Of a stretch of DNA of 47,268 bases, positions 1-47,268 are shown piece by piece; the stretch's first letter is position 1, and each line of letters opens with the position of its first letter. Under the pieces are notes generated by a model. That model saw only the letters and a list, made by a program, of their open reading frames with translations, made no database searches and had not been told where the DNA came from. The stretch lies in NCBI GenBank assembly GCA_948470905.1, contig CAOKQK010000018.1, positions 1 through 47,268 of the forward strand. The letters are read 5' to 3'. This stretch comes from an uncultured Lachnospiraceae bacterium. Its GTDB lineage: Bacteria > Bacillota > Clostridia > Lachnospirales > Lachnospiraceae. The position numbers were made by a program, and so were the translations under genes.

Positions 1-46
1 GGGATTGAACAAACGTTTTGTGCATCTTTTAATTTTCAAACACGCT

Positions 47-212
47 CTAGTACTGCATTGCGCATATAACAGTGAATGTCAGCGCTGGATATTTGTGCCA
101 AGGCAAGGCGGAAGAAGGAAGCGATGTGGCTCCATCGCTGACTGATGACAACGCAGCATTGGTGCAAATAGGCGGTGCTGAATTCACTGTTAATTGCGCA
201 ACGCAGTACTAG
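47..212. repeat. 166-bp symmetric palindromic element (MITE-like or structured RNA)
   Basis: The first base of CTAGTACTGC (47-56) and the last of GCAGTACTAG (203-212) bound an imperfect palindrome centred at 129.5. The outer arms pair for about 35 bp with few mismatches (left GCATTGCGCATATAAC, right complement GCGTTGCGCAATTAAC, then CAGTGAAT on both). Further in, TATTTG..CCAA matches on both sides, and the centre is a GCGATG/CATCGC stem around a 6-nt loop at 127-132. There is no ORF inside. It lies about 50 bp past the stop of the macro-domain gene. The exact symmetry suggests a non-autonomous mobile palindrome or a long hairpin RNA; a terminator role is possible, but no T-run follows. Confidence 0.7.
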
Positions 213-263
213 GAACCTTCGCTGCCCACATGCCCCTGGCGATACAGGATTTCAGACAGACTC

Positions 264-1556
264 CTAATCCATCAGGCTTGGCAGCCCGCAGTCAAACAGG
301 GCAATGTCAATGTTAAAAATGTCAAAATCACAGCGGGTGATAAAATACTCAAACACCAGGTCCGTCTTGCTGCAGGGACTCAGGGCAAACCCGGCAATCC
401 TCAGGAAATCCGCCGTCTCGTCCAGATTGAGCTTCAGCGCCACCGCAATGCACAGGAGTTTTTCCTTTGCGGGCTTCACCTGTCCGTGCATAAGCTTCGA
501 GAAATATTGCTTGGAAAGGTTGGCTCTCTTGTAGACATCGGCGTTAGTCATACCCTTCCGGTTGATCAGCTGCTGCAGGTATTCCTCAAAGGAACCATTA
601 TTTTGGTGGAGAAAATCGTGTAAGTCATGCGGCGCTGCACCGGCGGCGGGCGCCGCTGCGGCAAACGGGGCAGACGCGTTTGGACAGGGCACCTCTTGAC
701 CGCTTGCCGGTACGTCCATTCTGCGGCTTCTTAACGCAGTTCCACCATAGTCTGCCCGACCCTCTCCGGGCCCCCTGGCGGCGGTTCCTGCACGATTGAC
801 CTCCCGGCTCTCTCCGGGCCCCCTGGCGGCGGTTCCTGCACGGTTTGCCTCCCGGCTCTCCCCGGCGGCGGTTCCTCCACGGTTTGCTTTCTTGTCTACC
901 CAGAGGCTCCTGGCAGGTGGCCTTTCATAATCGCTTTCATAATCGTCTTCCGGCTCTCCCGAAGGCATGGCTCTTATGCGCCCTGTGCTTCCGGCTTCTC
1001 CCTCATACTCTTTTCTGAGCGCCTCTTCCACATAATGCTCATCCACATAAGCCCTTACCTCGGAAAACAGCTTCCCTGACAGTGCGGCAGCTTCCCCGTC
1101 GAACACCACAAGGTATATTTCCATCTCCCGGGTCTGCAGGAAATCCCGGAACACGCTCACCGCAGCGGTCAGAGCCAGATCCCCCGGATACCCGTTGGAG
1201 CCTGCCGACAGGAGAGGAAAGGCTATGGAGCCGCACCTTTTTTTCACCGCCAGGCCGAGACACTGCTCATAGCAGCTCTTTAACAGCTGTTCCTCGCCGT
1301 GGCTGCCGTCCCGAAAGACCGGGCTGCAGGCATGGAAAACATATCTGCAGGGCAGCCTTCCCGCAGAAGTCGCCGCAGCTTCGCCATATTCCAGCCTGCC
1401 GAGCCTGCGGCGCTCTGCCAACAGCTCCTCCCTGCCAGCCGCCCGGTAGACCGCGCCTTCCACGCCGCCTCCCACCAGGGCTTCACACCCGGCAGGGCTG
1501 ACGATGGCATCCGTTTTCATCTTAGTGATATCGTTTCTTATGATCTGAAATGGCAT
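264..1556 (-). CDS. Macro-domain protein with C-terminal XRE-type helix-turn-helix
   Basis: This 430-residue protein has three parts. Residues 1 to about 165 read as a macro domain, the ADP-ribose-binding fold: DITKMKTDAIV near the N-terminus, a glycine-rich GGGVEGA loop, HACSPV, and FPLLSAGSNGYP. The usual NAAN is SPAG here, so binding or hydrolysis may be altered. Residues about 195-300 are a charged low-complexity linker with tandem repeats. Residues about 310-385 resemble an XRE-type HTH (GMTNADVYKRANLSKQYFSKL). The gene follows mfd by 26 bp on the same strand and probably shares its transcript. Macro domains bind or remove ADP-ribose; the pairing with an HTH suggests a regulator sensing an ADP-ribose-type ligand, which is inference. 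It could equally be a deacetylase- or de-ADP-ribosylase-like enzyme with a protein-binding tail. Confidence 0.8.
   Translation of the reverse strand: MPFQIIRNDITKMKTDAIVSPAGCEALVGGGVEGAVYRAAGREELLAERRRLGRLEYGEAAATSAGRLPCRYVFHACSPVFRDGSHGEEQLLKSCYEQCLGLAVKKRCGSIAFPLLSAGSNGYPGDLALTAAVSVFRDFLQTREMEIYLVVFDGEAAALSGKLFSEVRAYVDEHYVEEALRKEYEGEAGSTGRIRAMPSGEPEDDYESDYERPPARSLWVDKKANRGGTAAGESREANRAGTAARGPGESREVNRAGTAARGPGEGRADYGGTALRSRRMDVPASGQEVPCPNASAPFAAAAPAAGAAPHDLHDFLHQNNGSFEEYLQQLINRKGMTNADVYKRANLSKQYFSKLMHGQVKPAKEKLLCIAVALKLNLDETADFLRIAGFALSPCSKTDLVFEYFITRCDFDIFNIDIALFDCGLPSLMD
762..857. repeat. 48-bp tandem repeat inside the macro-domain gene
   Basis: Two nearly identical 48-bp units (762-809 and 810-857) are followed by a shortened, diverged third copy to about 890. 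They encode 16-residue linker units of the type ESREANRAGTAARGPG. The unit length is a multiple of three, so copy changes would lengthen or shorten the linker without a frameshift. Confidence 0.75.
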
Positions 1557-1582
1557 AATGCGTTACCTGTCCTCATCCGGCT

Positions 1583-4500
1583 TCAGCTTTCGCCCGCAGA
1601 GCTTTCCCCTGTGAACAGAAGCAGCGTCTCCATCTCTCCCAGAAGCTCCTCCGTCTTATCCAGCAGGAATTCCGCATCCGTCTCCACAAGCCCTGTTTTC
1701 TTGTATCTATAAGTCAAAAAAGGAGTCCCGTAGGCGGTAAAGACAAAGTTTTTCCCCACTCTTTTCAAAAGCGCCGGTATCTCGGCAGGATTGATCCTGG
1801 CATCCTGCCGGAAAGTGAAGGCTATCCTTTCGTTTTTCCCCTTTACCTCTGTCAAATAAAGCCGGTGCGCCGCCACCCGGATCAGGGCGATGCGCAGCAG
1901 GTTATCCACGGACTTTGGGATTTCCCCGAAGCGATCCAACAGCTCGTCCCGCATATCGTCCCTCTCCTTCACACTCTCAATCCCCGCTATCCGCTTATAA
2001 ATATCCAGCTTCTGCACCTCGTTGACAATATAGCTGGGCGGGATAAAGGCATCCACATCCAGGTCTATCACCGTGGCAAAATCCTCCGCCACCGTGACAC
2101 CCTTCAGATTCTGGACCGCCTCGTTCAGCATCTTGCAGTACAGGTCATAGCCCACTGACTCCATGTGCCCGTGCTGGGTGACGCCCAGGAGGTTTCCCGC
2201 GCCGCGGATCTCCAGATCCCGCATGGCAATCTTAAAGCCGCTGCCCAGATCGGTGAATTCCCGGATGGCTGCGAGCCTTTTCTCCGCCACCTCCTTGAGC
2301 ATTTTGTCCCGCTTGTACATCAGGAAGGCATATGCCGTGCGGTTGGAGCGTCCCACCCGCCCCCGGAGCTGGTAAAGCTGCGAAAGCCCCAGGCGGTCGG
2401 AATCGTTTATGATCATGGTGTTCACATTGGAAATATCCAGCCCCGTCTCTATGATCGTGGTGGAGACCAGCACATCGATCTCCCTGTTGATAAAATCATA
2501 CATGATCTTTTCCAGCTCCTGCTCCCGCATCTGTCCATGTGCGTAAGCCACTGCCGCCTCCGGCAGCAGGGCGGACAGCTGCGCCGCCACGTCTGCAATG
2601 GTATTCACACGGTTATGGACATAGTAGACCTGCCCGCCCCGGGCCAGCTCCCTGGAAATCGCTTCCCGCACCAGCTCCTCATTGTATTCGCACACAAAAG
2701 TCTGGACGGGCTGCCTCTCGCCGGGCGCCTCCTCCAGCACGCTCATGTCCCTGATGCCGATCAGGCTCATATGCAGGGTCCTGGGGATGGGAGTCGCCGT
2801 CAGGGTGAGCACATCCACATTTTCCTTCAGCTTCTTAATCTTTTCCTTGTGTGTCACTCCGAAACGCTGCTCCTCGTCGATGATCAGCAGCCCCAGATCC
2901 TTGAATTTCACATCATCCGAAAGCACCCGATGGGTCCCGATGACAATATCCACCATGCCTTTCTGCAGGTCCGCCAGGGTCTTCCTGACCTCTCCCGCGG
3001 TCCGGAAACGGCTCACCAGATCCACCCTGACAGGATAATCCTTCATGCGCTGCACAAAGGTGGTGTAATGCTGCTGCGCCAGGATGGTTGTAGGCACCAG
3101 GTACACCACCTGCTTGCCCTCCTGCACCGCCTTGAACGCCGCGCGGATAGCGATCTCCGTCTTGCCGTAGCCCACATCCCCGCAGATCAGGCGGTCCATG
3201 ATCTTGCTGCTCTCCATATCCGCCTTGGTGTCCGCGATCGCTGCCAGCTGGTCCTCCGTCTCCTCAAAGGGAAACATCTCCTCAAACTCCCGCTGCCACA
3301 CGGTATCCTGACCATACTGATAGCCCTGGCTCTGCTGGCGCACAGCGTACAGCTCCACCAGGTCCTTCGCAACAGCGCTCACCGCGGCGCGCACCTTCGT
3401 CTTGGTCTTGACCCACTCCCTGCCTCCCAGCTTATTCAGCCTGGGCTGCTTCGCGTCGGCGGAAGCGTATTTCTGGATCACGTCCAGCCCTGTGGCGAGC
3501 ACGTACAGGACGCCGCCGTCCCGGTACTCCAGCTTGATATAATCCTTGACCACGTTCTCTACTTCCACCTTCTCGATACCCCTGTAGATACCCAGCCCGT
3601 GGCTCTCATGCACCACATAATCCCCGACCTTAAGCTCGTTGAAATCCTTGATGCTTATGCCTTCATAGAGCTTTTTTCTCTTTTTCTTTTTTTTCTCCGC
3701 GCCGAAAATATCCGTCTCGGACAGCACTACGAACTTGAGCATGGGATATTCAAAGCCCCTGTCCACATGCCCATAATAGGTGACGATCTCCCCAGCCAGA
3801 ACCTCCCTGTAAGGGTCCTCCACATAGACCGCCGTCAATTCCTGATCCCGCAGGTCCTCCGCCAGCCTTTTTGCCCTGGTCCTGGAGCCGGACAGCAAGA
3901 GGACCCTGTAGCCCTTTTTCTTGAAAAGCTTCAGATCCTTTACCAGTGCCTCAAAGCTGTTGTTATAAGGCGCCACGCTCCGGGCCGCAATGTCAAATTT
4001 ATAATTCGGCTTGAAATATCCTCCCTTGTTGTCCAGCGCCGAGAGCGTCACCACGCTGCACTGCTGCAGCTTCGCCGCAGCCTGCTCCCCGCCGTAGAGC
4101 AGGTTCATCTGTCCCGGCAGGAGGTATCCCTTCTCCGCCCGCTGGGCCATACTCTCCCGAAATTCCAGCTCAACGGCATCCGCCTCCTCCTTAAGCCTCG
4201 CCGGCTCCTCCAAAAAGAAGACCGGCTTCCGGCTTCCCGCCGTGCCCGCCATCCTTATCAAAAGCTCCGGCAAACTCACCGTATCCTCATAAAAATAACG
4301 GATATAGCTCTCCAGATTGACCTTGCTCTTAAATTCCAGCATCTGCTCCTTTAATTCCTTCACCTGCACGGCAATCCTGTGTGCCTCCTCCGTGCGGAAG
4401 GATTCCCGGAACATTTTCTCCTGCGCTGCCGCCTCCTCCTCTATTTTCTTCAGCCCCGCCCGGATCCGTTCCTCCTCCAGCACAAACTCCGTAGCCGGAT

Positions 4501-5158
4501 AGACAGAAATGCTCTCCAGATTCTCTATGGAACGCTGGCTTAAGATATCAAAGCTCCTTATGGACTCCACTTCATCCCCCCAAAGCTCGATTCGGAAAGG
4601 ATTCTCCTCTGTCAGGTCAAAAATATCCACAATGCCGCCCCTCACGGAAAACTGCCCCGGACTGTCCACCTGGTAATTCTTCTCATATCCCATTGCCACC
4701 AGCTGCCTTGCCAGCTTGTCCTCCTGCAGGCTGCCGCCGCGGTTAATATCAATGACAGCCTTCTCCCTGTCCCAGACGACCTGGGGCGCCATCAGCGCCG
4801 CAAAAGTTGTGACAATGGTAACGGGCTTGTTCTCCATGAGCCGGCGCAAGGTTTTGATCCGCTCCGCGACCAGCTGGTTTCCATGGATATCTGCCTGGAA
4901 AAAGATGAGATCCTTCGCCGGATACAGCATGACATTTCTGTCATAAAACTTATACTCCTCAAAGATCTCCCTTGCCTTCAGGTCATTATAAGTGACAATG
5001 ACCCTGATGCGGCAGCCATCGCTCAGACCATAGATCATATGCAGTTTCTGGGAATCCACGCAGCCTGTCAGCGCCACTGTGGCATTTTCTTTATGGATTA
5101 TCTCTTTTGAATGGTCGAATTCCGCCAGCTCATTTAACGGCGAAAGCAATGCCTGCAT
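1583..5158 (-). CDS. mfd: Transcription-repair coupling factor Mfd
   Basis: This 1191-residue protein has the full length expected for Mfd, the ATP-driven translocase that removes stalled RNA polymerase from DNA lesions and recruits UvrA. The N-terminal ~450 residues are the UvrB-homology part. The RNA-polymerase interaction domain starts near residue 515 (DYVVHESHGLGIYRG). A RecG-like superfamily 2 motor follows, with Walker A GDVGYGKTE near 660, the DEEQ box near 760, TATPIPRTL, and RGRVGRSNRTAY. The C-terminal TRCF domain is present. A lysine-rich run (EKKKKKRKKL) sits just before the interaction domain. It lies 42 bp after pth, a common pairing in Firmicutes, and the macro-domain gene follows. 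Confidence 0.98.
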   Translation of the reverse strand: MQALLSPLNELAEFDHSKEIIHKENATVALTGCVDSQKLHMIYGLSDGCRIRVIVTYNDLKAREIFEEYKFYDRNVMLYPAKDLIFFQADIHGNQLVAERIKTLRRLMENKPVTIVTTFAALMAPQVVWDREKAVIDINRGGSLQEDKLARQLVAMGYEKNYQVDSPGQFSVRGGIVDIFDLTEENPFRIELWGDEVESIRSFDILSQRSIENLESISVYPATEFVLEEERIRAGLKKIEEEAAAQEKMFRESFRTEEAHRIAVQVKELKEQMLEFKSKVNLESYIRYFYEDTVSLPELLIRMAGTAGSRKPVFFLEEPARLKEEADAVELEFRESMAQRAEKGYLLPGQMNLLYGGEQAAAKLQQCSVVTLSALDNKGGYFKPNYKFDIAARSVAPYNNSFEALVKDLKLFKKKGYRVLLLSGSRTRAKRLAEDLRDQELTAVYVEDPYREVLAGEIVTYYGHVDRGFEYPMLKFVVLSETDIFGAEKKKKKRKKLYEGISIKDFNELKVGDYVVHESHGLGIYRGIEKVEVENVVKDYIKLEYRDGGVLYVLATGLDVIQKYASADAKQPRLNKLGGREWVKTKTKVRAAVSAVAKDLVELYAVRQQSQGYQYGQDTVWQREFEEMFPFEETEDQLAAIADTKADMESSKIMDRLICGDVGYGKTEIAIRAAFKAVQEGKQVVYLVPTTILAQQHYTTFVQRMKDYPVRVDLVSRFRTAGEVRKTLADLQKGMVDIVIGTHRVLSDDVKFKDLGLLIIDEEQRFGVTHKEKIKKLKENVDVLTLTATPIPRTLHMSLIGIRDMSVLEEAPGERQPVQTFVCEYNEELVREAISRELARGGQVYYVHNRVNTIADVAAQLSALLPEAAVAYAHGQMREQELEKIMYDFINREIDVLVSTTIIETGLDISNVNTMIINDSDRLGLSQLYQLRGRVGRSNRTAYAFLMYKRDKMLKEVAEKRLAAIREFTDLGSGFKIAMRDLEIRGAGNLLGVTQHGHMESVGYDLYCKMLNEAVQNLKGVTVAEDFATVIDLDVDAFIPPSYIVNEVQKLDIYKRIAGIESVKERDDMRDELLDRFGEIPKSVDNLLRIALIRVAAHRLYLTEVKGKNERIAFTFRQDARINPAEIPALLKRVGKNFVFTAYGTPFLTYRYKKTGLVETDAEFLLDKTEELLGEMETLLLFTGESSAGES

Positions 5159-5200
5159 CTTATGCCTCCTGAATATGGTTCCCGCCTGGGGTTCTATATT

Positions 5201-5773
5201 TTACGGAACCCTGCGGTTAAACTCGTTCATCGCCGCGTCCGCACCCTGGGTGATGATCGTGCGGATTGCCTCCGCCGCGCGTTCCGCCGCCTGGTCCATG
5301 ACTTCCCTCTCCGGCGCCGAAAAGCGCCCCAGCACATAATCCACCAGATCCCAGCCCTTGGGCTTCTCCCCAACTCCCATCTTCACACGGATGAAGCTGT
5401 CATGCCCCAGATTGGCAATGATATTTTTCAAACCGTTATGCCCACCGGCACTTCCCTTTTTGCGCACCCTTATCTGTCCCACATCCAGGCTGATATCGTC
5501 TGATATCACAATCAGTTCCTCCGTCCCGTCAGACTTATAATAGTCCAGCAGCGCACGGATGCTCTCCCCGCTGGAATTCATAAAGGTCTGCGGCTTCGCC
5601 AGAATACATTTCTGACCGGCAACCACGCCCTTGCCGATGACTGCCTTGTGTTTCTTTTCAAGGACATCAATATGCTCCTGCCCCGCAAGCATATCTATCA
5701 CGTCAAAGCCGATATTATGCCTTGTATTCTGATACTCCCTGCCCGGATTGCCAAGCCCTGCTATGATATACAT
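5201..5773 (-). CDS. pth: Peptidyl-tRNA hydrolase
   Basis: This 190-residue protein is a bacterial Pth, which frees tRNA from prematurely released peptidyl-tRNA in the cytosol. The family residues are visible: Asn9 in GLGNPG, catalytic His19 in TRHNIGF, Asn66 in FMNSSG, Asp92 in ISDD, and GGHNG at 110-114. Length is normal. The start follows a GGAGAA ribosome site. It leads the pth-mfd-macro gene run, with its own promoter-like sequence upstream. Confidence 0.97.
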   Translation of the reverse strand: MYIIAGLGNPGREYQNTRHNIGFDVIDMLAGQEHIDVLEKKHKAVIGKGVVAGQKCILAKPQTFMNSSGESIRALLDYYKSDGTEELIVISDDISLDVGQIRVRKKGSAGGHNGLKNIIANLGHDSFIRVKMGVGEKPKGWDLVDYVLGRFSAPEREVMDQAAERAAEAIRTIITQGADAAMNEFNRRVP

Positions 5774-5824
5774 TATGATTCTCCATTCTCATTCCTGTCT
5801 CACACCTTTGTCACGACACCATAT

Positions 5825-5853
5825 ATAATAAATGATTTTCACCATACTTTCAA
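5825..5853 (-). promoter_or_regulatory. Sigma-A type promoter for pth-mfd
   Basis: On the minus strand TTGAAA (5853-5848) is followed after 17 bp by TATTAT (5830-5825), about 50 bp before the pth start. Good match to the vegetative consensus; the start site is not verified. Confidence 0.6.
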
Positions 5854-5890
5854 CAAGAGATTTTCGGAATGCAGAAGGAGGTCGGACAGG

Positions 5891-6079
5891 TCAAGTCCGC
5901 TGCATATCTTTTTCAATCAAACTGTTGATATATTTGTTTATGCTCTTTCCCTCTGCTGACGCCTTTTTCCTGATCTCCTCCTTCCTGCCCTTCGGCACTG
6001 TCAAACCGACCCTGTCGTAATTTTCTCTGATGTAGTTGTTTTGATATGTAGTTTTGTCAAATCCACCGTTAGATTTCAT
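5891..6079 (-). CDS. Small ribbon-helix-helix (Arc/CopG-like) DNA-binding protein
   Basis: This 62-residue basic protein starts after an AAGGAGG site (spacing 7). Its C-terminal part, DRVGLTVPKGRKEEIRKKASAEGKS in several short blocks and then INKYINSLIEKDM, has the strand-helix-helix pattern of the Arc/CopG/MetJ superfamily, with VGLTVPKG as the DNA-contacting strand. Such proteins act as dimeric repressors, often antitoxins. No partner toxin gene is next to it: pth lies downstream and a terminator upstream. It may be a stand-alone regulator or a remnant antitoxin. Confidence 0.75.
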   Translation of the reverse strand: MKSNGGFDKTTYQNNYIRENYDRVGLTVPKGRKEEIRKKASAEGKSINKYINSLIEKDMQRT

Positions 6080-6185
6080 TCTCAGCCTCCTTCTGTCCCG
6101 TCATCGGCGTATGGTGCCTCAAAGATCTGCTGTTTTTTGCCGTTCCTTATCTGTTCTCTGCCTGCCTTCCGCGAAAAAGAATGAT

Positions 6186-6226
6186 TGCAAAATCCCCTTG
6201 CATGAAACAAACTATCACGCAAGGGG
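6186..6226 (-). terminator. Intrinsic terminator after the secreted repeat protein
   Basis: On the minus strand CCCCTTGCGTGA pairs with TCATGCAAGGGG (6226-6194, one G-T pair, 9-nt loop) and is followed by ATTTTG. It lies 41 bp past the stop of the gene at 6267. Confidence 0.75.
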
Positions 6227-6266
6227 ACTTTATCATCAAATATTAGCAGGGAAGTAAAAATTCATT

Positions 6267-7781
6267 TTATTGTACGTTAACGTCCTGATACTTAGTACCT
6301 ACCTGATATTCCATATCAGCGTTGACAGGAGGTCTGTTCATGGAAAGCGTACATACATCACAGCTACCATCGTTATCGGCATCCACACAGTCTTCATCAT
6401 TAACCAGCACATCTGCAGCAGTGATTATCTTACAAGTCTTGCAGTAAGTAACAGACCATACGTCATGATGAGCAACAATCTTCTGGGTGTCCTTGTCAAC
6501 ATGGCAGGCATCTCCGTAACAGGGATTTACAGTATCCAGAACATGCTCTGTCATAGGAAGGATAATATCCAGTGTACCGGTACCGCACCTGTCGCAGTAA
6601 CCAAAAGCAACTCCTGTCTCTGTACAGCTGGGTTTCTTGGTAACGTTAGGGAATGTCCTTACGCTATGCACCAGGAGCGGAAGATCCTTACGCTCTACCT
6701 TTGTATCGACAACGTCTGCTTCCGTTGCTCCGCATCTTGCGCATACCTTAGAAGTAGTAGTCGTAGTTGTGGTATCCTCATAACCGCGGCCGGTCTCGTA
6801 AGTAGAATTCTCATCACAGGTAGTAGACACTACTGTCTTTACATCTGTCTTTTTATTTGTCGTTGTCTTCCAGTCATGACCCAATGCAGCAATGATATCA
6901 TCTACATGCTTACCGCATCTTTCACAGGTGTAAGACACCTTGCCGGAAGTGGTACATGTAGGATGTACAGAATATACATTGTTATCGTTGCCGGAAATCT
7001 TATGCCCTAATGCCTTAATGGGCTCCTTATATGTCTGGCTACACTGTATCGTTACGCCATCCTTCACAAATGTTGCCTCACAACGATACTCGTCATAACC
7101 ATCCTCGGTACATGTGGGATCCTGATGGCTCAGCGGTATTGCATTCGGTGAATGAACATGCTTATGCTCTTCTTCCGGTGTCTTGTCATCAGGTTCTGCC
7201 GTAGGCTCCGTTGTGGGTTCTGCCGTAGGCTCCGCTGTGGGTTCTGTTGTCGGCTGTGTCGTGGGTTTTACTACCGGTGCGGAGTCATTGTCATCCTCTG
7301 CCTCTTCCACTACAACCTGACCGCCGGGTCTCTTCTCATTAATACCCGTAGTCACATACTGACGAGCAACTGCCACATAATCAGTTCCATATCTCTCCTT
7401 CAGATCAGGATTCTTGGCAAGATAGTCAACCAGGTCAAACAGAACACCGCCCGTCCGTCCCTCAGTGATACCAACTGTGAAATAATGGTTAATATATGCA
7501 TCCCAATCATCACCAAAGGCCTTGTCCAAATCCTTGTTTGCCTTGCGGTACTCCACCACATCAAGGATAGGGTTCATGTTGCGCCCTTCCTTAGCACCGC
7601 TGTTCAAAAAATGCGCTACATATGCATCCTGATTCTTGCCGAAGGCTGTTTTCAGATCGCTGTACTTACCTGCATAATAGTCAACGCTGATTACATCCTT
7701 CACACCTGCAGCAGACACGCTGAGAGCGCTGCCCGCCAGCAATGTTGCCGCAAGTGCAATTGTCAACACTTTCTTTTTCAT
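6267..7781 (-). CDS. Secreted repeat protein with PT-rich linker and Cys-rich repeats
   Basis: This 504-residue protein begins with a clear signal peptide (MKKKVLTIALAATLLAG, cleavage likely after SVSA near 25). Residues about 30-165 hold three ~43-residue repeats with the pattern Y..K..DL..AFG.....Y..H....G..EGR, an extracellular repeat I have seen in Clostridia surface proteins but whose ligand I do not know. A Pro/Thr/Glu linker (PTTEPTAEPT units) follows at about 175-205. The rest has repeated modules of the form PTCT..G...Y.C..CG.....I.ALGH with paired cysteines. No LPXTG, SLH or membrane anchor is seen. It is probably exported and non-covalently attached or released. It is flanked by its own promoter and terminator, so it is monocistronic. 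Confidence 0.8.
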   Translation of the reverse strand: MKKKVLTIALAATLLAGSALSVSAAGVKDVISVDYYAGKYSDLKTAFGKNQDAYVAHFLNSGAKEGRNMNPILDVVEYRKANKDLDKAFGDDWDAYINHYFTVGITEGRTGGVLFDLVDYLAKNPDLKERYGTDYVAVARQYVTTGINEKRPGGQVVVEEAEDDNDSAPVVKPTTQPTTEPTAEPTAEPTTEPTAEPDDKTPEEEHKHVHSPNAIPLSHQDPTCTEDGYDEYRCEATFVKDGVTIQCSQTYKEPIKALGHKISGNDNNVYSVHPTCTTSGKVSYTCERCGKHVDDIIAALGHDWKTTTNKKTDVKTVVSTTCDENSTYETGRGYEDTTTTTTTSKVCARCGATEADVVDTKVERKDLPLLVHSVRTFPNVTKKPSCTETGVAFGYCDRCGTGTLDIILPMTEHVLDTVNPCYGDACHVDKDTQKIVAHHDVWSVTYCKTCKIITAADVLVNDEDCVDADNDGSCDVCTLSMNRPPVNADMEYQVGTKYQDVNVQ

Positions 7782-7868
7782 TTTTGCCCTTTCTCCTCCT
7801 TATAATGAGACAACAACAAACTGTTATAATTGTGAGGCACCCCTGCCAGATACGCTTCACATACCGTT

Positions 7869-7897
7869 ATAATACCACCGGCTGGTAAATTTTGCAA
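7869..7897 (-). promoter_or_regulatory. Promoter of the secreted repeat protein
   Basis: Minus strand TTGCAA (7897-7892), 17-bp spacer, TATTAT (7874-7869). A long T-rich tract lies just upstream (7905-7930), which could act as an UP-like element. The 5' leader to the gene would be about 80 nt. Confidence 0.55.
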
Positions 7898-8160
7898 GTA
7901 TTTTATACAAAAAACCAAAAAAAAAAAAAACGGCGCGCCAACAACCTATATTACACACATTTTTTAACCAAAAGGCAGATATTGTTAAGTATTGCATCAC
8001 ATTACCTTTCAGGCAGAACCCAAAACGCCCTTCGCTGCCCTGAATGGCGCGCAGCAGCACGCTCCATCCAGGACATCGAGTAGGAGAAAAGTCTTTCCCC
8101 TGCTCGCCGCGCTACCCGTGCGCCGCTCTGCGGCATATTCCTTTGCACGGGTCTGTGCAT
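7898..8160. other. Gene-free stretch with a GC-rich branched hairpin
   Basis: No credible gene was found between the promoter of the secreted protein and the spoVG terminator. The left part is AT-rich with an A-tract. From about 8010 the sequence becomes GC-rich and contains a branched hairpin: ACCCGTGC (8114-8121) pairs with GCACGGGT (8145-8152) and encloses GCCGC-TCT-GCGGC (8122-8134). It could be part of a small RNA or a decayed element. Nothing else recognisable was seen. Confidence 0.4.
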
Positions 8161-8194
8161 AAAAAACCGCCGCAGCAAATCTGCTGCGGCGGTT
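8160..8194 (-). terminator. Strong intrinsic terminator of spoVG
   Basis: On the minus strand AACCGCCGCAGCA (8194-8182) pairs perfectly with TGCTGCGGCGGTT (8177-8165) around a 4-nt loop and runs straight into TTTT. It lies about 55 bp past the spoVG stop. Confidence 0.9.
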
Positions 8195-8247
8195 TCAGGC
8201 ATAACTCCTTCATCCCATAAATCTTCTGTTCCAAGTCTGTCCCGGTC

Positions 8248-8514
8248 CTACTCTTCTTCCGTCAATGCATTTTCATAAGCCTCCATAATCTGCTTCTGCA
8301 TCGCATCTCTTGTAGTAGAATTAATAGGATGCGCAATGTCTCTGTACTCTCCATCAGATGCCTTTTTGCTGGGCATTGCAATGAACAGTCCATTTTCGCC
8401 TTCAATCACCTTGATGTCATGTACCACGAATTCGTCGTCCAGCGTAACGGAGACAACAGCTTTCATTTTGCCTTCCTTCACAATCCTGCGAACACGGATA
8501 TCCGTAATCTGCAT
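8248..8514 (-). CDS. spoVG: Septation/sporulation regulator SpoVG
   Basis: This 88-residue protein matches SpoVG along its whole length: [11 protein letters not shown], the [14 protein letters not shown] strand, FIAMPSKK, and YRDIAHPI. SpoVG is a small site-specific DNA- and RNA-binding protein affecting sporulation, septation and capsule or virulence genes in Firmicutes. An AGGGGGTG site precedes the ATG. It lies 91 bp downstream of glgD on the same strand and ends at a strong terminator. It may have its own promoter in the gap, but none is obvious. Confidence 0.97.
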
Positions 8515-8605
8515 TTGTACACCCCCTAGCCAAGCGTTGTACCAGTCCAGCCAAGTATGCGTTACAGTGATGTCGGATACTGAACGGTATTATTTAGTTG
8601 TTACC

Positions 8606-9727
8606 CTAAATAGTATATCTTTCGTTACGTTCTACCACAATACGGATTTTGCCCTCCTCACCCACATATCGTGAATTTGCCCGTATCGTGTCACGGCTCT
8701 CAACAATGCAGTTCTCAATATATGTGTTGTCGCCGATGTAGACATCATTTAAAATAATGGAATTCTTGATCACGCAGTTATTCCCGATGTAGCTTTTCTT
8801 AAATATAACCGAATTCTCCACCACACCGTTTACAATGCAGCCGCTGGAGATCAGGCTGTTGTGTACACTGGCGCCCGGATTGTACTTCGCAGGCGGCAGG
8901 TCGTCCACCTTGGAATAGATATCAGGATACTGCTTGAAGAAGTAATTTCTTACCTCCGGCTTCAGGAAATCCATATTGGTATTGTAATAATCCTCTACAG
9001 ATGCGATATTCCTCCAGTAATCCCTGATCTTGTAGCCGTAGATCCTCTTGAGGTCCTTGTAGCGCACAAGGATATCCCTCACAAAGTCGTATCTGTCCTC
9101 CTCCGCACACTTCTCGATCATCTCGATGAGCTGACGGCGGCGGAGTACATAAATGCCGCAGGATACTGTGTTGGATTTCGCCTGCAGGGGCTTCTCCTCA
9201 ATCTCCTCGATACGGCTCTCCTCATTCATGCGGACAGTTCCGAAACGGCTCACATCCTCCGTCTCCGGCATGTCCCGGCAGACTACTGTGATATCCGCCT
9301 TCTTTTCGATATGGTACTCCAGCACCTTGTTGAAATCCAGCTTGTATACGCCATCGCCGGAAGCGATGACCACATAGGGTTCATGGCTGTTTTTCAGGAA
9401 GTTCAGGTTCTGATAAATGGCATCCGCCGTTCCCCTGTACCAGTTGCTGTTGTCAGCGGTGACGACGGGAGTAAACACATACAGCCCGCCCTGCTTACGT
9501 CCGAAATCCCACCACTTGGAGGAGCTCAGATGCTCATTGAGGCTCCTGGCATTATACTGTGTAAATACTGCAACCTTTTGGATATGGGAATTGGACATAT
9601 TACTCAAAGTAAAATCAATGCTGCGGTAGCTGCCTGCAATAGGCATGGCACAAATGGCTCTCTTTTGTGACAGCTCCTGCATCCTGCGATTGTTGCCGCC
9701 TGCTAAAACGATTCCGATTGCTCTCAC
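8606..9727 (-). CDS. glgD: Glucose-1-phosphate adenylyltransferase-like subunit GlgD
   Basis: This 373-residue protein is the GlgD partner of ADP-glucose pyrophosphorylase, which makes ADP-glucose for glycogen synthesis. The N-terminal nucleotidyltransferase region has LAGGNNRRM in place of the GlgC GGQGSRLG, as expected of a regulatory subunit, followed by FTLSNMSNS and YRGTADAIYQN. The C-terminal half has left-handed beta-helix hexapeptides (GCIVNGVVENSVI, GNNCVIKNSII). It starts with GTG, which overlaps the glgC stop codon by one base (TAGTG), implying translational coupling. Confidence 0.95.
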   Translation of the reverse strand: MRAIGIVLAGGNNRRMQELSQKRAICAMPIAGSYRSIDFTLSNMSNSHIQKVAVFTQYNARSLNEHLSSSKWWDFGRKQGGLYVFTPVVTADNSNWYRGTADAIYQNLNFLKNSHEPYVVIASGDGVYKLDFNKVLEYHIEKKADITVVCRDMPETEDVSRFGTVRMNEESRIEEIEEKPLQAKSNTVSCGIYVLRRRQLIEMIEKCAEEDRYDFVRDILVRYKDLKRIYGYKIRDYWRNIASVEDYYNTNMDFLKPEVRNYFFKQYPDIYSKVDDLPPAKYNPGASVHNSLISSGCIVNGVVENSVIFKKSYIGNNCVIKNSIILNDVYIGDNTYIENCIVESRDTIRANSRYVGEEGKIRIVVERNERYTI

Positions 9728-10998
9728 TACTGTTCACCTGCCTTAATCAAAGATTTGCCACTTGCAATATGGAAATTATCATAGTCTTTGTCCGTGGTCT
9801 CGCCAAAGATAACTGTGTTCTTGCCTACTGTAACGCCGCCCGGGATAACGCTTTTCTCGCCTATGGTCACAATCCCGTGATTGTAGATATGAGGTGCCAC
9901 ATCATTGGGCGCCTCCTCGCCGATGCCGAGCCGCACCTTGTTGCCGATGAGCACATTCTCTGCCACAATGGCTTTGTAAAGTTCGCAGTTCTCACCGATC
10001 TGCGTCTGGTTCATAATAATGGAGTCGCGGACTACCGTGCCCTTTCCGATGGTGACGCCACAGCCGATGACAGAATTATAAACCTTGCCATAGACGTCCG
10101 TGCCCTCGCCGATGATGCTGCGCTCCACGACACTGTCGTCAGAGAAGTACTGCGGAGGCTGTATCTCACTCCTGGTGTATATCTTCCAGTATTCCTCGTA
10201 CAGGTTGAATTCCGGGACAATATCTATCAGCTCCATGTTGGCTTCCCAATAGGAGCTTAAAGTACCCACATCCTTCCAGTAGCCGGTGAACTCATAGGCA
10301 TACAGCGGCGCTCCCTTCTGATGGCAGTAAGGGATGACATGCTTGCCAAAGTCCAGCGCCGGCTGGTTCGCCATGGTGATCAGCGCTTCCTTCAAAGTCT
10401 TCCAGTTGAAGATATAGATACCCATGCTTGCCAGATTGCTCCTGGGATGCTCCGGCTTCTCCTCAAACTCGGTAATGCGCTTATTCTCATCGGTGATCAT
10501 GATGCCGAAACGGCTTGCCTCCTCAATGGGCACGGGCATAACGGCAATCGTCACCTCCGCACCGCTGGATTTATGGAAATCGAGCATGACCTCATAATCC
10601 ATCTTATAAATATGATCACCGGAAAGTATAAGTACATAATCCGGATTAAACCCTTCCATATAATCCAGATTCTGGTAGATCGCATTGGCAGTACCTGTGT
10701 ACCACTCACTCTCTCCGCTCTTTTCATAGGGCGGCAGCACTGACACTCCGCCGATATTCCTGTCCAGATCCCAGGGAATGCCGATCCCGATATGTGTATT
10801 CAGACGCAAAGGCTGATACTGTGTCAAAACGCCCACCGTATCCACCCCTGAATTGATACAGTTCGAAAGCGGAAAATCGATAATCCGGTATTTCCCTCCG
10901 AATGCTACGGCCGGCTTTGCCACCTTGGACGTCAGAACTCCCAGGCGGCTTCCCTGCCCTCCTGCCAACAACATGGCAATCATTTCCTTCTTAATCAT
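9727..10998 (-). CDS. glgC: Glucose-1-phosphate adenylyltransferase GlgC
   Basis: This 423-residue protein catalyses ATP + glucose-1-phosphate to ADP-glucose + pyrophosphate, the committed step of glycogen synthesis. It has the pyrophosphorylase signature [46 protein letters not shown], and [19 protein letters not shown]. The C-terminal beta-helix repeats carry the allosteric region. The start is preceded by AGAGGTGATGAC. It is the first gene of the glgC-glgD pair, with a good promoter upstream. Confidence 0.97.
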
Positions 10999-11042
10999 GT
11001 CATCACCTCTATATTAGCCTTTGGCTATATTCTGATATTAGA

Positions 11043-11071
11043 ATTATATCACACCGTTGTCCAAATGTGAA
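11043..11071 (-). promoter_or_regulatory. Promoter of glgC-glgD
   Basis: Minus strand TTCACA (11071-11066), 17 bp, then a perfect TATAAT (11048-11043). It sits about 45 bp before the glgC start. Confidence 0.65.
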
Positions 11072-11303
11072 TATTAATTGCCAAAAAAGTTTGAATTATT
11101 ACAGATTTTATGTTAAAAATCCACATTTTTTTCACTTAATTTTTAATTTTTTTGTCTATTTAAGCAGGTATCTTCTATACAGTCCAGACTTTCATTGTTA
11201 TTTTTGTATGGTTTTCTCCAGGTCCCGACAACATCCGCCTTTCCCTGTCATCCCCTGTCGCAACAAATCTCAATTTATGTTTGTTTTTTTTGCAAATAAT
11301 GCT

Positions 11304-11309
11304 TATAAT
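11304..11309 (+). promoter_or_regulatory. Likely -10 box for murC
   Basis: A perfect TATAAT lies 46 bp before the chosen murC ATG. The -35 area is a T-run (TTTGTTTT) with no strong consensus match, so the promoter is only probable. Confidence 0.4.
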
Positions 11310-11354
11310 GATATAGATGATAATATTTCAAAAATTATAAAGGAAGTGGCATTC

Positions 11355-12734
11355 ATGTACAAGATTGACTTTACCCACCCCTCATCCATCTACTTTGTAG
11401 GCATCGGCGGCATCAGCATGAGCGCGCTGGCGCAAATCCTCGCAAACGCGGGCTTTAGGGTGTCCGGCTCCGAAAGGGACCGCAGCGCCCTGACCGACAG
11501 GCTTACCTCAAAGGGGATTAACGTATTTTATGGACAAAGAGCCGAAAATATTACAGACTCCATAGATTGTGCTGTTTTTACCAGCGCAATCCATCCCGAC
11601 AACCCGGAATATATCGCCGTACATCAAAAAGGTATCCCCTGTCTCACCAGGGGCGAACTCCTGGGGCAGATTATGAAAAATTACCCCATATCCATCGCCG
11701 TCAGCGGCACCCACGGCAAGACCACTACTACCTCCATGATCAGCGAGATCCTGGTCCACGCAGAGCTTGACCCCACCATTTCCGTAGGCGGCATCTTAAA
11801 GTCCATAGGCGGCAACCTGCGGCTGGGCGGATCTGGCTGCTTTGTAACGGAAGCCTGCGAATATACCAACAGCTTTTTAAGCCTTTTCCCAAAGATTGGA
11901 ATTATATTAAATATAGAAGAGGACCATCTGGATTTCTTTAAGGATCTGGAAGATATCCGTCATTCCTTCCGCAGATTCGCCGAGCTTCTGCCGGAGGACG
12001 GCTGCCTTATCATCAACGGCTGCATCGAAAACCTCCCGGAGCTAACGGACGGGCTTACCTGCCGTGTCCTCACCTTCGGCCCCGATGAAAAGTGTGACTA
12101 CTATCCCACAGATATCAGCTATGACGATCTGGGTCATGCCAGTTTTACCCTGCATGGCCCGGGAGGCGGCTCCAGGCGGATTTCTCTTAAACTGCCCGGA
12201 AAATACAACGTCTTGCACGCTGCGGCAGCCATGGCGCTGGCGGATGTGCTCTCCATTGACAGCACCGTCTCCGCAGAAGCGCTCAGAAACTTTGCCGGGG
12301 TGGACCGCCGCTTTGAATACAAGGGCACCGTGGGCGGAGTCACCGTCATCGACGACTATGCCCACCATCCCGCGGAGATAAACGCAGCCCTGACCGCAGC
12401 GGCCAACTGTCCCCACAAGACCCTCTGGTGCGTATTCCAGCCCCATACCTACAGCCGCACCAAGGCGTTCCTGCATGAGTTCGCCCAGTCGCTGAGCCTT
12501 GCCGACAAAGTGGTCCTGGCCGATATTTACGCCGCCAGGGAGACAGACACCCTGGGCATCAGCTCCGAGGACCTGAAAGCTGAGCTGGATGCCTTAGGAC
12601 AGGAATGCTACTACTTCCCCTCATTTGATGAGATAGAAAATTTTTTATTGGAAAAATGCATAAACGGTGATCTGTTGATAACTATGGGTGCCGGCGACGT
12701 GCATAAAATCGGCGAAAACCTGCTTGGCATCTAG
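11355..12734 (+). CDS. murC: UDP-N-acetylmuramate--L-alanine ligase MurC
   Basis: This 459-residue enzyme adds L-alanine to UDP-MurNAc using ATP, the first amino acid of the peptidoglycan stem peptide, in the cytosol. Visible features are the N-terminal Rossmann loop (VGIGGISMSALA), the ATP-binding SGTHGKTTTTSM near residue 117, the central EACEY..SFL and EEDHLDFF, and the C-terminal FQPHTYSRTKAF. The ATG at 11355 is chosen because AAAGGAAGTG precedes it and the product then begins at the normal MurC N-terminus; an upstream in-frame extension adds about 96 unlikely residues. The stop codon directly abuts the first DnaA box. Confidence 0.96.
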   Translation: MYKIDFTHPSSIYFVGIGGISMSALAQILANAGFRVSGSERDRSALTDRLTSKGINVFYGQRAENITDSIDCAVFTSAIHPDNPEYIAVHQKGIPCLTRGELLGQIMKNYPISIAVSGTHGKTTTTSMISEILVHAELDPTISVGGILKSIGGNLRLGGSGCFVTEACEYTNSFLSLFPKIGIILNIEEDHLDFFKDLEDIRHSFRRFAELLPEDGCLIINGCIENLPELTDGLTCRVLTFGPDEKCDYYPTDISYDDLGHASFTLHGPGGGSRRISLKLPGKYNVLHAAAAMALADVLSIDSTVSAEALRNFAGVDRRFEYKGTVGGVTVIDDYAHHPAEINAALTAAANCPHKTLWCVFQPHTYSRTKAFLHEFAQSLSLADKVVLADIYAARETDTLGISSEDLKAELDALGQECYYFPSFDEIENFLLEKCINGDLLITMGAGDVHKIGENLLGI

Positions 12735-12914
12735 TTATCCACATTTTCCACAGGGCAGGGCGATAAACATCACGCGCCCGTCTTGTGGAAATTATTATAT
12801 CTAATGTGGATAAGTGTTTTCCGGCTTCTGCCGGAAAACAGAGCCTTTCTACACACCTTTTGCAAATGTGCCCGAACCTATCCACATTTTCCACATTATC
12901 CACATTTTTCCACG
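12735..12914. promoter_or_regulatory. Cluster of head-to-tail DnaA-box sequences
   Basis: Three perfect TTATCCACA boxes are present: 12735-12743 and 12896-12904 on the plus strand and 12813-12805 on the minus strand. Near-consensus boxes abut them with no spacing: TTTTCCACA at 12744-12752, CTATCCACA at 12878-12886, TTTTCCACA at 12887-12895, and TTTTCCACG at 12906-12914. This gives a two-box array directly after the murC stop and a four-box array 125 bp later, with exact 9-bp phasing except for one extra base before the last box. DnaA binds such 9-mers. The cluster lies upstream of dnaD-dnaC, so it may control that operon, titrate DnaA, or act in initiation. No dnaA or dnaN is in the window, so calling it oriC is not supported. 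Confidence 0.75.
12815..12840 (+). terminator. Hairpin between DnaA-box arrays, possible murC terminator
   Basis: TGTTTTCCGGC and GCCGGAAAACA form a perfect 11-bp stem with a TTCT loop. The sequence after it (GAGCCTTTCT) is only moderately T-rich, so termination is likely but not certain. It lies between the minus-strand box and the second array. Confidence 0.5.
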
Positions 12915-12970
12915 CTTTTGGACGGCTTTAAGTTTTCGGAAATTTCACTATTTCTTTTTTGAAATCCTTA

Positions 12971-12979
12971 TGCTATACT
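12971..12979 (+). promoter_or_regulatory. Extended -10 promoter of dnaD-dnaC
   Basis: TGCTATACT fits an extended -10 (TGn-TATACT) about 97 bp before the dnaD start. The -35 area is poor (TTTCTT at 12951). The last DnaA-like box ends 57 bp upstream of the -10, a position from which DnaA could regulate transcription. Confidence 0.45.
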
Positions 12980-13075
12980 TGGTCTGCTGCCGGATTCCAC
13001 ACCGATAACCGTTTGGCAGAAGGCTGAACTGTCGCCTGCACCGCATTCCATATTTCAAAGAGGGAAGTGTTACAT

Positions 13076-14140
13076 ATGGCACGTTTGAAAATTTATAATG
13101 ACAATCCGATGGATTCCACTATTGTTCCCAACCTTTTCATTGACAATTACATGAAAAATGCCAATGACGCACAGCTGAAGATTTACCTTTATCTGCTCCG
13201 CAAAATGAATGCCCATCAGGCTACCAGTGTATCCGATATCGCCGATATGTTCAACCATACGGAGAAGGATGTGATCCGCGCCCTGAAATACTGGGAGCAG
13301 AATCAGCTCATAGACCTGGACTTTGACAGCTCCGGCAAGGAACTGACAGGCATCCACATCCGCGACCTGGACGCTGCTGCCCTGCCCGGGACGAATGCTG
13401 ACAAGCAGGCATCCCCTTCCTTTGTGCCCGCCCCTGCCCAGGTGGCAGCACCGGAAGAAGATACCGTGTCCCCTTATGCCAAACCCTCCTATTCCGCCAA
13501 CCAGCTGCGGGAATTCAAAAGCAGGCAGAACACCATACAGCTTCTGAGCATTGCGGAGGCATATATCGGAAAGCCCCTGAATCCGTCGGAAATCAAATCT
13601 ATCCTTTACTTTTCCGACAAGCTGCACTTTTCCGACGACCTGATAGATTACCTGATACAGTATTGTGTGGACAACGGCCACAAAAGCTTCCACTACATAG
13701 AGAAGGTCGCCCTGGAATGGGCGGGCTCCGGGATAACCACCCCGGAACAGGCGAGGGAGTCGTCAGCCCACTACAACAAGACCGTTTATACCGTGATGAA
13801 AGAGCTGGGCAGGAACGGCACCCCAACCAACACGGAAGTGGAATATATCACCCGCTGGGTCAACGACTATGGCTTCTCCACGGATATTATCCTGGAAGCG
13901 TGCAGGCGCACCGTGCTCTCCACCGACAAACGGCGTTTTGAATACGCCGAGAGTATCCTAAACAGCTGGAAGACACAGAATGTACGCGAGAAGTCCGACA
14001 TCATACAGCTGGACAATAACTACCGCCAGCGCCGGAAATCCGCATCCGCTCCCCCGAAGCAGCCCTCAAACCGTTTCAACCAGTTCCCCCAGAACGACTA
14101 TGATTTTGACGCCCTGGAGGAAGCATTGTTGAGCAACTGA
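13076..14140 (+). CDS. DnaD-domain replication protein (helicase-loader cofactor)
   Basis: The chosen ATG gives 354 residues; a GTG nine bases earlier is possible, but AGGGAAG is better spaced for the ATG. Residues 1 to about 110 form a winged-helix N-terminal domain typical of DnaD/DnaB (YLYLLRKMNAHQATSVSDIAD, read as a replicon-type helix set). After a Pro/Ala-rich linker come two DnaD-type domains at about 150-225 and 230-310, the second with the YNKTVYTVMKELGR and EYITRWVNDYGFS pattern. These proteins remodel DNA and help load replicative helicase in Firmicutes. The next gene is the DnaC-type ATPase 40 bp downstream, supporting this role. It could be termed dnaD- or dnaB-like; the family does not distinguish them easily by eye. 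Confidence 0.88.
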   Translation: MARLKIYNDNPMDSTIVPNLFIDNYMKNANDAQLKIYLYLLRKMNAHQATSVSDIADMFNHTEKDVIRALKYWEQNQLIDLDFDSSGKELTGIHIRDLDAAALPGTNADKQASPSFVPAPAQVAAPEEDTVSPYAKPSYSANQLREFKSRQNTIQLLSIAEAYIGKPLNPSEIKSILYFSDKLHFSDDLIDYLIQYCVDNGHKSFHYIEKVALEWAGSGITTPEQARESSAHYNKTVYTVMKELGRNGTPTNTEVEYITRWVNDYGFSTDIILEACRRTVLSTDKRRFEYAESILNSWKTQNVREKSDIIQLDNNYRQRRKSASAPPKQPSNRFNQFPQNDYDFDALEEALLSN

Positions 14141-14180
14141 TACCTTTGCACCCCTTTCACAACCCTTAAGGAGGACAGCC

Positions 14181-15170
14181 GTGGCACTCAGCAATTCCCA
14201 ATACGAAGCTATCATAAAAAGATACGAGGACACCAGGGATCACCACCGCTACATACTGGAGGCAAGAAAGAACGAGGTCTACTCCTCCATACCCGGCTAC
14301 AGGGAGCTTGCGGACTCTGTCAGCACGCTGTCTGTAGCCAGCGCCCGCCGTATGCTGGAAGGGGATGAGAGCGCCCTGGGGGAGCTCCGCGGGCAGCTTG
14401 CCGAAATCACGGCGCGCCGAAAAGAGCTGCTTGCCGCCGCAGGCTATCCCGCCGATTATCTGGAGCCGGCCTACACCTGTCCCTTCTGTCAGGATACCGG
14501 CTATATTGTCTCCCCCGGGACAAACGGCCTCAAGGAGAAATGCCGCTGCTTCCGCCAGCAGGAAATAGAAATCCTGTACGAACAGTCCAATATCCGGGAC
14601 CTGATCAAAAAAGAAAACTTTTCCACCCTCTCCGACAGGTATTACCAGGGTGAAGATTTACAACATTTTCATGCTGCTGTGAGCTTTTCCCGTAAATTTG
14701 TACAAAATTTTAAGCAGGACTATCACAACCTGTTTTTTTATGGTACAGTAGGTACGGGAAAAAGTTTTTTATCCGGATGCATTGCCAACGAACTGCTGAA
14801 AAAGGGATGCTCTGTCATTTATTTCAGCGCTTCGGGCCTGTTTGACACCCTCGCCCGTTATACCTTTGACGTGCGGTCAAAAGAAGAACAGCATGATTTC
14901 TGTGAGGACATCTACAGCTGCGACCTGCTGATCATCGACGATCTTGGAACGGAAATGACCAATAATTTCGTGAGCTCCCAGCTCTTTGTCTGCCTGAATG
15001 AACGGCACCTGCGAAGGAAGCCGGTCATCATCTCTACCAACTTATCGCTGGAGGAGTTCCGGGACCGCTATTCGGACCGGATTTTTTCCCGGATCACCAG
15101 CAGCTTTACCCTGCGCAAGCTCACAGGTCCCGACATACGCATTTACAAAAAGCTTCCTAACCAGAAATAA
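14181..15170 (+). CDS. dnaC: DnaC/DnaI-type helicase-loading ATPase
   Basis: This 329-residue AAA+ protein starts with GTG after a perfect AAGGAGG. The N-terminal domain (1 to about 125) ends in a cysteine cluster, C100PFC103 and C121RC123, likely zinc-binding as in DnaI. The ATPase has Walker A YGTVGTGKSF near 187-196, Walker B LLIIDDLGTE near 249, a sensor-1 IISTN, and an arginine-rich end (SDRIFSRI). It loads the DnaB-type helicase onto DNA with the preceding DnaD-domain partner. prs follows after 35 bp. Confidence 0.92.
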   Translation: MALSNSQYEAIIKRYEDTRDHHRYILEARKNEVYSSIPGYRELADSVSTLSVASARRMLEGDESALGELRGQLAEITARRKELLAAAGYPADYLEPAYTCPFCQDTGYIVSPGTNGLKEKCRCFRQQEIEILYEQSNIRDLIKKENFSTLSDRYYQGEDLQHFHAAVSFSRKFVQNFKQDYHNLFFYGTVGTGKSFLSGCIANELLKKGCSVIYFSASGLFDTLARYTFDVRSKEEQHDFCEDIYSCDLLIIDDLGTEMTNNFVSSQLFVCLNERHLRRKPVIISTNLSLEEFRDRYSDRIFSRITSSFTLRKLTGPDIRIYKKLPNQK

Positions 15171-15205
15171 ATCACCCTCACGCAATGAGCAGAAAGGACA
15201 CTTTC

Positions 15206-16390
15206 ATGGCAAACCGCGAAGAAAAAAGAAATCTGGAAACCATCCCTGTAGGTTCACTGGGCATGATCGCCCTGGAGGGATGCAGGCCGCTGGGCGAAAA
15301 GGTAGACCAGTATCTGGTCAAATGGAGAGCGGAAAGAGAAAGCGAACACAAGGAATCCCTTGCCTTCTCCGGCTACCAGAGAGACAGCTACCTGTTGAAC
15401 GCCAAAGTTCCCCGCTTCGGGTCCGGAGAAGCCAAGGGAATGATCCTGGAGTCCGTCCGCGGCACCGATCTCTACCTTTTGGTGGACGTGTGCAACTATT
15501 CCCTTACCTATTCCCTGTGCGGCCACAAGAACCATATGTCCCCCGATGACCATTATCAGGACCTGAAAAGGATCATTGCCGCCGTAGGCGGCAAGGCAAG
15601 ACGCATCACCGTAATCATGCCCTTCCTGTATGAAAGCCGCCAGCACAAGAGAACCGCCAGGGAATCGCTGGACTGTGCCCTTGCCCTGCAGGAGCTCACC
15701 GCCATGGGCGTGGACAACATCATCACCTTTGACGCCCATGATCCCAGGGTTCAGAACGCCATCCCCCTGCACGGCTTCGAGACGATACAGCCCGCCTACC
15801 AGTTCATCAAGGGACTGCTGCGCAATGTGAATGACTTAAAGCTGGACTCCGATCATATGATGGTGATCAGCCCCGACGAGGGCGGTATGAGCCGTGCAAT
15901 CTATGTTGCCAACGTACTGGGGCTTGACATGGGCATGTTTTACAAACGCCGAGACTACACTCAGCTTGTCAACGGCAGGAATCCTATCGTGGCACATGAG
16001 TTCCTGGGTACAAGCGTGGAGGGCAAGGACATGATCATTATTGATGACATGATCTCCTCCGGCGACAGCGTCCTGGAGGTTGCCGCCGCCCTGAAGGATC
16101 GCAAGGCAGACAAGATTTTTGTATTTGCCACCTTCGGACTTTTTACCAACGGGCTGGACAAGTTCGACCAGGCGTGGGAAAAGGGCATCATCGACAAGGT
16201 GCTTACCACCAACCTGATCTACCAGACTCCCGACCTTCTGGAGCGGAAATGGTATATTAACTGCGATATGAGCAAGTATATCGCCTATATCATTGATACT
16301 CTGAACCACGACTCCTCCATCAGCGACCTGCTGAACCCCAACGAGAGGATCCAGAGCATTGTGGCAAAATATAAGGGTGGAGAATTGTAA
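15206..16390 (+). CDS. prs: Ribose-phosphate pyrophosphokinase (long clostridial form)
   Basis: The ATG at 15206 follows AGAAAGGA and gives 394 residues; an ATG 21 bases earlier has no ribosome site. The product is a PRPP synthetase of the longer type common in Lachnospiraceae, about 80 residues longer than the usual 315. It makes PRPP from ribose-5-phosphate and ATP for nucleotide, histidine and NAD synthesis. Recognisable parts are the FLYESRQHKR catalytic-loop region, the ITFDAHDPRVQNAIP ribose/ATP site, and the PRPP loop IIIDDMISSGDSVLEVA. It sits in the dnaD-dnaC run and may be co-transcribed with it. Confidence 0.93.
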   Translation: MANREEKRNLETIPVGSLGMIALEGCRPLGEKVDQYLVKWRAERESEHKESLAFSGYQRDSYLLNAKVPRFGSGEAKGMILESVRGTDLYLLVDVCNYSLTYSLCGHKNHMSPDDHYQDLKRIIAAVGGKARRITVIMPFLYESRQHKRTARESLDCALALQELTAMGVDNIITFDAHDPRVQNAIPLHGFETIQPAYQFIKGLLRNVNDLKLDSDHMMVISPDEGGMSRAIYVANVLGLDMGMFYKRRDYTQLVNGRNPIVAHEFLGTSVEGKDMIIIDDMISSGDSVLEVAAALKDRKADKIFVFATFGLFTNGLDKFDQAWEKGIIDKVLTTNLIYQTPDLLERKWYINCDMSKYIAYIIDTLNHDSSISDLLNPNERIQSIVAKYKGGEL

Positions 16391-16408
16391 ACTCTTTCAC
16401 CAATATGG

Positions 16409-16437
16409 TTGACATTATTCCTCGGACAGTGTATACT
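16409..16437 (+). promoter_or_regulatory. Strong sigma-A promoter of bioY
   Basis: A perfect TTGACA (16409-16414), a 17-bp spacer and TATACT (16432-16437). The predicted start falls at about 16444, inside the BirA-type operator. Confidence 0.85.
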
Positions 16438-16440
16438 TTT

Positions 16441-16475
16441 GATTGTAACCTATTTTATAATTTGGGTTGACAATC
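16441..16475. promoter_or_regulatory. BirA (biotin repressor) operator
   Basis: GATTGTAACC (16441-16450) and GGTTGACAATC (16465-16475) are inverted halves separated by 14 bp, differing only by one missing base on the left. This matches the known BirA operator pattern TTGT.AACC-N14/15-GGTT.ACAA that represses biotin genes when biotinyl-AMP is plentiful. It overlaps the predicted bioY start site, a good position for repression. Confidence 0.88.
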
Positions 16476-16529
16476 AACAATCCCGCGGCAGGCAATAGTA
16501 CATCAGGCTTGCAGCGGATATGTTGTCCT

Positions 16530-16575
16530 CGCGGCAATGAGCCAATGTCTTATGGGCTTTGGCTCATTGCCCGCG
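16530..16575. repeat. CGCGG...CCGCG palindrome in the bioY leader
   Basis: CGCGGCAATGAGCCAA (16530-16545) pairs with TTGGCTCATTGCCCGCG (16559-16575) with a single bulged base, closing a 13-nt loop. It lies in the 5' leader between the operator and the bioY start. Its ends are shared with the palindrome at 43218-43277, so it looks like a dispersed element rather than a gene-specific regulator. Confidence 0.75.
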
Positions 16576-16602
16576 GGAATCAAAACATTGAGAGGATAAA
16601 CC

Positions 16603-17181
16603 ATGAAAACAACACAAAGCCTGTCTGACACAAAGAAAACATTATTTTCTGTACGCCAGCTTACTACAGTCGGCATGCTTACAGCCGTCATCTGCGTGCT
16701 TGGTCCCTTTGCGCTGAATATCCCCATCAGCCCTGTTCCCATCTCTCTTGGCACGCTTGGAATCTACCTTGCCGTTTCCATACTGGGCATGAGGTCAGGT
16801 ACTCTGAGCGTTGCCATTTACATCCTTCTGGGCTTTGCCGGTGTGCCGGTATTTGTGAATTTTACCTCCGGTGCAGGCAAGCTTTTCGGCCCTACCGGCG
16901 GCTACATAATCGGCTATATCCTTATGGCACTGATCTGCGGGTTCTTTATAGACAAATGGGACGGCAGATTTATAGTCAACTTTCTGGGCATGGTGCTGGG
17001 TACTGCCATATGTTACCTGTTTGGCACCATATGGCTTGCCCTGCAAATGTCCCTGACTTTCCCCCAGGCACTGGCTGAGGGCGTGCTCCCCTATATTCCC
17101 TTTGACCTGGTCAAGCTGCTTCTCGCCCTCATCCTGGGCAGCCAGGTGCGCAAACGTTTAAAAAAAGCCGGGCTGATCTAG
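16603..17181 (+). CDS. bioY: Biotin transporter substrate-binding (S) component BioY
   Basis: This 192-residue hydrophobic protein is the membrane S component that captures biotin for an ECF-type transporter. It has about six membrane segments and the family pattern: TVGMLTAVICVLGPF, ISPVPISLGTLGIYLA, LLGFAGVPVFVNF, and GPTGGYIIGYI. The start follows GAGAGGATAAACC. No bioB/bioD or ECF ATPase gene is adjacent, so it probably uses a shared ECF module encoded elsewhere. The BirA operator upstream supports the biotin assignment. Confidence 0.96.
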   Translation: MKTTQSLSDTKKTLFSVRQLTTVGMLTAVICVLGPFALNIPISPVPISLGTLGIYLAVSILGMRSGTLSVAIYILLGFAGVPVFVNFTSGAGKLFGPTGGYIIGYILMALICGFFIDKWDGRFIVNFLGMVLGTAICYLFGTIWLALQMSLTFPQALAEGVLPYIPFDLVKLLLALILGSQVRKRLKKAGLI

Positions 17182-17193
17182 CCCGGTCTTTTT
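17168..17193 (+). terminator. Intrinsic terminator of bioY
   Basis: CCGGGCT (17168-17174) and AGCCCGG (17180-17186) form a stem around GATCT, followed by TCTTTTT. The stop codon of bioY lies within the loop and right arm. Confidence 0.9.
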
Positions 17194-17325
17194 CATATCC
17201 AATATCCTGTGTCATTATTCCAGTGAATTTATTCCGGTTGCCCTGCCGCTCCAGCTGTTTTCCCCGAAGCATTTTTACTCTTGATCGTTTCCCTGATTCC
17301 CGGAATTCCTGCCTGCGCTTCCGGC

Positions 17326-17703
17326 TTACTTGCTTTCTTCCACCACCACAGTCGAATCTGCCGCGTTCTTCTTTACGGACTCAATTCCGTTCATGCAGCC
17401 TGCCAGTGCCTTGTAACCCTCGCCCACCGCAATGATCTGCCCATTTGTCGCCTTCAAGCGGAATCGGAACTCCCCTGCCTTATCCTTATATACCTCAAAC
17501 TTGGGATGCTTCTCCACAGCATAGCCTTCCACCGTCTGATTCTCCACTGCCGCAACAGGCGCATTTTTCTGTACGCTTGCAACGCCGTTCTTGCATGACT
17601 CCATAGAATTGTAAACCTCAGACGTGGCGATAACCTCCCCATTTCCCGCCTTCAGATCAAACTTGATACCGGTTTTGACTTCCCTGATTACAAATTTTCC
17701 CAT
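17326..17703 (-). CDS. DUF1508/YegP-like protein with two repeated domains
   Basis: The ATG at 17703 is preceded by AAGGAGGTAGTC, giving 125 residues. The protein is a tandem duplication: FDLKAGNGEVIATSEVYNSMESCKNGVASVQKNAP (in halves) and FRFRLKATNGQIIAVGEGYKALAGCMNGIESVKKNA are recognisably the same module. This is the pattern of the small YegP/DUF1508 family, whose function is unknown. It is cytosolic, with no signal or membrane segment. It stands alone between the bioY terminator and a membrane-anchored orphan. Confidence 0.85.
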   Translation of the reverse strand: MGKFVIREVKTGIKFDLKAGNGEVIATSEVYNSMESCKNGVASVQKNAPVAAVENQTVEGYAVEKHPKFEVYKDKAGEFRFRLKATNGQIIAVGEGYKALAGCMNGIESVKKNAADSTVVVEESK

Positions 17704-17843
17704 GACTACCTCCTTCATATGTGTTAATCAGGCCGGAAAAATATTCCGCCTGCTGCGCCGCCGATACTCCACTTCCGCAAAGCTGCGGCATATGCCTTTT
17801 TATTTTACATCCTTTTGGCAAAAAAGGCAATATGCAGACGCCG

Positions 17844-18380
17844 CTAACCTGCAAAAGAATCATACAGCATCACAATCTCTCCCTGAGCGTCATACATAGT
17901 GATCTCGCCGCAATTTACGGGAAGCAGGACCGCAAAAGGCTTTGACGGATCCACCTGGATAGTTCCCGTTGCAGCGCTTTCCACCTCAATCCTGCACACT
18001 TTATCCCTGTTCATGGACAGCAGAACGATCCCTCTGTCTTCATATACCATGCTTCTGGCACTGTCTATCATAAAACCATCTACACCGCCGTCAATAAAAA
18101 AATAACCGTAAGATATCCCATCATGAGTCTCATAGACCGAGTATCTGCAATCACTTTTGGCCTCGTTATAGAAAAGCATGATGCACATATCCTCGTTGAC
18201 GTCCTGCACCATCTGCCAGTCACTGCTGATATTCTGTTCCTTCCTTGCGGCCTGTTCAAGCCTGTTTTGGGAAACTCCTACAATCCCCAAATTCATAATG
18301 ATCAAAACAGCCAGCAAAATAATCACCAAAATACCTGTTACCATAGATATTTTTATCATGGACATTTTTTCTTTTTTCAC
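17844..18380 (-). CDS. Membrane-anchored protein of unknown function
   Basis: A GTG at 18380 is chosen because GGAGGT precedes it by 7 bases; this gives 178 residues. A single N-terminal membrane segment (MVTGILVIILLAVLIIMNLGIVGV) is followed by an extracytoplasmic domain rich in beta strands. That domain contains a sequence about device-like Y.SVYETHDGISYGYFFIDGG and ends in an acidic, aromatic tail. I do not recognise the family. It is transcribed divergently from the glycosyltransferase gene. Confidence 0.6.
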   Translation of the reverse strand: MKKEKMSMIKISMVTGILVIILLAVLIIMNLGIVGVSQNRLEQAARKEQNISSDWQMVQDVNEDMCIMLFYNEAKSDCRYSVYETHDGISYGYFFIDGGVDGFMIDSARSMVYEDRGIVLLSMNRDKVCRIEVESAATGTIQVDPSKPFAVLLPVNCGEITMYDAQGEIVMLYDSFAG

Positions 18381-18421
18381 GTGCTTTACCTCCGAAACAT
18401 CGTTTGTAAAAACTTTTTTAT

Positions 18422-18450
18422 ATATTAACACATTTTTCCCTGTTCGTCCA
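18422..18450 (-). promoter_or_regulatory. Possible promoter of the membrane-anchored orphan
   Basis: Minus strand TGGACG (18450-18445), 17 bp, TAATAT (18427-18422). The -35 matches 4 of 6 consensus bases. About 40 bp before the GTG start. Confidence 0.4.
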
Positions 18451-18508
18451 GTAAGGAATCAAAGCCCCCGCTGCAGCTGTCCTGACAGCCCCTTCCACTC
18501 CCCACGCC

Positions 18509-18537
18509 TTGAAAAATGTTGTTAAATATTGTATACT
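18509..18537 (+). promoter_or_regulatory. Promoter of the glycosyltransferase gene
   Basis: TTGAAA (18509-18514), 17-bp spacer, TATACT (18532-18537), about 100 bp before the ATG. Good vegetative match. Confidence 0.7.
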
Positions 18538-18636
18538 ATATAAAAATCCAGAACGGTTATGATGAATTTTGTAGAATGAAATGAAAACACTCACCGGAAA
18601 ACACAAATCACTGGTCCGATAAGGGAGAACAGAGAC

Positions 18637-20805
18637 ATGGCTTCTATCAAACAACAGTTAAAGCAGAAATTAATTGACAAACAACACAGACAATACGAGG
18701 AAGATCTGGCGTCACAAAATGAAACCTATGACAACTGGATCAAAAATCAGGAAAAGAAGCTCAAGCTCGCCCCCTCCAGCATGAAGGGCAGTGTCAGGCA
18801 GCTCACTGGCGATGCCCTTTGCCAGGATCTTTCCTCTCTTTTCAGGCACCCTGCACATGATATCCTTCTGCTGGCTCTGTGCGAGGGAACCCTGAACAAA
18901 ATCGCCGTGCCTCTGATACTTAAGGAATTTGACACAGACAAAAGCACTGTTTTGGTCTACGGGGATGAGGATACTCTGTCCGGCACCGTCAGGACCAATC
19001 CCTGGTTCAAACCGGACTGGTCTCCAGACAGGTTTCTGTCCGGTTTTTATTTTGGATCCTTTGTGGCAGTGAGAGCCGATGCCCTGACGAGGGCTTACCT
19101 GTCCTGCCAAAGGGACCAGGCACAGAAAGATATGCTGGATAAGCTGCCGAACCTGGAAAAGCTCTACCTTCTCCTGTTCCAGATGCTCATAAATCAAAAT
19201 GCCTTTGCAAAGCACCACGGGGATCAGGGCTCCCCTGTGCGCCACATCCCGCAGGTACTCTATCACAGCCATCAAAACGGCTATGACCAGACAAAGGAGC
19301 TTCGCCTGCCCGAGACAGCAGTCCGGAAATGGGAAGACCAGCTGGGGATAGCGGATATGCTGGAATGCTCCCTTTTGTCTGTCGTTATTCCGTCCAAAGA
19401 CAATCCTGACGTGTTGTTCCGCTGCCTGGGTTCCCTGCTTGAGAAGACAGTCCCCGCCTGCGCCTTTGACATTATCATTGTCGACAACGGAAGCAGCGAC
19501 GAGAACCGTGCCCGTATCTCAAAGAAAGTGGAGGAACTCAACCAGAGTATTAACCCTGACGGCATGCTTGGGAATCCCGACAGCGCATCCCACAGCAGGC
19601 AGCAAAGCTTTTTCCGGGGCTGCCAGTATCATTATGAACCCATGCCCTTTAACTTTTCCCGTATGTGCAACATTGGAGCAGCAGGCGTAAAGGGGCAGCT
19701 GCTCCTATTCCTCAACGATGATGTGGAGATCATCCAGGAAGACTGGATGCAGCTGATGGCGGCAAAGGCGCTGCTCCCCTACGCGGGCGCCGTGGGTGCG
19801 AAGCTGCTGTACCCCAACTCGGACACCATACAGCATGCGGGCGTCACCAACATCCGCCTGGGTCCGGCACACAAGCTGCAGTTCCTCAGCGACAAAGACG
19901 TCCATTATTTCGGCATGAACAGGGGCGTCCATGACATGCTGGCCGTCACAGGTGCATGTCTGATGACACGGCGGGAAGTATATGATCAGTGCGGCGGCTT
20001 CAGCGAGGCTCTGGCAGTAGCCTTCAACGACATAGACCTGTGCTACACTATCTACGAAAAAGGCTACTACAACATAGAGCGGAATGACGCGGTCTTCTAT
20101 CACCACGAATCCCTGAGCCGCGGGTCGGACAATGCCACGGAGGAAAAGCAGCGCCGGCACCTCCATGAAAAGGAAACCCTGTACCAAAGACATCCTGATA
20201 TTTACGGGCGCGATCCATTCTATCATCCGTACCTGGCTACGGATGTGCTGGAATCGGAATATTTCCCCGTGTTCCACTATTATTCTTCGCTGGATACAGT
20301 CCTGGATATGGGCTGCTCCCCCGCAAAGAACGTCACCGCCCGGGTGAAGCTGGCCAGAAAGGATGAATGTCTGCGCTTAGGTGTGGAAATTGCCACGGAT
20401 GTATATAAATGGCAATATAACACCATGCCCGAAAGAAGAGACATAGAAGAAAAAGATGCCGAAAGAAGATCTGAATACTATAACTATTATTTCCAGGGGT
20501 ATGCTTTCGTGATCGGTTCCGATAACGCCTGCTATGAGAGAATGCTGCTGTTAAAAAGCCGCGAAAACAAAAAGGTCTGGGCACTCCCTGTGGAAAACCA
20601 GCGCAGGCCGGACATCCAGGAGCACCTCAAGGATCAGATAAACGTAGAGCTTACCGGCTTCGCCGCCAAGCTCAAGTGTACGGAGCTTGCCCCCGGCACC
20701 TACCAGCTGGGCATGCTGGCCAGGGATAAATGTTCGAGACAAAGGCTGGTGAACTGGAGCAGCTGGACCATCGAGATCACAGACGGACAGAACCGCCAGG
20801 GATAA
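18637..20805 (+). CDS. Large family 2 glycosyltransferase
   Basis: This 722-residue protein starts after AAGGGAG. The N-terminal ~230 residues are a leading domain with LVYGDEDTL...NPWFKPDWSPD, as in GT2 proteins that act on surface rhamnan- or teichoic-type polymers. A GT-A domain runs from about 250 to 510: LSVVIPSKDNPD, IIIVDNGSSDENR, the LLLFLNDDVEI metal-binding motif near 359, and FNDIDLCY near 463. The C-terminal ~190 residues are beta-rich and may bind glycan. No membrane segment is seen, so it likely works at the inner membrane face. It is monocistronic here; the acceptor is unknown. Confidence 0.85.
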   Translation: MASIKQQLKQKLIDKQHRQYEEDLASQNETYDNWIKNQEKKLKLAPSSMKGSVRQLTGDALCQDLSSLFRHPAHDILLLALCEGTLNKIAVPLILKEFDTDKSTVLVYGDEDTLSGTVRTNPWFKPDWSPDRFLSGFYFGSFVAVRADALTRAYLSCQRDQAQKDMLDKLPNLEKLYLLLFQMLINQNAFAKHHGDQGSPVRHIPQVLYHSHQNGYDQTKELRLPETAVRKWEDQLGIADMLECSLLSVVIPSKDNPDVLFRCLGSLLEKTVPACAFDIIIVDNGSSDENRARISKKVEELNQSINPDGMLGNPDSASHSRQQSFFRGCQYHYEPMPFNFSRMCNIGAAGVKGQLLLFLNDDVEIIQEDWMQLMAAKALLPYAGAVGAKLLYPNSDTIQHAGVTNIRLGPAHKLQFLSDKDVHYFGMNRGVHDMLAVTGACLMTRREVYDQCGGFSEALAVAFNDIDLCYTIYEKGYYNIERNDAVFYHHESLSRGSDNATEEKQRRHLHEKETLYQRHPDIYGRDPFYHPYLATDVLESEYFPVFHYYSSLDTVLDMGCSPAKNVTARVKLARKDECLRLGVEIATDVYKWQYNTMPERRDIEEKDAERRSEYYNYYFQGYAFVIGSDNACYERMLLLKSRENKKVWALPVENQRRPDIQEHLKDQINVELTGFAAKLKCTELAPGTYQLGMLARDKCSRQRLVNWSSWTIEITDGQNRQG

Positions 20806-20823
20806 AGTAAATCCCGCAAAGGC

Positions 20824-20852
20824 TTGACATTTCCCACTTTTCCCCTTATACT
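20824..20852 (+). promoter_or_regulatory. Strong promoter of the queT leader
   Basis: A perfect TTGACA (20824-20829), 17 bp, then TATACT (20847-20852). Predicted start about 20858, leaving a leader of ~200 nt before queT. Confidence 0.85.
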
Positions 20853-20854
20853 AA

Positions 20855-21062
20855 AGAACTGAAAAATCCAAACAGCCTGACTGCAGCAGGTCCTTGGGAT
20901 TTTCCAGTTCTTTTCAAATTTTTACCGTCAGTTCGAGACCTTCCTGACGTCAGTCTGCAAATTTGCAGGCTGTCGCGGTGAGCGCAGGTTTTCCGCCTAT
21001 ACAGATATAGCGGCCGCCTTTACGCTGCCCGCGCAAAAACAAAACTAAAGGAGAATAAACAA
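20855..21062 (+). promoter_or_regulatory. Structured 5' leader of queT, candidate riboswitch or attenuator
   Basis: The leader opens with a long hairpin: GAACTGAAAAATCC (20856-20869) pairs with GGATTTTCCAGTTC (20897-20910) with one mismatch, followed by TTTTC, so it resembles a terminator. Next come CGTCAG/CTGACG (20926-20949), the palindromes CTGACGTCAG and CTGCAAATTTGCAG, and a long stem CGCGGTGAGCG (20974-20984) with CGCTGCCCGCG (21023-21033). The latter encloses CCGC-TATA/TATA-GCGG. The queT ribosome site (AAAGGAG) follows directly. queT genes are often controlled by preQ1 riboswitches. I could not match any of the known preQ1 classes by eye, so the ligand is open. Confidence 0.5.
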
Positions 21063-21596
21063 ATGAATCACAAAGTATTGTATCTTGTCCAGGCAGCGGT
21101 CATCGCTGCCCTCTATGTGGTGTTCACCATGCTTGCCAGAATGCTGGGACTTGACAGCGGTGTCATCCAGGTACGCTTCTCAGAAGCGCTCACCATTTTA
21201 CCCTTTTTCACCCCTGCGGCAATACCGGGGCTCTTTGCAGGATGCCTGCTGAGCAACCTTCTGCTGGGCAACCTTCCTTTGGATGTCATCTTCGGAAGCC
21301 TCGCCACGCTTCTGGGCGCATTGGGCACTTATTTTCTCAGCCGCCCTCTGAAAAAGGACGCTGCCGCCGCAAACCCCGGTATCCGGAAATGGCTTGCCCC
21401 CGTTCCCCCCATTGTGGCAAATACCCTGATCGTACCTTTCATACTTGCCTATGTTTACCAGTTTGAGGGTTCCATCCCTTATTTCATGCTGACAGTAGGC
21501 GCCGGCGAGGTGATCTCCTGCGGCATTTTGGGACTGCTTCTGATGGGTGTCCTGCAGAAATACAGGAAATATATTTTTATCTCACATATGCGATAA
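21063..21596 (+). CDS. queT: Queuosine-precursor transporter QueT family protein
   Basis: This 177-residue membrane protein has about five to six hydrophobic segments and the QueT pattern: AAVIAALYVVFTML, GVIQVRFSEALTILPFF, PGLFAGCLLSNLLLG, DVIFGSLATLLGALGTYFLSR. The family is the substrate-binding component of an ECF-type transporter for preQ0/preQ1, precursors of queuosine in tRNA. Its last 20 bp overlap the end of the convergent gene at 21577. Confidence 0.93.
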   Translation: MNHKVLYLVQAAVIAALYVVFTMLARMLGLDSGVIQVRFSEALTILPFFTPAAIPGLFAGCLLSNLLLGNLPLDVIFGSLATLLGALGTYFLSRPLKKDAAAANPGIRKWLAPVPPIVANTLIVPFILAYVYQFEGSIPYFMLTVGAGEVISCGILGLLLMGVLQKYRKYIFISHMR

Positions 21597-24102
21597 AGCA
21601 GTTCCCGTTTGCCTCCAGCCATTCCCCCGCATCACTCATTCCTCTCCTGTACAGCCTTCCCGTGGATGGTTCAAATACCATCACCTGGGATTCGTTAAAG
21701 CCTGTCAGAAGCACTGCTTCACCATCCTCAAGCAGTGCCAGCACAGGGATGTCTCTGTTGACAAAATAGAGCATGGCATCCAGGCTGCAGCCTGTCAGGT
21801 CAAGCACCTGATAGCCTTCCAGGTTCTCCTGCAAAACATCCATAACGCCCTTTCCCTGCCCCAGAAGATACTCGGAATTCCGGGATATGCCCTCGAATTT
21901 TAAGATCATATCCAGGCAGGCGGCCCTGCTGCCTCCTGCTTCGGTTTTTTCCGGCTCCGTGATTGCCAGGATCTGATTCCTGGTGACTCGGTTGCCCCTT
22001 CTCCAGATGCATTCCCCACTTTCGTTCAAAACAATGCCGGCAATGTCATATGCCTGGTTCACGGCCTCCGCCGGGGAGAAACAGATGATATCCACCCCAT
22101 ATGCCCCGTACACGTAATACTGTGGCTGATGACCTGCATCGGGCAGCGCCAGCTTTCGTCCCCCTTCATACACTACTTCCTTGGGGTTCAAGAGCTTGAT
22201 GGTTTCAGTGTCTATGGTCTTATATGCCTGTATCTGTACATAGCGCTTATAACGGTCAATATCTGCCGTTACCACCACATTTTTCCCCACCGCCGCTTCC
22301 ATGTTGTTCATAATATGATCCTGCTCTATCTGCCGATAATCCCCCGATTCCAGACGCTCTATGCGTTCCAGCGTTATCTGGTTATCCGCCACGGTGCATT
22401 CCGTCACATATATCCCCGGCTGTTCGTATTCCTTCAGCAGCTCCCCATAAGCATTGCATATGCACACCTTATACATGGGGAAAAAGAATCTGCCGGATTC
22501 CTCCCTGACGATGCTGTCCGTGTAAGCCACTCCGTAAATGATGTCTTCGTCCATAAAGCCCAAAGGCCTGATGACCTCATTTCTGCCCACCGTGACAATA
22601 TACTGTTTGTCATTGCTCAGGTTCCGGATGTTCAGCACCGTGCTGTAAGCGGTATCCCGGCTCTCAACCCACACCGCTATCCTGTGGTTCGCCGAAACCT
22701 GCAGGTTACTGTCCTGCGTGATATCCAGCAGCCTGGACAGGGTCTTTTTATCCTGATCCACCCTGTAGACCGCACTGTCTATCTTGAAATACAGCTGTCC
22801 GTCACGGTTAAGGTACAGAAGCTCTCCAAGCTCTGCCTCCAGTACCGCGTAAGTCTTGGTGTAGGGAATGTATACCAGCTCCTCCACAGTGTTAAGGGCA
22901 TTGTCAAAAGCATAAATCTGTATACCCACCTCCCCTTCATGTCTGCCGCGGTTCATGTAGCCATAAACAGCAAACCATACGTTGCCGTTTTCATCCACGT
23001 CCAGTATCTTTATCCCATGCTTGCCATACATAGTCCTGGCATCTGCATTTTCCCTGTCATAAAAGCTGAAAATGCGTGTGAGCTCGTTGGTGGCAACATT
23101 ATAGCCAAACAGGCGCTTTGCCACCTGGAAGGCAACGACATTGCCGTCCTCACTTTCCATCATGGGTACGTCCGGGTCTGTAATCCCCAGCAGTAGCTTG
23201 TCATTTCCATACATTTCATTTTCGTCGGGAATCTGGACCATATTCCTCTGATAATCCAGAAGGTAAATTGTGTCCGATGTACGCCTGATGCGGTAATGTT
23301 CTTCCACCATGTAGTATGTTACCGTCTTCCCCTCCGTGGTAGAGACAATATAGCCCATCAGGAAAGAAGCTGTCTGGGTGGCAATATCCGTCAGGCAGAT
23401 CGTGGGCTCGCTCACCTCCGTCACCTGCAGTTCATCCCATGTGAGCTGCCGGAAGCTGCTGTGGATATTCACATTATGAAAGGACGAGTTATCCTCCAGC
23501 CTGGCGTCTGTCTCCATATATTGGACCAGCTCCCTTGCTGCCTCCTTATCGTACAGACGCTCATGAAAATCCCTTACATAATCCAGCTTCTCGCTCAGGG
23601 CAAGCTTCTCGCTCCAGATTATCCTTGTATAATAAGCAGCTGTCCTGCTTCCGTCCAATTCCAAAAAGATTGCCAGAGAATATTCTTCTTCCCTTTCAAT
23701 CAGATCTTTCAGGGCGATACGGCCTTCTATAAGCCCTGACTTACTGACCTGGTAATCCGTCAGTTCCCTGTTCTCAATCAGGCGTGAGCCGTCCACGTTC
23801 CTCACCTCCATGGAGATACCTGTCACATTCTCCCCATAGGGCTCTATCACAAAGCCGGTCTCCCTGCTCTCATCCAATATCGTCACTGTGTCCCGCTGAA
23901 ATGCCACCTCCATGTCTGAGGTGTAGCCATGGAGCTCGTTATACAGGACGCCCTCCCACTCCATGGTCACTAATGGCAGCGCGGCAGGAAGCATGTCCAT
24001 TGTGAGATTATCATGCCCTCTGTTCATAAACATACTTACCGTAACCAGAGCCAACACAAATACAGTCAGAAAAACGACCAGCTTTAAGATACCTTTTTTC
24101 AT
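21577..24102 (-). CDS. Large membrane-anchored protein with degenerate C39-like peptidase tail
   Basis: This 841-residue protein has an N-terminal membrane anchor (LKLVVFLTVFVLALVTVSMFM) and is otherwise predicted outside the cell. The central ~600 residues look like repeated beta-propeller-type strands (IYLLDYQRNMVQIPDENE, VAYTDSIVREESGRFFFP), though I recognise no named repeat. The last ~120 residues resemble a C39-type papain-like fold: Cys729 in RAACLDMILKF, then DIPVLALLEDGEAVLLTGF. The usual catalytic His of HAVLLTGF is Glu795, so it is probably inactive. The start overlaps the methyltransferase stop by four bases (ATGA), implying coupling. Confidence 0.65.
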   Translation of the reverse strand: MKKGILKLVVFLTVFVLALVTVSMFMNRGHDNLTMDMLPAALPLVTMEWEGVLYNELHGYTSDMEVAFQRDTVTILDESRETGFVIEPYGENVTGISMEVRNVDGSRLIENRELTDYQVSKSGLIEGRIALKDLIEREEEYSLAIFLELDGSRTAAYYTRIIWSEKLALSEKLDYVRDFHERLYDKEAARELVQYMETDARLEDNSSFHNVNIHSSFRQLTWDELQVTEVSEPTICLTDIATQTASFLMGYIVSTTEGKTVTYYMVEEHYRIRRTSDTIYLLDYQRNMVQIPDENEMYGNDKLLLGITDPDVPMMESEDGNVVAFQVAKRLFGYNVATNELTRIFSFYDRENADARTMYGKHGIKILDVDENGNVWFAVYGYMNRGRHEGEVGIQIYAFDNALNTVEELVYIPYTKTYAVLEAELGELLYLNRDGQLYFKIDSAVYRVDQDKKTLSRLLDITQDSNLQVSANHRIAVWVESRDTAYSTVLNIRNLSNDKQYIVTVGRNEVIRPLGFMDEDIIYGVAYTDSIVREESGRFFFPMYKVCICNAYGELLKEYEQPGIYVTECTVADNQITLERIERLESGDYRQIEQDHIMNNMEAAVGKNVVVTADIDRYKRYVQIQAYKTIDTETIKLLNPKEVVYEGGRKLALPDAGHQPQYYVYGAYGVDIICFSPAEAVNQAYDIAGIVLNESGECIWRRGNRVTRNQILAITEPEKTEAGGSRAACLDMILKFEGISRNSEYLLGQGKGVMDVLQENLEGYQVLDLTGCSLDAMLYFVNRDIPVLALLEDGEAVLLTGFNESQVMVFEPSTGRLYRRGMSDAGEWLEANGNCFIAYVR

Positions 24103-25376
24103 AACAGCTCCTTCAATACAGGATTCACATGCAGAAATTCCATAACCTTCTCAACAGAAGCGGCTGTCTGTCCAGGACGCATTCCCGAAGCCTTCACCGC
24201 CCGTATCATCAGGTTTTTGGGCGTGTGCTCCATATCGATGAACTCCAGGATCTGCGTGTCGTAGCCGTTCTGTTCCAGGAGATCCGCACGAAGGGCATCC
24301 GTGATCAGCGCCGCCATGCGCTCTCTGATCACCCCATATTTCAGCACAGGGCGCAGCATATCACAGCGGATCTGGCCGTTCAGCTCATGCTGGCAGCATG
24401 GCACCGCCATGATCACAGAAGCCCCCCACTTGACTGCCTTTTCCAGCGCGTAATCCGTAGCCTTGTCGCAGGCGTGCAGGGAAACCACCATGTCCACCTG
24501 GCCAGCGCCCTCATAACTGCTGATGTCCCCCTGACAAAAATTCAGCCCGTCATAGTGCAGCTTCCGGGCAAGCTCCTCACAATGCCGGATAACATCCTCC
24601 TTCAGGTCCAGCCCTGTCACCTGTATATCCCTTCCCTGAAGCCTGCGCAGATAATAGTACATGGCAAAGGTCAGATAAGACTTCCCGCAGCCGAAGTCAA
24701 TAATGCGGATACATCTGTCTGTGGGAAGCTTATCCAGAATATCCTCTATAAATTCCAGATAACGGTTAATCTGGCGGAATTTGTCATAGCGCGCCCTGGT
24801 GATCCTCCCGTCGGGGGACTGTACCCCCAGGTCGACCAGAAAATCCACAGGCTGTCCCTCCGGCAGGATGTACTGCTTTACCCGGTCATGGGACAGCCTC
24901 TGCAGAGCCTCGTCCCGGCCTGTCCGGGCTGCCTGCTGACCTCCAACCGCCTGCTGTCCCCGGCGCATCTGTTGGTCCCCGGCCTCCTGCTGTCCCCGGC
25001 GCATCTGTTGATCCCCCACCGCCTGCTGCGGCATATTTTTACCCGGGACCTTGTTTTTCCTTTTGACGGATACAGCCCCTTTCCTGCTGACAAGCACTAC
25101 CGCATCCATGGATTCACATGTGATCTGCGCCTGCCTGAAAAGCCCGTCCCTGTCCAGACAGGCCTCCAGCCTCCGCGCCATCTGCTCTTTCTGATAATTA
25201 GTATGGAATACCTTCTTGTCCCGATAGAGCGTCTCCTGAAAGCAAAGCTTTCCTTTTATCAGCACAGGACGGACTTTTAACTTCTCCCCCTGTGCTGCGT
25301 CTCTTGTGTTGCTAAGGATCACCTGGATCAGCTCCTGATCCAGGACCTGTTCAAAAAGTTCCAGTAATTCACTCAT
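24099..25376 (-). CDS. SAM-dependent methyltransferase with low-complexity insert
   Basis: This 425-residue protein has an N-terminal ~115-residue domain without clear assignment, a Gln-rich insert at about 115-150, and a C-terminal class I methyltransferase. The SAM motif is IIDFGCGKSYLTF near residue 222, followed by VTGLDLKEDVI, and a VVSLHACDKATDYALE segment typical of the uncharacterised Methyltransf_32-like group. The substrate is unknown; RNA is possible. It lies 20 bp after the 134-residue orphan and overlaps the 841-residue gene by four bases. Confidence 0.85.
   Translation of the reverse strand: MSELLELFEQVLDQELIQVILSNTRDAAQGEKLKVRPVLIKGKLCFQETLYRDKKVFHTNYQKEQMARRLEACLDRDGLFRQAQITCESMDAVVLVSRKGAVSVKRKNKVPGKNMPQQAVGDQQMRRGQQEAGDQQMRRGQQAVGGQQAARTGRDEALQRLSHDRVKQYILPEGQPVDFLVDLGVQSPDGRITRARYDKFRQINRYLEFIEDILDKLPTDRCIRIIDFGCGKSYLTFAMYYYLRRLQGRDIQVTGLDLKEDVIRHCEELARKLHYDGLNFCQGDISSYEGAGQVDMVVSLHACDKATDYALEKAVKWGASVIMAVPCCQHELNGQIRCDMLRPVLKYGVIRERMAALITDALRADLLEQNGYDTQILEFIDMEHTPKNLMIRAVKASGMRPGQTAASVEKVMEFLHVNPVLKELL
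24949..25020. repeat. 36-bp tandem repeat in the methyltransferase gene
   Basis: Two near-identical 36-bp units plus partial flanking units encode 12-residue Gln/Arg/Gly repeats (QQMRRGQQEAGD and QQMRRGQQAVGG). In-frame length change by slippage is possible. They lie in the linker between the two domains. Confidence 0.75.
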
Positions 25377-25396
25377 CTTCTATATCCGTATTGTCC

Positions 25397-25801
25397 TCAA
25401 AATATATTCCCACGTCTTCCGCCATGGCGCCGTTTATAGATTTCGTCGCACAGGAGCACCTGTATCATTTCCTGTGCAGGCGGGTCCTCCTCTTCTTTAT
25501 CCAACACCTTCATCATGGATCCTGCCAATGCCTGCAGGCTGTACCTGTCAGGGTATTCGTCATAAATCATGCTGCCTTCATAATCTGTTTTATCAAGCAT
25601 CTCCGCAATCCTGCGCTGGTAGCGTTTCACCACATCCGGATACATCTGCTGCAGGTAGTCCAGATCCTGCAGGAGCATCGCCTCCCGTTTCGGCTCATAG
25701 AAATCCGGGTAGGCAAGATAAAAAGGAAGGGGCCCATTCCAGCCCCTTACCTTGCTGTCCGGCAGCGGCTGTAACAGTTTAGAATGAAATTCCATACACA
25801 T
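25397..25801 (-). CDS. Conserved-looking hypothetical protein, 134 residues
   Basis: An acidic, helix-rich cytosolic protein with no signal, membrane segment or known motif. It contains GWNGPLPFYLAYPDFYEP, a run of Leu/Tyr residues (LQDLDYLQQMYPDVVKRYQRR), and a basic end RRHGGRRG. Start choice is uncertain: the second ATG at 25795 is better spaced from AGGAAA. It lies 83 bp downstream of atpC on the same strand, so it may be read from the atp transcript. I do not recognise its family. Confidence 0.6.
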   Translation of the reverse strand: MCMEFHSKLLQPLPDSKVRGWNGPLPFYLAYPDFYEPKREAMLLQDLDYLQQMYPDVVKRYQRRIAEMLDKTDYEGSMIYDEYPDRYSLQALAGSMMKVLDKEEEDPPAQEMIQVLLCDEIYKRRHGGRRGNIF

Positions 25802-25884
25802 TTTCCTGAAACCTTTTTTATCAGAATATGCGTTGTTTCCTCTAATTGTTACTTGCCCCGGAGGACAATTCCTTATAAATTGGT

Positions 25885-26289
25885 TTACTTCAAAACCTGA
25901 ATACGCGCAAGCGCCCGCTGCAATGCGGTCTCCGCCCTCGCGATGTCGGTTTCCGGAGTCCTGCTGCGCAGACGCTCCTCCGCACGCTCCTTCGCCGCCG
26001 TAGCACGTTTCACGTCAATCTCGTCAGGCCACTCGATGGTTTCTGCCAGGATCGTTACACAATCCGGCAGGATCTCCGCAAACCCAGCGTGCAGGGCCGC
26101 GTCTTTTTCCCCGTCCTGCTCACTGATATGCAGGATTCCCGGCTTTATGATCACCGTCAGCGGTATGTGGCCCGGCAGCACGCCTACCTCACCCTCTGTG
26201 GTATTAAACTCCACCATGTCGATCTGACTTTCATAAAATACTCTTTCAGGAGTTATAATGCGCAGAAGGAAGCCGTTTTTATCTGCCAT
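25885..26289 (-). CDS. atpC: ATP synthase epsilon subunit
   Basis: This 134-residue subunit couples the F1 rotor to the c ring and can inhibit hydrolysis. The N-terminal beta sandwich (FLLRIITPERVFYES, EGEVGVLPGHIPL) and the C-terminal helical pair (ATAAKERAEERL, ARAETALQRALARIQ) are clear. It follows atpD by 11 bp with an AGGAGG site. It is the last recognised atp gene. Confidence 0.97.
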   Translation of the reverse strand: MADKNGFLLRIITPERVFYESQIDMVEFNTTEGEVGVLPGHIPLTVIIKPGILHISEQDGEKDAALHAGFAEILPDCVTILAETIEWPDEIDVKRATAAKERAEERLRSRTPETDIARAETALQRALARIQVLK

Positions 26290-26300
26290 AAGCCTTCCTC

Positions 26301-27852
<1,552 letters not shown>

Positions 27853-27859
27853 TCCACAC

Positions 27860-28723
27860 TTAACCCAGGGCTTCCGCGCCCGCTATGATTTCCGTCAGCT
27901 CCTGTGTGATGGAGCCCTGACGTGCCCTGTTATACTTCAGCGCCAGATCGCTGATCATTTCTTCCGCATTGCTGGTGGCATTGTCCATGGCCTGCATACG
28001 CGCACCGTTCTCGCTGGCAACTGATTCCATCAGCGCGCCGTAGATCAGGCTGGTCACGTACTTGGGGATGATCATGTCCAGGGCCTCCACATCCTCCGGC
28101 TCGAAATTCATGATCGCAGCAGCCTCACTGGACTGTCCTTCCTCCTCACCGGAAACCTCCACAGGAAGGAGGCGCAGCAATGTGGGCACATGGCTGACCG
28201 TATTCTTGAACGCGGTATAGGCAAGATAAATCTCACCCACCTCTCCTTCCGCAAAAGACTGCAGCAGCTTTGCGGAAAGATGCATGGCGTCCGCGTAGAC
28301 CGGATTCTCCACAATATCGCCGTCACTGACCTTTATATTGTAGCCATAGCGGTGAAAAGCCTCACGCCCCTTGTTACCCAGGCAATATATCTCCAGATCC
28401 TCTTTCTTCCACTCAGGATTCCTGGTGATCAGCTTGATCACATTGGAATTGTAGCCGCCTGCCAGCCCCCTGTTGGAGGTGATCACAATGACCGCCTTCT
28501 TCCGGGAGGCTCCCTGCGTCAGATACCTGTGCTCAATATGCCCCACACGCCTGAGAATACTGTTTACCGTGTCATACATACAGTCGAAATAGCCCTTGGA
28601 ACGCTCCGCGTTTGTTCTGGCACGCTGCAGCTTTACAGTGGATACCAGCTTCATCGCCTTGGTAATCTGCTGTGTACCCTGAATACTGCTCTTTCGGCGC
28701 TTTATATCACGCATTGATGCCAT
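27860..28723 (-). CDS. atpG: ATP synthase gamma subunit
   Basis: This 287-residue central shaft subunit of F1 has the conserved N-terminal helix (MRDIKRRKSSIQGTQQITKAMKLV) split over the first 35 residues, ITSNRGLAGGYN, and the C-terminal helix ending AMDNATSNAEEMI...ITQELTEIIAGAEAL. Normal length. AAGGGGTGT precedes the start. Confidence 0.97.
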   Translation of the reverse strand: MASMRDIKRRKSSIQGTQQITKAMKLVSTVKLQRARTNAERSKGYFDCMYDTVNSILRRVGHIEHRYLTQGASRKKAVIVITSNRGLAGGYNSNVIKLITRNPEWKKEDLEIYCLGNKGREAFHRYGYNIKVSDGDIVENPVYADAMHLSAKLLQSFAEGEVGEIYLAYTAFKNTVSHVPTLLRLLPVEVSGEEEGQSSEAAAIMNFEPEDVEALDMIIPKYVTSLIYGALMESVASENGARMQAMDNATSNAEEMISDLALKYNRARQGSITQELTEIIAGAEALG

Positions 28724-28737
28724 AATTACACCCCTTT

Positions 28738-28754
28738 GCGTGCTTTAAGCACGC
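28738..28754. other. Short hairpin between atpA and atpG
   Basis: GCGTGCTT and AAGCACGC form a perfect 8-bp stem around a single base in the 59-bp gap, near the atpG ribosome site. It could affect atpG translation. Confidence 0.5.
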
Positions 28755-28782
28755 ATATCAATCAATATTCTTGGTCCGCTTT

Positions 28783-30318
<1,536 letters not shown>

Positions 30319-30873
30319 TTACCCTAACTGGATCTGTAATAATTGTTTTGTTAAGCCGTTCAATTTTGTACGGATACTGGTATCCACAACCCTGTCGTTA
30401 ATACGGATGACCATTCCTCCGATAAGCCCTGCATCCACACCGTAATGCATTTCCATCTTCCTGTATCCGCTGGTCCCAAGCAGCCTCTCCTCCACCTGGC
30501 CCTTCTGCGCGGGCGTAAGCTCCACGGCAGTCGTGACATATGCCACTCCAATCTTCTGCTGTTCCTTTACCCTGTCGATAAAGTATGCAAAGATGGCCTG
30601 CAGATCCTTATAGCGCTCCTTGGATATGATTACCTCAAACAACCCTGTCAGCTCATCACTGATCCGTCCCTTAAAGACCTCGTCCGCTGCCTGAAGCTTT
30701 TCCTGCTTGGAAATCCCGGGATGCTTCATCAGCTCGTCAAACTGGGGATTCTGCTCCAGCAGCTTCTGAATACACTGAATTTCCTCCATCAGCGCCAAAG
30801 CCTTGTCTTCACCTGATTCCAGACACACTTCATACAAGGCTTCACCGTATGTTTTAGATACTAATTTAGCCAT
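30319..30873 (-). CDS. atpH: ATP synthase delta subunit
   Basis: This 184-residue subunit of the peripheral stalk ties alpha3beta3 to subunit b. KTYGEALYEVCLESG, LMKHPGISKQEKLQA, and the C-terminal GLIGGMVIRINDRVVDTSIRTKL are typical. It overlaps atpF by 13 bp. Confidence 0.96.
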   Translation of the reverse strand: MAKLVSKTYGEALYEVCLESGEDKALALMEEIQCIQKLLEQNPQFDELMKHPGISKQEKLQAADEVFKGRISDELTGLFEVIISKERYKDLQAIFAYFIDRVKEQQKIGVAYVTTAVELTPAQKGQVEERLLGTSGYRKMEMHYGVDAGLIGGMVIRINDRVVDTSIRTKLNGLTKQLLQIQLG

Positions 30874-31403
30874 GTCTTATCACCCATTTCCTTCAAGGTT
30901 TCATTGATCAGCTGATCCTGCACAGCAGTATCGATGGATGCCGATACCACCTTGCCTGCCATAAGTGATGCTACGGAAACTATCTCTTTCTTTATATCAT
31001 CGGACATCTTCTGCTTCTCAAGCTCCGCTTCCACGCGCGCCCTCTCCAGGATCCGCTCCGCTTCTTCCTTCGCGCCTGCAATGATCTGGCTCTCATTCCC
31101 CAGCGCCTTTCTGCGCGCTTCGCTCAAGATGCTCTCCGCCTCTTTGTCAATACTCTGAAGCCTGCTCTCGTATTCCTCTTTTAAGCGCTGAGCTTCTTCC
31201 ATGTCATTCTTAGCCGACTGCAGCTCATTCTCAATCTTTTCCTTACGTCCGTTCAGCATCTTGCGTGCCGGATTAAAGAGCATCTTACTCATAATGAGAA
31301 AGAGGATAAAGATTGCTATGATCATCAGACAGTTGTCAGCCACCAGCTGCATGTCAAGGTCAAACAGTCTCGACATGGATTCGCCCTCTGTTAAAAGTAT
31401 CAT
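30861..31403 (-). CDS. atpF: ATP synthase b subunit
   Basis: This 180-residue peripheral stalk subunit of Fo has one N-terminal membrane helix (NCLMIIAIFILFLIMSKMLF) and a long charged coiled coil to about 150. The ATG at 31403 is preceded by AAGGAGG; a second ATG nine codons later is less well placed. Ends overlap atpH. Confidence 0.95.
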   Translation of the reverse strand: MILLTEGESMSRLFDLDMQLVADNCLMIIAIFILFLIMSKMLFNPARKMLNGRKEKIENELQSAKNDMEEAQRLKEEYESRLQSIDKEAESILSEARRKALGNESQIIAGAKEEAERILERARVEAELEKQKMSDDIKKEIVSVASLMAGKVVSASIDTAVQDQLINETLKEMGDKTWLN

Positions 31404-31457
31404 TCTCTGCCTCCTTTCTGCCTTCTTTCATATTAAAATGGGCATTTTTGTACTTTA

Positions 31458-31721
<264 letters not shown>

Positions 31722-31841
31722 CTAAAATTTTGTTTGGCCTACAGTAAATTGTTTTGTCCGTTTACTGTGAATAATTACCGTGATCCGTGATCACGAAATA
31801 ACTTTGTCCTGTGGAATTTAAATTCTGTCTGGTATCGCGCC

Positions 31842-32582
31842 TCAGCGCCGTGTCCCATCACCAATCTCATTTGAAATATAGGTCATGGTCAGCATACAGA
31901 ATACGTATGTTTGAATTGCTCCCGAGAACAAATCAAAGTACACATGAAGCGCCGCGGGCCAGATTGTGGCAAACCATCTCAGCAGCCCGTAAATCAGCGC
32001 CATCATCGCCGTGCCCGACAGCACATTTGCAAACAGACGCAAAGACAATGATATCGGAACAGCAACATTACTGATCACATTGATAGGAACCCAGATAGGC
32101 AGCCATGGCGGCAGCGGAGAACAATAATCCTTCCAGATCGTGAGCGGCTTCTGGTATTTCCACTTGTTATAACGGATCATGAAAAAAGTGATCAATGCCA
32201 GCGGCAGCGTCACACCGTAGTCCGCGGTCGGGGGCCTTAAACCCAGCAGACCGGAGATATTGCTCATCAGAATGAAAATAAAAATCGTTCCGATATAGTT
32301 GGCAAACCTCGGAGCCGCAGGTCCCATGGAACTGCTTACCATCCCGTCCAGCTTCTCCACAATCAGTTCTATGACATTTTGAAAACCTCCCGGAACTTCC
32401 CCGGCCCTGGCCATACATCTGTTTGCAGCGATGCAGAAGCCTATCAGGATCAGCATGACAATCAGGACGCACACATGTGTTGTTGTTATCCAGACATCCT
32501 GCCCGAAAAAGGAATATTTAAATACTCCATGAATCATAAAATCCACCTCGGAGCCTCCGGATAACAAGATTCCATGTTCCAT
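31842..32582 (-). CDS. atpB: ATP synthase a subunit
   Basis: This 246-residue stator membrane subunit has five to six hydrophobic helices. The essential Arg is in ISLSLRLFANVLSGTAMMALIYG, and the last helix ends GAIQTYVFCMLTMTYISNEI. An AGAGGAGGTGAGAGT site precedes the ATG. The gap to atpE is 132 bp. Confidence 0.95.
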   Translation of the reverse strand: MEHGILLSGGSEVDFMIHGVFKYSFFGQDVWITTTHVCVLIVMLILIGFCIAANRCMARAGEVPGGFQNVIELIVEKLDGMVSSSMGPAAPRFANYIGTIFIFILMSNISGLLGLRPPTADYGVTLPLALITFFMIRYNKWKYQKPLTIWKDYCSPLPPWLPIWVPINVISNVAVPISLSLRLFANVLSGTAMMALIYGLLRWFATIWPAALHVYFDLFSGAIQTYVFCMLTMTYISNEIGDGTRR

Positions 32583-32618
32583 ACTCTCACCTCCTCTTTC
32601 TTGTATTTTTTTCGCAAT

Positions 32619-33095
32619 CTACCTGGGGAGAGACTCCCCTTCCTGCAAGACATCCTCCTCCGGCATTGCCTCCGGGATCGGATCTGTCTCATGGAACAGT
32701 ATATTGCATATTTTATGGGTAAGCGGCTGAATATATGCCGTTACTTTCAAGCTCATATAGCCCAAAAAAATCACCAGCGGGTTCAAAACCCCCGTAATGG
32801 AAACCAAAATAAGTACAAAGGTGATCATCCCATATCGGAACAGATAGCCCCTCAGCATCAGTTTGGAGGCATCCGCCCCGCCTGCCATGGCGCGTTCCAG
32901 AGTACGGCACATATGTATGCTGGCGGCAAACGCGAAAGCAATCCCAAACCAGAGGCTGCCCGCATAGCGGATCTGATCCTCCACGATAAACACCCCTGCC
33001 ACCTGGCAGACAAGCCCAAAAAAGAGCATGCCAATGTGCATTTCCAGAAGCGTCCTGTTTTTATTTTTTAACGCTTTTATGATCATCTTCTTCAC
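32619..33095 (-). CDS. AtpI-like membrane protein of the ATP synthase operon
   Basis: This 158-residue protein has four predicted membrane helices (LLEMHIGMLFFGLVCQVAGV, LWFGIAFAFAASIHM, YGMITFVLILVSITGVLNPLVIFLG), the layout of ATP synthase subunit I-like proteins that assist c-ring assembly or cation supply. A GTG at 33095 or an ATG at 33086 could be the start, neither with a strong ribosome site. The coding region overlaps the preceding small gene by 35 bp. Confidence 0.75.
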   Translation of the reverse strand: MKKMIIKALKNKNRTLLEMHIGMLFFGLVCQVAGVFIVEDQIRYAGSLWFGIAFAFAASIHMCRTLERAMAGGADASKLMLRGYLFRYGMITFVLILVSITGVLNPLVIFLGYMSLKVTAYIQPLTHKICNILFHETDPIPEAMPEEDVLQEGESLPR

Positions 33096-33354
33096 TTTCA
33101 GCGGAAATCCCGCGCTCCCTGCCCTGTTCTTCCCTGCTGTACAGGCTTTTCGCCATGCGGTAAATGTTCTGCCCGCCAGCCACCGCGCCCATCATAAACA
33201 GCACGATCGTAACCCAGGACGTCCCAAACTTCCTGTCCAGCCACACGCCAAGAGCCGTCATAATGCAGATAGGCACTATCATATTCAATCCGAACTGCAT
33301 TACCATGGCAAGGGACTGCATCACAATCCGTCTGTCGTCATTGCGCCGTCTCAT
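33061..33354 (-). CDS. AtpZ/AtpI-family protein
   Basis: This 97-residue protein has two membrane helices, MVMQFGLNMIVPICIMTALGVWLD and a following WVTIVLFMMGAVAGGQNIYRM, the pattern of AtpZ-type proteins, which can supply Mg2+/Ca2+ or guide assembly of the synthase. A hydrophilic acidic tail ends the protein. It is the first gene of the atp operon, after a good promoter; its ribosome site is weak. Confidence 0.85.
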   Translation of the reverse strand: MRRRNDDRRIVMQSLAMVMQFGLNMIVPICIMTALGVWLDRKFGTSWVTIVLFMMGAVAGGQNIYRMAKSLYSREEQGRERGISAESEEDDHKSVKK

Positions 33355-33440
33355 CTTTCATTTTGTCCTCGCATTCACTGTGGCTGTACGCCAAAGCTTT
33401 TATGTACCTGCTCCAAGCCCGGCAAAAGCCAAACAGTTAT

Positions 33441-33469
33441 ATTATAACTATTTTTTTTGAAAATGTCTA
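33441..33469 (-). promoter_or_regulatory. Promoter of the atp operon
   Basis: Minus strand TAGACA (33469-33464), 17 bp, perfect TATAAT (33446-33441), followed by a ~85-nt leader. It lies 20 bp after the stop of the hydrolase gene. Confidence 0.75.
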
Positions 33470-33489
33470 GGCAGTACCATCCAAAAACA

Positions 33490-34665
33490 TTAATAAAAAA
33501 TGTGTCCCCCGATACTGATGCCCGTGAGCCCTGGAATAGGTGTCCGGAAGAACACACAATTGCCCACATTGGTCACTCCCGCCATCGCTTCGTCCGCCGC
33601 CCTGTAGCATTTGTCAGTGGCTTTATTCACGCTGAGAGCCAGCGCCAGACGCCCGCTCTTTACCGGCGAAAACTGTCCGCTCTGATAAATGACTCCCGAT
33701 ATGGTGTTGGGGAATTTGGGGCTTAAGACACGGTTCATCACAACGCTCCCCACCGCGACCTGTCCCTCGTAGGGCTCGCCGCCCGCCTCGCAGTAGATCA
33801 GATTCGCCAGCAGATATCTGTCATTGGGCTCAAAGACCACCTCCGAAATATCCCGCCACACTGCGTTTGCCGATGCCTTGGACAGGGCAATCTCCTCCGC
33901 CAGCTTCTTCTTCAGGACTTCCAGGTTTTCCTCCTGCTTCTTAAGTTCCGCCTCATATGCCCTGGCCTGTCTCTCCGCTTCCTCTATGTCGCCCTCATTC
34001 TGCCGGACAATCTTGGAGGTGTCGCTGATCAGCTGGTCCACCCTGCTCTTGTCCTCTTCCGCCCGGGCATACAGCCCCTCCAGATCTTCCCGCTCAGACT
34101 GAAGACGCGCCTCCTCCTGCTCTATGAGCATCCTGGTCTCCTGGTACTCCTGCATCTTCTGCCTGCTGTAGGAAACGGTCTTTTCTATATTATCCGCCTT
34201 GTTCAAAAGGTCGGAAAGGCTTGCCGCCTCGAACAGTGCGGACAGATATGTATCCTGCGGCATCTCATACATACACCGCACCATCGCCATCATGGACTCA
34301 CGCTGCCACTCCTCCGTCTCCTTCGCCTGGTCCAGCGCCTCCTGGGCCTGGGCAATCTCCAGCTCCTTCTGTCCGATCTGCTGCTCCAGGTTCGCCAGAT
34401 TCGCCGTCACTTCCATGAGCTGGCTGTTGAGGCTGTCCAATTCCTTCTTCAGCTTATTGGTCTTTTTTTCAAGGCTGTCTATATTGTCATGAGTCTTATC
34501 CAGCTGGTCCTCCAGCTTATCCATCTCATCCTTAGTATTGTCAATCTGCTGCTGTGTGGTAATAGCATAAGCAATGGCAGGCTCCAGGGAAGCATGCGCC
34601 GCCCCTGTCAAAATCGCTGCCGCCACAATAACTGCTGTCCTTTTCCACAGTCTGCGCTTTTTCAC
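33490..34665 (-). CDS. Secreted cell-wall hydrolase: coiled coil plus SleB-like domain
   Basis: This 391-residue protein starts at GTG and has an N-terminal export signal (RTAVIVAAAILTGAAHA). Residues about 35-275 form a long charged coiled coil like that of PcsB/CwlO-type hydrolases (DELEDQLDKTHDNIDSLEK-like heptads), which in relatives is controlled by FtsEX; that link is inference. Residues about 280-391 are a SleB/CwlJ-type hydrolase_2 domain: LLANLIYCEAGGEPYEGQVAV with the catalytic Glu, VMNRV, and VNKATDKCYRAADEAM. It would cut peptidoglycan glycan strands. Function may be vegetative rather than germination-specific. Confidence 0.9.
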   Translation of the reverse strand: MKKRRLWKRTAVIVAAAILTGAAHASLEPAIAYAITTQQQIDNTKDEMDKLEDQLDKTHDNIDSLEKKTNKLKKELDSLNSQLMEVTANLANLEQQIGQKELEIAQAQEALDQAKETEEWQRESMMAMVRCMYEMPQDTYLSALFEAASLSDLLNKADNIEKTVSYSRQKMQEYQETRMLIEQEEARLQSEREDLEGLYARAEEDKSRVDQLISDTSKIVRQNEGDIEEAERQARAYEAELKKQEENLEVLKKKLAEEIALSKASANAVWRDISEVVFEPNDRYLLANLIYCEAGGEPYEGQVAVGSVVMNRVLSPKFPNTISGVIYQSGQFSPVKSGRLALALSVNKATDKCYRAADEAMAGVTNVGNCVFFRTPIPGLTGISIGGHIFY

Positions 34666-34813
34666 AGTCTCTTACCTTCGCCTTTCCATAACAGAATGTT
34701 TATCCTAAATTATCCCTATATTTCACTTGTCCAAATTTCCATCTGCCGCATTGTCTTCAGTCAGTGATGCCGCCGCATCGCCTCCCTTATCCGCCCGTAT
34801 TTACGTATGCATA

Positions 34814-35329
34814 TCACACTTCCATATGGATCTGCCTGCCGGTCCTGGAATAAGGAATATATTCCACGCCTGCCGCCCGGAACATTTTCTTTGCAGCGCG
34901 GTTTGACGAGGTCCCGTCATATTTATCCCCATCATACACCACTGTCTTGATACCTGCCTGTATGATCGCCTTGGCACATTCGTTGCAGGGGAATAAAGAC
35001 ACATACAGCTTCGTGCCTTCCAGGGATCCCCCCCTGTAATTCAGTATGGCATTCAACTCTCCATGAGTCACAAAGGGATATTTCGTATCCAGATCCCCGC
35101 CCTCCCTCTCCCAGGGAAACTCCTCGTCGGAGCATCCGTTGGGAAAACCGTTGTAGCCCATGGACAATATTTTGTTGTCTCTGCTGACAATGCATGCCCC
35201 CACCTGGGTATTGGGATCCTTGGAGCGCATTCCCGAAAGATGCGCCACACCCATAAAGTACTCATCCCAGCTGATATAGTCCTTTCTTTTGCCAGTCGTT
35301 TTTCCCTCAGCCATCTTCATATCACTCAT
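34814..35329 (-). CDS. dCMP/cytidylate deaminase (ComEB-like)
   Basis: This 171-residue zinc deaminase has the His-X-Glu site (THGELNA, His89 and Glu91) and Cys115-Cys118 in FPCNECAK. MGYNGFPNGCSDEEFPW is characteristic of dCMP deaminases. It turns dCMP into dUMP for dTMP synthesis. AAAGGA lies 9 bases before the ATG. It sits between rpiB and the hydrolase on the same strand. Confidence 0.93.
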   Translation of the reverse strand: MSDMKMAEGKTTGKRKDYISWDEYFMGVAHLSGMRSKDPNTQVGACIVSRDNKILSMGYNGFPNGCSDEEFPWEREGGDLDTKYPFVTHGELNAILNYRGGSLEGTKLYVSLFPCNECAKAIIQAGIKTVVYDGDKYDGTSSNRAAKKMFRAAGVEYIPYSRTGRQIHMEV

Positions 35330-35398
35330 TATATTTTTCCTTTGTTTATTTTAAAAGATAAAAAATATTTTTGCAACACGTTTTGCCGCTGCTCCCAC

Positions 35399-35830
35399 TC
35401 AAAGCTTCTCGATCAGGCCGATCCGACGCTGATGACGCTCCTCTCCGGAAAATTCCGTCTCCAAAAAGGTTTCCACAATTTCCAGCGCAAGGTTTTCTCC
35501 CACTATGCCCGCTCCCAGAGCCAGCATATTGGCATCATTGTGCAGCCGGGTCAGCTTAGCGGAAAGCACATCCCCACAGAGGGCGCAGCGGATTCCCGGA
35601 ATCTTATTGGCAGAAATACTGATGCCGATGCCGGTGGTGCAGACGACAATGCCCTTATCGCACCTTCCCTCCGCAACCGCCTTAGCCGCCGCGTGCCCAA
35701 AGACAGGGTAATCACAGCTCTCCTGTCCGTTGCAGCCACAGTCCAGATAAGAGAGCCCCCTCTCCTCCAAATACTGAATGATCCTCTGCTTCAATGCATA
35801 ACCGCCATGGTCGCTGCCAATCGCTATCAT
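35399..35830 (-). CDS. rpiB: Ribose-5-phosphate isomerase B
   Basis: This 143-residue enzyme of the RpiB/LacAB family interconverts ribose-5-phosphate and ribulose-5-phosphate. GSDHGGYALK at the N-terminus, Cys64 in VVCTTGIGISISANK, and RLHNDANMLALG are the family motifs. An AGGAGG site precedes the ATG. Its leader carries a 22-bp sequence also found in the tandem repeat at the window end. Confidence 0.96.
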   Translation of the reverse strand: MIAIGSDHGGYALKQRIIQYLEERGLSYLDCGCNGQESCDYPVFGHAAAKAVAEGRCDKGIVVCTTGIGISISANKIPGIRCALCGDVLSAKLTRLHNDANMLALGAGIVGENLALEIVETFLETEFSGEERHQRRIGLIEKL

Positions 35831-35845
35831 AATAGATTCCTCCTA

Positions 35846-35867
35846 TTTTGAGTTCCGCCTCTGCACT
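35846..35867. repeat. 22-bp copy of the window-end tandem-repeat junction
   Basis: These 22 bases are the exact reverse complement of 47195-47216, which spans the junction between two units of the 109-bp tandem repeat. Here they lie just upstream of the rpiB ribosome site. A perfect 22-mer in two distant spots is beyond chance, so this is likely a remnant or a shared regulatory segment. Confidence 0.75.
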
Positions 35868-35884
35868 TCTGTGTCCCCAGTTTT

Positions 35885-36961
35885 TCATACCCTGACCACT
35901 CTGTGCCCAGCTGCCTTCAGCAGCCGGTTCATAATGGCCTGTCCCAGCCCCCTGTCGGGAAAGCTCTCCGAATATATTTTCGTTACTTTTTCGTTATCAA
36001 ACTCCCGGAGTGCGGCAAAAAGCCCCCTTGCAATACTCTCCTCGTCACTGCGGCTCCCCAGGCATTTGACCACATCTGCCCGGTAAGCCGCCGCCGTCTC
36101 GCTGGCGGCAATGACCCCTGTCTTACAGCCCCGGGCCCTGTCCGCAGCCGCCTGTTCATTCACGTATGCCGCCACCCGCTCCGGCTCCCCTTCCACAAGC
36201 ACCAGCTCTCCCTCCGGCGCATAGTGCCGGTATTTCATGCCCGGCGCCTTCGGAGCCTGCCCGCTGTCCGGTTTTATGATGGTGACATCTGTGTCAACTG
36301 CTCCAAGCACCTCCGTGAGCATCCTCTCCGTCACATATCCGGGACGCAGAATCTGCGGCCTGTCTTTTGTCAGGTCCACTGTCAGATCCACAATGGTGGA
36401 TTCCAGCCCGATCCCAACCGCCCCGCCGTCCACAATCATGTCCACGCGCCCGTCCATATCCTCCGCCACATGTCCCGCCTCGGTGGGGCTGGGCTTCCCG
36501 GAACGATTGGCGCTTGGCGCGGCGATATATCTGCCGCCGTACTCGATCAGCTTTCTTGCCACAGGATGGGACGGAAACCTGACCGCCACCGTGTCAAGCC
36601 CTCCGGTAGTCTCATAGGGAACCTGCGCCGACTTGGGCAGTATCATGGTCAACGGTCCCGGCCAAAAGGCGTCGGCAAGCTTCTCCGCCTCTTTTGGCAC
36701 TGCCCCCGCTATCTCATAAATATCCTCAAACCTGCAGATATGTATGATCAGCGGATTGTCGGAGGGACGCCCCTTCGCCTCATAAATCTTCCTGGCGGAT
36801 TCCCTGTTCAGCCCATCCCCACCCAGGCCATACACCGTCTCCGTGGGGAAAGCCACCAAGCCCCCCGCCATCAGGACCGCCCCCGCCCTGCGCAGCGCCG
36901 CATCCTCCCCGCATGACAGCCCAAGCTCCGGCTGCAATATCTTCACTATTTCTGTCTTCAT
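35885..36961 (-). CDS. L-threonylcarbamoyladenylate synthase (Sua5/TsaC)
   Basis: This 358-residue protein makes threonylcarbamoyl-AMP for the t6A37 modification of ANN-decoding tRNAs. The YrdC domain covers about 20-215: AGGLVAFPTETVYGLGGDGL, KGRPSDNPLIIHI, PGPLTMIL, RFPSHPVA, and APSANRSGKPSPT. A C-terminal Sua5 domain covers about 240-358 (KAPGMKYRHYAPEGELVLVEG). Length is normal for the Sua5 form. It lies 54 bp upstream of rpiB. The start is preceded by GGAGG at long spacing. Confidence 0.95.
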   Translation of the reverse strand: MKTEIVKILQPELGLSCGEDAALRRAGAVLMAGGLVAFPTETVYGLGGDGLNRESARKIYEAKGRPSDNPLIIHICRFEDIYEIAGAVPKEAEKLADAFWPGPLTMILPKSAQVPYETTGGLDTVAVRFPSHPVARKLIEYGGRYIAAPSANRSGKPSPTEAGHVAEDMDGRVDMIVDGGAVGIGLESTIVDLTVDLTKDRPQILRPGYVTERMLTEVLGAVDTDVTIIKPDSGQAPKAPGMKYRHYAPEGELVLVEGEPERVAAYVNEQAAADRARGCKTGVIAASETAAAYRADVVKCLGSRSDEESIARGLFAALREFDNEKVTKIYSESFPDRGLGQAIMNRLLKAAGHRVVRV

Positions 36962-37445
36962 CCCATTTCCGTCCTCCGCTGTGCTGCACGCATAACATGG
37001 CAGTGCGCGGCAGCACTGCCATTCTTCCGCAATTTACGGATATCTCTGTCAGCGCTGCCATTTCCACGGCACCATCCAATAAAGCGTTGCGCAAATAACG
37101 TAACAGTAACCATACGGCACCGCGAAGTCAAAATTGCGTCTCAAGGGCGATTTTAATCGCCCTGCGATTATTGCGAGACTTGCAGGCGCCAAAATGAGTT
37201 AAAAACTCATTTTGTATGCATCTACACAACAGCAAATCCAGCATCTGCCATCTGCATCAGCAACCCACCGTTATCAGCCAACAATGCTGCCGTGCCGCAA
37301 GGCTTATATTGTGCATATTCTATCACACTTTTACAAAAAGGAAAAGATGAACAGACAAAAATGATCATTAATTATTCAGACATGCATGATTCCCATATGT
37401 ACCGCCCCCCCGCCTCTGATAACCCGCAGCAGATCAGGCTTCCGC
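36962..37445. other. Structured gene-free region between Sua5 and the five-gene cluster
   Basis: No convincing gene is present. Three perfect hairpins are: ATGGCAGTGC/GCACTGCCAT (36997-37022), AGGGCGATT/AATCGCCCT (37144-37163, with an outer GTCTC/GAGAC pair), and CAAAATGAGTT/AACTCATTTTG (37190-37214). GCGTTGCGCAAATAAC near 37084 closely resembles the arms of the palindrome at 47-212, suggesting a decayed relative. The last hairpin could end transcription from the cluster on the minus strand. The rest, 37215-37445, shows nothing recognisable. Confidence 0.55.
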
Positions 37446-38504
37446 TTACTTTGACTTCCACTCCACATTTTTCCAGGACAGCCCGTCCTCATTTTCCACA
37501 GTCAGCCTGTACGTGGCGTCAGCCTCCTGATTCTGCAGCCCAAGCGTCAATGTCTTCCCAGGCTCCAGCTCTATACGTCCTATATTGTTCAAGTAGGCAT
37601 GACGGGTATTTTCCACTTCTATATAAAGTGTCACGTTTCTCGTCTTATCCTGATTGACCGTATAACTTCCCCGAAATGACACAATAGAAGCCCTTTTGAG
37701 CACACACTCCAGAGAGGCGCTTACCATATCCCCTCCCCTAAATGCATTGATACCATAGACTGTGTTCCGATAGATTACGGTGTCTGTCTCATATGCGCCT
37801 GCTGCCGCGGCGCCCGCCTGCGGCAGCGCCATACCTGGGCTGGCAGCTTTTTCCGGCAGCGGATCAGCGGTACAGGCGGACGGCAGCGCCACATCACCGG
37901 GAGTCAGAATGCTCTGCTCTGCGCCAAGGACAGCATAGGAGAAGGTGAGCTTATCGCGAAAGCCAAAGCCCCGGCACGCATCCGCAAGGGAAAAGCCTGC
38001 GATTGCCAGAGGATGGGATTTGCGGTACAGCGCACGGCGCCCGGCAAATACTTCGGAATCGGCGTCAAAAAAGGCAGTTTTCACCAGCACCATCTCCTCC
38101 GTGTCTCCAGTGGAAACCACATGACTCATGACAACCTCCAGCATATCCATCTGCTCCAGTGTTATGGTGGATGACGGATAGATTACGATCGTATCATCCC
38201 CCACCTTTTGGCTCAGCAGATTTTCCGGCAGGCTGAACCGGATCTGGTCAAAAAGCGATTTTGCAGAGAAGTCACCTTTCTCCTCCCCCAGCGGAAATAC
38301 CAGATACAGCATGGTAAGCCCCCGGATAGGTTCCGCACTCTCTATGGGCTTAAAGTCAAAGGAAGATGCCCCCTGGTCGTTGTGAAGTATCAGAGGCTCC
38401 TCTCCTGAATTTTCTATTTTCAGGACAAGATTTTGCTCTATATAAAAAGGTTCGTCCCGGCTGCTGATCAGGCTGTCAGGATAGAAATCTATATCAGGAT
38501 ACAT
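37446..38504 (-). CDS. Cluster protein E: beta-rich protein of unknown function
   Basis: This 352-residue protein has no signal or membrane segment. Residues about 20-180 read as a beta-sandwich with LVLKIENSGEEPLIL at the start and a pattern of alternating hydrophobics, resembling the first domain of the 403-residue neighbour. An Ala/Pro-rich linker at about 205-230 joins a second beta domain that ends ELEPGKTLTLGLQNQEADATYRLT in an Ig-like layout. I do not recognise a named family. It is the last gene of the five-gene cluster, 23 bp after the previous gene. Confidence 0.7.
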   Translation of the reverse strand: MYPDIDFYPDSLISSRDEPFYIEQNLVLKIENSGEEPLILHNDQGASSFDFKPIESAEPIRGLTMLYLVFPLGEEKGDFSAKSLFDQIRFSLPENLLSQKVGDDTIVIYPSSTITLEQMDMLEVVMSHVVSTGDTEEMVLVKTAFFDADSEVFAGRRALYRKSHPLAIAGFSLADACRGFGFRDKLTFSYAVLGAEQSILTPGDVALPSACTADPLPEKAASPGMALPQAGAAAAGAYETDTVIYRNTVYGINAFRGGDMVSASLECVLKRASIVSFRGSYTVNQDKTRNVTLYIEVENTRHAYLNNIGRIELEPGKTLTLGLQNQEADATYRLTVENEDGLSWKNVEWKSK

Positions 38505-38527
38505 GATACTGCCCCCCTTTATCTTTT

Positions 38528-39739
38528 TTATTTATCTGGAACATTGGCAAGATACAGAGTCCCCCTGCCGGCGGCACTCTCGTAGTTGAGCTGAAAGGCT
38601 GCAGGACTTTCGAGGCTGTAGACCTGTTCAAAAGTACCCTCAGGCAAAAGCGTATGCTTATGGTAAGCATTGTCCCGAACTACCAGCTCCAATGATCTGA
38701 GCCCCTTGGTCCTCCAGGTAAGAATCGTACATTGATGGGAGGGAAATGTCCACACATCAAGATAGCAGGCCGTGATCTCCGGACATGGCGGGACTGCCAG
38801 ATGACGTGTCAGCGTGTACAAGCCCCCGCACTTAAGCGATATCGTATTGATACCCGCCTGCACAACAGCGCTGCCAGTGCTTTCCGCATCCTGATAGATC
38901 CCGTCAAGGTTTAATTGAACCTTATCCGCAAAATGAACCTCCCAGGAAAGCTTTCTCCCTGCATCAATGGACAGCGCTGCGATCACAGGCGGGATAAGCT
39001 GTGCATAGGTATCACGATAGGAGTTGCCATGGGGATTATCAATATTGAGATAAAAATGTGTATTCTCCGTAAGCACCACATCAAACGCTTCGTCAGCGAA
39101 ACCTGCCGCGTTCATGATATTTTTGCCAAGAGGCAGGATATATCCGGCATCCGCATTCTCCGCCTTCCAATGCAGGGTGATCCGGCTGCCCGGGGCTCCC
39201 CCGCTGGGCGAAGCGTAAAAGCAGGGAATATTGGCATAGATACACTCCTTGTACAGGAACTGCGCAAGCCGCAGGCTCTCCAAAGCGGCTATCCCTGAAA
39301 AGGTCACAGCCAGCGTGACGAAGCCTTCGGGAGAATTGATGCATATATTTTCCCACGAAAAAGACAGGGCTTTTCCCGGGGGCAGGCAGACGGAAGCCGT
39401 ATCCTTTACAGCCATCCTCATTCGCACCTGGTTTTTCTTAATGGGATTGCGGATGACCTGGGACGGCTGAAAGCCCTCGGGGCCACGGATAACGCCCATG
39501 TCGGCATCTGCGGTTTTGGAGGAAAACAGGCATTTACTGCTCTCTCCCACAAGAAAAGAAAGGAGGAAGCAGGCGCCCAGGGAGCCGTCCAGGACAATAT
39601 CCGCCCCGGACACATTGATCAGCGAGAATTTCAGGCTGTCCACATGGCGCATGTCTTCCCTGCTGTCCTTTGTATTGGTATAAATTTTATTGCTGTGCAG
39701 CCTGAACAGAATGCCGCCTGCATCATCTGCCATATTCAT
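38528..39739 (-). CDS. Cluster protein D: multi-Ig-like protein of unknown function
   Basis: This 403-residue protein opens with a domain whose SLKFSLINVSGADIVL start and PGKALSFSWENI middle resemble those of the 352-residue protein. It then has about three repeated Ig-like beta domains with core patterns such as SRITLHWKAENADAGYIL, KLSWEVHFADKVQLNLDG and CTILTWRTKGLRSLEL. No export signal is present. Its start overlaps the end of the 1140-residue gene by four bases. Such layouts suit adhesion or assembly proteins, but the function is unknown. Confidence 0.7.
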   Translation of the reverse strand: MNMADDAGGILFRLHSNKIYTNTKDSREDMRHVDSLKFSLINVSGADIVLDGSLGACFLLSFLVGESSKCLFSSKTADADMGVIRGPEGFQPSQVIRNPIKKNQVRMRMAVKDTASVCLPPGKALSFSWENICINSPEGFVTLAVTFSGIAALESLRLAQFLYKECIYANIPCFYASPSGGAPGSRITLHWKAENADAGYILPLGKNIMNAAGFADEAFDVVLTENTHFYLNIDNPHGNSYRDTYAQLIPPVIAALSIDAGRKLSWEVHFADKVQLNLDGIYQDAESTGSAVVQAGINTISLKCGGLYTLTRHLAVPPCPEITACYLDVWTFPSHQCTILTWRTKGLRSLELVVRDNAYHKHTLLPEGTFEQVYSLESPAAFQLNYESAAGRGTLYLANVPDK

Positions 39740-42700
39740 TTGCGGGTTTCCTCCTTTTCCTTTTCTTTTATGACAATGTAACCCTCCCGCAGGGAAAGCC
39801 TTCCATCCGGGAAAACGGCGGTATTGTCCACAGGCAGCAGCCGGGTACTGCCGTTCTGCGACTCCGCCGTCCAGAAAAATTCCATGGAATTGGTGTGAGG
39901 AACAGGAATTTCTCTCAGGGTATCGCCGCAGAGGACGGGAGCGCTGGAATAACTGACAGATAATTCCTCAAGCCCCTGCGCCACAAGCTTTTGCGGAATG
40001 CACAGCGTCTTTACCGGCAGTACCCCTGTTACCAGGTTTGCCTCCGAATAAGGATCCATCAGCAGCGTGATACTCTTAGGCGGCGTCCGGGGCTTCAGGG
40101 ACAGGGATATCCGGTCCGAGAACACAATATAGCCGCTGTCAAAATGTTCTTCCGGATAACTGTGAAAGCATTGATAATCCTCATCCTCAAAAAATCCATA
40201 CACACCGTCCAGCGGATTATCCGGCTGTCCCACCTGGACCGGGAGAGAAAGCCCGCTGATATCCGTGCCGTGGGTCCTGTCCATCTCCCCGCCGTCGGGA
40301 TTGTGACGATAGCCTTCCGGCGTACCATAAAATGTAAATTGCAGGGAGGCGCGCACCACTGCAATAGGGCACCCGAAATAATCCATGATATGATGAGCAT
40401 GATCTCCCAGCCGTACCTGAATCTGCATTTGGTCGATCAGCCTGAGCAGGTCTCTCAGGGCATCCGGCCCCTTTGCCAACAGCCCCTGCAGAAAAGCTGC
40501 CATCTGCGGGTCCAGATCCGAAGGCGGAACAGGGGTACGGGGAAGCAGAGGCGCGTTTTCCATCCTGATGCTGGCGCCCGTCTGCGTCAGACAAATGCTG
40601 CAGCTGTGAACCCCCGAAGCGGTATATACCATAATGCTCTGGTTCAGGTAATTGGCTGCAAGATAGCCGCACACGGGGGACGCCTCCGGGACGGCAAGGC
40701 TCTCCGTGGGCTCCTTCCGGGAAGCGTCAGCGAGGAAAGCCGACAGCATAAGCGGCTGGGGCAGACGGGGAGGCAGCATGACACAGGAAACCGGATTGTT
40801 CTCACCCGGCGGCAGCATACCCTCCCCCGCATAGACAGAAGGACGGTCTATGTCCTGATAATATCCCATCCTGTCGATCAGGCGCAGTTTATGCAGCCGC
40901 AAAAACCCCGCCCTCACAGGGGAAAAGAGCTCATCAAAAACAGGTTGCTCTGCCAGCTCGGAAGGAAGAAGCTGCTGTATCTGCTCCAGGAGTTTTTTCT
41001 CTTGGGGATCCCGGCTGAAAAAGTCCATGGCAACAGAAGCATCCCGCATCAGCAGCTGGCTGTTGAAACCGCTCAGAGCCTGGGACAAATACTGCATTTC
41101 CCGCGCGCCTTCATACAGCAGATCCGATCCCGGAAGCTTTTGTACAGTGTCTTTCAGCCGCTTGGATGCCGTATCAGAGATAAAAAACCTCCCCTGTATA
41201 TAATAACCATTATCAGGATTGCAAATTTTCTTTTGATCACCGCAGAAGGTATGATCCCCCTGGGTCATGGTCCAGTTTTTCAGGGACGGGCCAGGACACA
41301 GGAGGTCCATGTCCGGATAATAGCAGATTTCCCATTCTACAATAAGGGGCGACCAGGAGGCATGATAAGAATTCAGCCCGCAGCTGTCCGGCTGGATGCC
41401 CTGGAAATGCTGATCTCTCTTGCTCTGCAGATCGGCAATGCGGGCAGCAAGCAGCGACAGCTCCTCCTCTCCCGGCGTGATCCCCGCCTTGCGGCAGGCA
41501 AGCCCTGCCAGATAAAAGGAACAGGAATTTGCCAGAAAGACCCCCTCCGCCACACATGCCCGGATCCCCTGCTGCAGCCCGGCGTCCAAGTGCGGGGGCA
41601 GAGTGATGGAAAGCGCCATGTCAGACGGAAGTAACTCCATACCCTCCGGAAGGGAATGAAACAGAGGAATGTCGCTCAGGCGCAGTGAGCTGATCAGCTG
41701 TCCCTCCGTCCGGCAGGGCAGCAGCGCGCCTTCCAAAGCGCCCGGAAAATCCTGCGGGGCAAGCTGGGCGATCAATACCACCGGATCCGCCGGGGAGTAA
41801 AAGCTGTCCACTGCTTCCTGCTGCAAAGGCAGCTGAAGGGCCAGCTGTTTCTCCTGTTTCTGAATCTCTGCCCCTGTACTGTACAGCGCCTGTGACAGAT
41901 TTTGGACTTCTGTCAGGGCATCCTGCATTTCTTTAAGATACATGGAACGATAATATTCCGTGTCAGAATAATAATGCAGATACCATTTTTCATACACCTG
42001 CCGCTGCTTCTGCACATACTCCCCATAAAGGAGCTGACATTTTCTCTGCTTTGCGCGCAGCTCCCGCAGACGCTCAAGAGACTGCCTGTCATATACCTCC
42101 TCCCCCTCTGACTCCTGGTCTGGTTTACTATCCCGTAAGCCGTCCATTGTCAGGGCAGCGGAATGGCAGAAACCAAGCTGCTTCATACGGTTGTCCGCCT
42201 TTACCGCCCCGGAGCTTTGATCCAGCTCCTTCCCGGTGCCTGCCAGATAATGATGCAGCAAATGCTCCAGATTTCCGTCCGGCGGCTGAAGGAGCGCTGC
42301 CAGAGCTTCCGCGGAAGTATTTCCTATGCCGACTTTGGGCAATACAACAATCTCTCCCGGTTCCGGATCGTCAGGGGTCCCGGTGGGATAGACCGTATCT
42401 TTTGTCTCCCATGGGATGTTTTCCACCATTCCATGACAAAAAGCTCGGTCAGGAAGGGGATCCCCCTGCACAGTGAGCCCCATCGTATCTTCCAGCTCCC
42501 GAAGGCTTTTTATCAGGGAACAGGGCTCCGGCTCCCCATGCTCCTCATACCAGCCGCATACCACATACGACAGTGTCACATGGGAAAGCTCCTCTACCCG
42601 GTCCACAAAGCCGAATACGTTATGACATGCGGGCGCATAGGCGGCAAAGAAAGGGCAGTTCTCCGAAAGGGCTGTCAATCGCAGATAAGAGTCCCCTGTG

Positions 42701-43158
42701 TGCGGATAATCCGCCGGAGGATCAGCGGCATCAAAAGAACGCCCCTGGAAGCGCCAGGGATGTTCTTCGTCAGGCCAGGGACAGGGGATGCTGGGACTGT
42801 CCTGGTTTTCAGGAGTTCTGTCCTTATACAGTGAATCGCTTTCCAGCAGAAAAGTCCTGCTCTGCAGCCTGTTGTCCGCATCTGTCCAGAGACGGGTGAC
42901 ACTGAAACGGTTGGGCGCAAGGCGGTAGGTGATCTCGCCGCTCTCCCCATCCTGGCTGCCCGATGTGAAACAGGCGGGCAGGCTCCAGTGAAGATAGACC
43001 CCCGGTTCCCTTGCGGACTCCTCAAAAGGGGGAGCCTCTGTATGTTCCGTCCTGTCCCCCAGTCTGCGCATATCATATGAAAAACCGGAAAAGTGTGTTT
43101 TGGGCGAGGGCTTTCCCACAGGGAGAGCCCTCACAGTCATTGGTATGTACAGGAACAT
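39736..43158 (-). CDS. Cluster protein C: 1140-residue protein with central coiled coil
   Basis: No signal peptide. The N-terminal third contains EPGVYLHWSLPACF and YRLAPNRFSVTRLW, then LLESDSL; I recall similar G.HLHWALP and PNRWLV.R patterns in large uncharacterised bacterial proteins, but cannot check. Residues about 355-440 are a charged coiled coil (LRELRAKQRKCQLLYGEYVQ and onward). The C-terminal part has VYGFFEDEDYQCFHSY and SITLLMDPYSEANLVTGVLPVK. No catalytic motif is evident. A GGAGGAG site precedes the ATG. The four-base overlap with the next gene implies coupled expression. Confidence 0.75.
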   Translation of the reverse strand: MFLYIPMTVRALPVGKPSPKTHFSGFSYDMRRLGDRTEHTEAPPFEESAREPGVYLHWSLPACFTSGSQDGESGEITYRLAPNRFSVTRLWTDADNRLQSRTFLLESDSLYKDRTPENQDSPSIPCPWPDEEHPWRFQGRSFDAADPPADYPHTGDSYLRLTALSENCPFFAAYAPACHNVFGFVDRVEELSHVTLSYVVCGWYEEHGEPEPCSLIKSLRELEDTMGLTVQGDPLPDRAFCHGMVENIPWETKDTVYPTGTPDDPEPGEIVVLPKVGIGNTSAEALAALLQPPDGNLEHLLHHYLAGTGKELDQSSGAVKADNRMKQLGFCHSAALTMDGLRDSKPDQESEGEEVYDRQSLERLRELRAKQRKCQLLYGEYVQKQRQVYEKWYLHYYSDTEYYRSMYLKEMQDALTEVQNLSQALYSTGAEIQKQEKQLALQLPLQQEAVDSFYSPADPVVLIAQLAPQDFPGALEGALLPCRTEGQLISSLRLSDIPLFHSLPEGMELLPSDMALSITLPPHLDAGLQQGIRACVAEGVFLANSCSFYLAGLACRKAGITPGEEELSLLAARIADLQSKRDQHFQGIQPDSCGLNSYHASWSPLIVEWEICYYPDMDLLCPGPSLKNWTMTQGDHTFCGDQKKICNPDNGYYIQGRFFISDTASKRLKDTVQKLPGSDLLYEGAREMQYLSQALSGFNSQLLMRDASVAMDFFSRDPQEKKLLEQIQQLLPSELAEQPVFDELFSPVRAGFLRLHKLRLIDRMGYYQDIDRPSVYAGEGMLPPGENNPVSCVMLPPRLPQPLMLSAFLADASRKEPTESLAVPEASPVCGYLAANYLNQSIMVYTASGVHSCSICLTQTGASIRMENAPLLPRTPVPPSDLDPQMAAFLQGLLAKGPDALRDLLRLIDQMQIQVRLGDHAHHIMDYFGCPIAVVRASLQFTFYGTPEGYRHNPDGGEMDRTHGTDISGLSLPVQVGQPDNPLDGVYGFFEDEDYQCFHSYPEEHFDSGYIVFSDRISLSLKPRTPPKSITLLMDPYSEANLVTGVLPVKTLCIPQKLVAQGLEELSVSYSSAPVLCGDTLREIPVPHTNSMEFFWTAESQNGSTRLLPVDNTAVFPDGRLSLREGYIVIKEKEKEETRK

Positions 43159-43181
43159 GATGTCAACTCCTCCTACAAATC

Positions 43182-43207
43182 AAAAACTCCCCGGCAAGCT
43201 GACGGGG
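43182..43207 (-). terminator. Weak terminator or attenuator within the cluster
   Basis: On the minus strand CCCCG (43207-43203) and CGGGG (43193-43189) form a short GC stem followed by AGTTTTTG, 25 bp before the 1140-residue gene. On the plus strand the same stem is followed by TTTT. It may partially reduce transcription into the downstream genes. Confidence 0.4.
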
Positions 43208-43217
43208 TTTTGACCCT

Positions 43218-43277
43218 CGCGGCATTCGTCAAGGTCCCGGAGAAGCAAACTTCTCGGACCTTGACTCATTGCCCGCG
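43218..43277. repeat. CGCGG...CCGCG palindrome between cluster genes
   Basis: CGCGGCATTCGTCAAGGTCC-CGGAGAAG (43218-43245) pairs with CTTCTC-GGACCTTGACTCATTGCCCGCG (43250-43277) with a few bulges around a 4-nt loop. Its ends, CCTCGCGGCA and CTCATTGCCCGCGG, are shared with the element at 16530-16575, while the inner part differs. Confidence 0.75.
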
Positions 43278-43284
43278 GAAATAA

Positions 43285-43965
43285 TCAGATGCTGCCGCCC
43301 GGTGACTGTAAAGTAATGTAGGCTTCTTCGCGATGTTCCTCATCTCCTTTACGGGTATAGACCACATGGCACTGCCAGCAGAAATCTCCCTCCCCGTTTT
43401 CACAGGGCGCATCGGTGATGGGATCCCCCAGCCGAAATACGGCGCCGCTCCTGCTGATGAATGTTTCCCCCTGGTATCGGACCTGTTTCCCCGTGAAATC
43501 CCTATAGCCAAACTCATACTCCGGCACTTCCAGGAGCTTACAGTCAGCCTTTGGATTCAGCGAAAACTCCAGCTTGTCAAATATGCCGGGCTGTTTTTCC
43601 CTGGAAGATACCCTACGGCTATAACGATAACTGTACTCCGGCAGAAAGAGATTTTGATATCCATAGTACTTGACAGGAAGCATATTTCCCAAAGGGGAAG
43701 GACAGCCTTCATAGGTAAAGCAGGCATTAAAAACCAAATCGCAGCCTTCCCGGGCACAGGAGGAAAAGCCTTCATATTTAATGGAACCTTCTGTAGCACT
43801 GTAGAGCTCCTCAACAATATTTTTCTGGGAAATCTGATTAAACAGACGGAGCCTGAGCTGAGGTGAAGAAACCGTCTCCAAGCCCTGCGGTTTTACCTCC
43901 GCATGGGCTGTCAGAATATTTCCCGACTGTATGGAAAAGGTTAAGACAACAGGATTTTCAGTCAT
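43285..43965 (-). CDS. Cluster protein B: cysteine-rich protein of unknown function
   Basis: This 226-residue protein has no signal or membrane segment and about eight cysteines, clustered as SSCAREGCDLVFNACFTYEGC and later CENGEGDFCWQC, which could bind zinc or form disulfides. The rest is mixed beta structure with many aromatic residues (YYGYQNLFLPEYSYRYSRR). I recognise no family. Its start overlaps the end of the 1007-residue gene by eight bases, so the two are probably co-translated. Confidence 0.7.
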   Translation of the reverse strand: MTENPVVLTFSIQSGNILTAHAEVKPQGLETVSSPQLRLRLFNQISQKNIVEELYSATEGSIKYEGFSSCAREGCDLVFNACFTYEGCPSPLGNMLPVKYYGYQNLFLPEYSYRYSRRVSSREKQPGIFDKLEFSLNPKADCKLLEVPEYEFGYRDFTGKQVRYQGETFISRSGAVFRLGDPITDAPCENGEGDFCWQCHVVYTRKGDEEHREEAYITLQSPGGSI

Positions 43966-46900
43966 ATAAATTTCCCCCTTTCTGTATTTGATCCAGCATC
44001 AGCGTATATTGAAACAGTTCCTCATAATTTCTTTTATCTTCTCCCCCGTCTGCCGGCACTTCCCTGCCTTCTGTCAGGCGTTTATAAACCTTGTCCGGCT
44101 CATAGGAATACTGGATATAAGAAAAGGAACCCTTCCAGCAGCTCAGGCATTCTTCCGCCGTCCCGTAGGAAGCCTCCAGAGCCTTGGTCAAAGGCTGCTC
44201 ATATTGGTCTGTCCAGGTCCGCTCGTCCAGATTTTTATTTTTATAGCGGTACAAATAGCCTGTGGCATCATGCAGTGCCCGGCAAATGTATACGCTGTTC
44301 ACAAAGGTCTTATAATTGGTATATGGCCCGATCAGCTCATAAGTCCCCGAAGGGTAGATATAGTCAAACTGTGTAAACGGCATATCCACACATCCTCCGG
44401 TCTGCTCTAAGCCTGCCGGATAATTTTTTGCCGGATCATAATCCTCATACTTGTAATCCCTGTAGGGAGGATATTTGTCTGCAATACTCTTTCTGGCATG
44501 GTCATATATATGCTTGGTCTTCTTGAGATTCTGCCAGCTGGAAAGCCCCGTATAATCCACATGGAATTTGGTGTCTATCAGAAGATGAAGGGCTGTACCG
44601 ATTCCCATGTTAAGCGCTGTCCGGGACACTGTGCCAGTCCCCGCCTCCTTCGACTTTAGGATGATATCGTCAAGCATCTTCTGTATGAATTCCGGTTTAT
44701 AACTTACCACTGCGGGATCCCCGACTTTGGCAGAATCCTCCTTCACAGGATAATGGAAAGGAACCAGGATATCCTCCTGAACACGGAAGGTAAATTCTGC
44801 CGGTTCTTCTCCGGCAGGAGCGGTAGGCGCCTTCCAGGTCAGGGTTTTTAATATTTCATCATGATCATACCATTTCGCCATCGCAGTAGGGATCAGCTTT
44901 ACATAGACGCAGTCATCGCCCCATACAGCCAGCTTCCTGGCGGTCAATTCTTCCGGGACTTCTTTTCCCGCCGGAATACCTCCATAAGTCGCATTGCTCT
45001 CCAGAAAAGCACAGAATTCTGCAATTTCCTGTGCCTCATCCTCCGTAAAAAGCCTGCTTAAGGCAAGGATGGTCTTCACGGCACAATAGTAGAACATCGC
45101 CTTCTGCCGCGCATCAGACTCCACAAAATCCGGAGTGCTCTGACGGTGGGCGAGGGTCCTGAGCTGGCGGATCAGAAGCCGTGCTCCTTCATCCGGTTTG
45201 GGCAGCTCGTATCTGGGCGGTGTGAAGGGACGTACGGCCTGTTGGTAATCGTGATCTCCCACCACAATGCCCTGAGCCACAATAAAGGTCGGTTCCTCAA
45301 ACACAAAATTGTATACCGTATCGTCATAGGGAAGTACCTCCAGAGACACGACCTGGCTGGCGCCAATCCTCTTGTCATCTGTTTGGAAGATCTGCAGGCT
45401 GTCACCCACATGTACGCTGGAAGCCGCAACCGGATTCCCGTCTGCCCGGCATAAAGTGTGATCCCCTGTCAGGAGAACCTCACTGCCGCAGGCAAGGGTC
45501 AGCCTGTAAATGGTCTCGGACGGGCCTGTGATCACATCACGGACCGGACGGTAATCACCTTCCCTGGTCAGCAGGCAATCCCCCTGGCGCACGTCACGGG
45601 CGGCGATGATCCCTTTCTTTTGCCAAAGCTGCACATCCCCGGCAAGACATCCCCACTGATAATACAGCCGGTGGATATACAGGTTCTTGTTATTTTCGCC
45701 CGACTGATATGAGACGGCATGATCCTTCTCATAGTTGATGATGATGGGAAGGGCACAATGTATCCCGTCATAAACCACATTGAAGCGGATATAGGCATAA
45801 AAGACAGCATAGGCACAGGCATCCCAGTACCCCTTGGGAATGGGGTAATCCAGATCCTTGGGCCATAAGTCATCCTTCCCGCTGGAGGCGCCGGGCTCTT
45901 TTGCTGTGGAAAAATGAATGTGGAGCTTATCCCGCAGTCCGGTCTGGGGATTGACCTCTGTGGTCACATATTTTTTGGTGAAGTCCTCCGCGTCCATCAT
46001 AAACGCCGATTCCCCGGTGGCTTCGGCAGCGCCGTCGGGACTGGTAAGGTTCATCACCGAGATCTGGGGCTGTTCTTCGCTGTCAAAATAACTGTTGTCA
46101 ATGGATTCAAAGCTGGCGCCTCCTTTCAATTCAACGCACAGGTGAATAGGGAGATGCACCGGGATCGCGCTCTTTCGCCCCGGATCATACACCCCATAGG
46201 AATAATCCGGAGTCTGCAGATTGCCGTCACGGCTGTAGGAAATGCAGATGCTGTCCTTCAGGCTGTCACGTTTGGAAGAATTGCGGTTGCACGGATGCGA
46301 CAGTGTGATATTTTTTACCTTCTCATCAACATTGGCAACCACATGAGATGCCACCACGTAATATGCTTCCGTATTTCTTCCCAAGGCGGAACAGTTTGCA
46401 ACAGACGTGAACAGGGAAGTAAACTGATAGGTATGCCCTAATGCAATCTGGGACAAAGTCATGTGCATATTGGGCTTTACACTGTACTCACCAAATTCAT
46501 TTGGAGTGAGCTCATAGGAATTATCGGCGACAGGCTTTCCTCCCATCTGTACATCATAAATCTTTACACGGGAAGTCACTGCACAGGTATTCTGCGGGGT
46601 ATTCGATGAACGGAGCATGCAGGATACATTGGCCATAAGAGAGGACTTTCCATCAGACGCTGCATTTCCGGACGCAGTAATGGCCGGGCCTTCTATCCGA
46701 TGATAATCCCGCAGATGCAGTACAGGCAACGTATCTTCTGACAACGCAATGCCCGGGGGCTCCAAAAATTCTTCTCTCGGCCGGGGCATTGGGGATCCGG
46801 CTGTCCGCTGCTCCTGCAGCTGATGATACAGATCCGGCGCCTGCTCTCTCACACGCTCCTCTCCGCCCAGGTTCTCCACAAAAAACTGATAATGCGCAGG

Positions 46901-46981
46901 ATTTGCAAAATCAAGCTTTACGCAGCCCCGGTTAGCGCGGGCTTCGGCGATCATTGACTGTTCCATCTCATAAAGTTTCAT
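43958..46981 (-). CDS. Cluster protein A: 1007-residue protein with internal Hint domain
   Basis: No signal peptide. Residues 1 to about 440 are mostly beta-rich with CVKLDFANPAHYQFFVENLGG near the start; no named family is recognised. Residues 445-577 form a Hint (intein/hedgehog-type) domain: Cys445 in WGCLAGDVQLW, LLTREG, the LLTGDHTLC block with its T..H pair, and YNFVFEEPTFIVAQGIVV. The domain ends GDHD, lacking the His-Asn that inteins need for splicing. Residues about 790-830 contain GTALHLLIDTKFHVDYTGL, like the metal-binding H..D..H helix of phospholipase C or DUF6765 proteins; this is tentative. The C-terminal part is aromatic and acidic. It starts after AAGGAGGTC, 5 bases before the ATG, and leads the five-gene cluster. 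Confidence 0.75.
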   Translation of the reverse strand: MKLYEMEQSMIAEARANRGCVKLDFANPAHYQFFVENLGGEERVREQAPDLYHQLQEQRTAGSPMPRPREEFLEPPGIALSEDTLPVLHLRDYHRIEGPAITASGNAASDGKSSLMANVSCMLRSSNTPQNTCAVTSRVKIYDVQMGGKPVADNSYELTPNEFGEYSVKPNMHMTLSQIALGHTYQFTSLFTSVANCSALGRNTEAYYVVASHVVANVDEKVKNITLSHPCNRNSSKRDSLKDSICISYSRDGNLQTPDYSYGVYDPGRKSAIPVHLPIHLCVELKGGASFESIDNSYFDSEEQPQISVMNLTSPDGAAEATGESAFMMDAEDFTKKYVTTEVNPQTGLRDKLHIHFSTAKEPGASSGKDDLWPKDLDYPIPKGYWDACAYAVFYAYIRFNVVYDGIHCALPIIINYEKDHAVSYQSGENNKNLYIHRLYYQWGCLAGDVQLWQKKGIIAARDVRQGDCLLTREGDYRPVRDVITGPSETIYRLTLACGSEVLLTGDHTLCRADGNPVAASSVHVGDSLQIFQTDDKRIGASQVVSLEVLPYDDTVYNFVFEEPTFIVAQGIVVGDHDYQQAVRPFTPPRYELPKPDEGARLLIRQLRTLAHRQSTPDFVESDARQKAMFYYCAVKTILALSRLFTEDEAQEIAEFCAFLESNATYGGIPAGKEVPEELTARKLAVWGDDCVYVKLIPTAMAKWYDHDEILKTLTWKAPTAPAGEEPAEFTFRVQEDILVPFHYPVKEDSAKVGDPAVVSYKPEFIQKMLDDIILKSKEAGTGTVSRTALNMGIGTALHLLIDTKFHVDYTGLSSWQNLKKTKHIYDHARKSIADKYPPYRDYKYEDYDPAKNYPAGLEQTGGCVDMPFTQFDYIYPSGTYELIGPYTNYKTFVNSVYICRALHDATGYLYRYKNKNLDERTWTDQYEQPLTKALEASYGTAEECLSCWKGSFSYIQYSYEPDKVYKRLTEGREVPADGGEDKRNYEELFQYTLMLDQIQKGGNLYD

Positions 46982-47035
46982 GCATGACCTCCTTTTTTTA
47001 ATTTATGTTGCCAAAACACATACTACTATGCTATA

Positions 47036-47063
47036 ATTATAACACGTAATTGTAGGATTGCAA
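47036..47063 (-). promoter_or_regulatory. Promoter of the five-gene cluster, with nearby inverted repeat
   Basis: Minus strand TTGCAA (47063-47058), 16 bp, perfect TATAAT (47041-47036), with a ~50-nt leader. AGGATTG (47054-47060) and CAATCCT (about 47085-47091) form an inverted pair flanking the -35, possibly an operator. Confidence 0.65.
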
Positions 47064-47096
47064 CATATTTAACCAATTATTTTACAATCCTGCCAA

Positions 47097-47268
47097 GGAA
47101 CTGTAAAACAGCCTCGCAGCGGAAACGACCCGGAAGAAAATTACAGCTGCGTCCTATGCAGATGAAATTTTCTTCCAGACAAGGGGGGCGTTGCAGTGCA
47201 GAGGCGGAACTCAAAAACAGCCTCGCAGCGGAAACGACCCGGAAGAAAATTACAGCTGCGTCCTATGC
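47097..47268. repeat. Tandem repeat with 109-bp period, cut by the window end
   Basis: A 55-bp segment (47105-47159) recurs exactly at 47214-47268, and the matching extends upstream to 47097 and 47206 apart from two mismatches. The period is 109 bp, so one full unit and the first part of a second are present. Each unit holds GGAAGAAAATT ... AATTTTCTTCC, a hairpin with a further inner CAGCTGC/GCAGATG pairing. No gene was seen. The window stops exactly within a copy, as assemblies do at repeats. Confidence 0.8.

Follow-up and report, generated by a model that had tools for sequence, protein, structure and literature searches.

The five genes described here are the left half of a two-armed, bidirectional locus that is cut at a contig end. 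The locus is built on four conserved proteins, namely A (DUF6603), B, C (often fused with B as B/C) and D, the last of which is P0003. Judged from its sequence, it is best read, albeit tentatively, as encoding an uncharacterised, horizontally moved, enzyme-delivering complex.

The left arm and its missing partner

The window, i.e., the whole stretch of 47,268 nucleotides analysed, contains the five predicted minus-strand open reading frames of 1007, 226, 1140, 403 and 352 residues. P0001 (also termed G; 43,958 to 46,981) is composed of an N-terminal region (residues 1 to 444), a Hint domain starting at Cys445 and a C-terminal DUF6765 tail. P0002 (43,285 to 43,965) has no Pfam family, and its description as Cys-rich holds only mildly, with 8 cysteines in 226 residues. 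P0003 (D; 39,736 to 43,158) is the conserved core protein and carries a central coiled-coil stretch at about residues 350 to 480, where the PDB matches of its profile are indeed helical chains. P0004 (38,528 to 39,739) and P0005 (37,446 to 38,504) are accessory proteins, the latter of the E class. They are distantly alike, as proposed (hhalign 84% over 193 columns), but their labelling as Ig-like found no Pfam match in either protein. P0005 also resembles proteins encoded after D in two other loci, L041 and L066 (hhalign 98%).

All five genes are genuine and complete, and they are arranged like an operon. P0001 and P0002 overlap by 8 bp (43,958 to 43,965) and P0003 and P0004 by 4 bp (39,736 to 39,739), both as originally noted, while the remaining intergenic gaps measure 126 and 23 bp. 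All five gene starts are preceded by a purine-rich ribosome-binding site. None of the five proteins has a signal-like N-terminus by a crude hydrophobicity measure, in agreement with the predicted lack of signal peptides. The proposed single good promoter, a minus-strand site at 47,036 to 47,063, was recovered with a motif score of 10/12. A single promoter-like site is, however, weak evidence, because the region contains 14 such sites compared with 9.0 ± 3.2 in shuffled sequences. Moreover, a plus-strand site at 47,008 to 47,037, which would serve the right arm, scores higher (11/12), overlaps the left-arm site and has its -10 region in common with it.

The left flank consists of what we take to be housekeeping genes, recognised from their sequences. 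The right flank is no natural border but a contig end with a tandem repeat of about 109 bp. This unstranded repeat (47,097 to 47,268) has 63-bp copies at 47,097 to 47,159 and 47,206 to 47,268, enclosing positions 47,162 to 47,216. A tRNA scan returned no genes, so there is no tRNA border. The segment 47,162 to 47,216 exactly matches the opening 55 bases of another contig of the same genome, C112, whose start carries the other arm: a small protein, A and a fused B/C. In Clostridium transplantifaecale the locus is intact with both arms adjacent, and the two arms are likewise adjacent in E. tayi. A congener (locus L119) has both arms on two contigs, which break between the arms at the same spot as the window locus.

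That the five genes form a stand-alone system was rejected, with core genes absent from the window and located on C112. For them to stand alone in this genome, the link between the window contig (C18) and C112 would have to be wrong. The link depends on the 55-base repeat, the core of which occurs a third time in this genome. The gap between C18 and C112 may span one or a few units of the 109-bp repeat. Given the adjacent arms in two relatives, the shared break point in the congener and the position of the genome's only match to A at the start of C112, an erroneous link is extremely improbable.

Gene order is kept in C. transplantifaecale (L027/L117), E. tayi (L028) and the congener (L119), P0002 excepted, which bears out the prediction of a co-inherited multi-protein set. 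Recurrence of all five homologues in the same order, which had been proposed as a check, largely stood, applying to P0001, P0003, P0004 and P0005 but not to P0002. The latter has a weak match to a 225-residue gene product in L027 (E=0.002), a counterpart by position only in E. tayi (a 242-residue gene product) and none in the congener. The homologues of P0001 in L027, L028 and L119 match at 29%, 26% and 43%, respectively. As a five-protein system, the original prediction was incomplete, since the window holds half of the locus and P0003 is the only core protein among the five.

The conserved core proteins A to D

Protein A, encoded on C112 and outside the window, is a clear member of DUF6603 (PF20248), scoring 444.4 bits against a cut-off of 27. 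Its relatives in loci L014 and L013 reach 423.8 and 486.5 bits, respectively. DUF6603 is a Pfam entry with no assigned function. No paper in the literature searched mentions DUF6603 or DUF6765, and literature searches by domain words returned no description of such a system. To the family entry, the present analysis adds the partners B, C and D.

The comparison of DUF6603 loci drew on a contig scan with one exact peptide pattern, from which the best 80 of 180 relatives were kept. Co-occurrence was counted on six-frame translations, because picking the longest open reading frame errs in GC-rich genomes. All four core proteins are present in 72 of these 80 loci, arranged as A-B-C-D in 57, as D..A-B-C in 13 and with a divergent D in two. 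Of the eight exceptions, six are on contigs no longer than 13.5 kb. Among these best 80 of 180 relatives, the loci are distributed over nine named phyla plus KSB1, presumably in gut-type Clostridia, soil, aquatic or marine, and cyanobacterial genomes. Chitinophaga filiformis DSM 527 and Herpetosiphon aurantiacus DSM 785 are among the strains that carry such loci. Among 299 genomes of the bacterium's own family, A and D were found in the same four.

The core proteins diverge in a correlated manner (Mantel r 0.81 to 0.92, with none of 2000 permutations as high) in the 66 of 80 loci retained, 14 having been dropped with a family missing or less than 60% covered. Nearest neighbours agree between core proteins in just 38 to 42 of the 66 loci. 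Groups that cross phyla are common to the trees of A and D, the former comprising 80 rows (79 loci plus the genome's own gene, one locus omitted). For example, Vulcanimicrobiota L091 groups with Bacteroidota L095 and L103, starred in both trees. The best reading of this patchy spread between phyla is horizontal movement of the locus.

Signal-like N-termini are few, being detected in 3/90 A, 0/83 B, 0/81 C and 5/77 D proteins. Strand-like amphipathicity characterises 72% of the A-core windows; the values for D and B are 38% and 31%, respectively. Beyond DUF6603, the scans carried out returned no family with a known function for the core. Against PDB sequences, the D profile retrieved helical chains only (best 1.9e-4), the A profile a single match (E 0.33) and a B-centred profile none, and Pfam assigned no family to 33 N-terminal parts of A. 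That these four proteins recur together across phyla, with no match to any functionally characterised family, points to an as yet unstudied machine.

The Hint protein P0001

Taken alone, P0001 matches the Pfam Hint model weakly (E=0.073, below the cut-offs). A profile built from residues 1 to 605 together with ten relatives matches solved inteins down to 2.5e-12, which confirms the predicted internal Hint domain. Cys445, His508, Gly575 and Asp576 are invariant in 11/11 aligned rows. With its N-terminal Cys, its block-B His and its match to known structures, the domain belongs to the Hint/intein superfamily. Splicing inteins end in a C-terminal His-Asn followed by a +1 nucleophile, whereas the Hint domain of P0001 and its relatives ends in Gly-Asp in 11/11 rows and also in 12/12 sequences of a second count. 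The second count covers 12 of 20 G-class reading frames selected with a pattern in which the Cys is obligatory, so that its 12/12 for Cys is built in and the 11-row count is the fairer one for Cys conservation.

Within flanks of up to 10 kb, relatives of P0001 were found in 16 of the 80 DUF6603 loci, all of them on the Bacillota side of the tree. Among the Hint proteins seen complete, the long tail is found only in the window, L027, L028 and the congener. Like P0001, polymorphic toxins with a pretoxin Hint domain (PT-HINT, PF07591) comprise a Hint domain with intact Cys and His followed by a C-terminal part. PT-HINT domains usually end in His-Asn. P0001 differs from these toxins in its Gly-Asp end, and no immunity gene was recognised.

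DUF6765 (PF20551) matches residues 637 to 955 of P0001 with 32.7 bits against a curated cut-off of 26.6, the sole match in its genome. An H-x3-D-x3-H motif (approximately residues 799 to 807) and the His of a PFH motif (approximately residue 743) are invariant in the three sequences compared, and these motifs may resemble those of zinc-dependent phospholipases C. A further His of L027 and L028 is replaced by Phe in the window protein, so its tail may be inactive. Against PDB sequences, the tail profile had no match, and the single sequence had three, all with E 0.59 or worse.

Neighbouring genes and candidate functions

The genes beside the core vary between loci. Pfam scans covered 85 of 107 upstream or middle and 75 of 82 downstream reading frames (E<=0.001). 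The former include laminin-G (10), metallo-beta-lactamase (MBL; 9), lipase-3 (6), tail collar (5), endo/exonuclease-phosphatase (5) and TNT (1) domains, and the latter matches to kelch (8) and Hint (7) models. Phage tail-collar and Gp10_C (baseplate protein C-terminal) domains and one Peptidase_S74 match were likewise found in neighbours of other loci.

In the tentatively preferred reading, the complex would be produced in the cytoplasm, with no signal peptides involved, would be released by lysis or some other route, and would deliver a variable enzyme to target cells. D, with its length, helical pattern and coiled coil, and A, with its amphipathic beta pattern, might form the scaffold or shell. 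Target binding would fall to the proteins encoded after D, P0004 and P0005 here, and elsewhere proteins of the kelch, laminin-G or tail-collar type. The Hint domain of P0001 would cut at Gly444-Cys445, separating the N-terminal module from the enzyme-like DUF6765 tail. The original suggestion of a toxin, adhesin or cargo system is plausible but unproven. A broader proposal, possible though doubtful, is that A-B-C-D is the chassis of an undescribed class of delivery particles, spread horizontally over at least nine phyla, with interchangeable enzymes and binding proteins and one Clostridia cargo self-cleaved by Hint. If enzyme delivery proves true, the locus would encode a new weapon or communication device. 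The gene order, the bidirectional locus and the predicted self-cleavage site offer simple handles for experiments.

Tc toxins and extracellular contractile injection systems employ large proteins lacking signals, with separate binding and enzyme parts. This locus resembles them in these respects, but no marker family of either was seen in core or window proteins. The earlier statement that no known contractile injection system is encoded was upheld, with sheath, tube, baseplate and AAA ATPase families all lacking from P0001 to P0005. No Pfam family of Tc toxins (TcA, TcB or Rhs-containing TcC) was found in these five proteins or in the L014 proteins A, B, C, E1 and G. Streptomyces umbrella toxin particles are encoded by several genes and combine variable toxins with a coiled-coil protein and with lectins of the beta-propeller type; the Umb proteins contain ALF repeats and trypsin-like domains and carry a TAT signal (PMC11062931). 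In gene content, the locus shares with these particles a multi-gene set in which a coiled-coil protein is joined by beta-propeller lectin-type proteins and variable putative toxins. It differs from them in that the scans run revealed no ALF-repeat or trypsin-like families, and none of these markers (ALF repeats, trypsin-like UmbA, UmbB) occurs in P0001 to P0005, the L014 proteins or the neighbour families listed. Known contractile, Tc and umbrella systems were rejected, their marker families not being found in these scans. Phage origin was rejected as well, with no relative of A in viral contigs and none of P0003 in phages. A toxin-complex or phage-tail-derived injection machine of known class is therefore very unlikely, despite the collar, Gp10_C and Peptidase_S74 matches of other loci. 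Such receptor-type domains aside, the neighbour families listed (25 of 33 and 25 of 43) include none of the sheath, tube, baseplate, Tc or Rhs type, and contractile markers among them amount to collar, Gp10_C and single Peptidase_S74 and AAA_14 matches. For P0001 to P0005, PHROGs gave no more than weak matches, such as a tail protein for P0004 (E=0.35).

Alternatively, the proteins could assemble on the surface or in the matrix of the producing cell for adhesion or polymer handling, with lectin, kelch and tail-collar domains binding glycans and lipases or phosphodiesterases acting digestively. Binding domains do adjoin the core, the presumed hosts are gut-type Clostridia, soil and aquatic bacteria, and the laminin-G part of the L044 neighbour resembles a fimbrial TafC model, albeit far below its cut-off (28 vs 410 bits). 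The scarcity of signal-like N-termini in A to D makes such an assembly unlikely, and wall anchoring is hinted at only by single LysM and choline-binding matches among the families listed (25 of 33 and 25 of 43). Less likely still, the complex would serve in defence or stress responses inside the cell, sensing phage or damage, with a neighbouring MBL or nuclease-like enzyme carrying out the response. Besides the patchy distribution between phyla, this idea draws on the L055 MBL neighbour, which resembles LmuA, RT-MBL, Avs1a and 6A-MBL models (with scores well under the cut-off for those from NCBIfam), and on a C112 gene resembling the defence models Orf5, HEC-06 and SspE. However, PADLOC returned no families at E<=0.01 for P0001, P0003, A of L027 or B/C of L027, and lectin, kelch, tail-collar and TNT domains better fit an outward-facing role.

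The flank content is mixed, because plainly unrelated genes (RecA, SpoVAD, epimerase, MatE) are also among the neighbours and five of ten upstream neighbours scanned singly had no family. Some 11 kb beyond D, locus L009 has an annotated trypsin-like gene, with other genes in between.

The window genes and the right arm of the locus

The five ORFs of the original prediction are all present, intact and tightly spaced. They encode P0001 (G, a Hint protein with a DUF6765 tail), P0002, P0003 (D), P0004 and P0005. The window spans contig C18 from end to end, one of 157 contigs in the draft genome; position 47268 is therefore where the assembly stopped and has no meaning as a biological boundary. In most of the P0003 neighbourhoods read elsewhere, a DUF6603 gene (A) and the partner genes B and C adjoin; the window itself contains neither A nor B/C. 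A search of the own genome located its single DUF6603 gene on contig C112, the first 55 bases of which are identical to window positions 47162-47216. C112 encodes, all rightward, a small protein of 194 aa starting at 70, the DUF6603 protein (904-910 aa, according to which start codon is taken) and a fused B/C protein of 737 aa starting at 3362. Because the core of the 55-base repeat occurs three times in the genome, the overlap is insufficient on its own to prove the link between C18 and C112; the join is supported by the arrangement in relatives.

In Clostridium transplantifaecale, P5-P4-D-P2-G run leftward and small protein-A-BC rightward, with 164 bp separating the arms, and the 8-bp P2/G overlap of the window is kept. 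E. tayi has the same arrangement, but B and C are separate genes. The congener has the arms on two contigs: on C13, 19 bases precede the P0001 homologue, and on the DUF6603 contig of 8212 bases, 20 bases separate the small gene from the contig end. The congener's homologues of P0001, D, P4 and P5 share 43-56% identity, while a P0002 homologue is absent. ORFs of window 33000-37500 have no match within 14 kb of the congener locus, which thus seems to lie at another genomic position. In the window, two promoter-like sites overlap in opposite directions, placed where the two arms would start.

Several minor features were observed. A tandem repeat of ~109 bp occupies 47097-47268, its central part recurring on C112 and at C15:3177-3222, and the 30-base piece C112:34-63 is also present at window 35838-35867. 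By eye, the gap between P0002 and P0003 (43159-43284) contains two inverted repeats, with TTTTTG after the second, a possible attenuator of transcription ahead of P0003; the congener lacks both P0002 and a counterpart of this gap. Left of P0005, 37120-37230 is non-coding with short inverted repeats, also seen by eye. Following B/C on C112 are two adjoining genes of 565 and 658 aa (6642-10312), putatively of the DUF262 type. The 565-aa product matches the defence models Orf5, HEC-06 and SspE, chiefly over its first ~100 residues; the 658-aa product matches none of the defence models scanned.

Co-occurrence and probable transfer of the core set

Scanning genome contigs for the DUF6603 core yielded 180 relatives, the best 80 of which were used as loci. 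In six-frame translations, A, B, C and D are all present in 72 of these 80, ordered A-B-C-D (57), D..A-B-C (13) or with D divergent (2, C. transplantifaecale and E. tayi). Six of the eight loci without the full set sit on contigs of ≤13.5 kb, and L050 and L064 (Microcystis) have no D within the fetched flank. Among 299 genomes of the family, A and D occur in the identical four (G000, G158, G225, G268), the own genome counted; by simple arithmetic, such a coincidence of four matches each has a chance of ~3e-9. With the own genome included, A was found in 2/101 genomes of the genus, and D in 4/344 of the order sample and 1/348 of the phylum sample. P0001 was found in 1/31 relatives searched, namely the own genome. 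Relatives of P0003 are also located on eight plasmid records from Streptomyces, Embleya and Paenibacillus.

Over 66 loci, the between-locus distances of A, B, C and D are mutually correlated (r 0.81-0.92), and none of 2000 permutations reached such values. Nearest neighbours are concordant in 38-42 of the 66 loci, so that recombination or noise may lie behind the discordant ones. The A-core tree (80 rows, nine named phyla) requires 21 label changes (minimum 8, shuffled mean 45.9), and the D tree, built by FastTree from 67 rows and flagged for long branches, requires 16 (minimum 8, shuffled 39.2). Cross-phylum groups are common to both trees; one of them joins Vulcanimicrobiota L091 to Bacteroidota L095/L103. 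Lachnospiraceae L090 joins Sphingomonas L047 in the A tree and falls into the same wider group, on a long branch, in the D tree. We read these patterns as movement of the locus between lineages as one unit; alternatively, paralogy or bin contamination may account for the cross-phylum groups.

Two loci are possibly broken copies: L007 of Paenibacillus sonchi, where D falls into pieces of 976 and 118 aa and A was not found near it, and L030, where the A and D matches are spread over several ORFs. Herpetosiphon aurantiacus has two D..A-B-C loci (L051, L081), the A genes of which lie ~28 kb from each other.

Protein parts and neighbouring domains

The core profile of A shows strand-like amphipathicity in 72% of windows. 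The region preceding it spans 197 to 2444 residues, with no Pfam domain in 33 scanned. D has a helix-like pattern over most of its profile, and its coiled coil matches helical chains only; B has no PDB sequence match. In the Hint domain of P0001, Cys445 and His508 are kept and the end is Gly-Asp (11/11 rows), so that the sequence makes cleavage between Gly444 and Cys445 plausible and splicing implausible. The DUF6765 tail is conserved in C. transplantifaecale and E. tayi with an invariant H-x3-D-x3-H, a motif that zinc phospholipase C-like proteins also have, taken as a lead only. P0004 and P0005 are mutually related (84%), and P0005 is related to proteins downstream of D in other loci (98% and 96%). 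In Chitinophaga (L058), a kelch protein follows D.

Among 85 ORFs upstream of or between core genes, domains comprise laminin-G (10), metallo-beta-lactamase (MBL, 9), lipase-3 (6), collar (5), endo/exonuclease-phosphatase (5) and TNT (1). Two local profiles place an MBL-like neighbour in 21 of 80 loci; one of the two families, Up4, rests on hhalign (96% over 87 columns) and a weak Pfam match, and its L042 member matched no family. The MBL and nuclease-like neighbours resemble defence MBLs, ComEC and MnuA, with all NCBIfam matches below cut-off. Single scans identified lipase-3 beside L103, endo/exonuclease-phosphatase domains beside L048, L037 and L076 (the last slightly below cut-off) and a haloacid-dehalogenase gene beside L039, and no family for neighbours of L060, L077, L062, L096 and L052.

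Possible function

The chassis is constant and has few signal-like N-termini, the enzymes and binding domains that accompany it vary, and transfer is patchy; together these features give the locus an organisation like that of delivery systems. From this gene content, a delivery system is tentatively ranked first; a surface assembly appears rather unlikely, and a role in defence more unlikely still. The names DUF6603, DUF6765, PF20248, PF20551 and IPR046538 were found in none of the open-licence PubMed Central papers searched, a set that excludes bioRxiv preprints. Searches by domain words found no description either, and there may be work elsewhere. A single protein at L044:2574-5186 combines a laminin-G lectin domain with a phage tail collar/Gp10 C-terminal domain.
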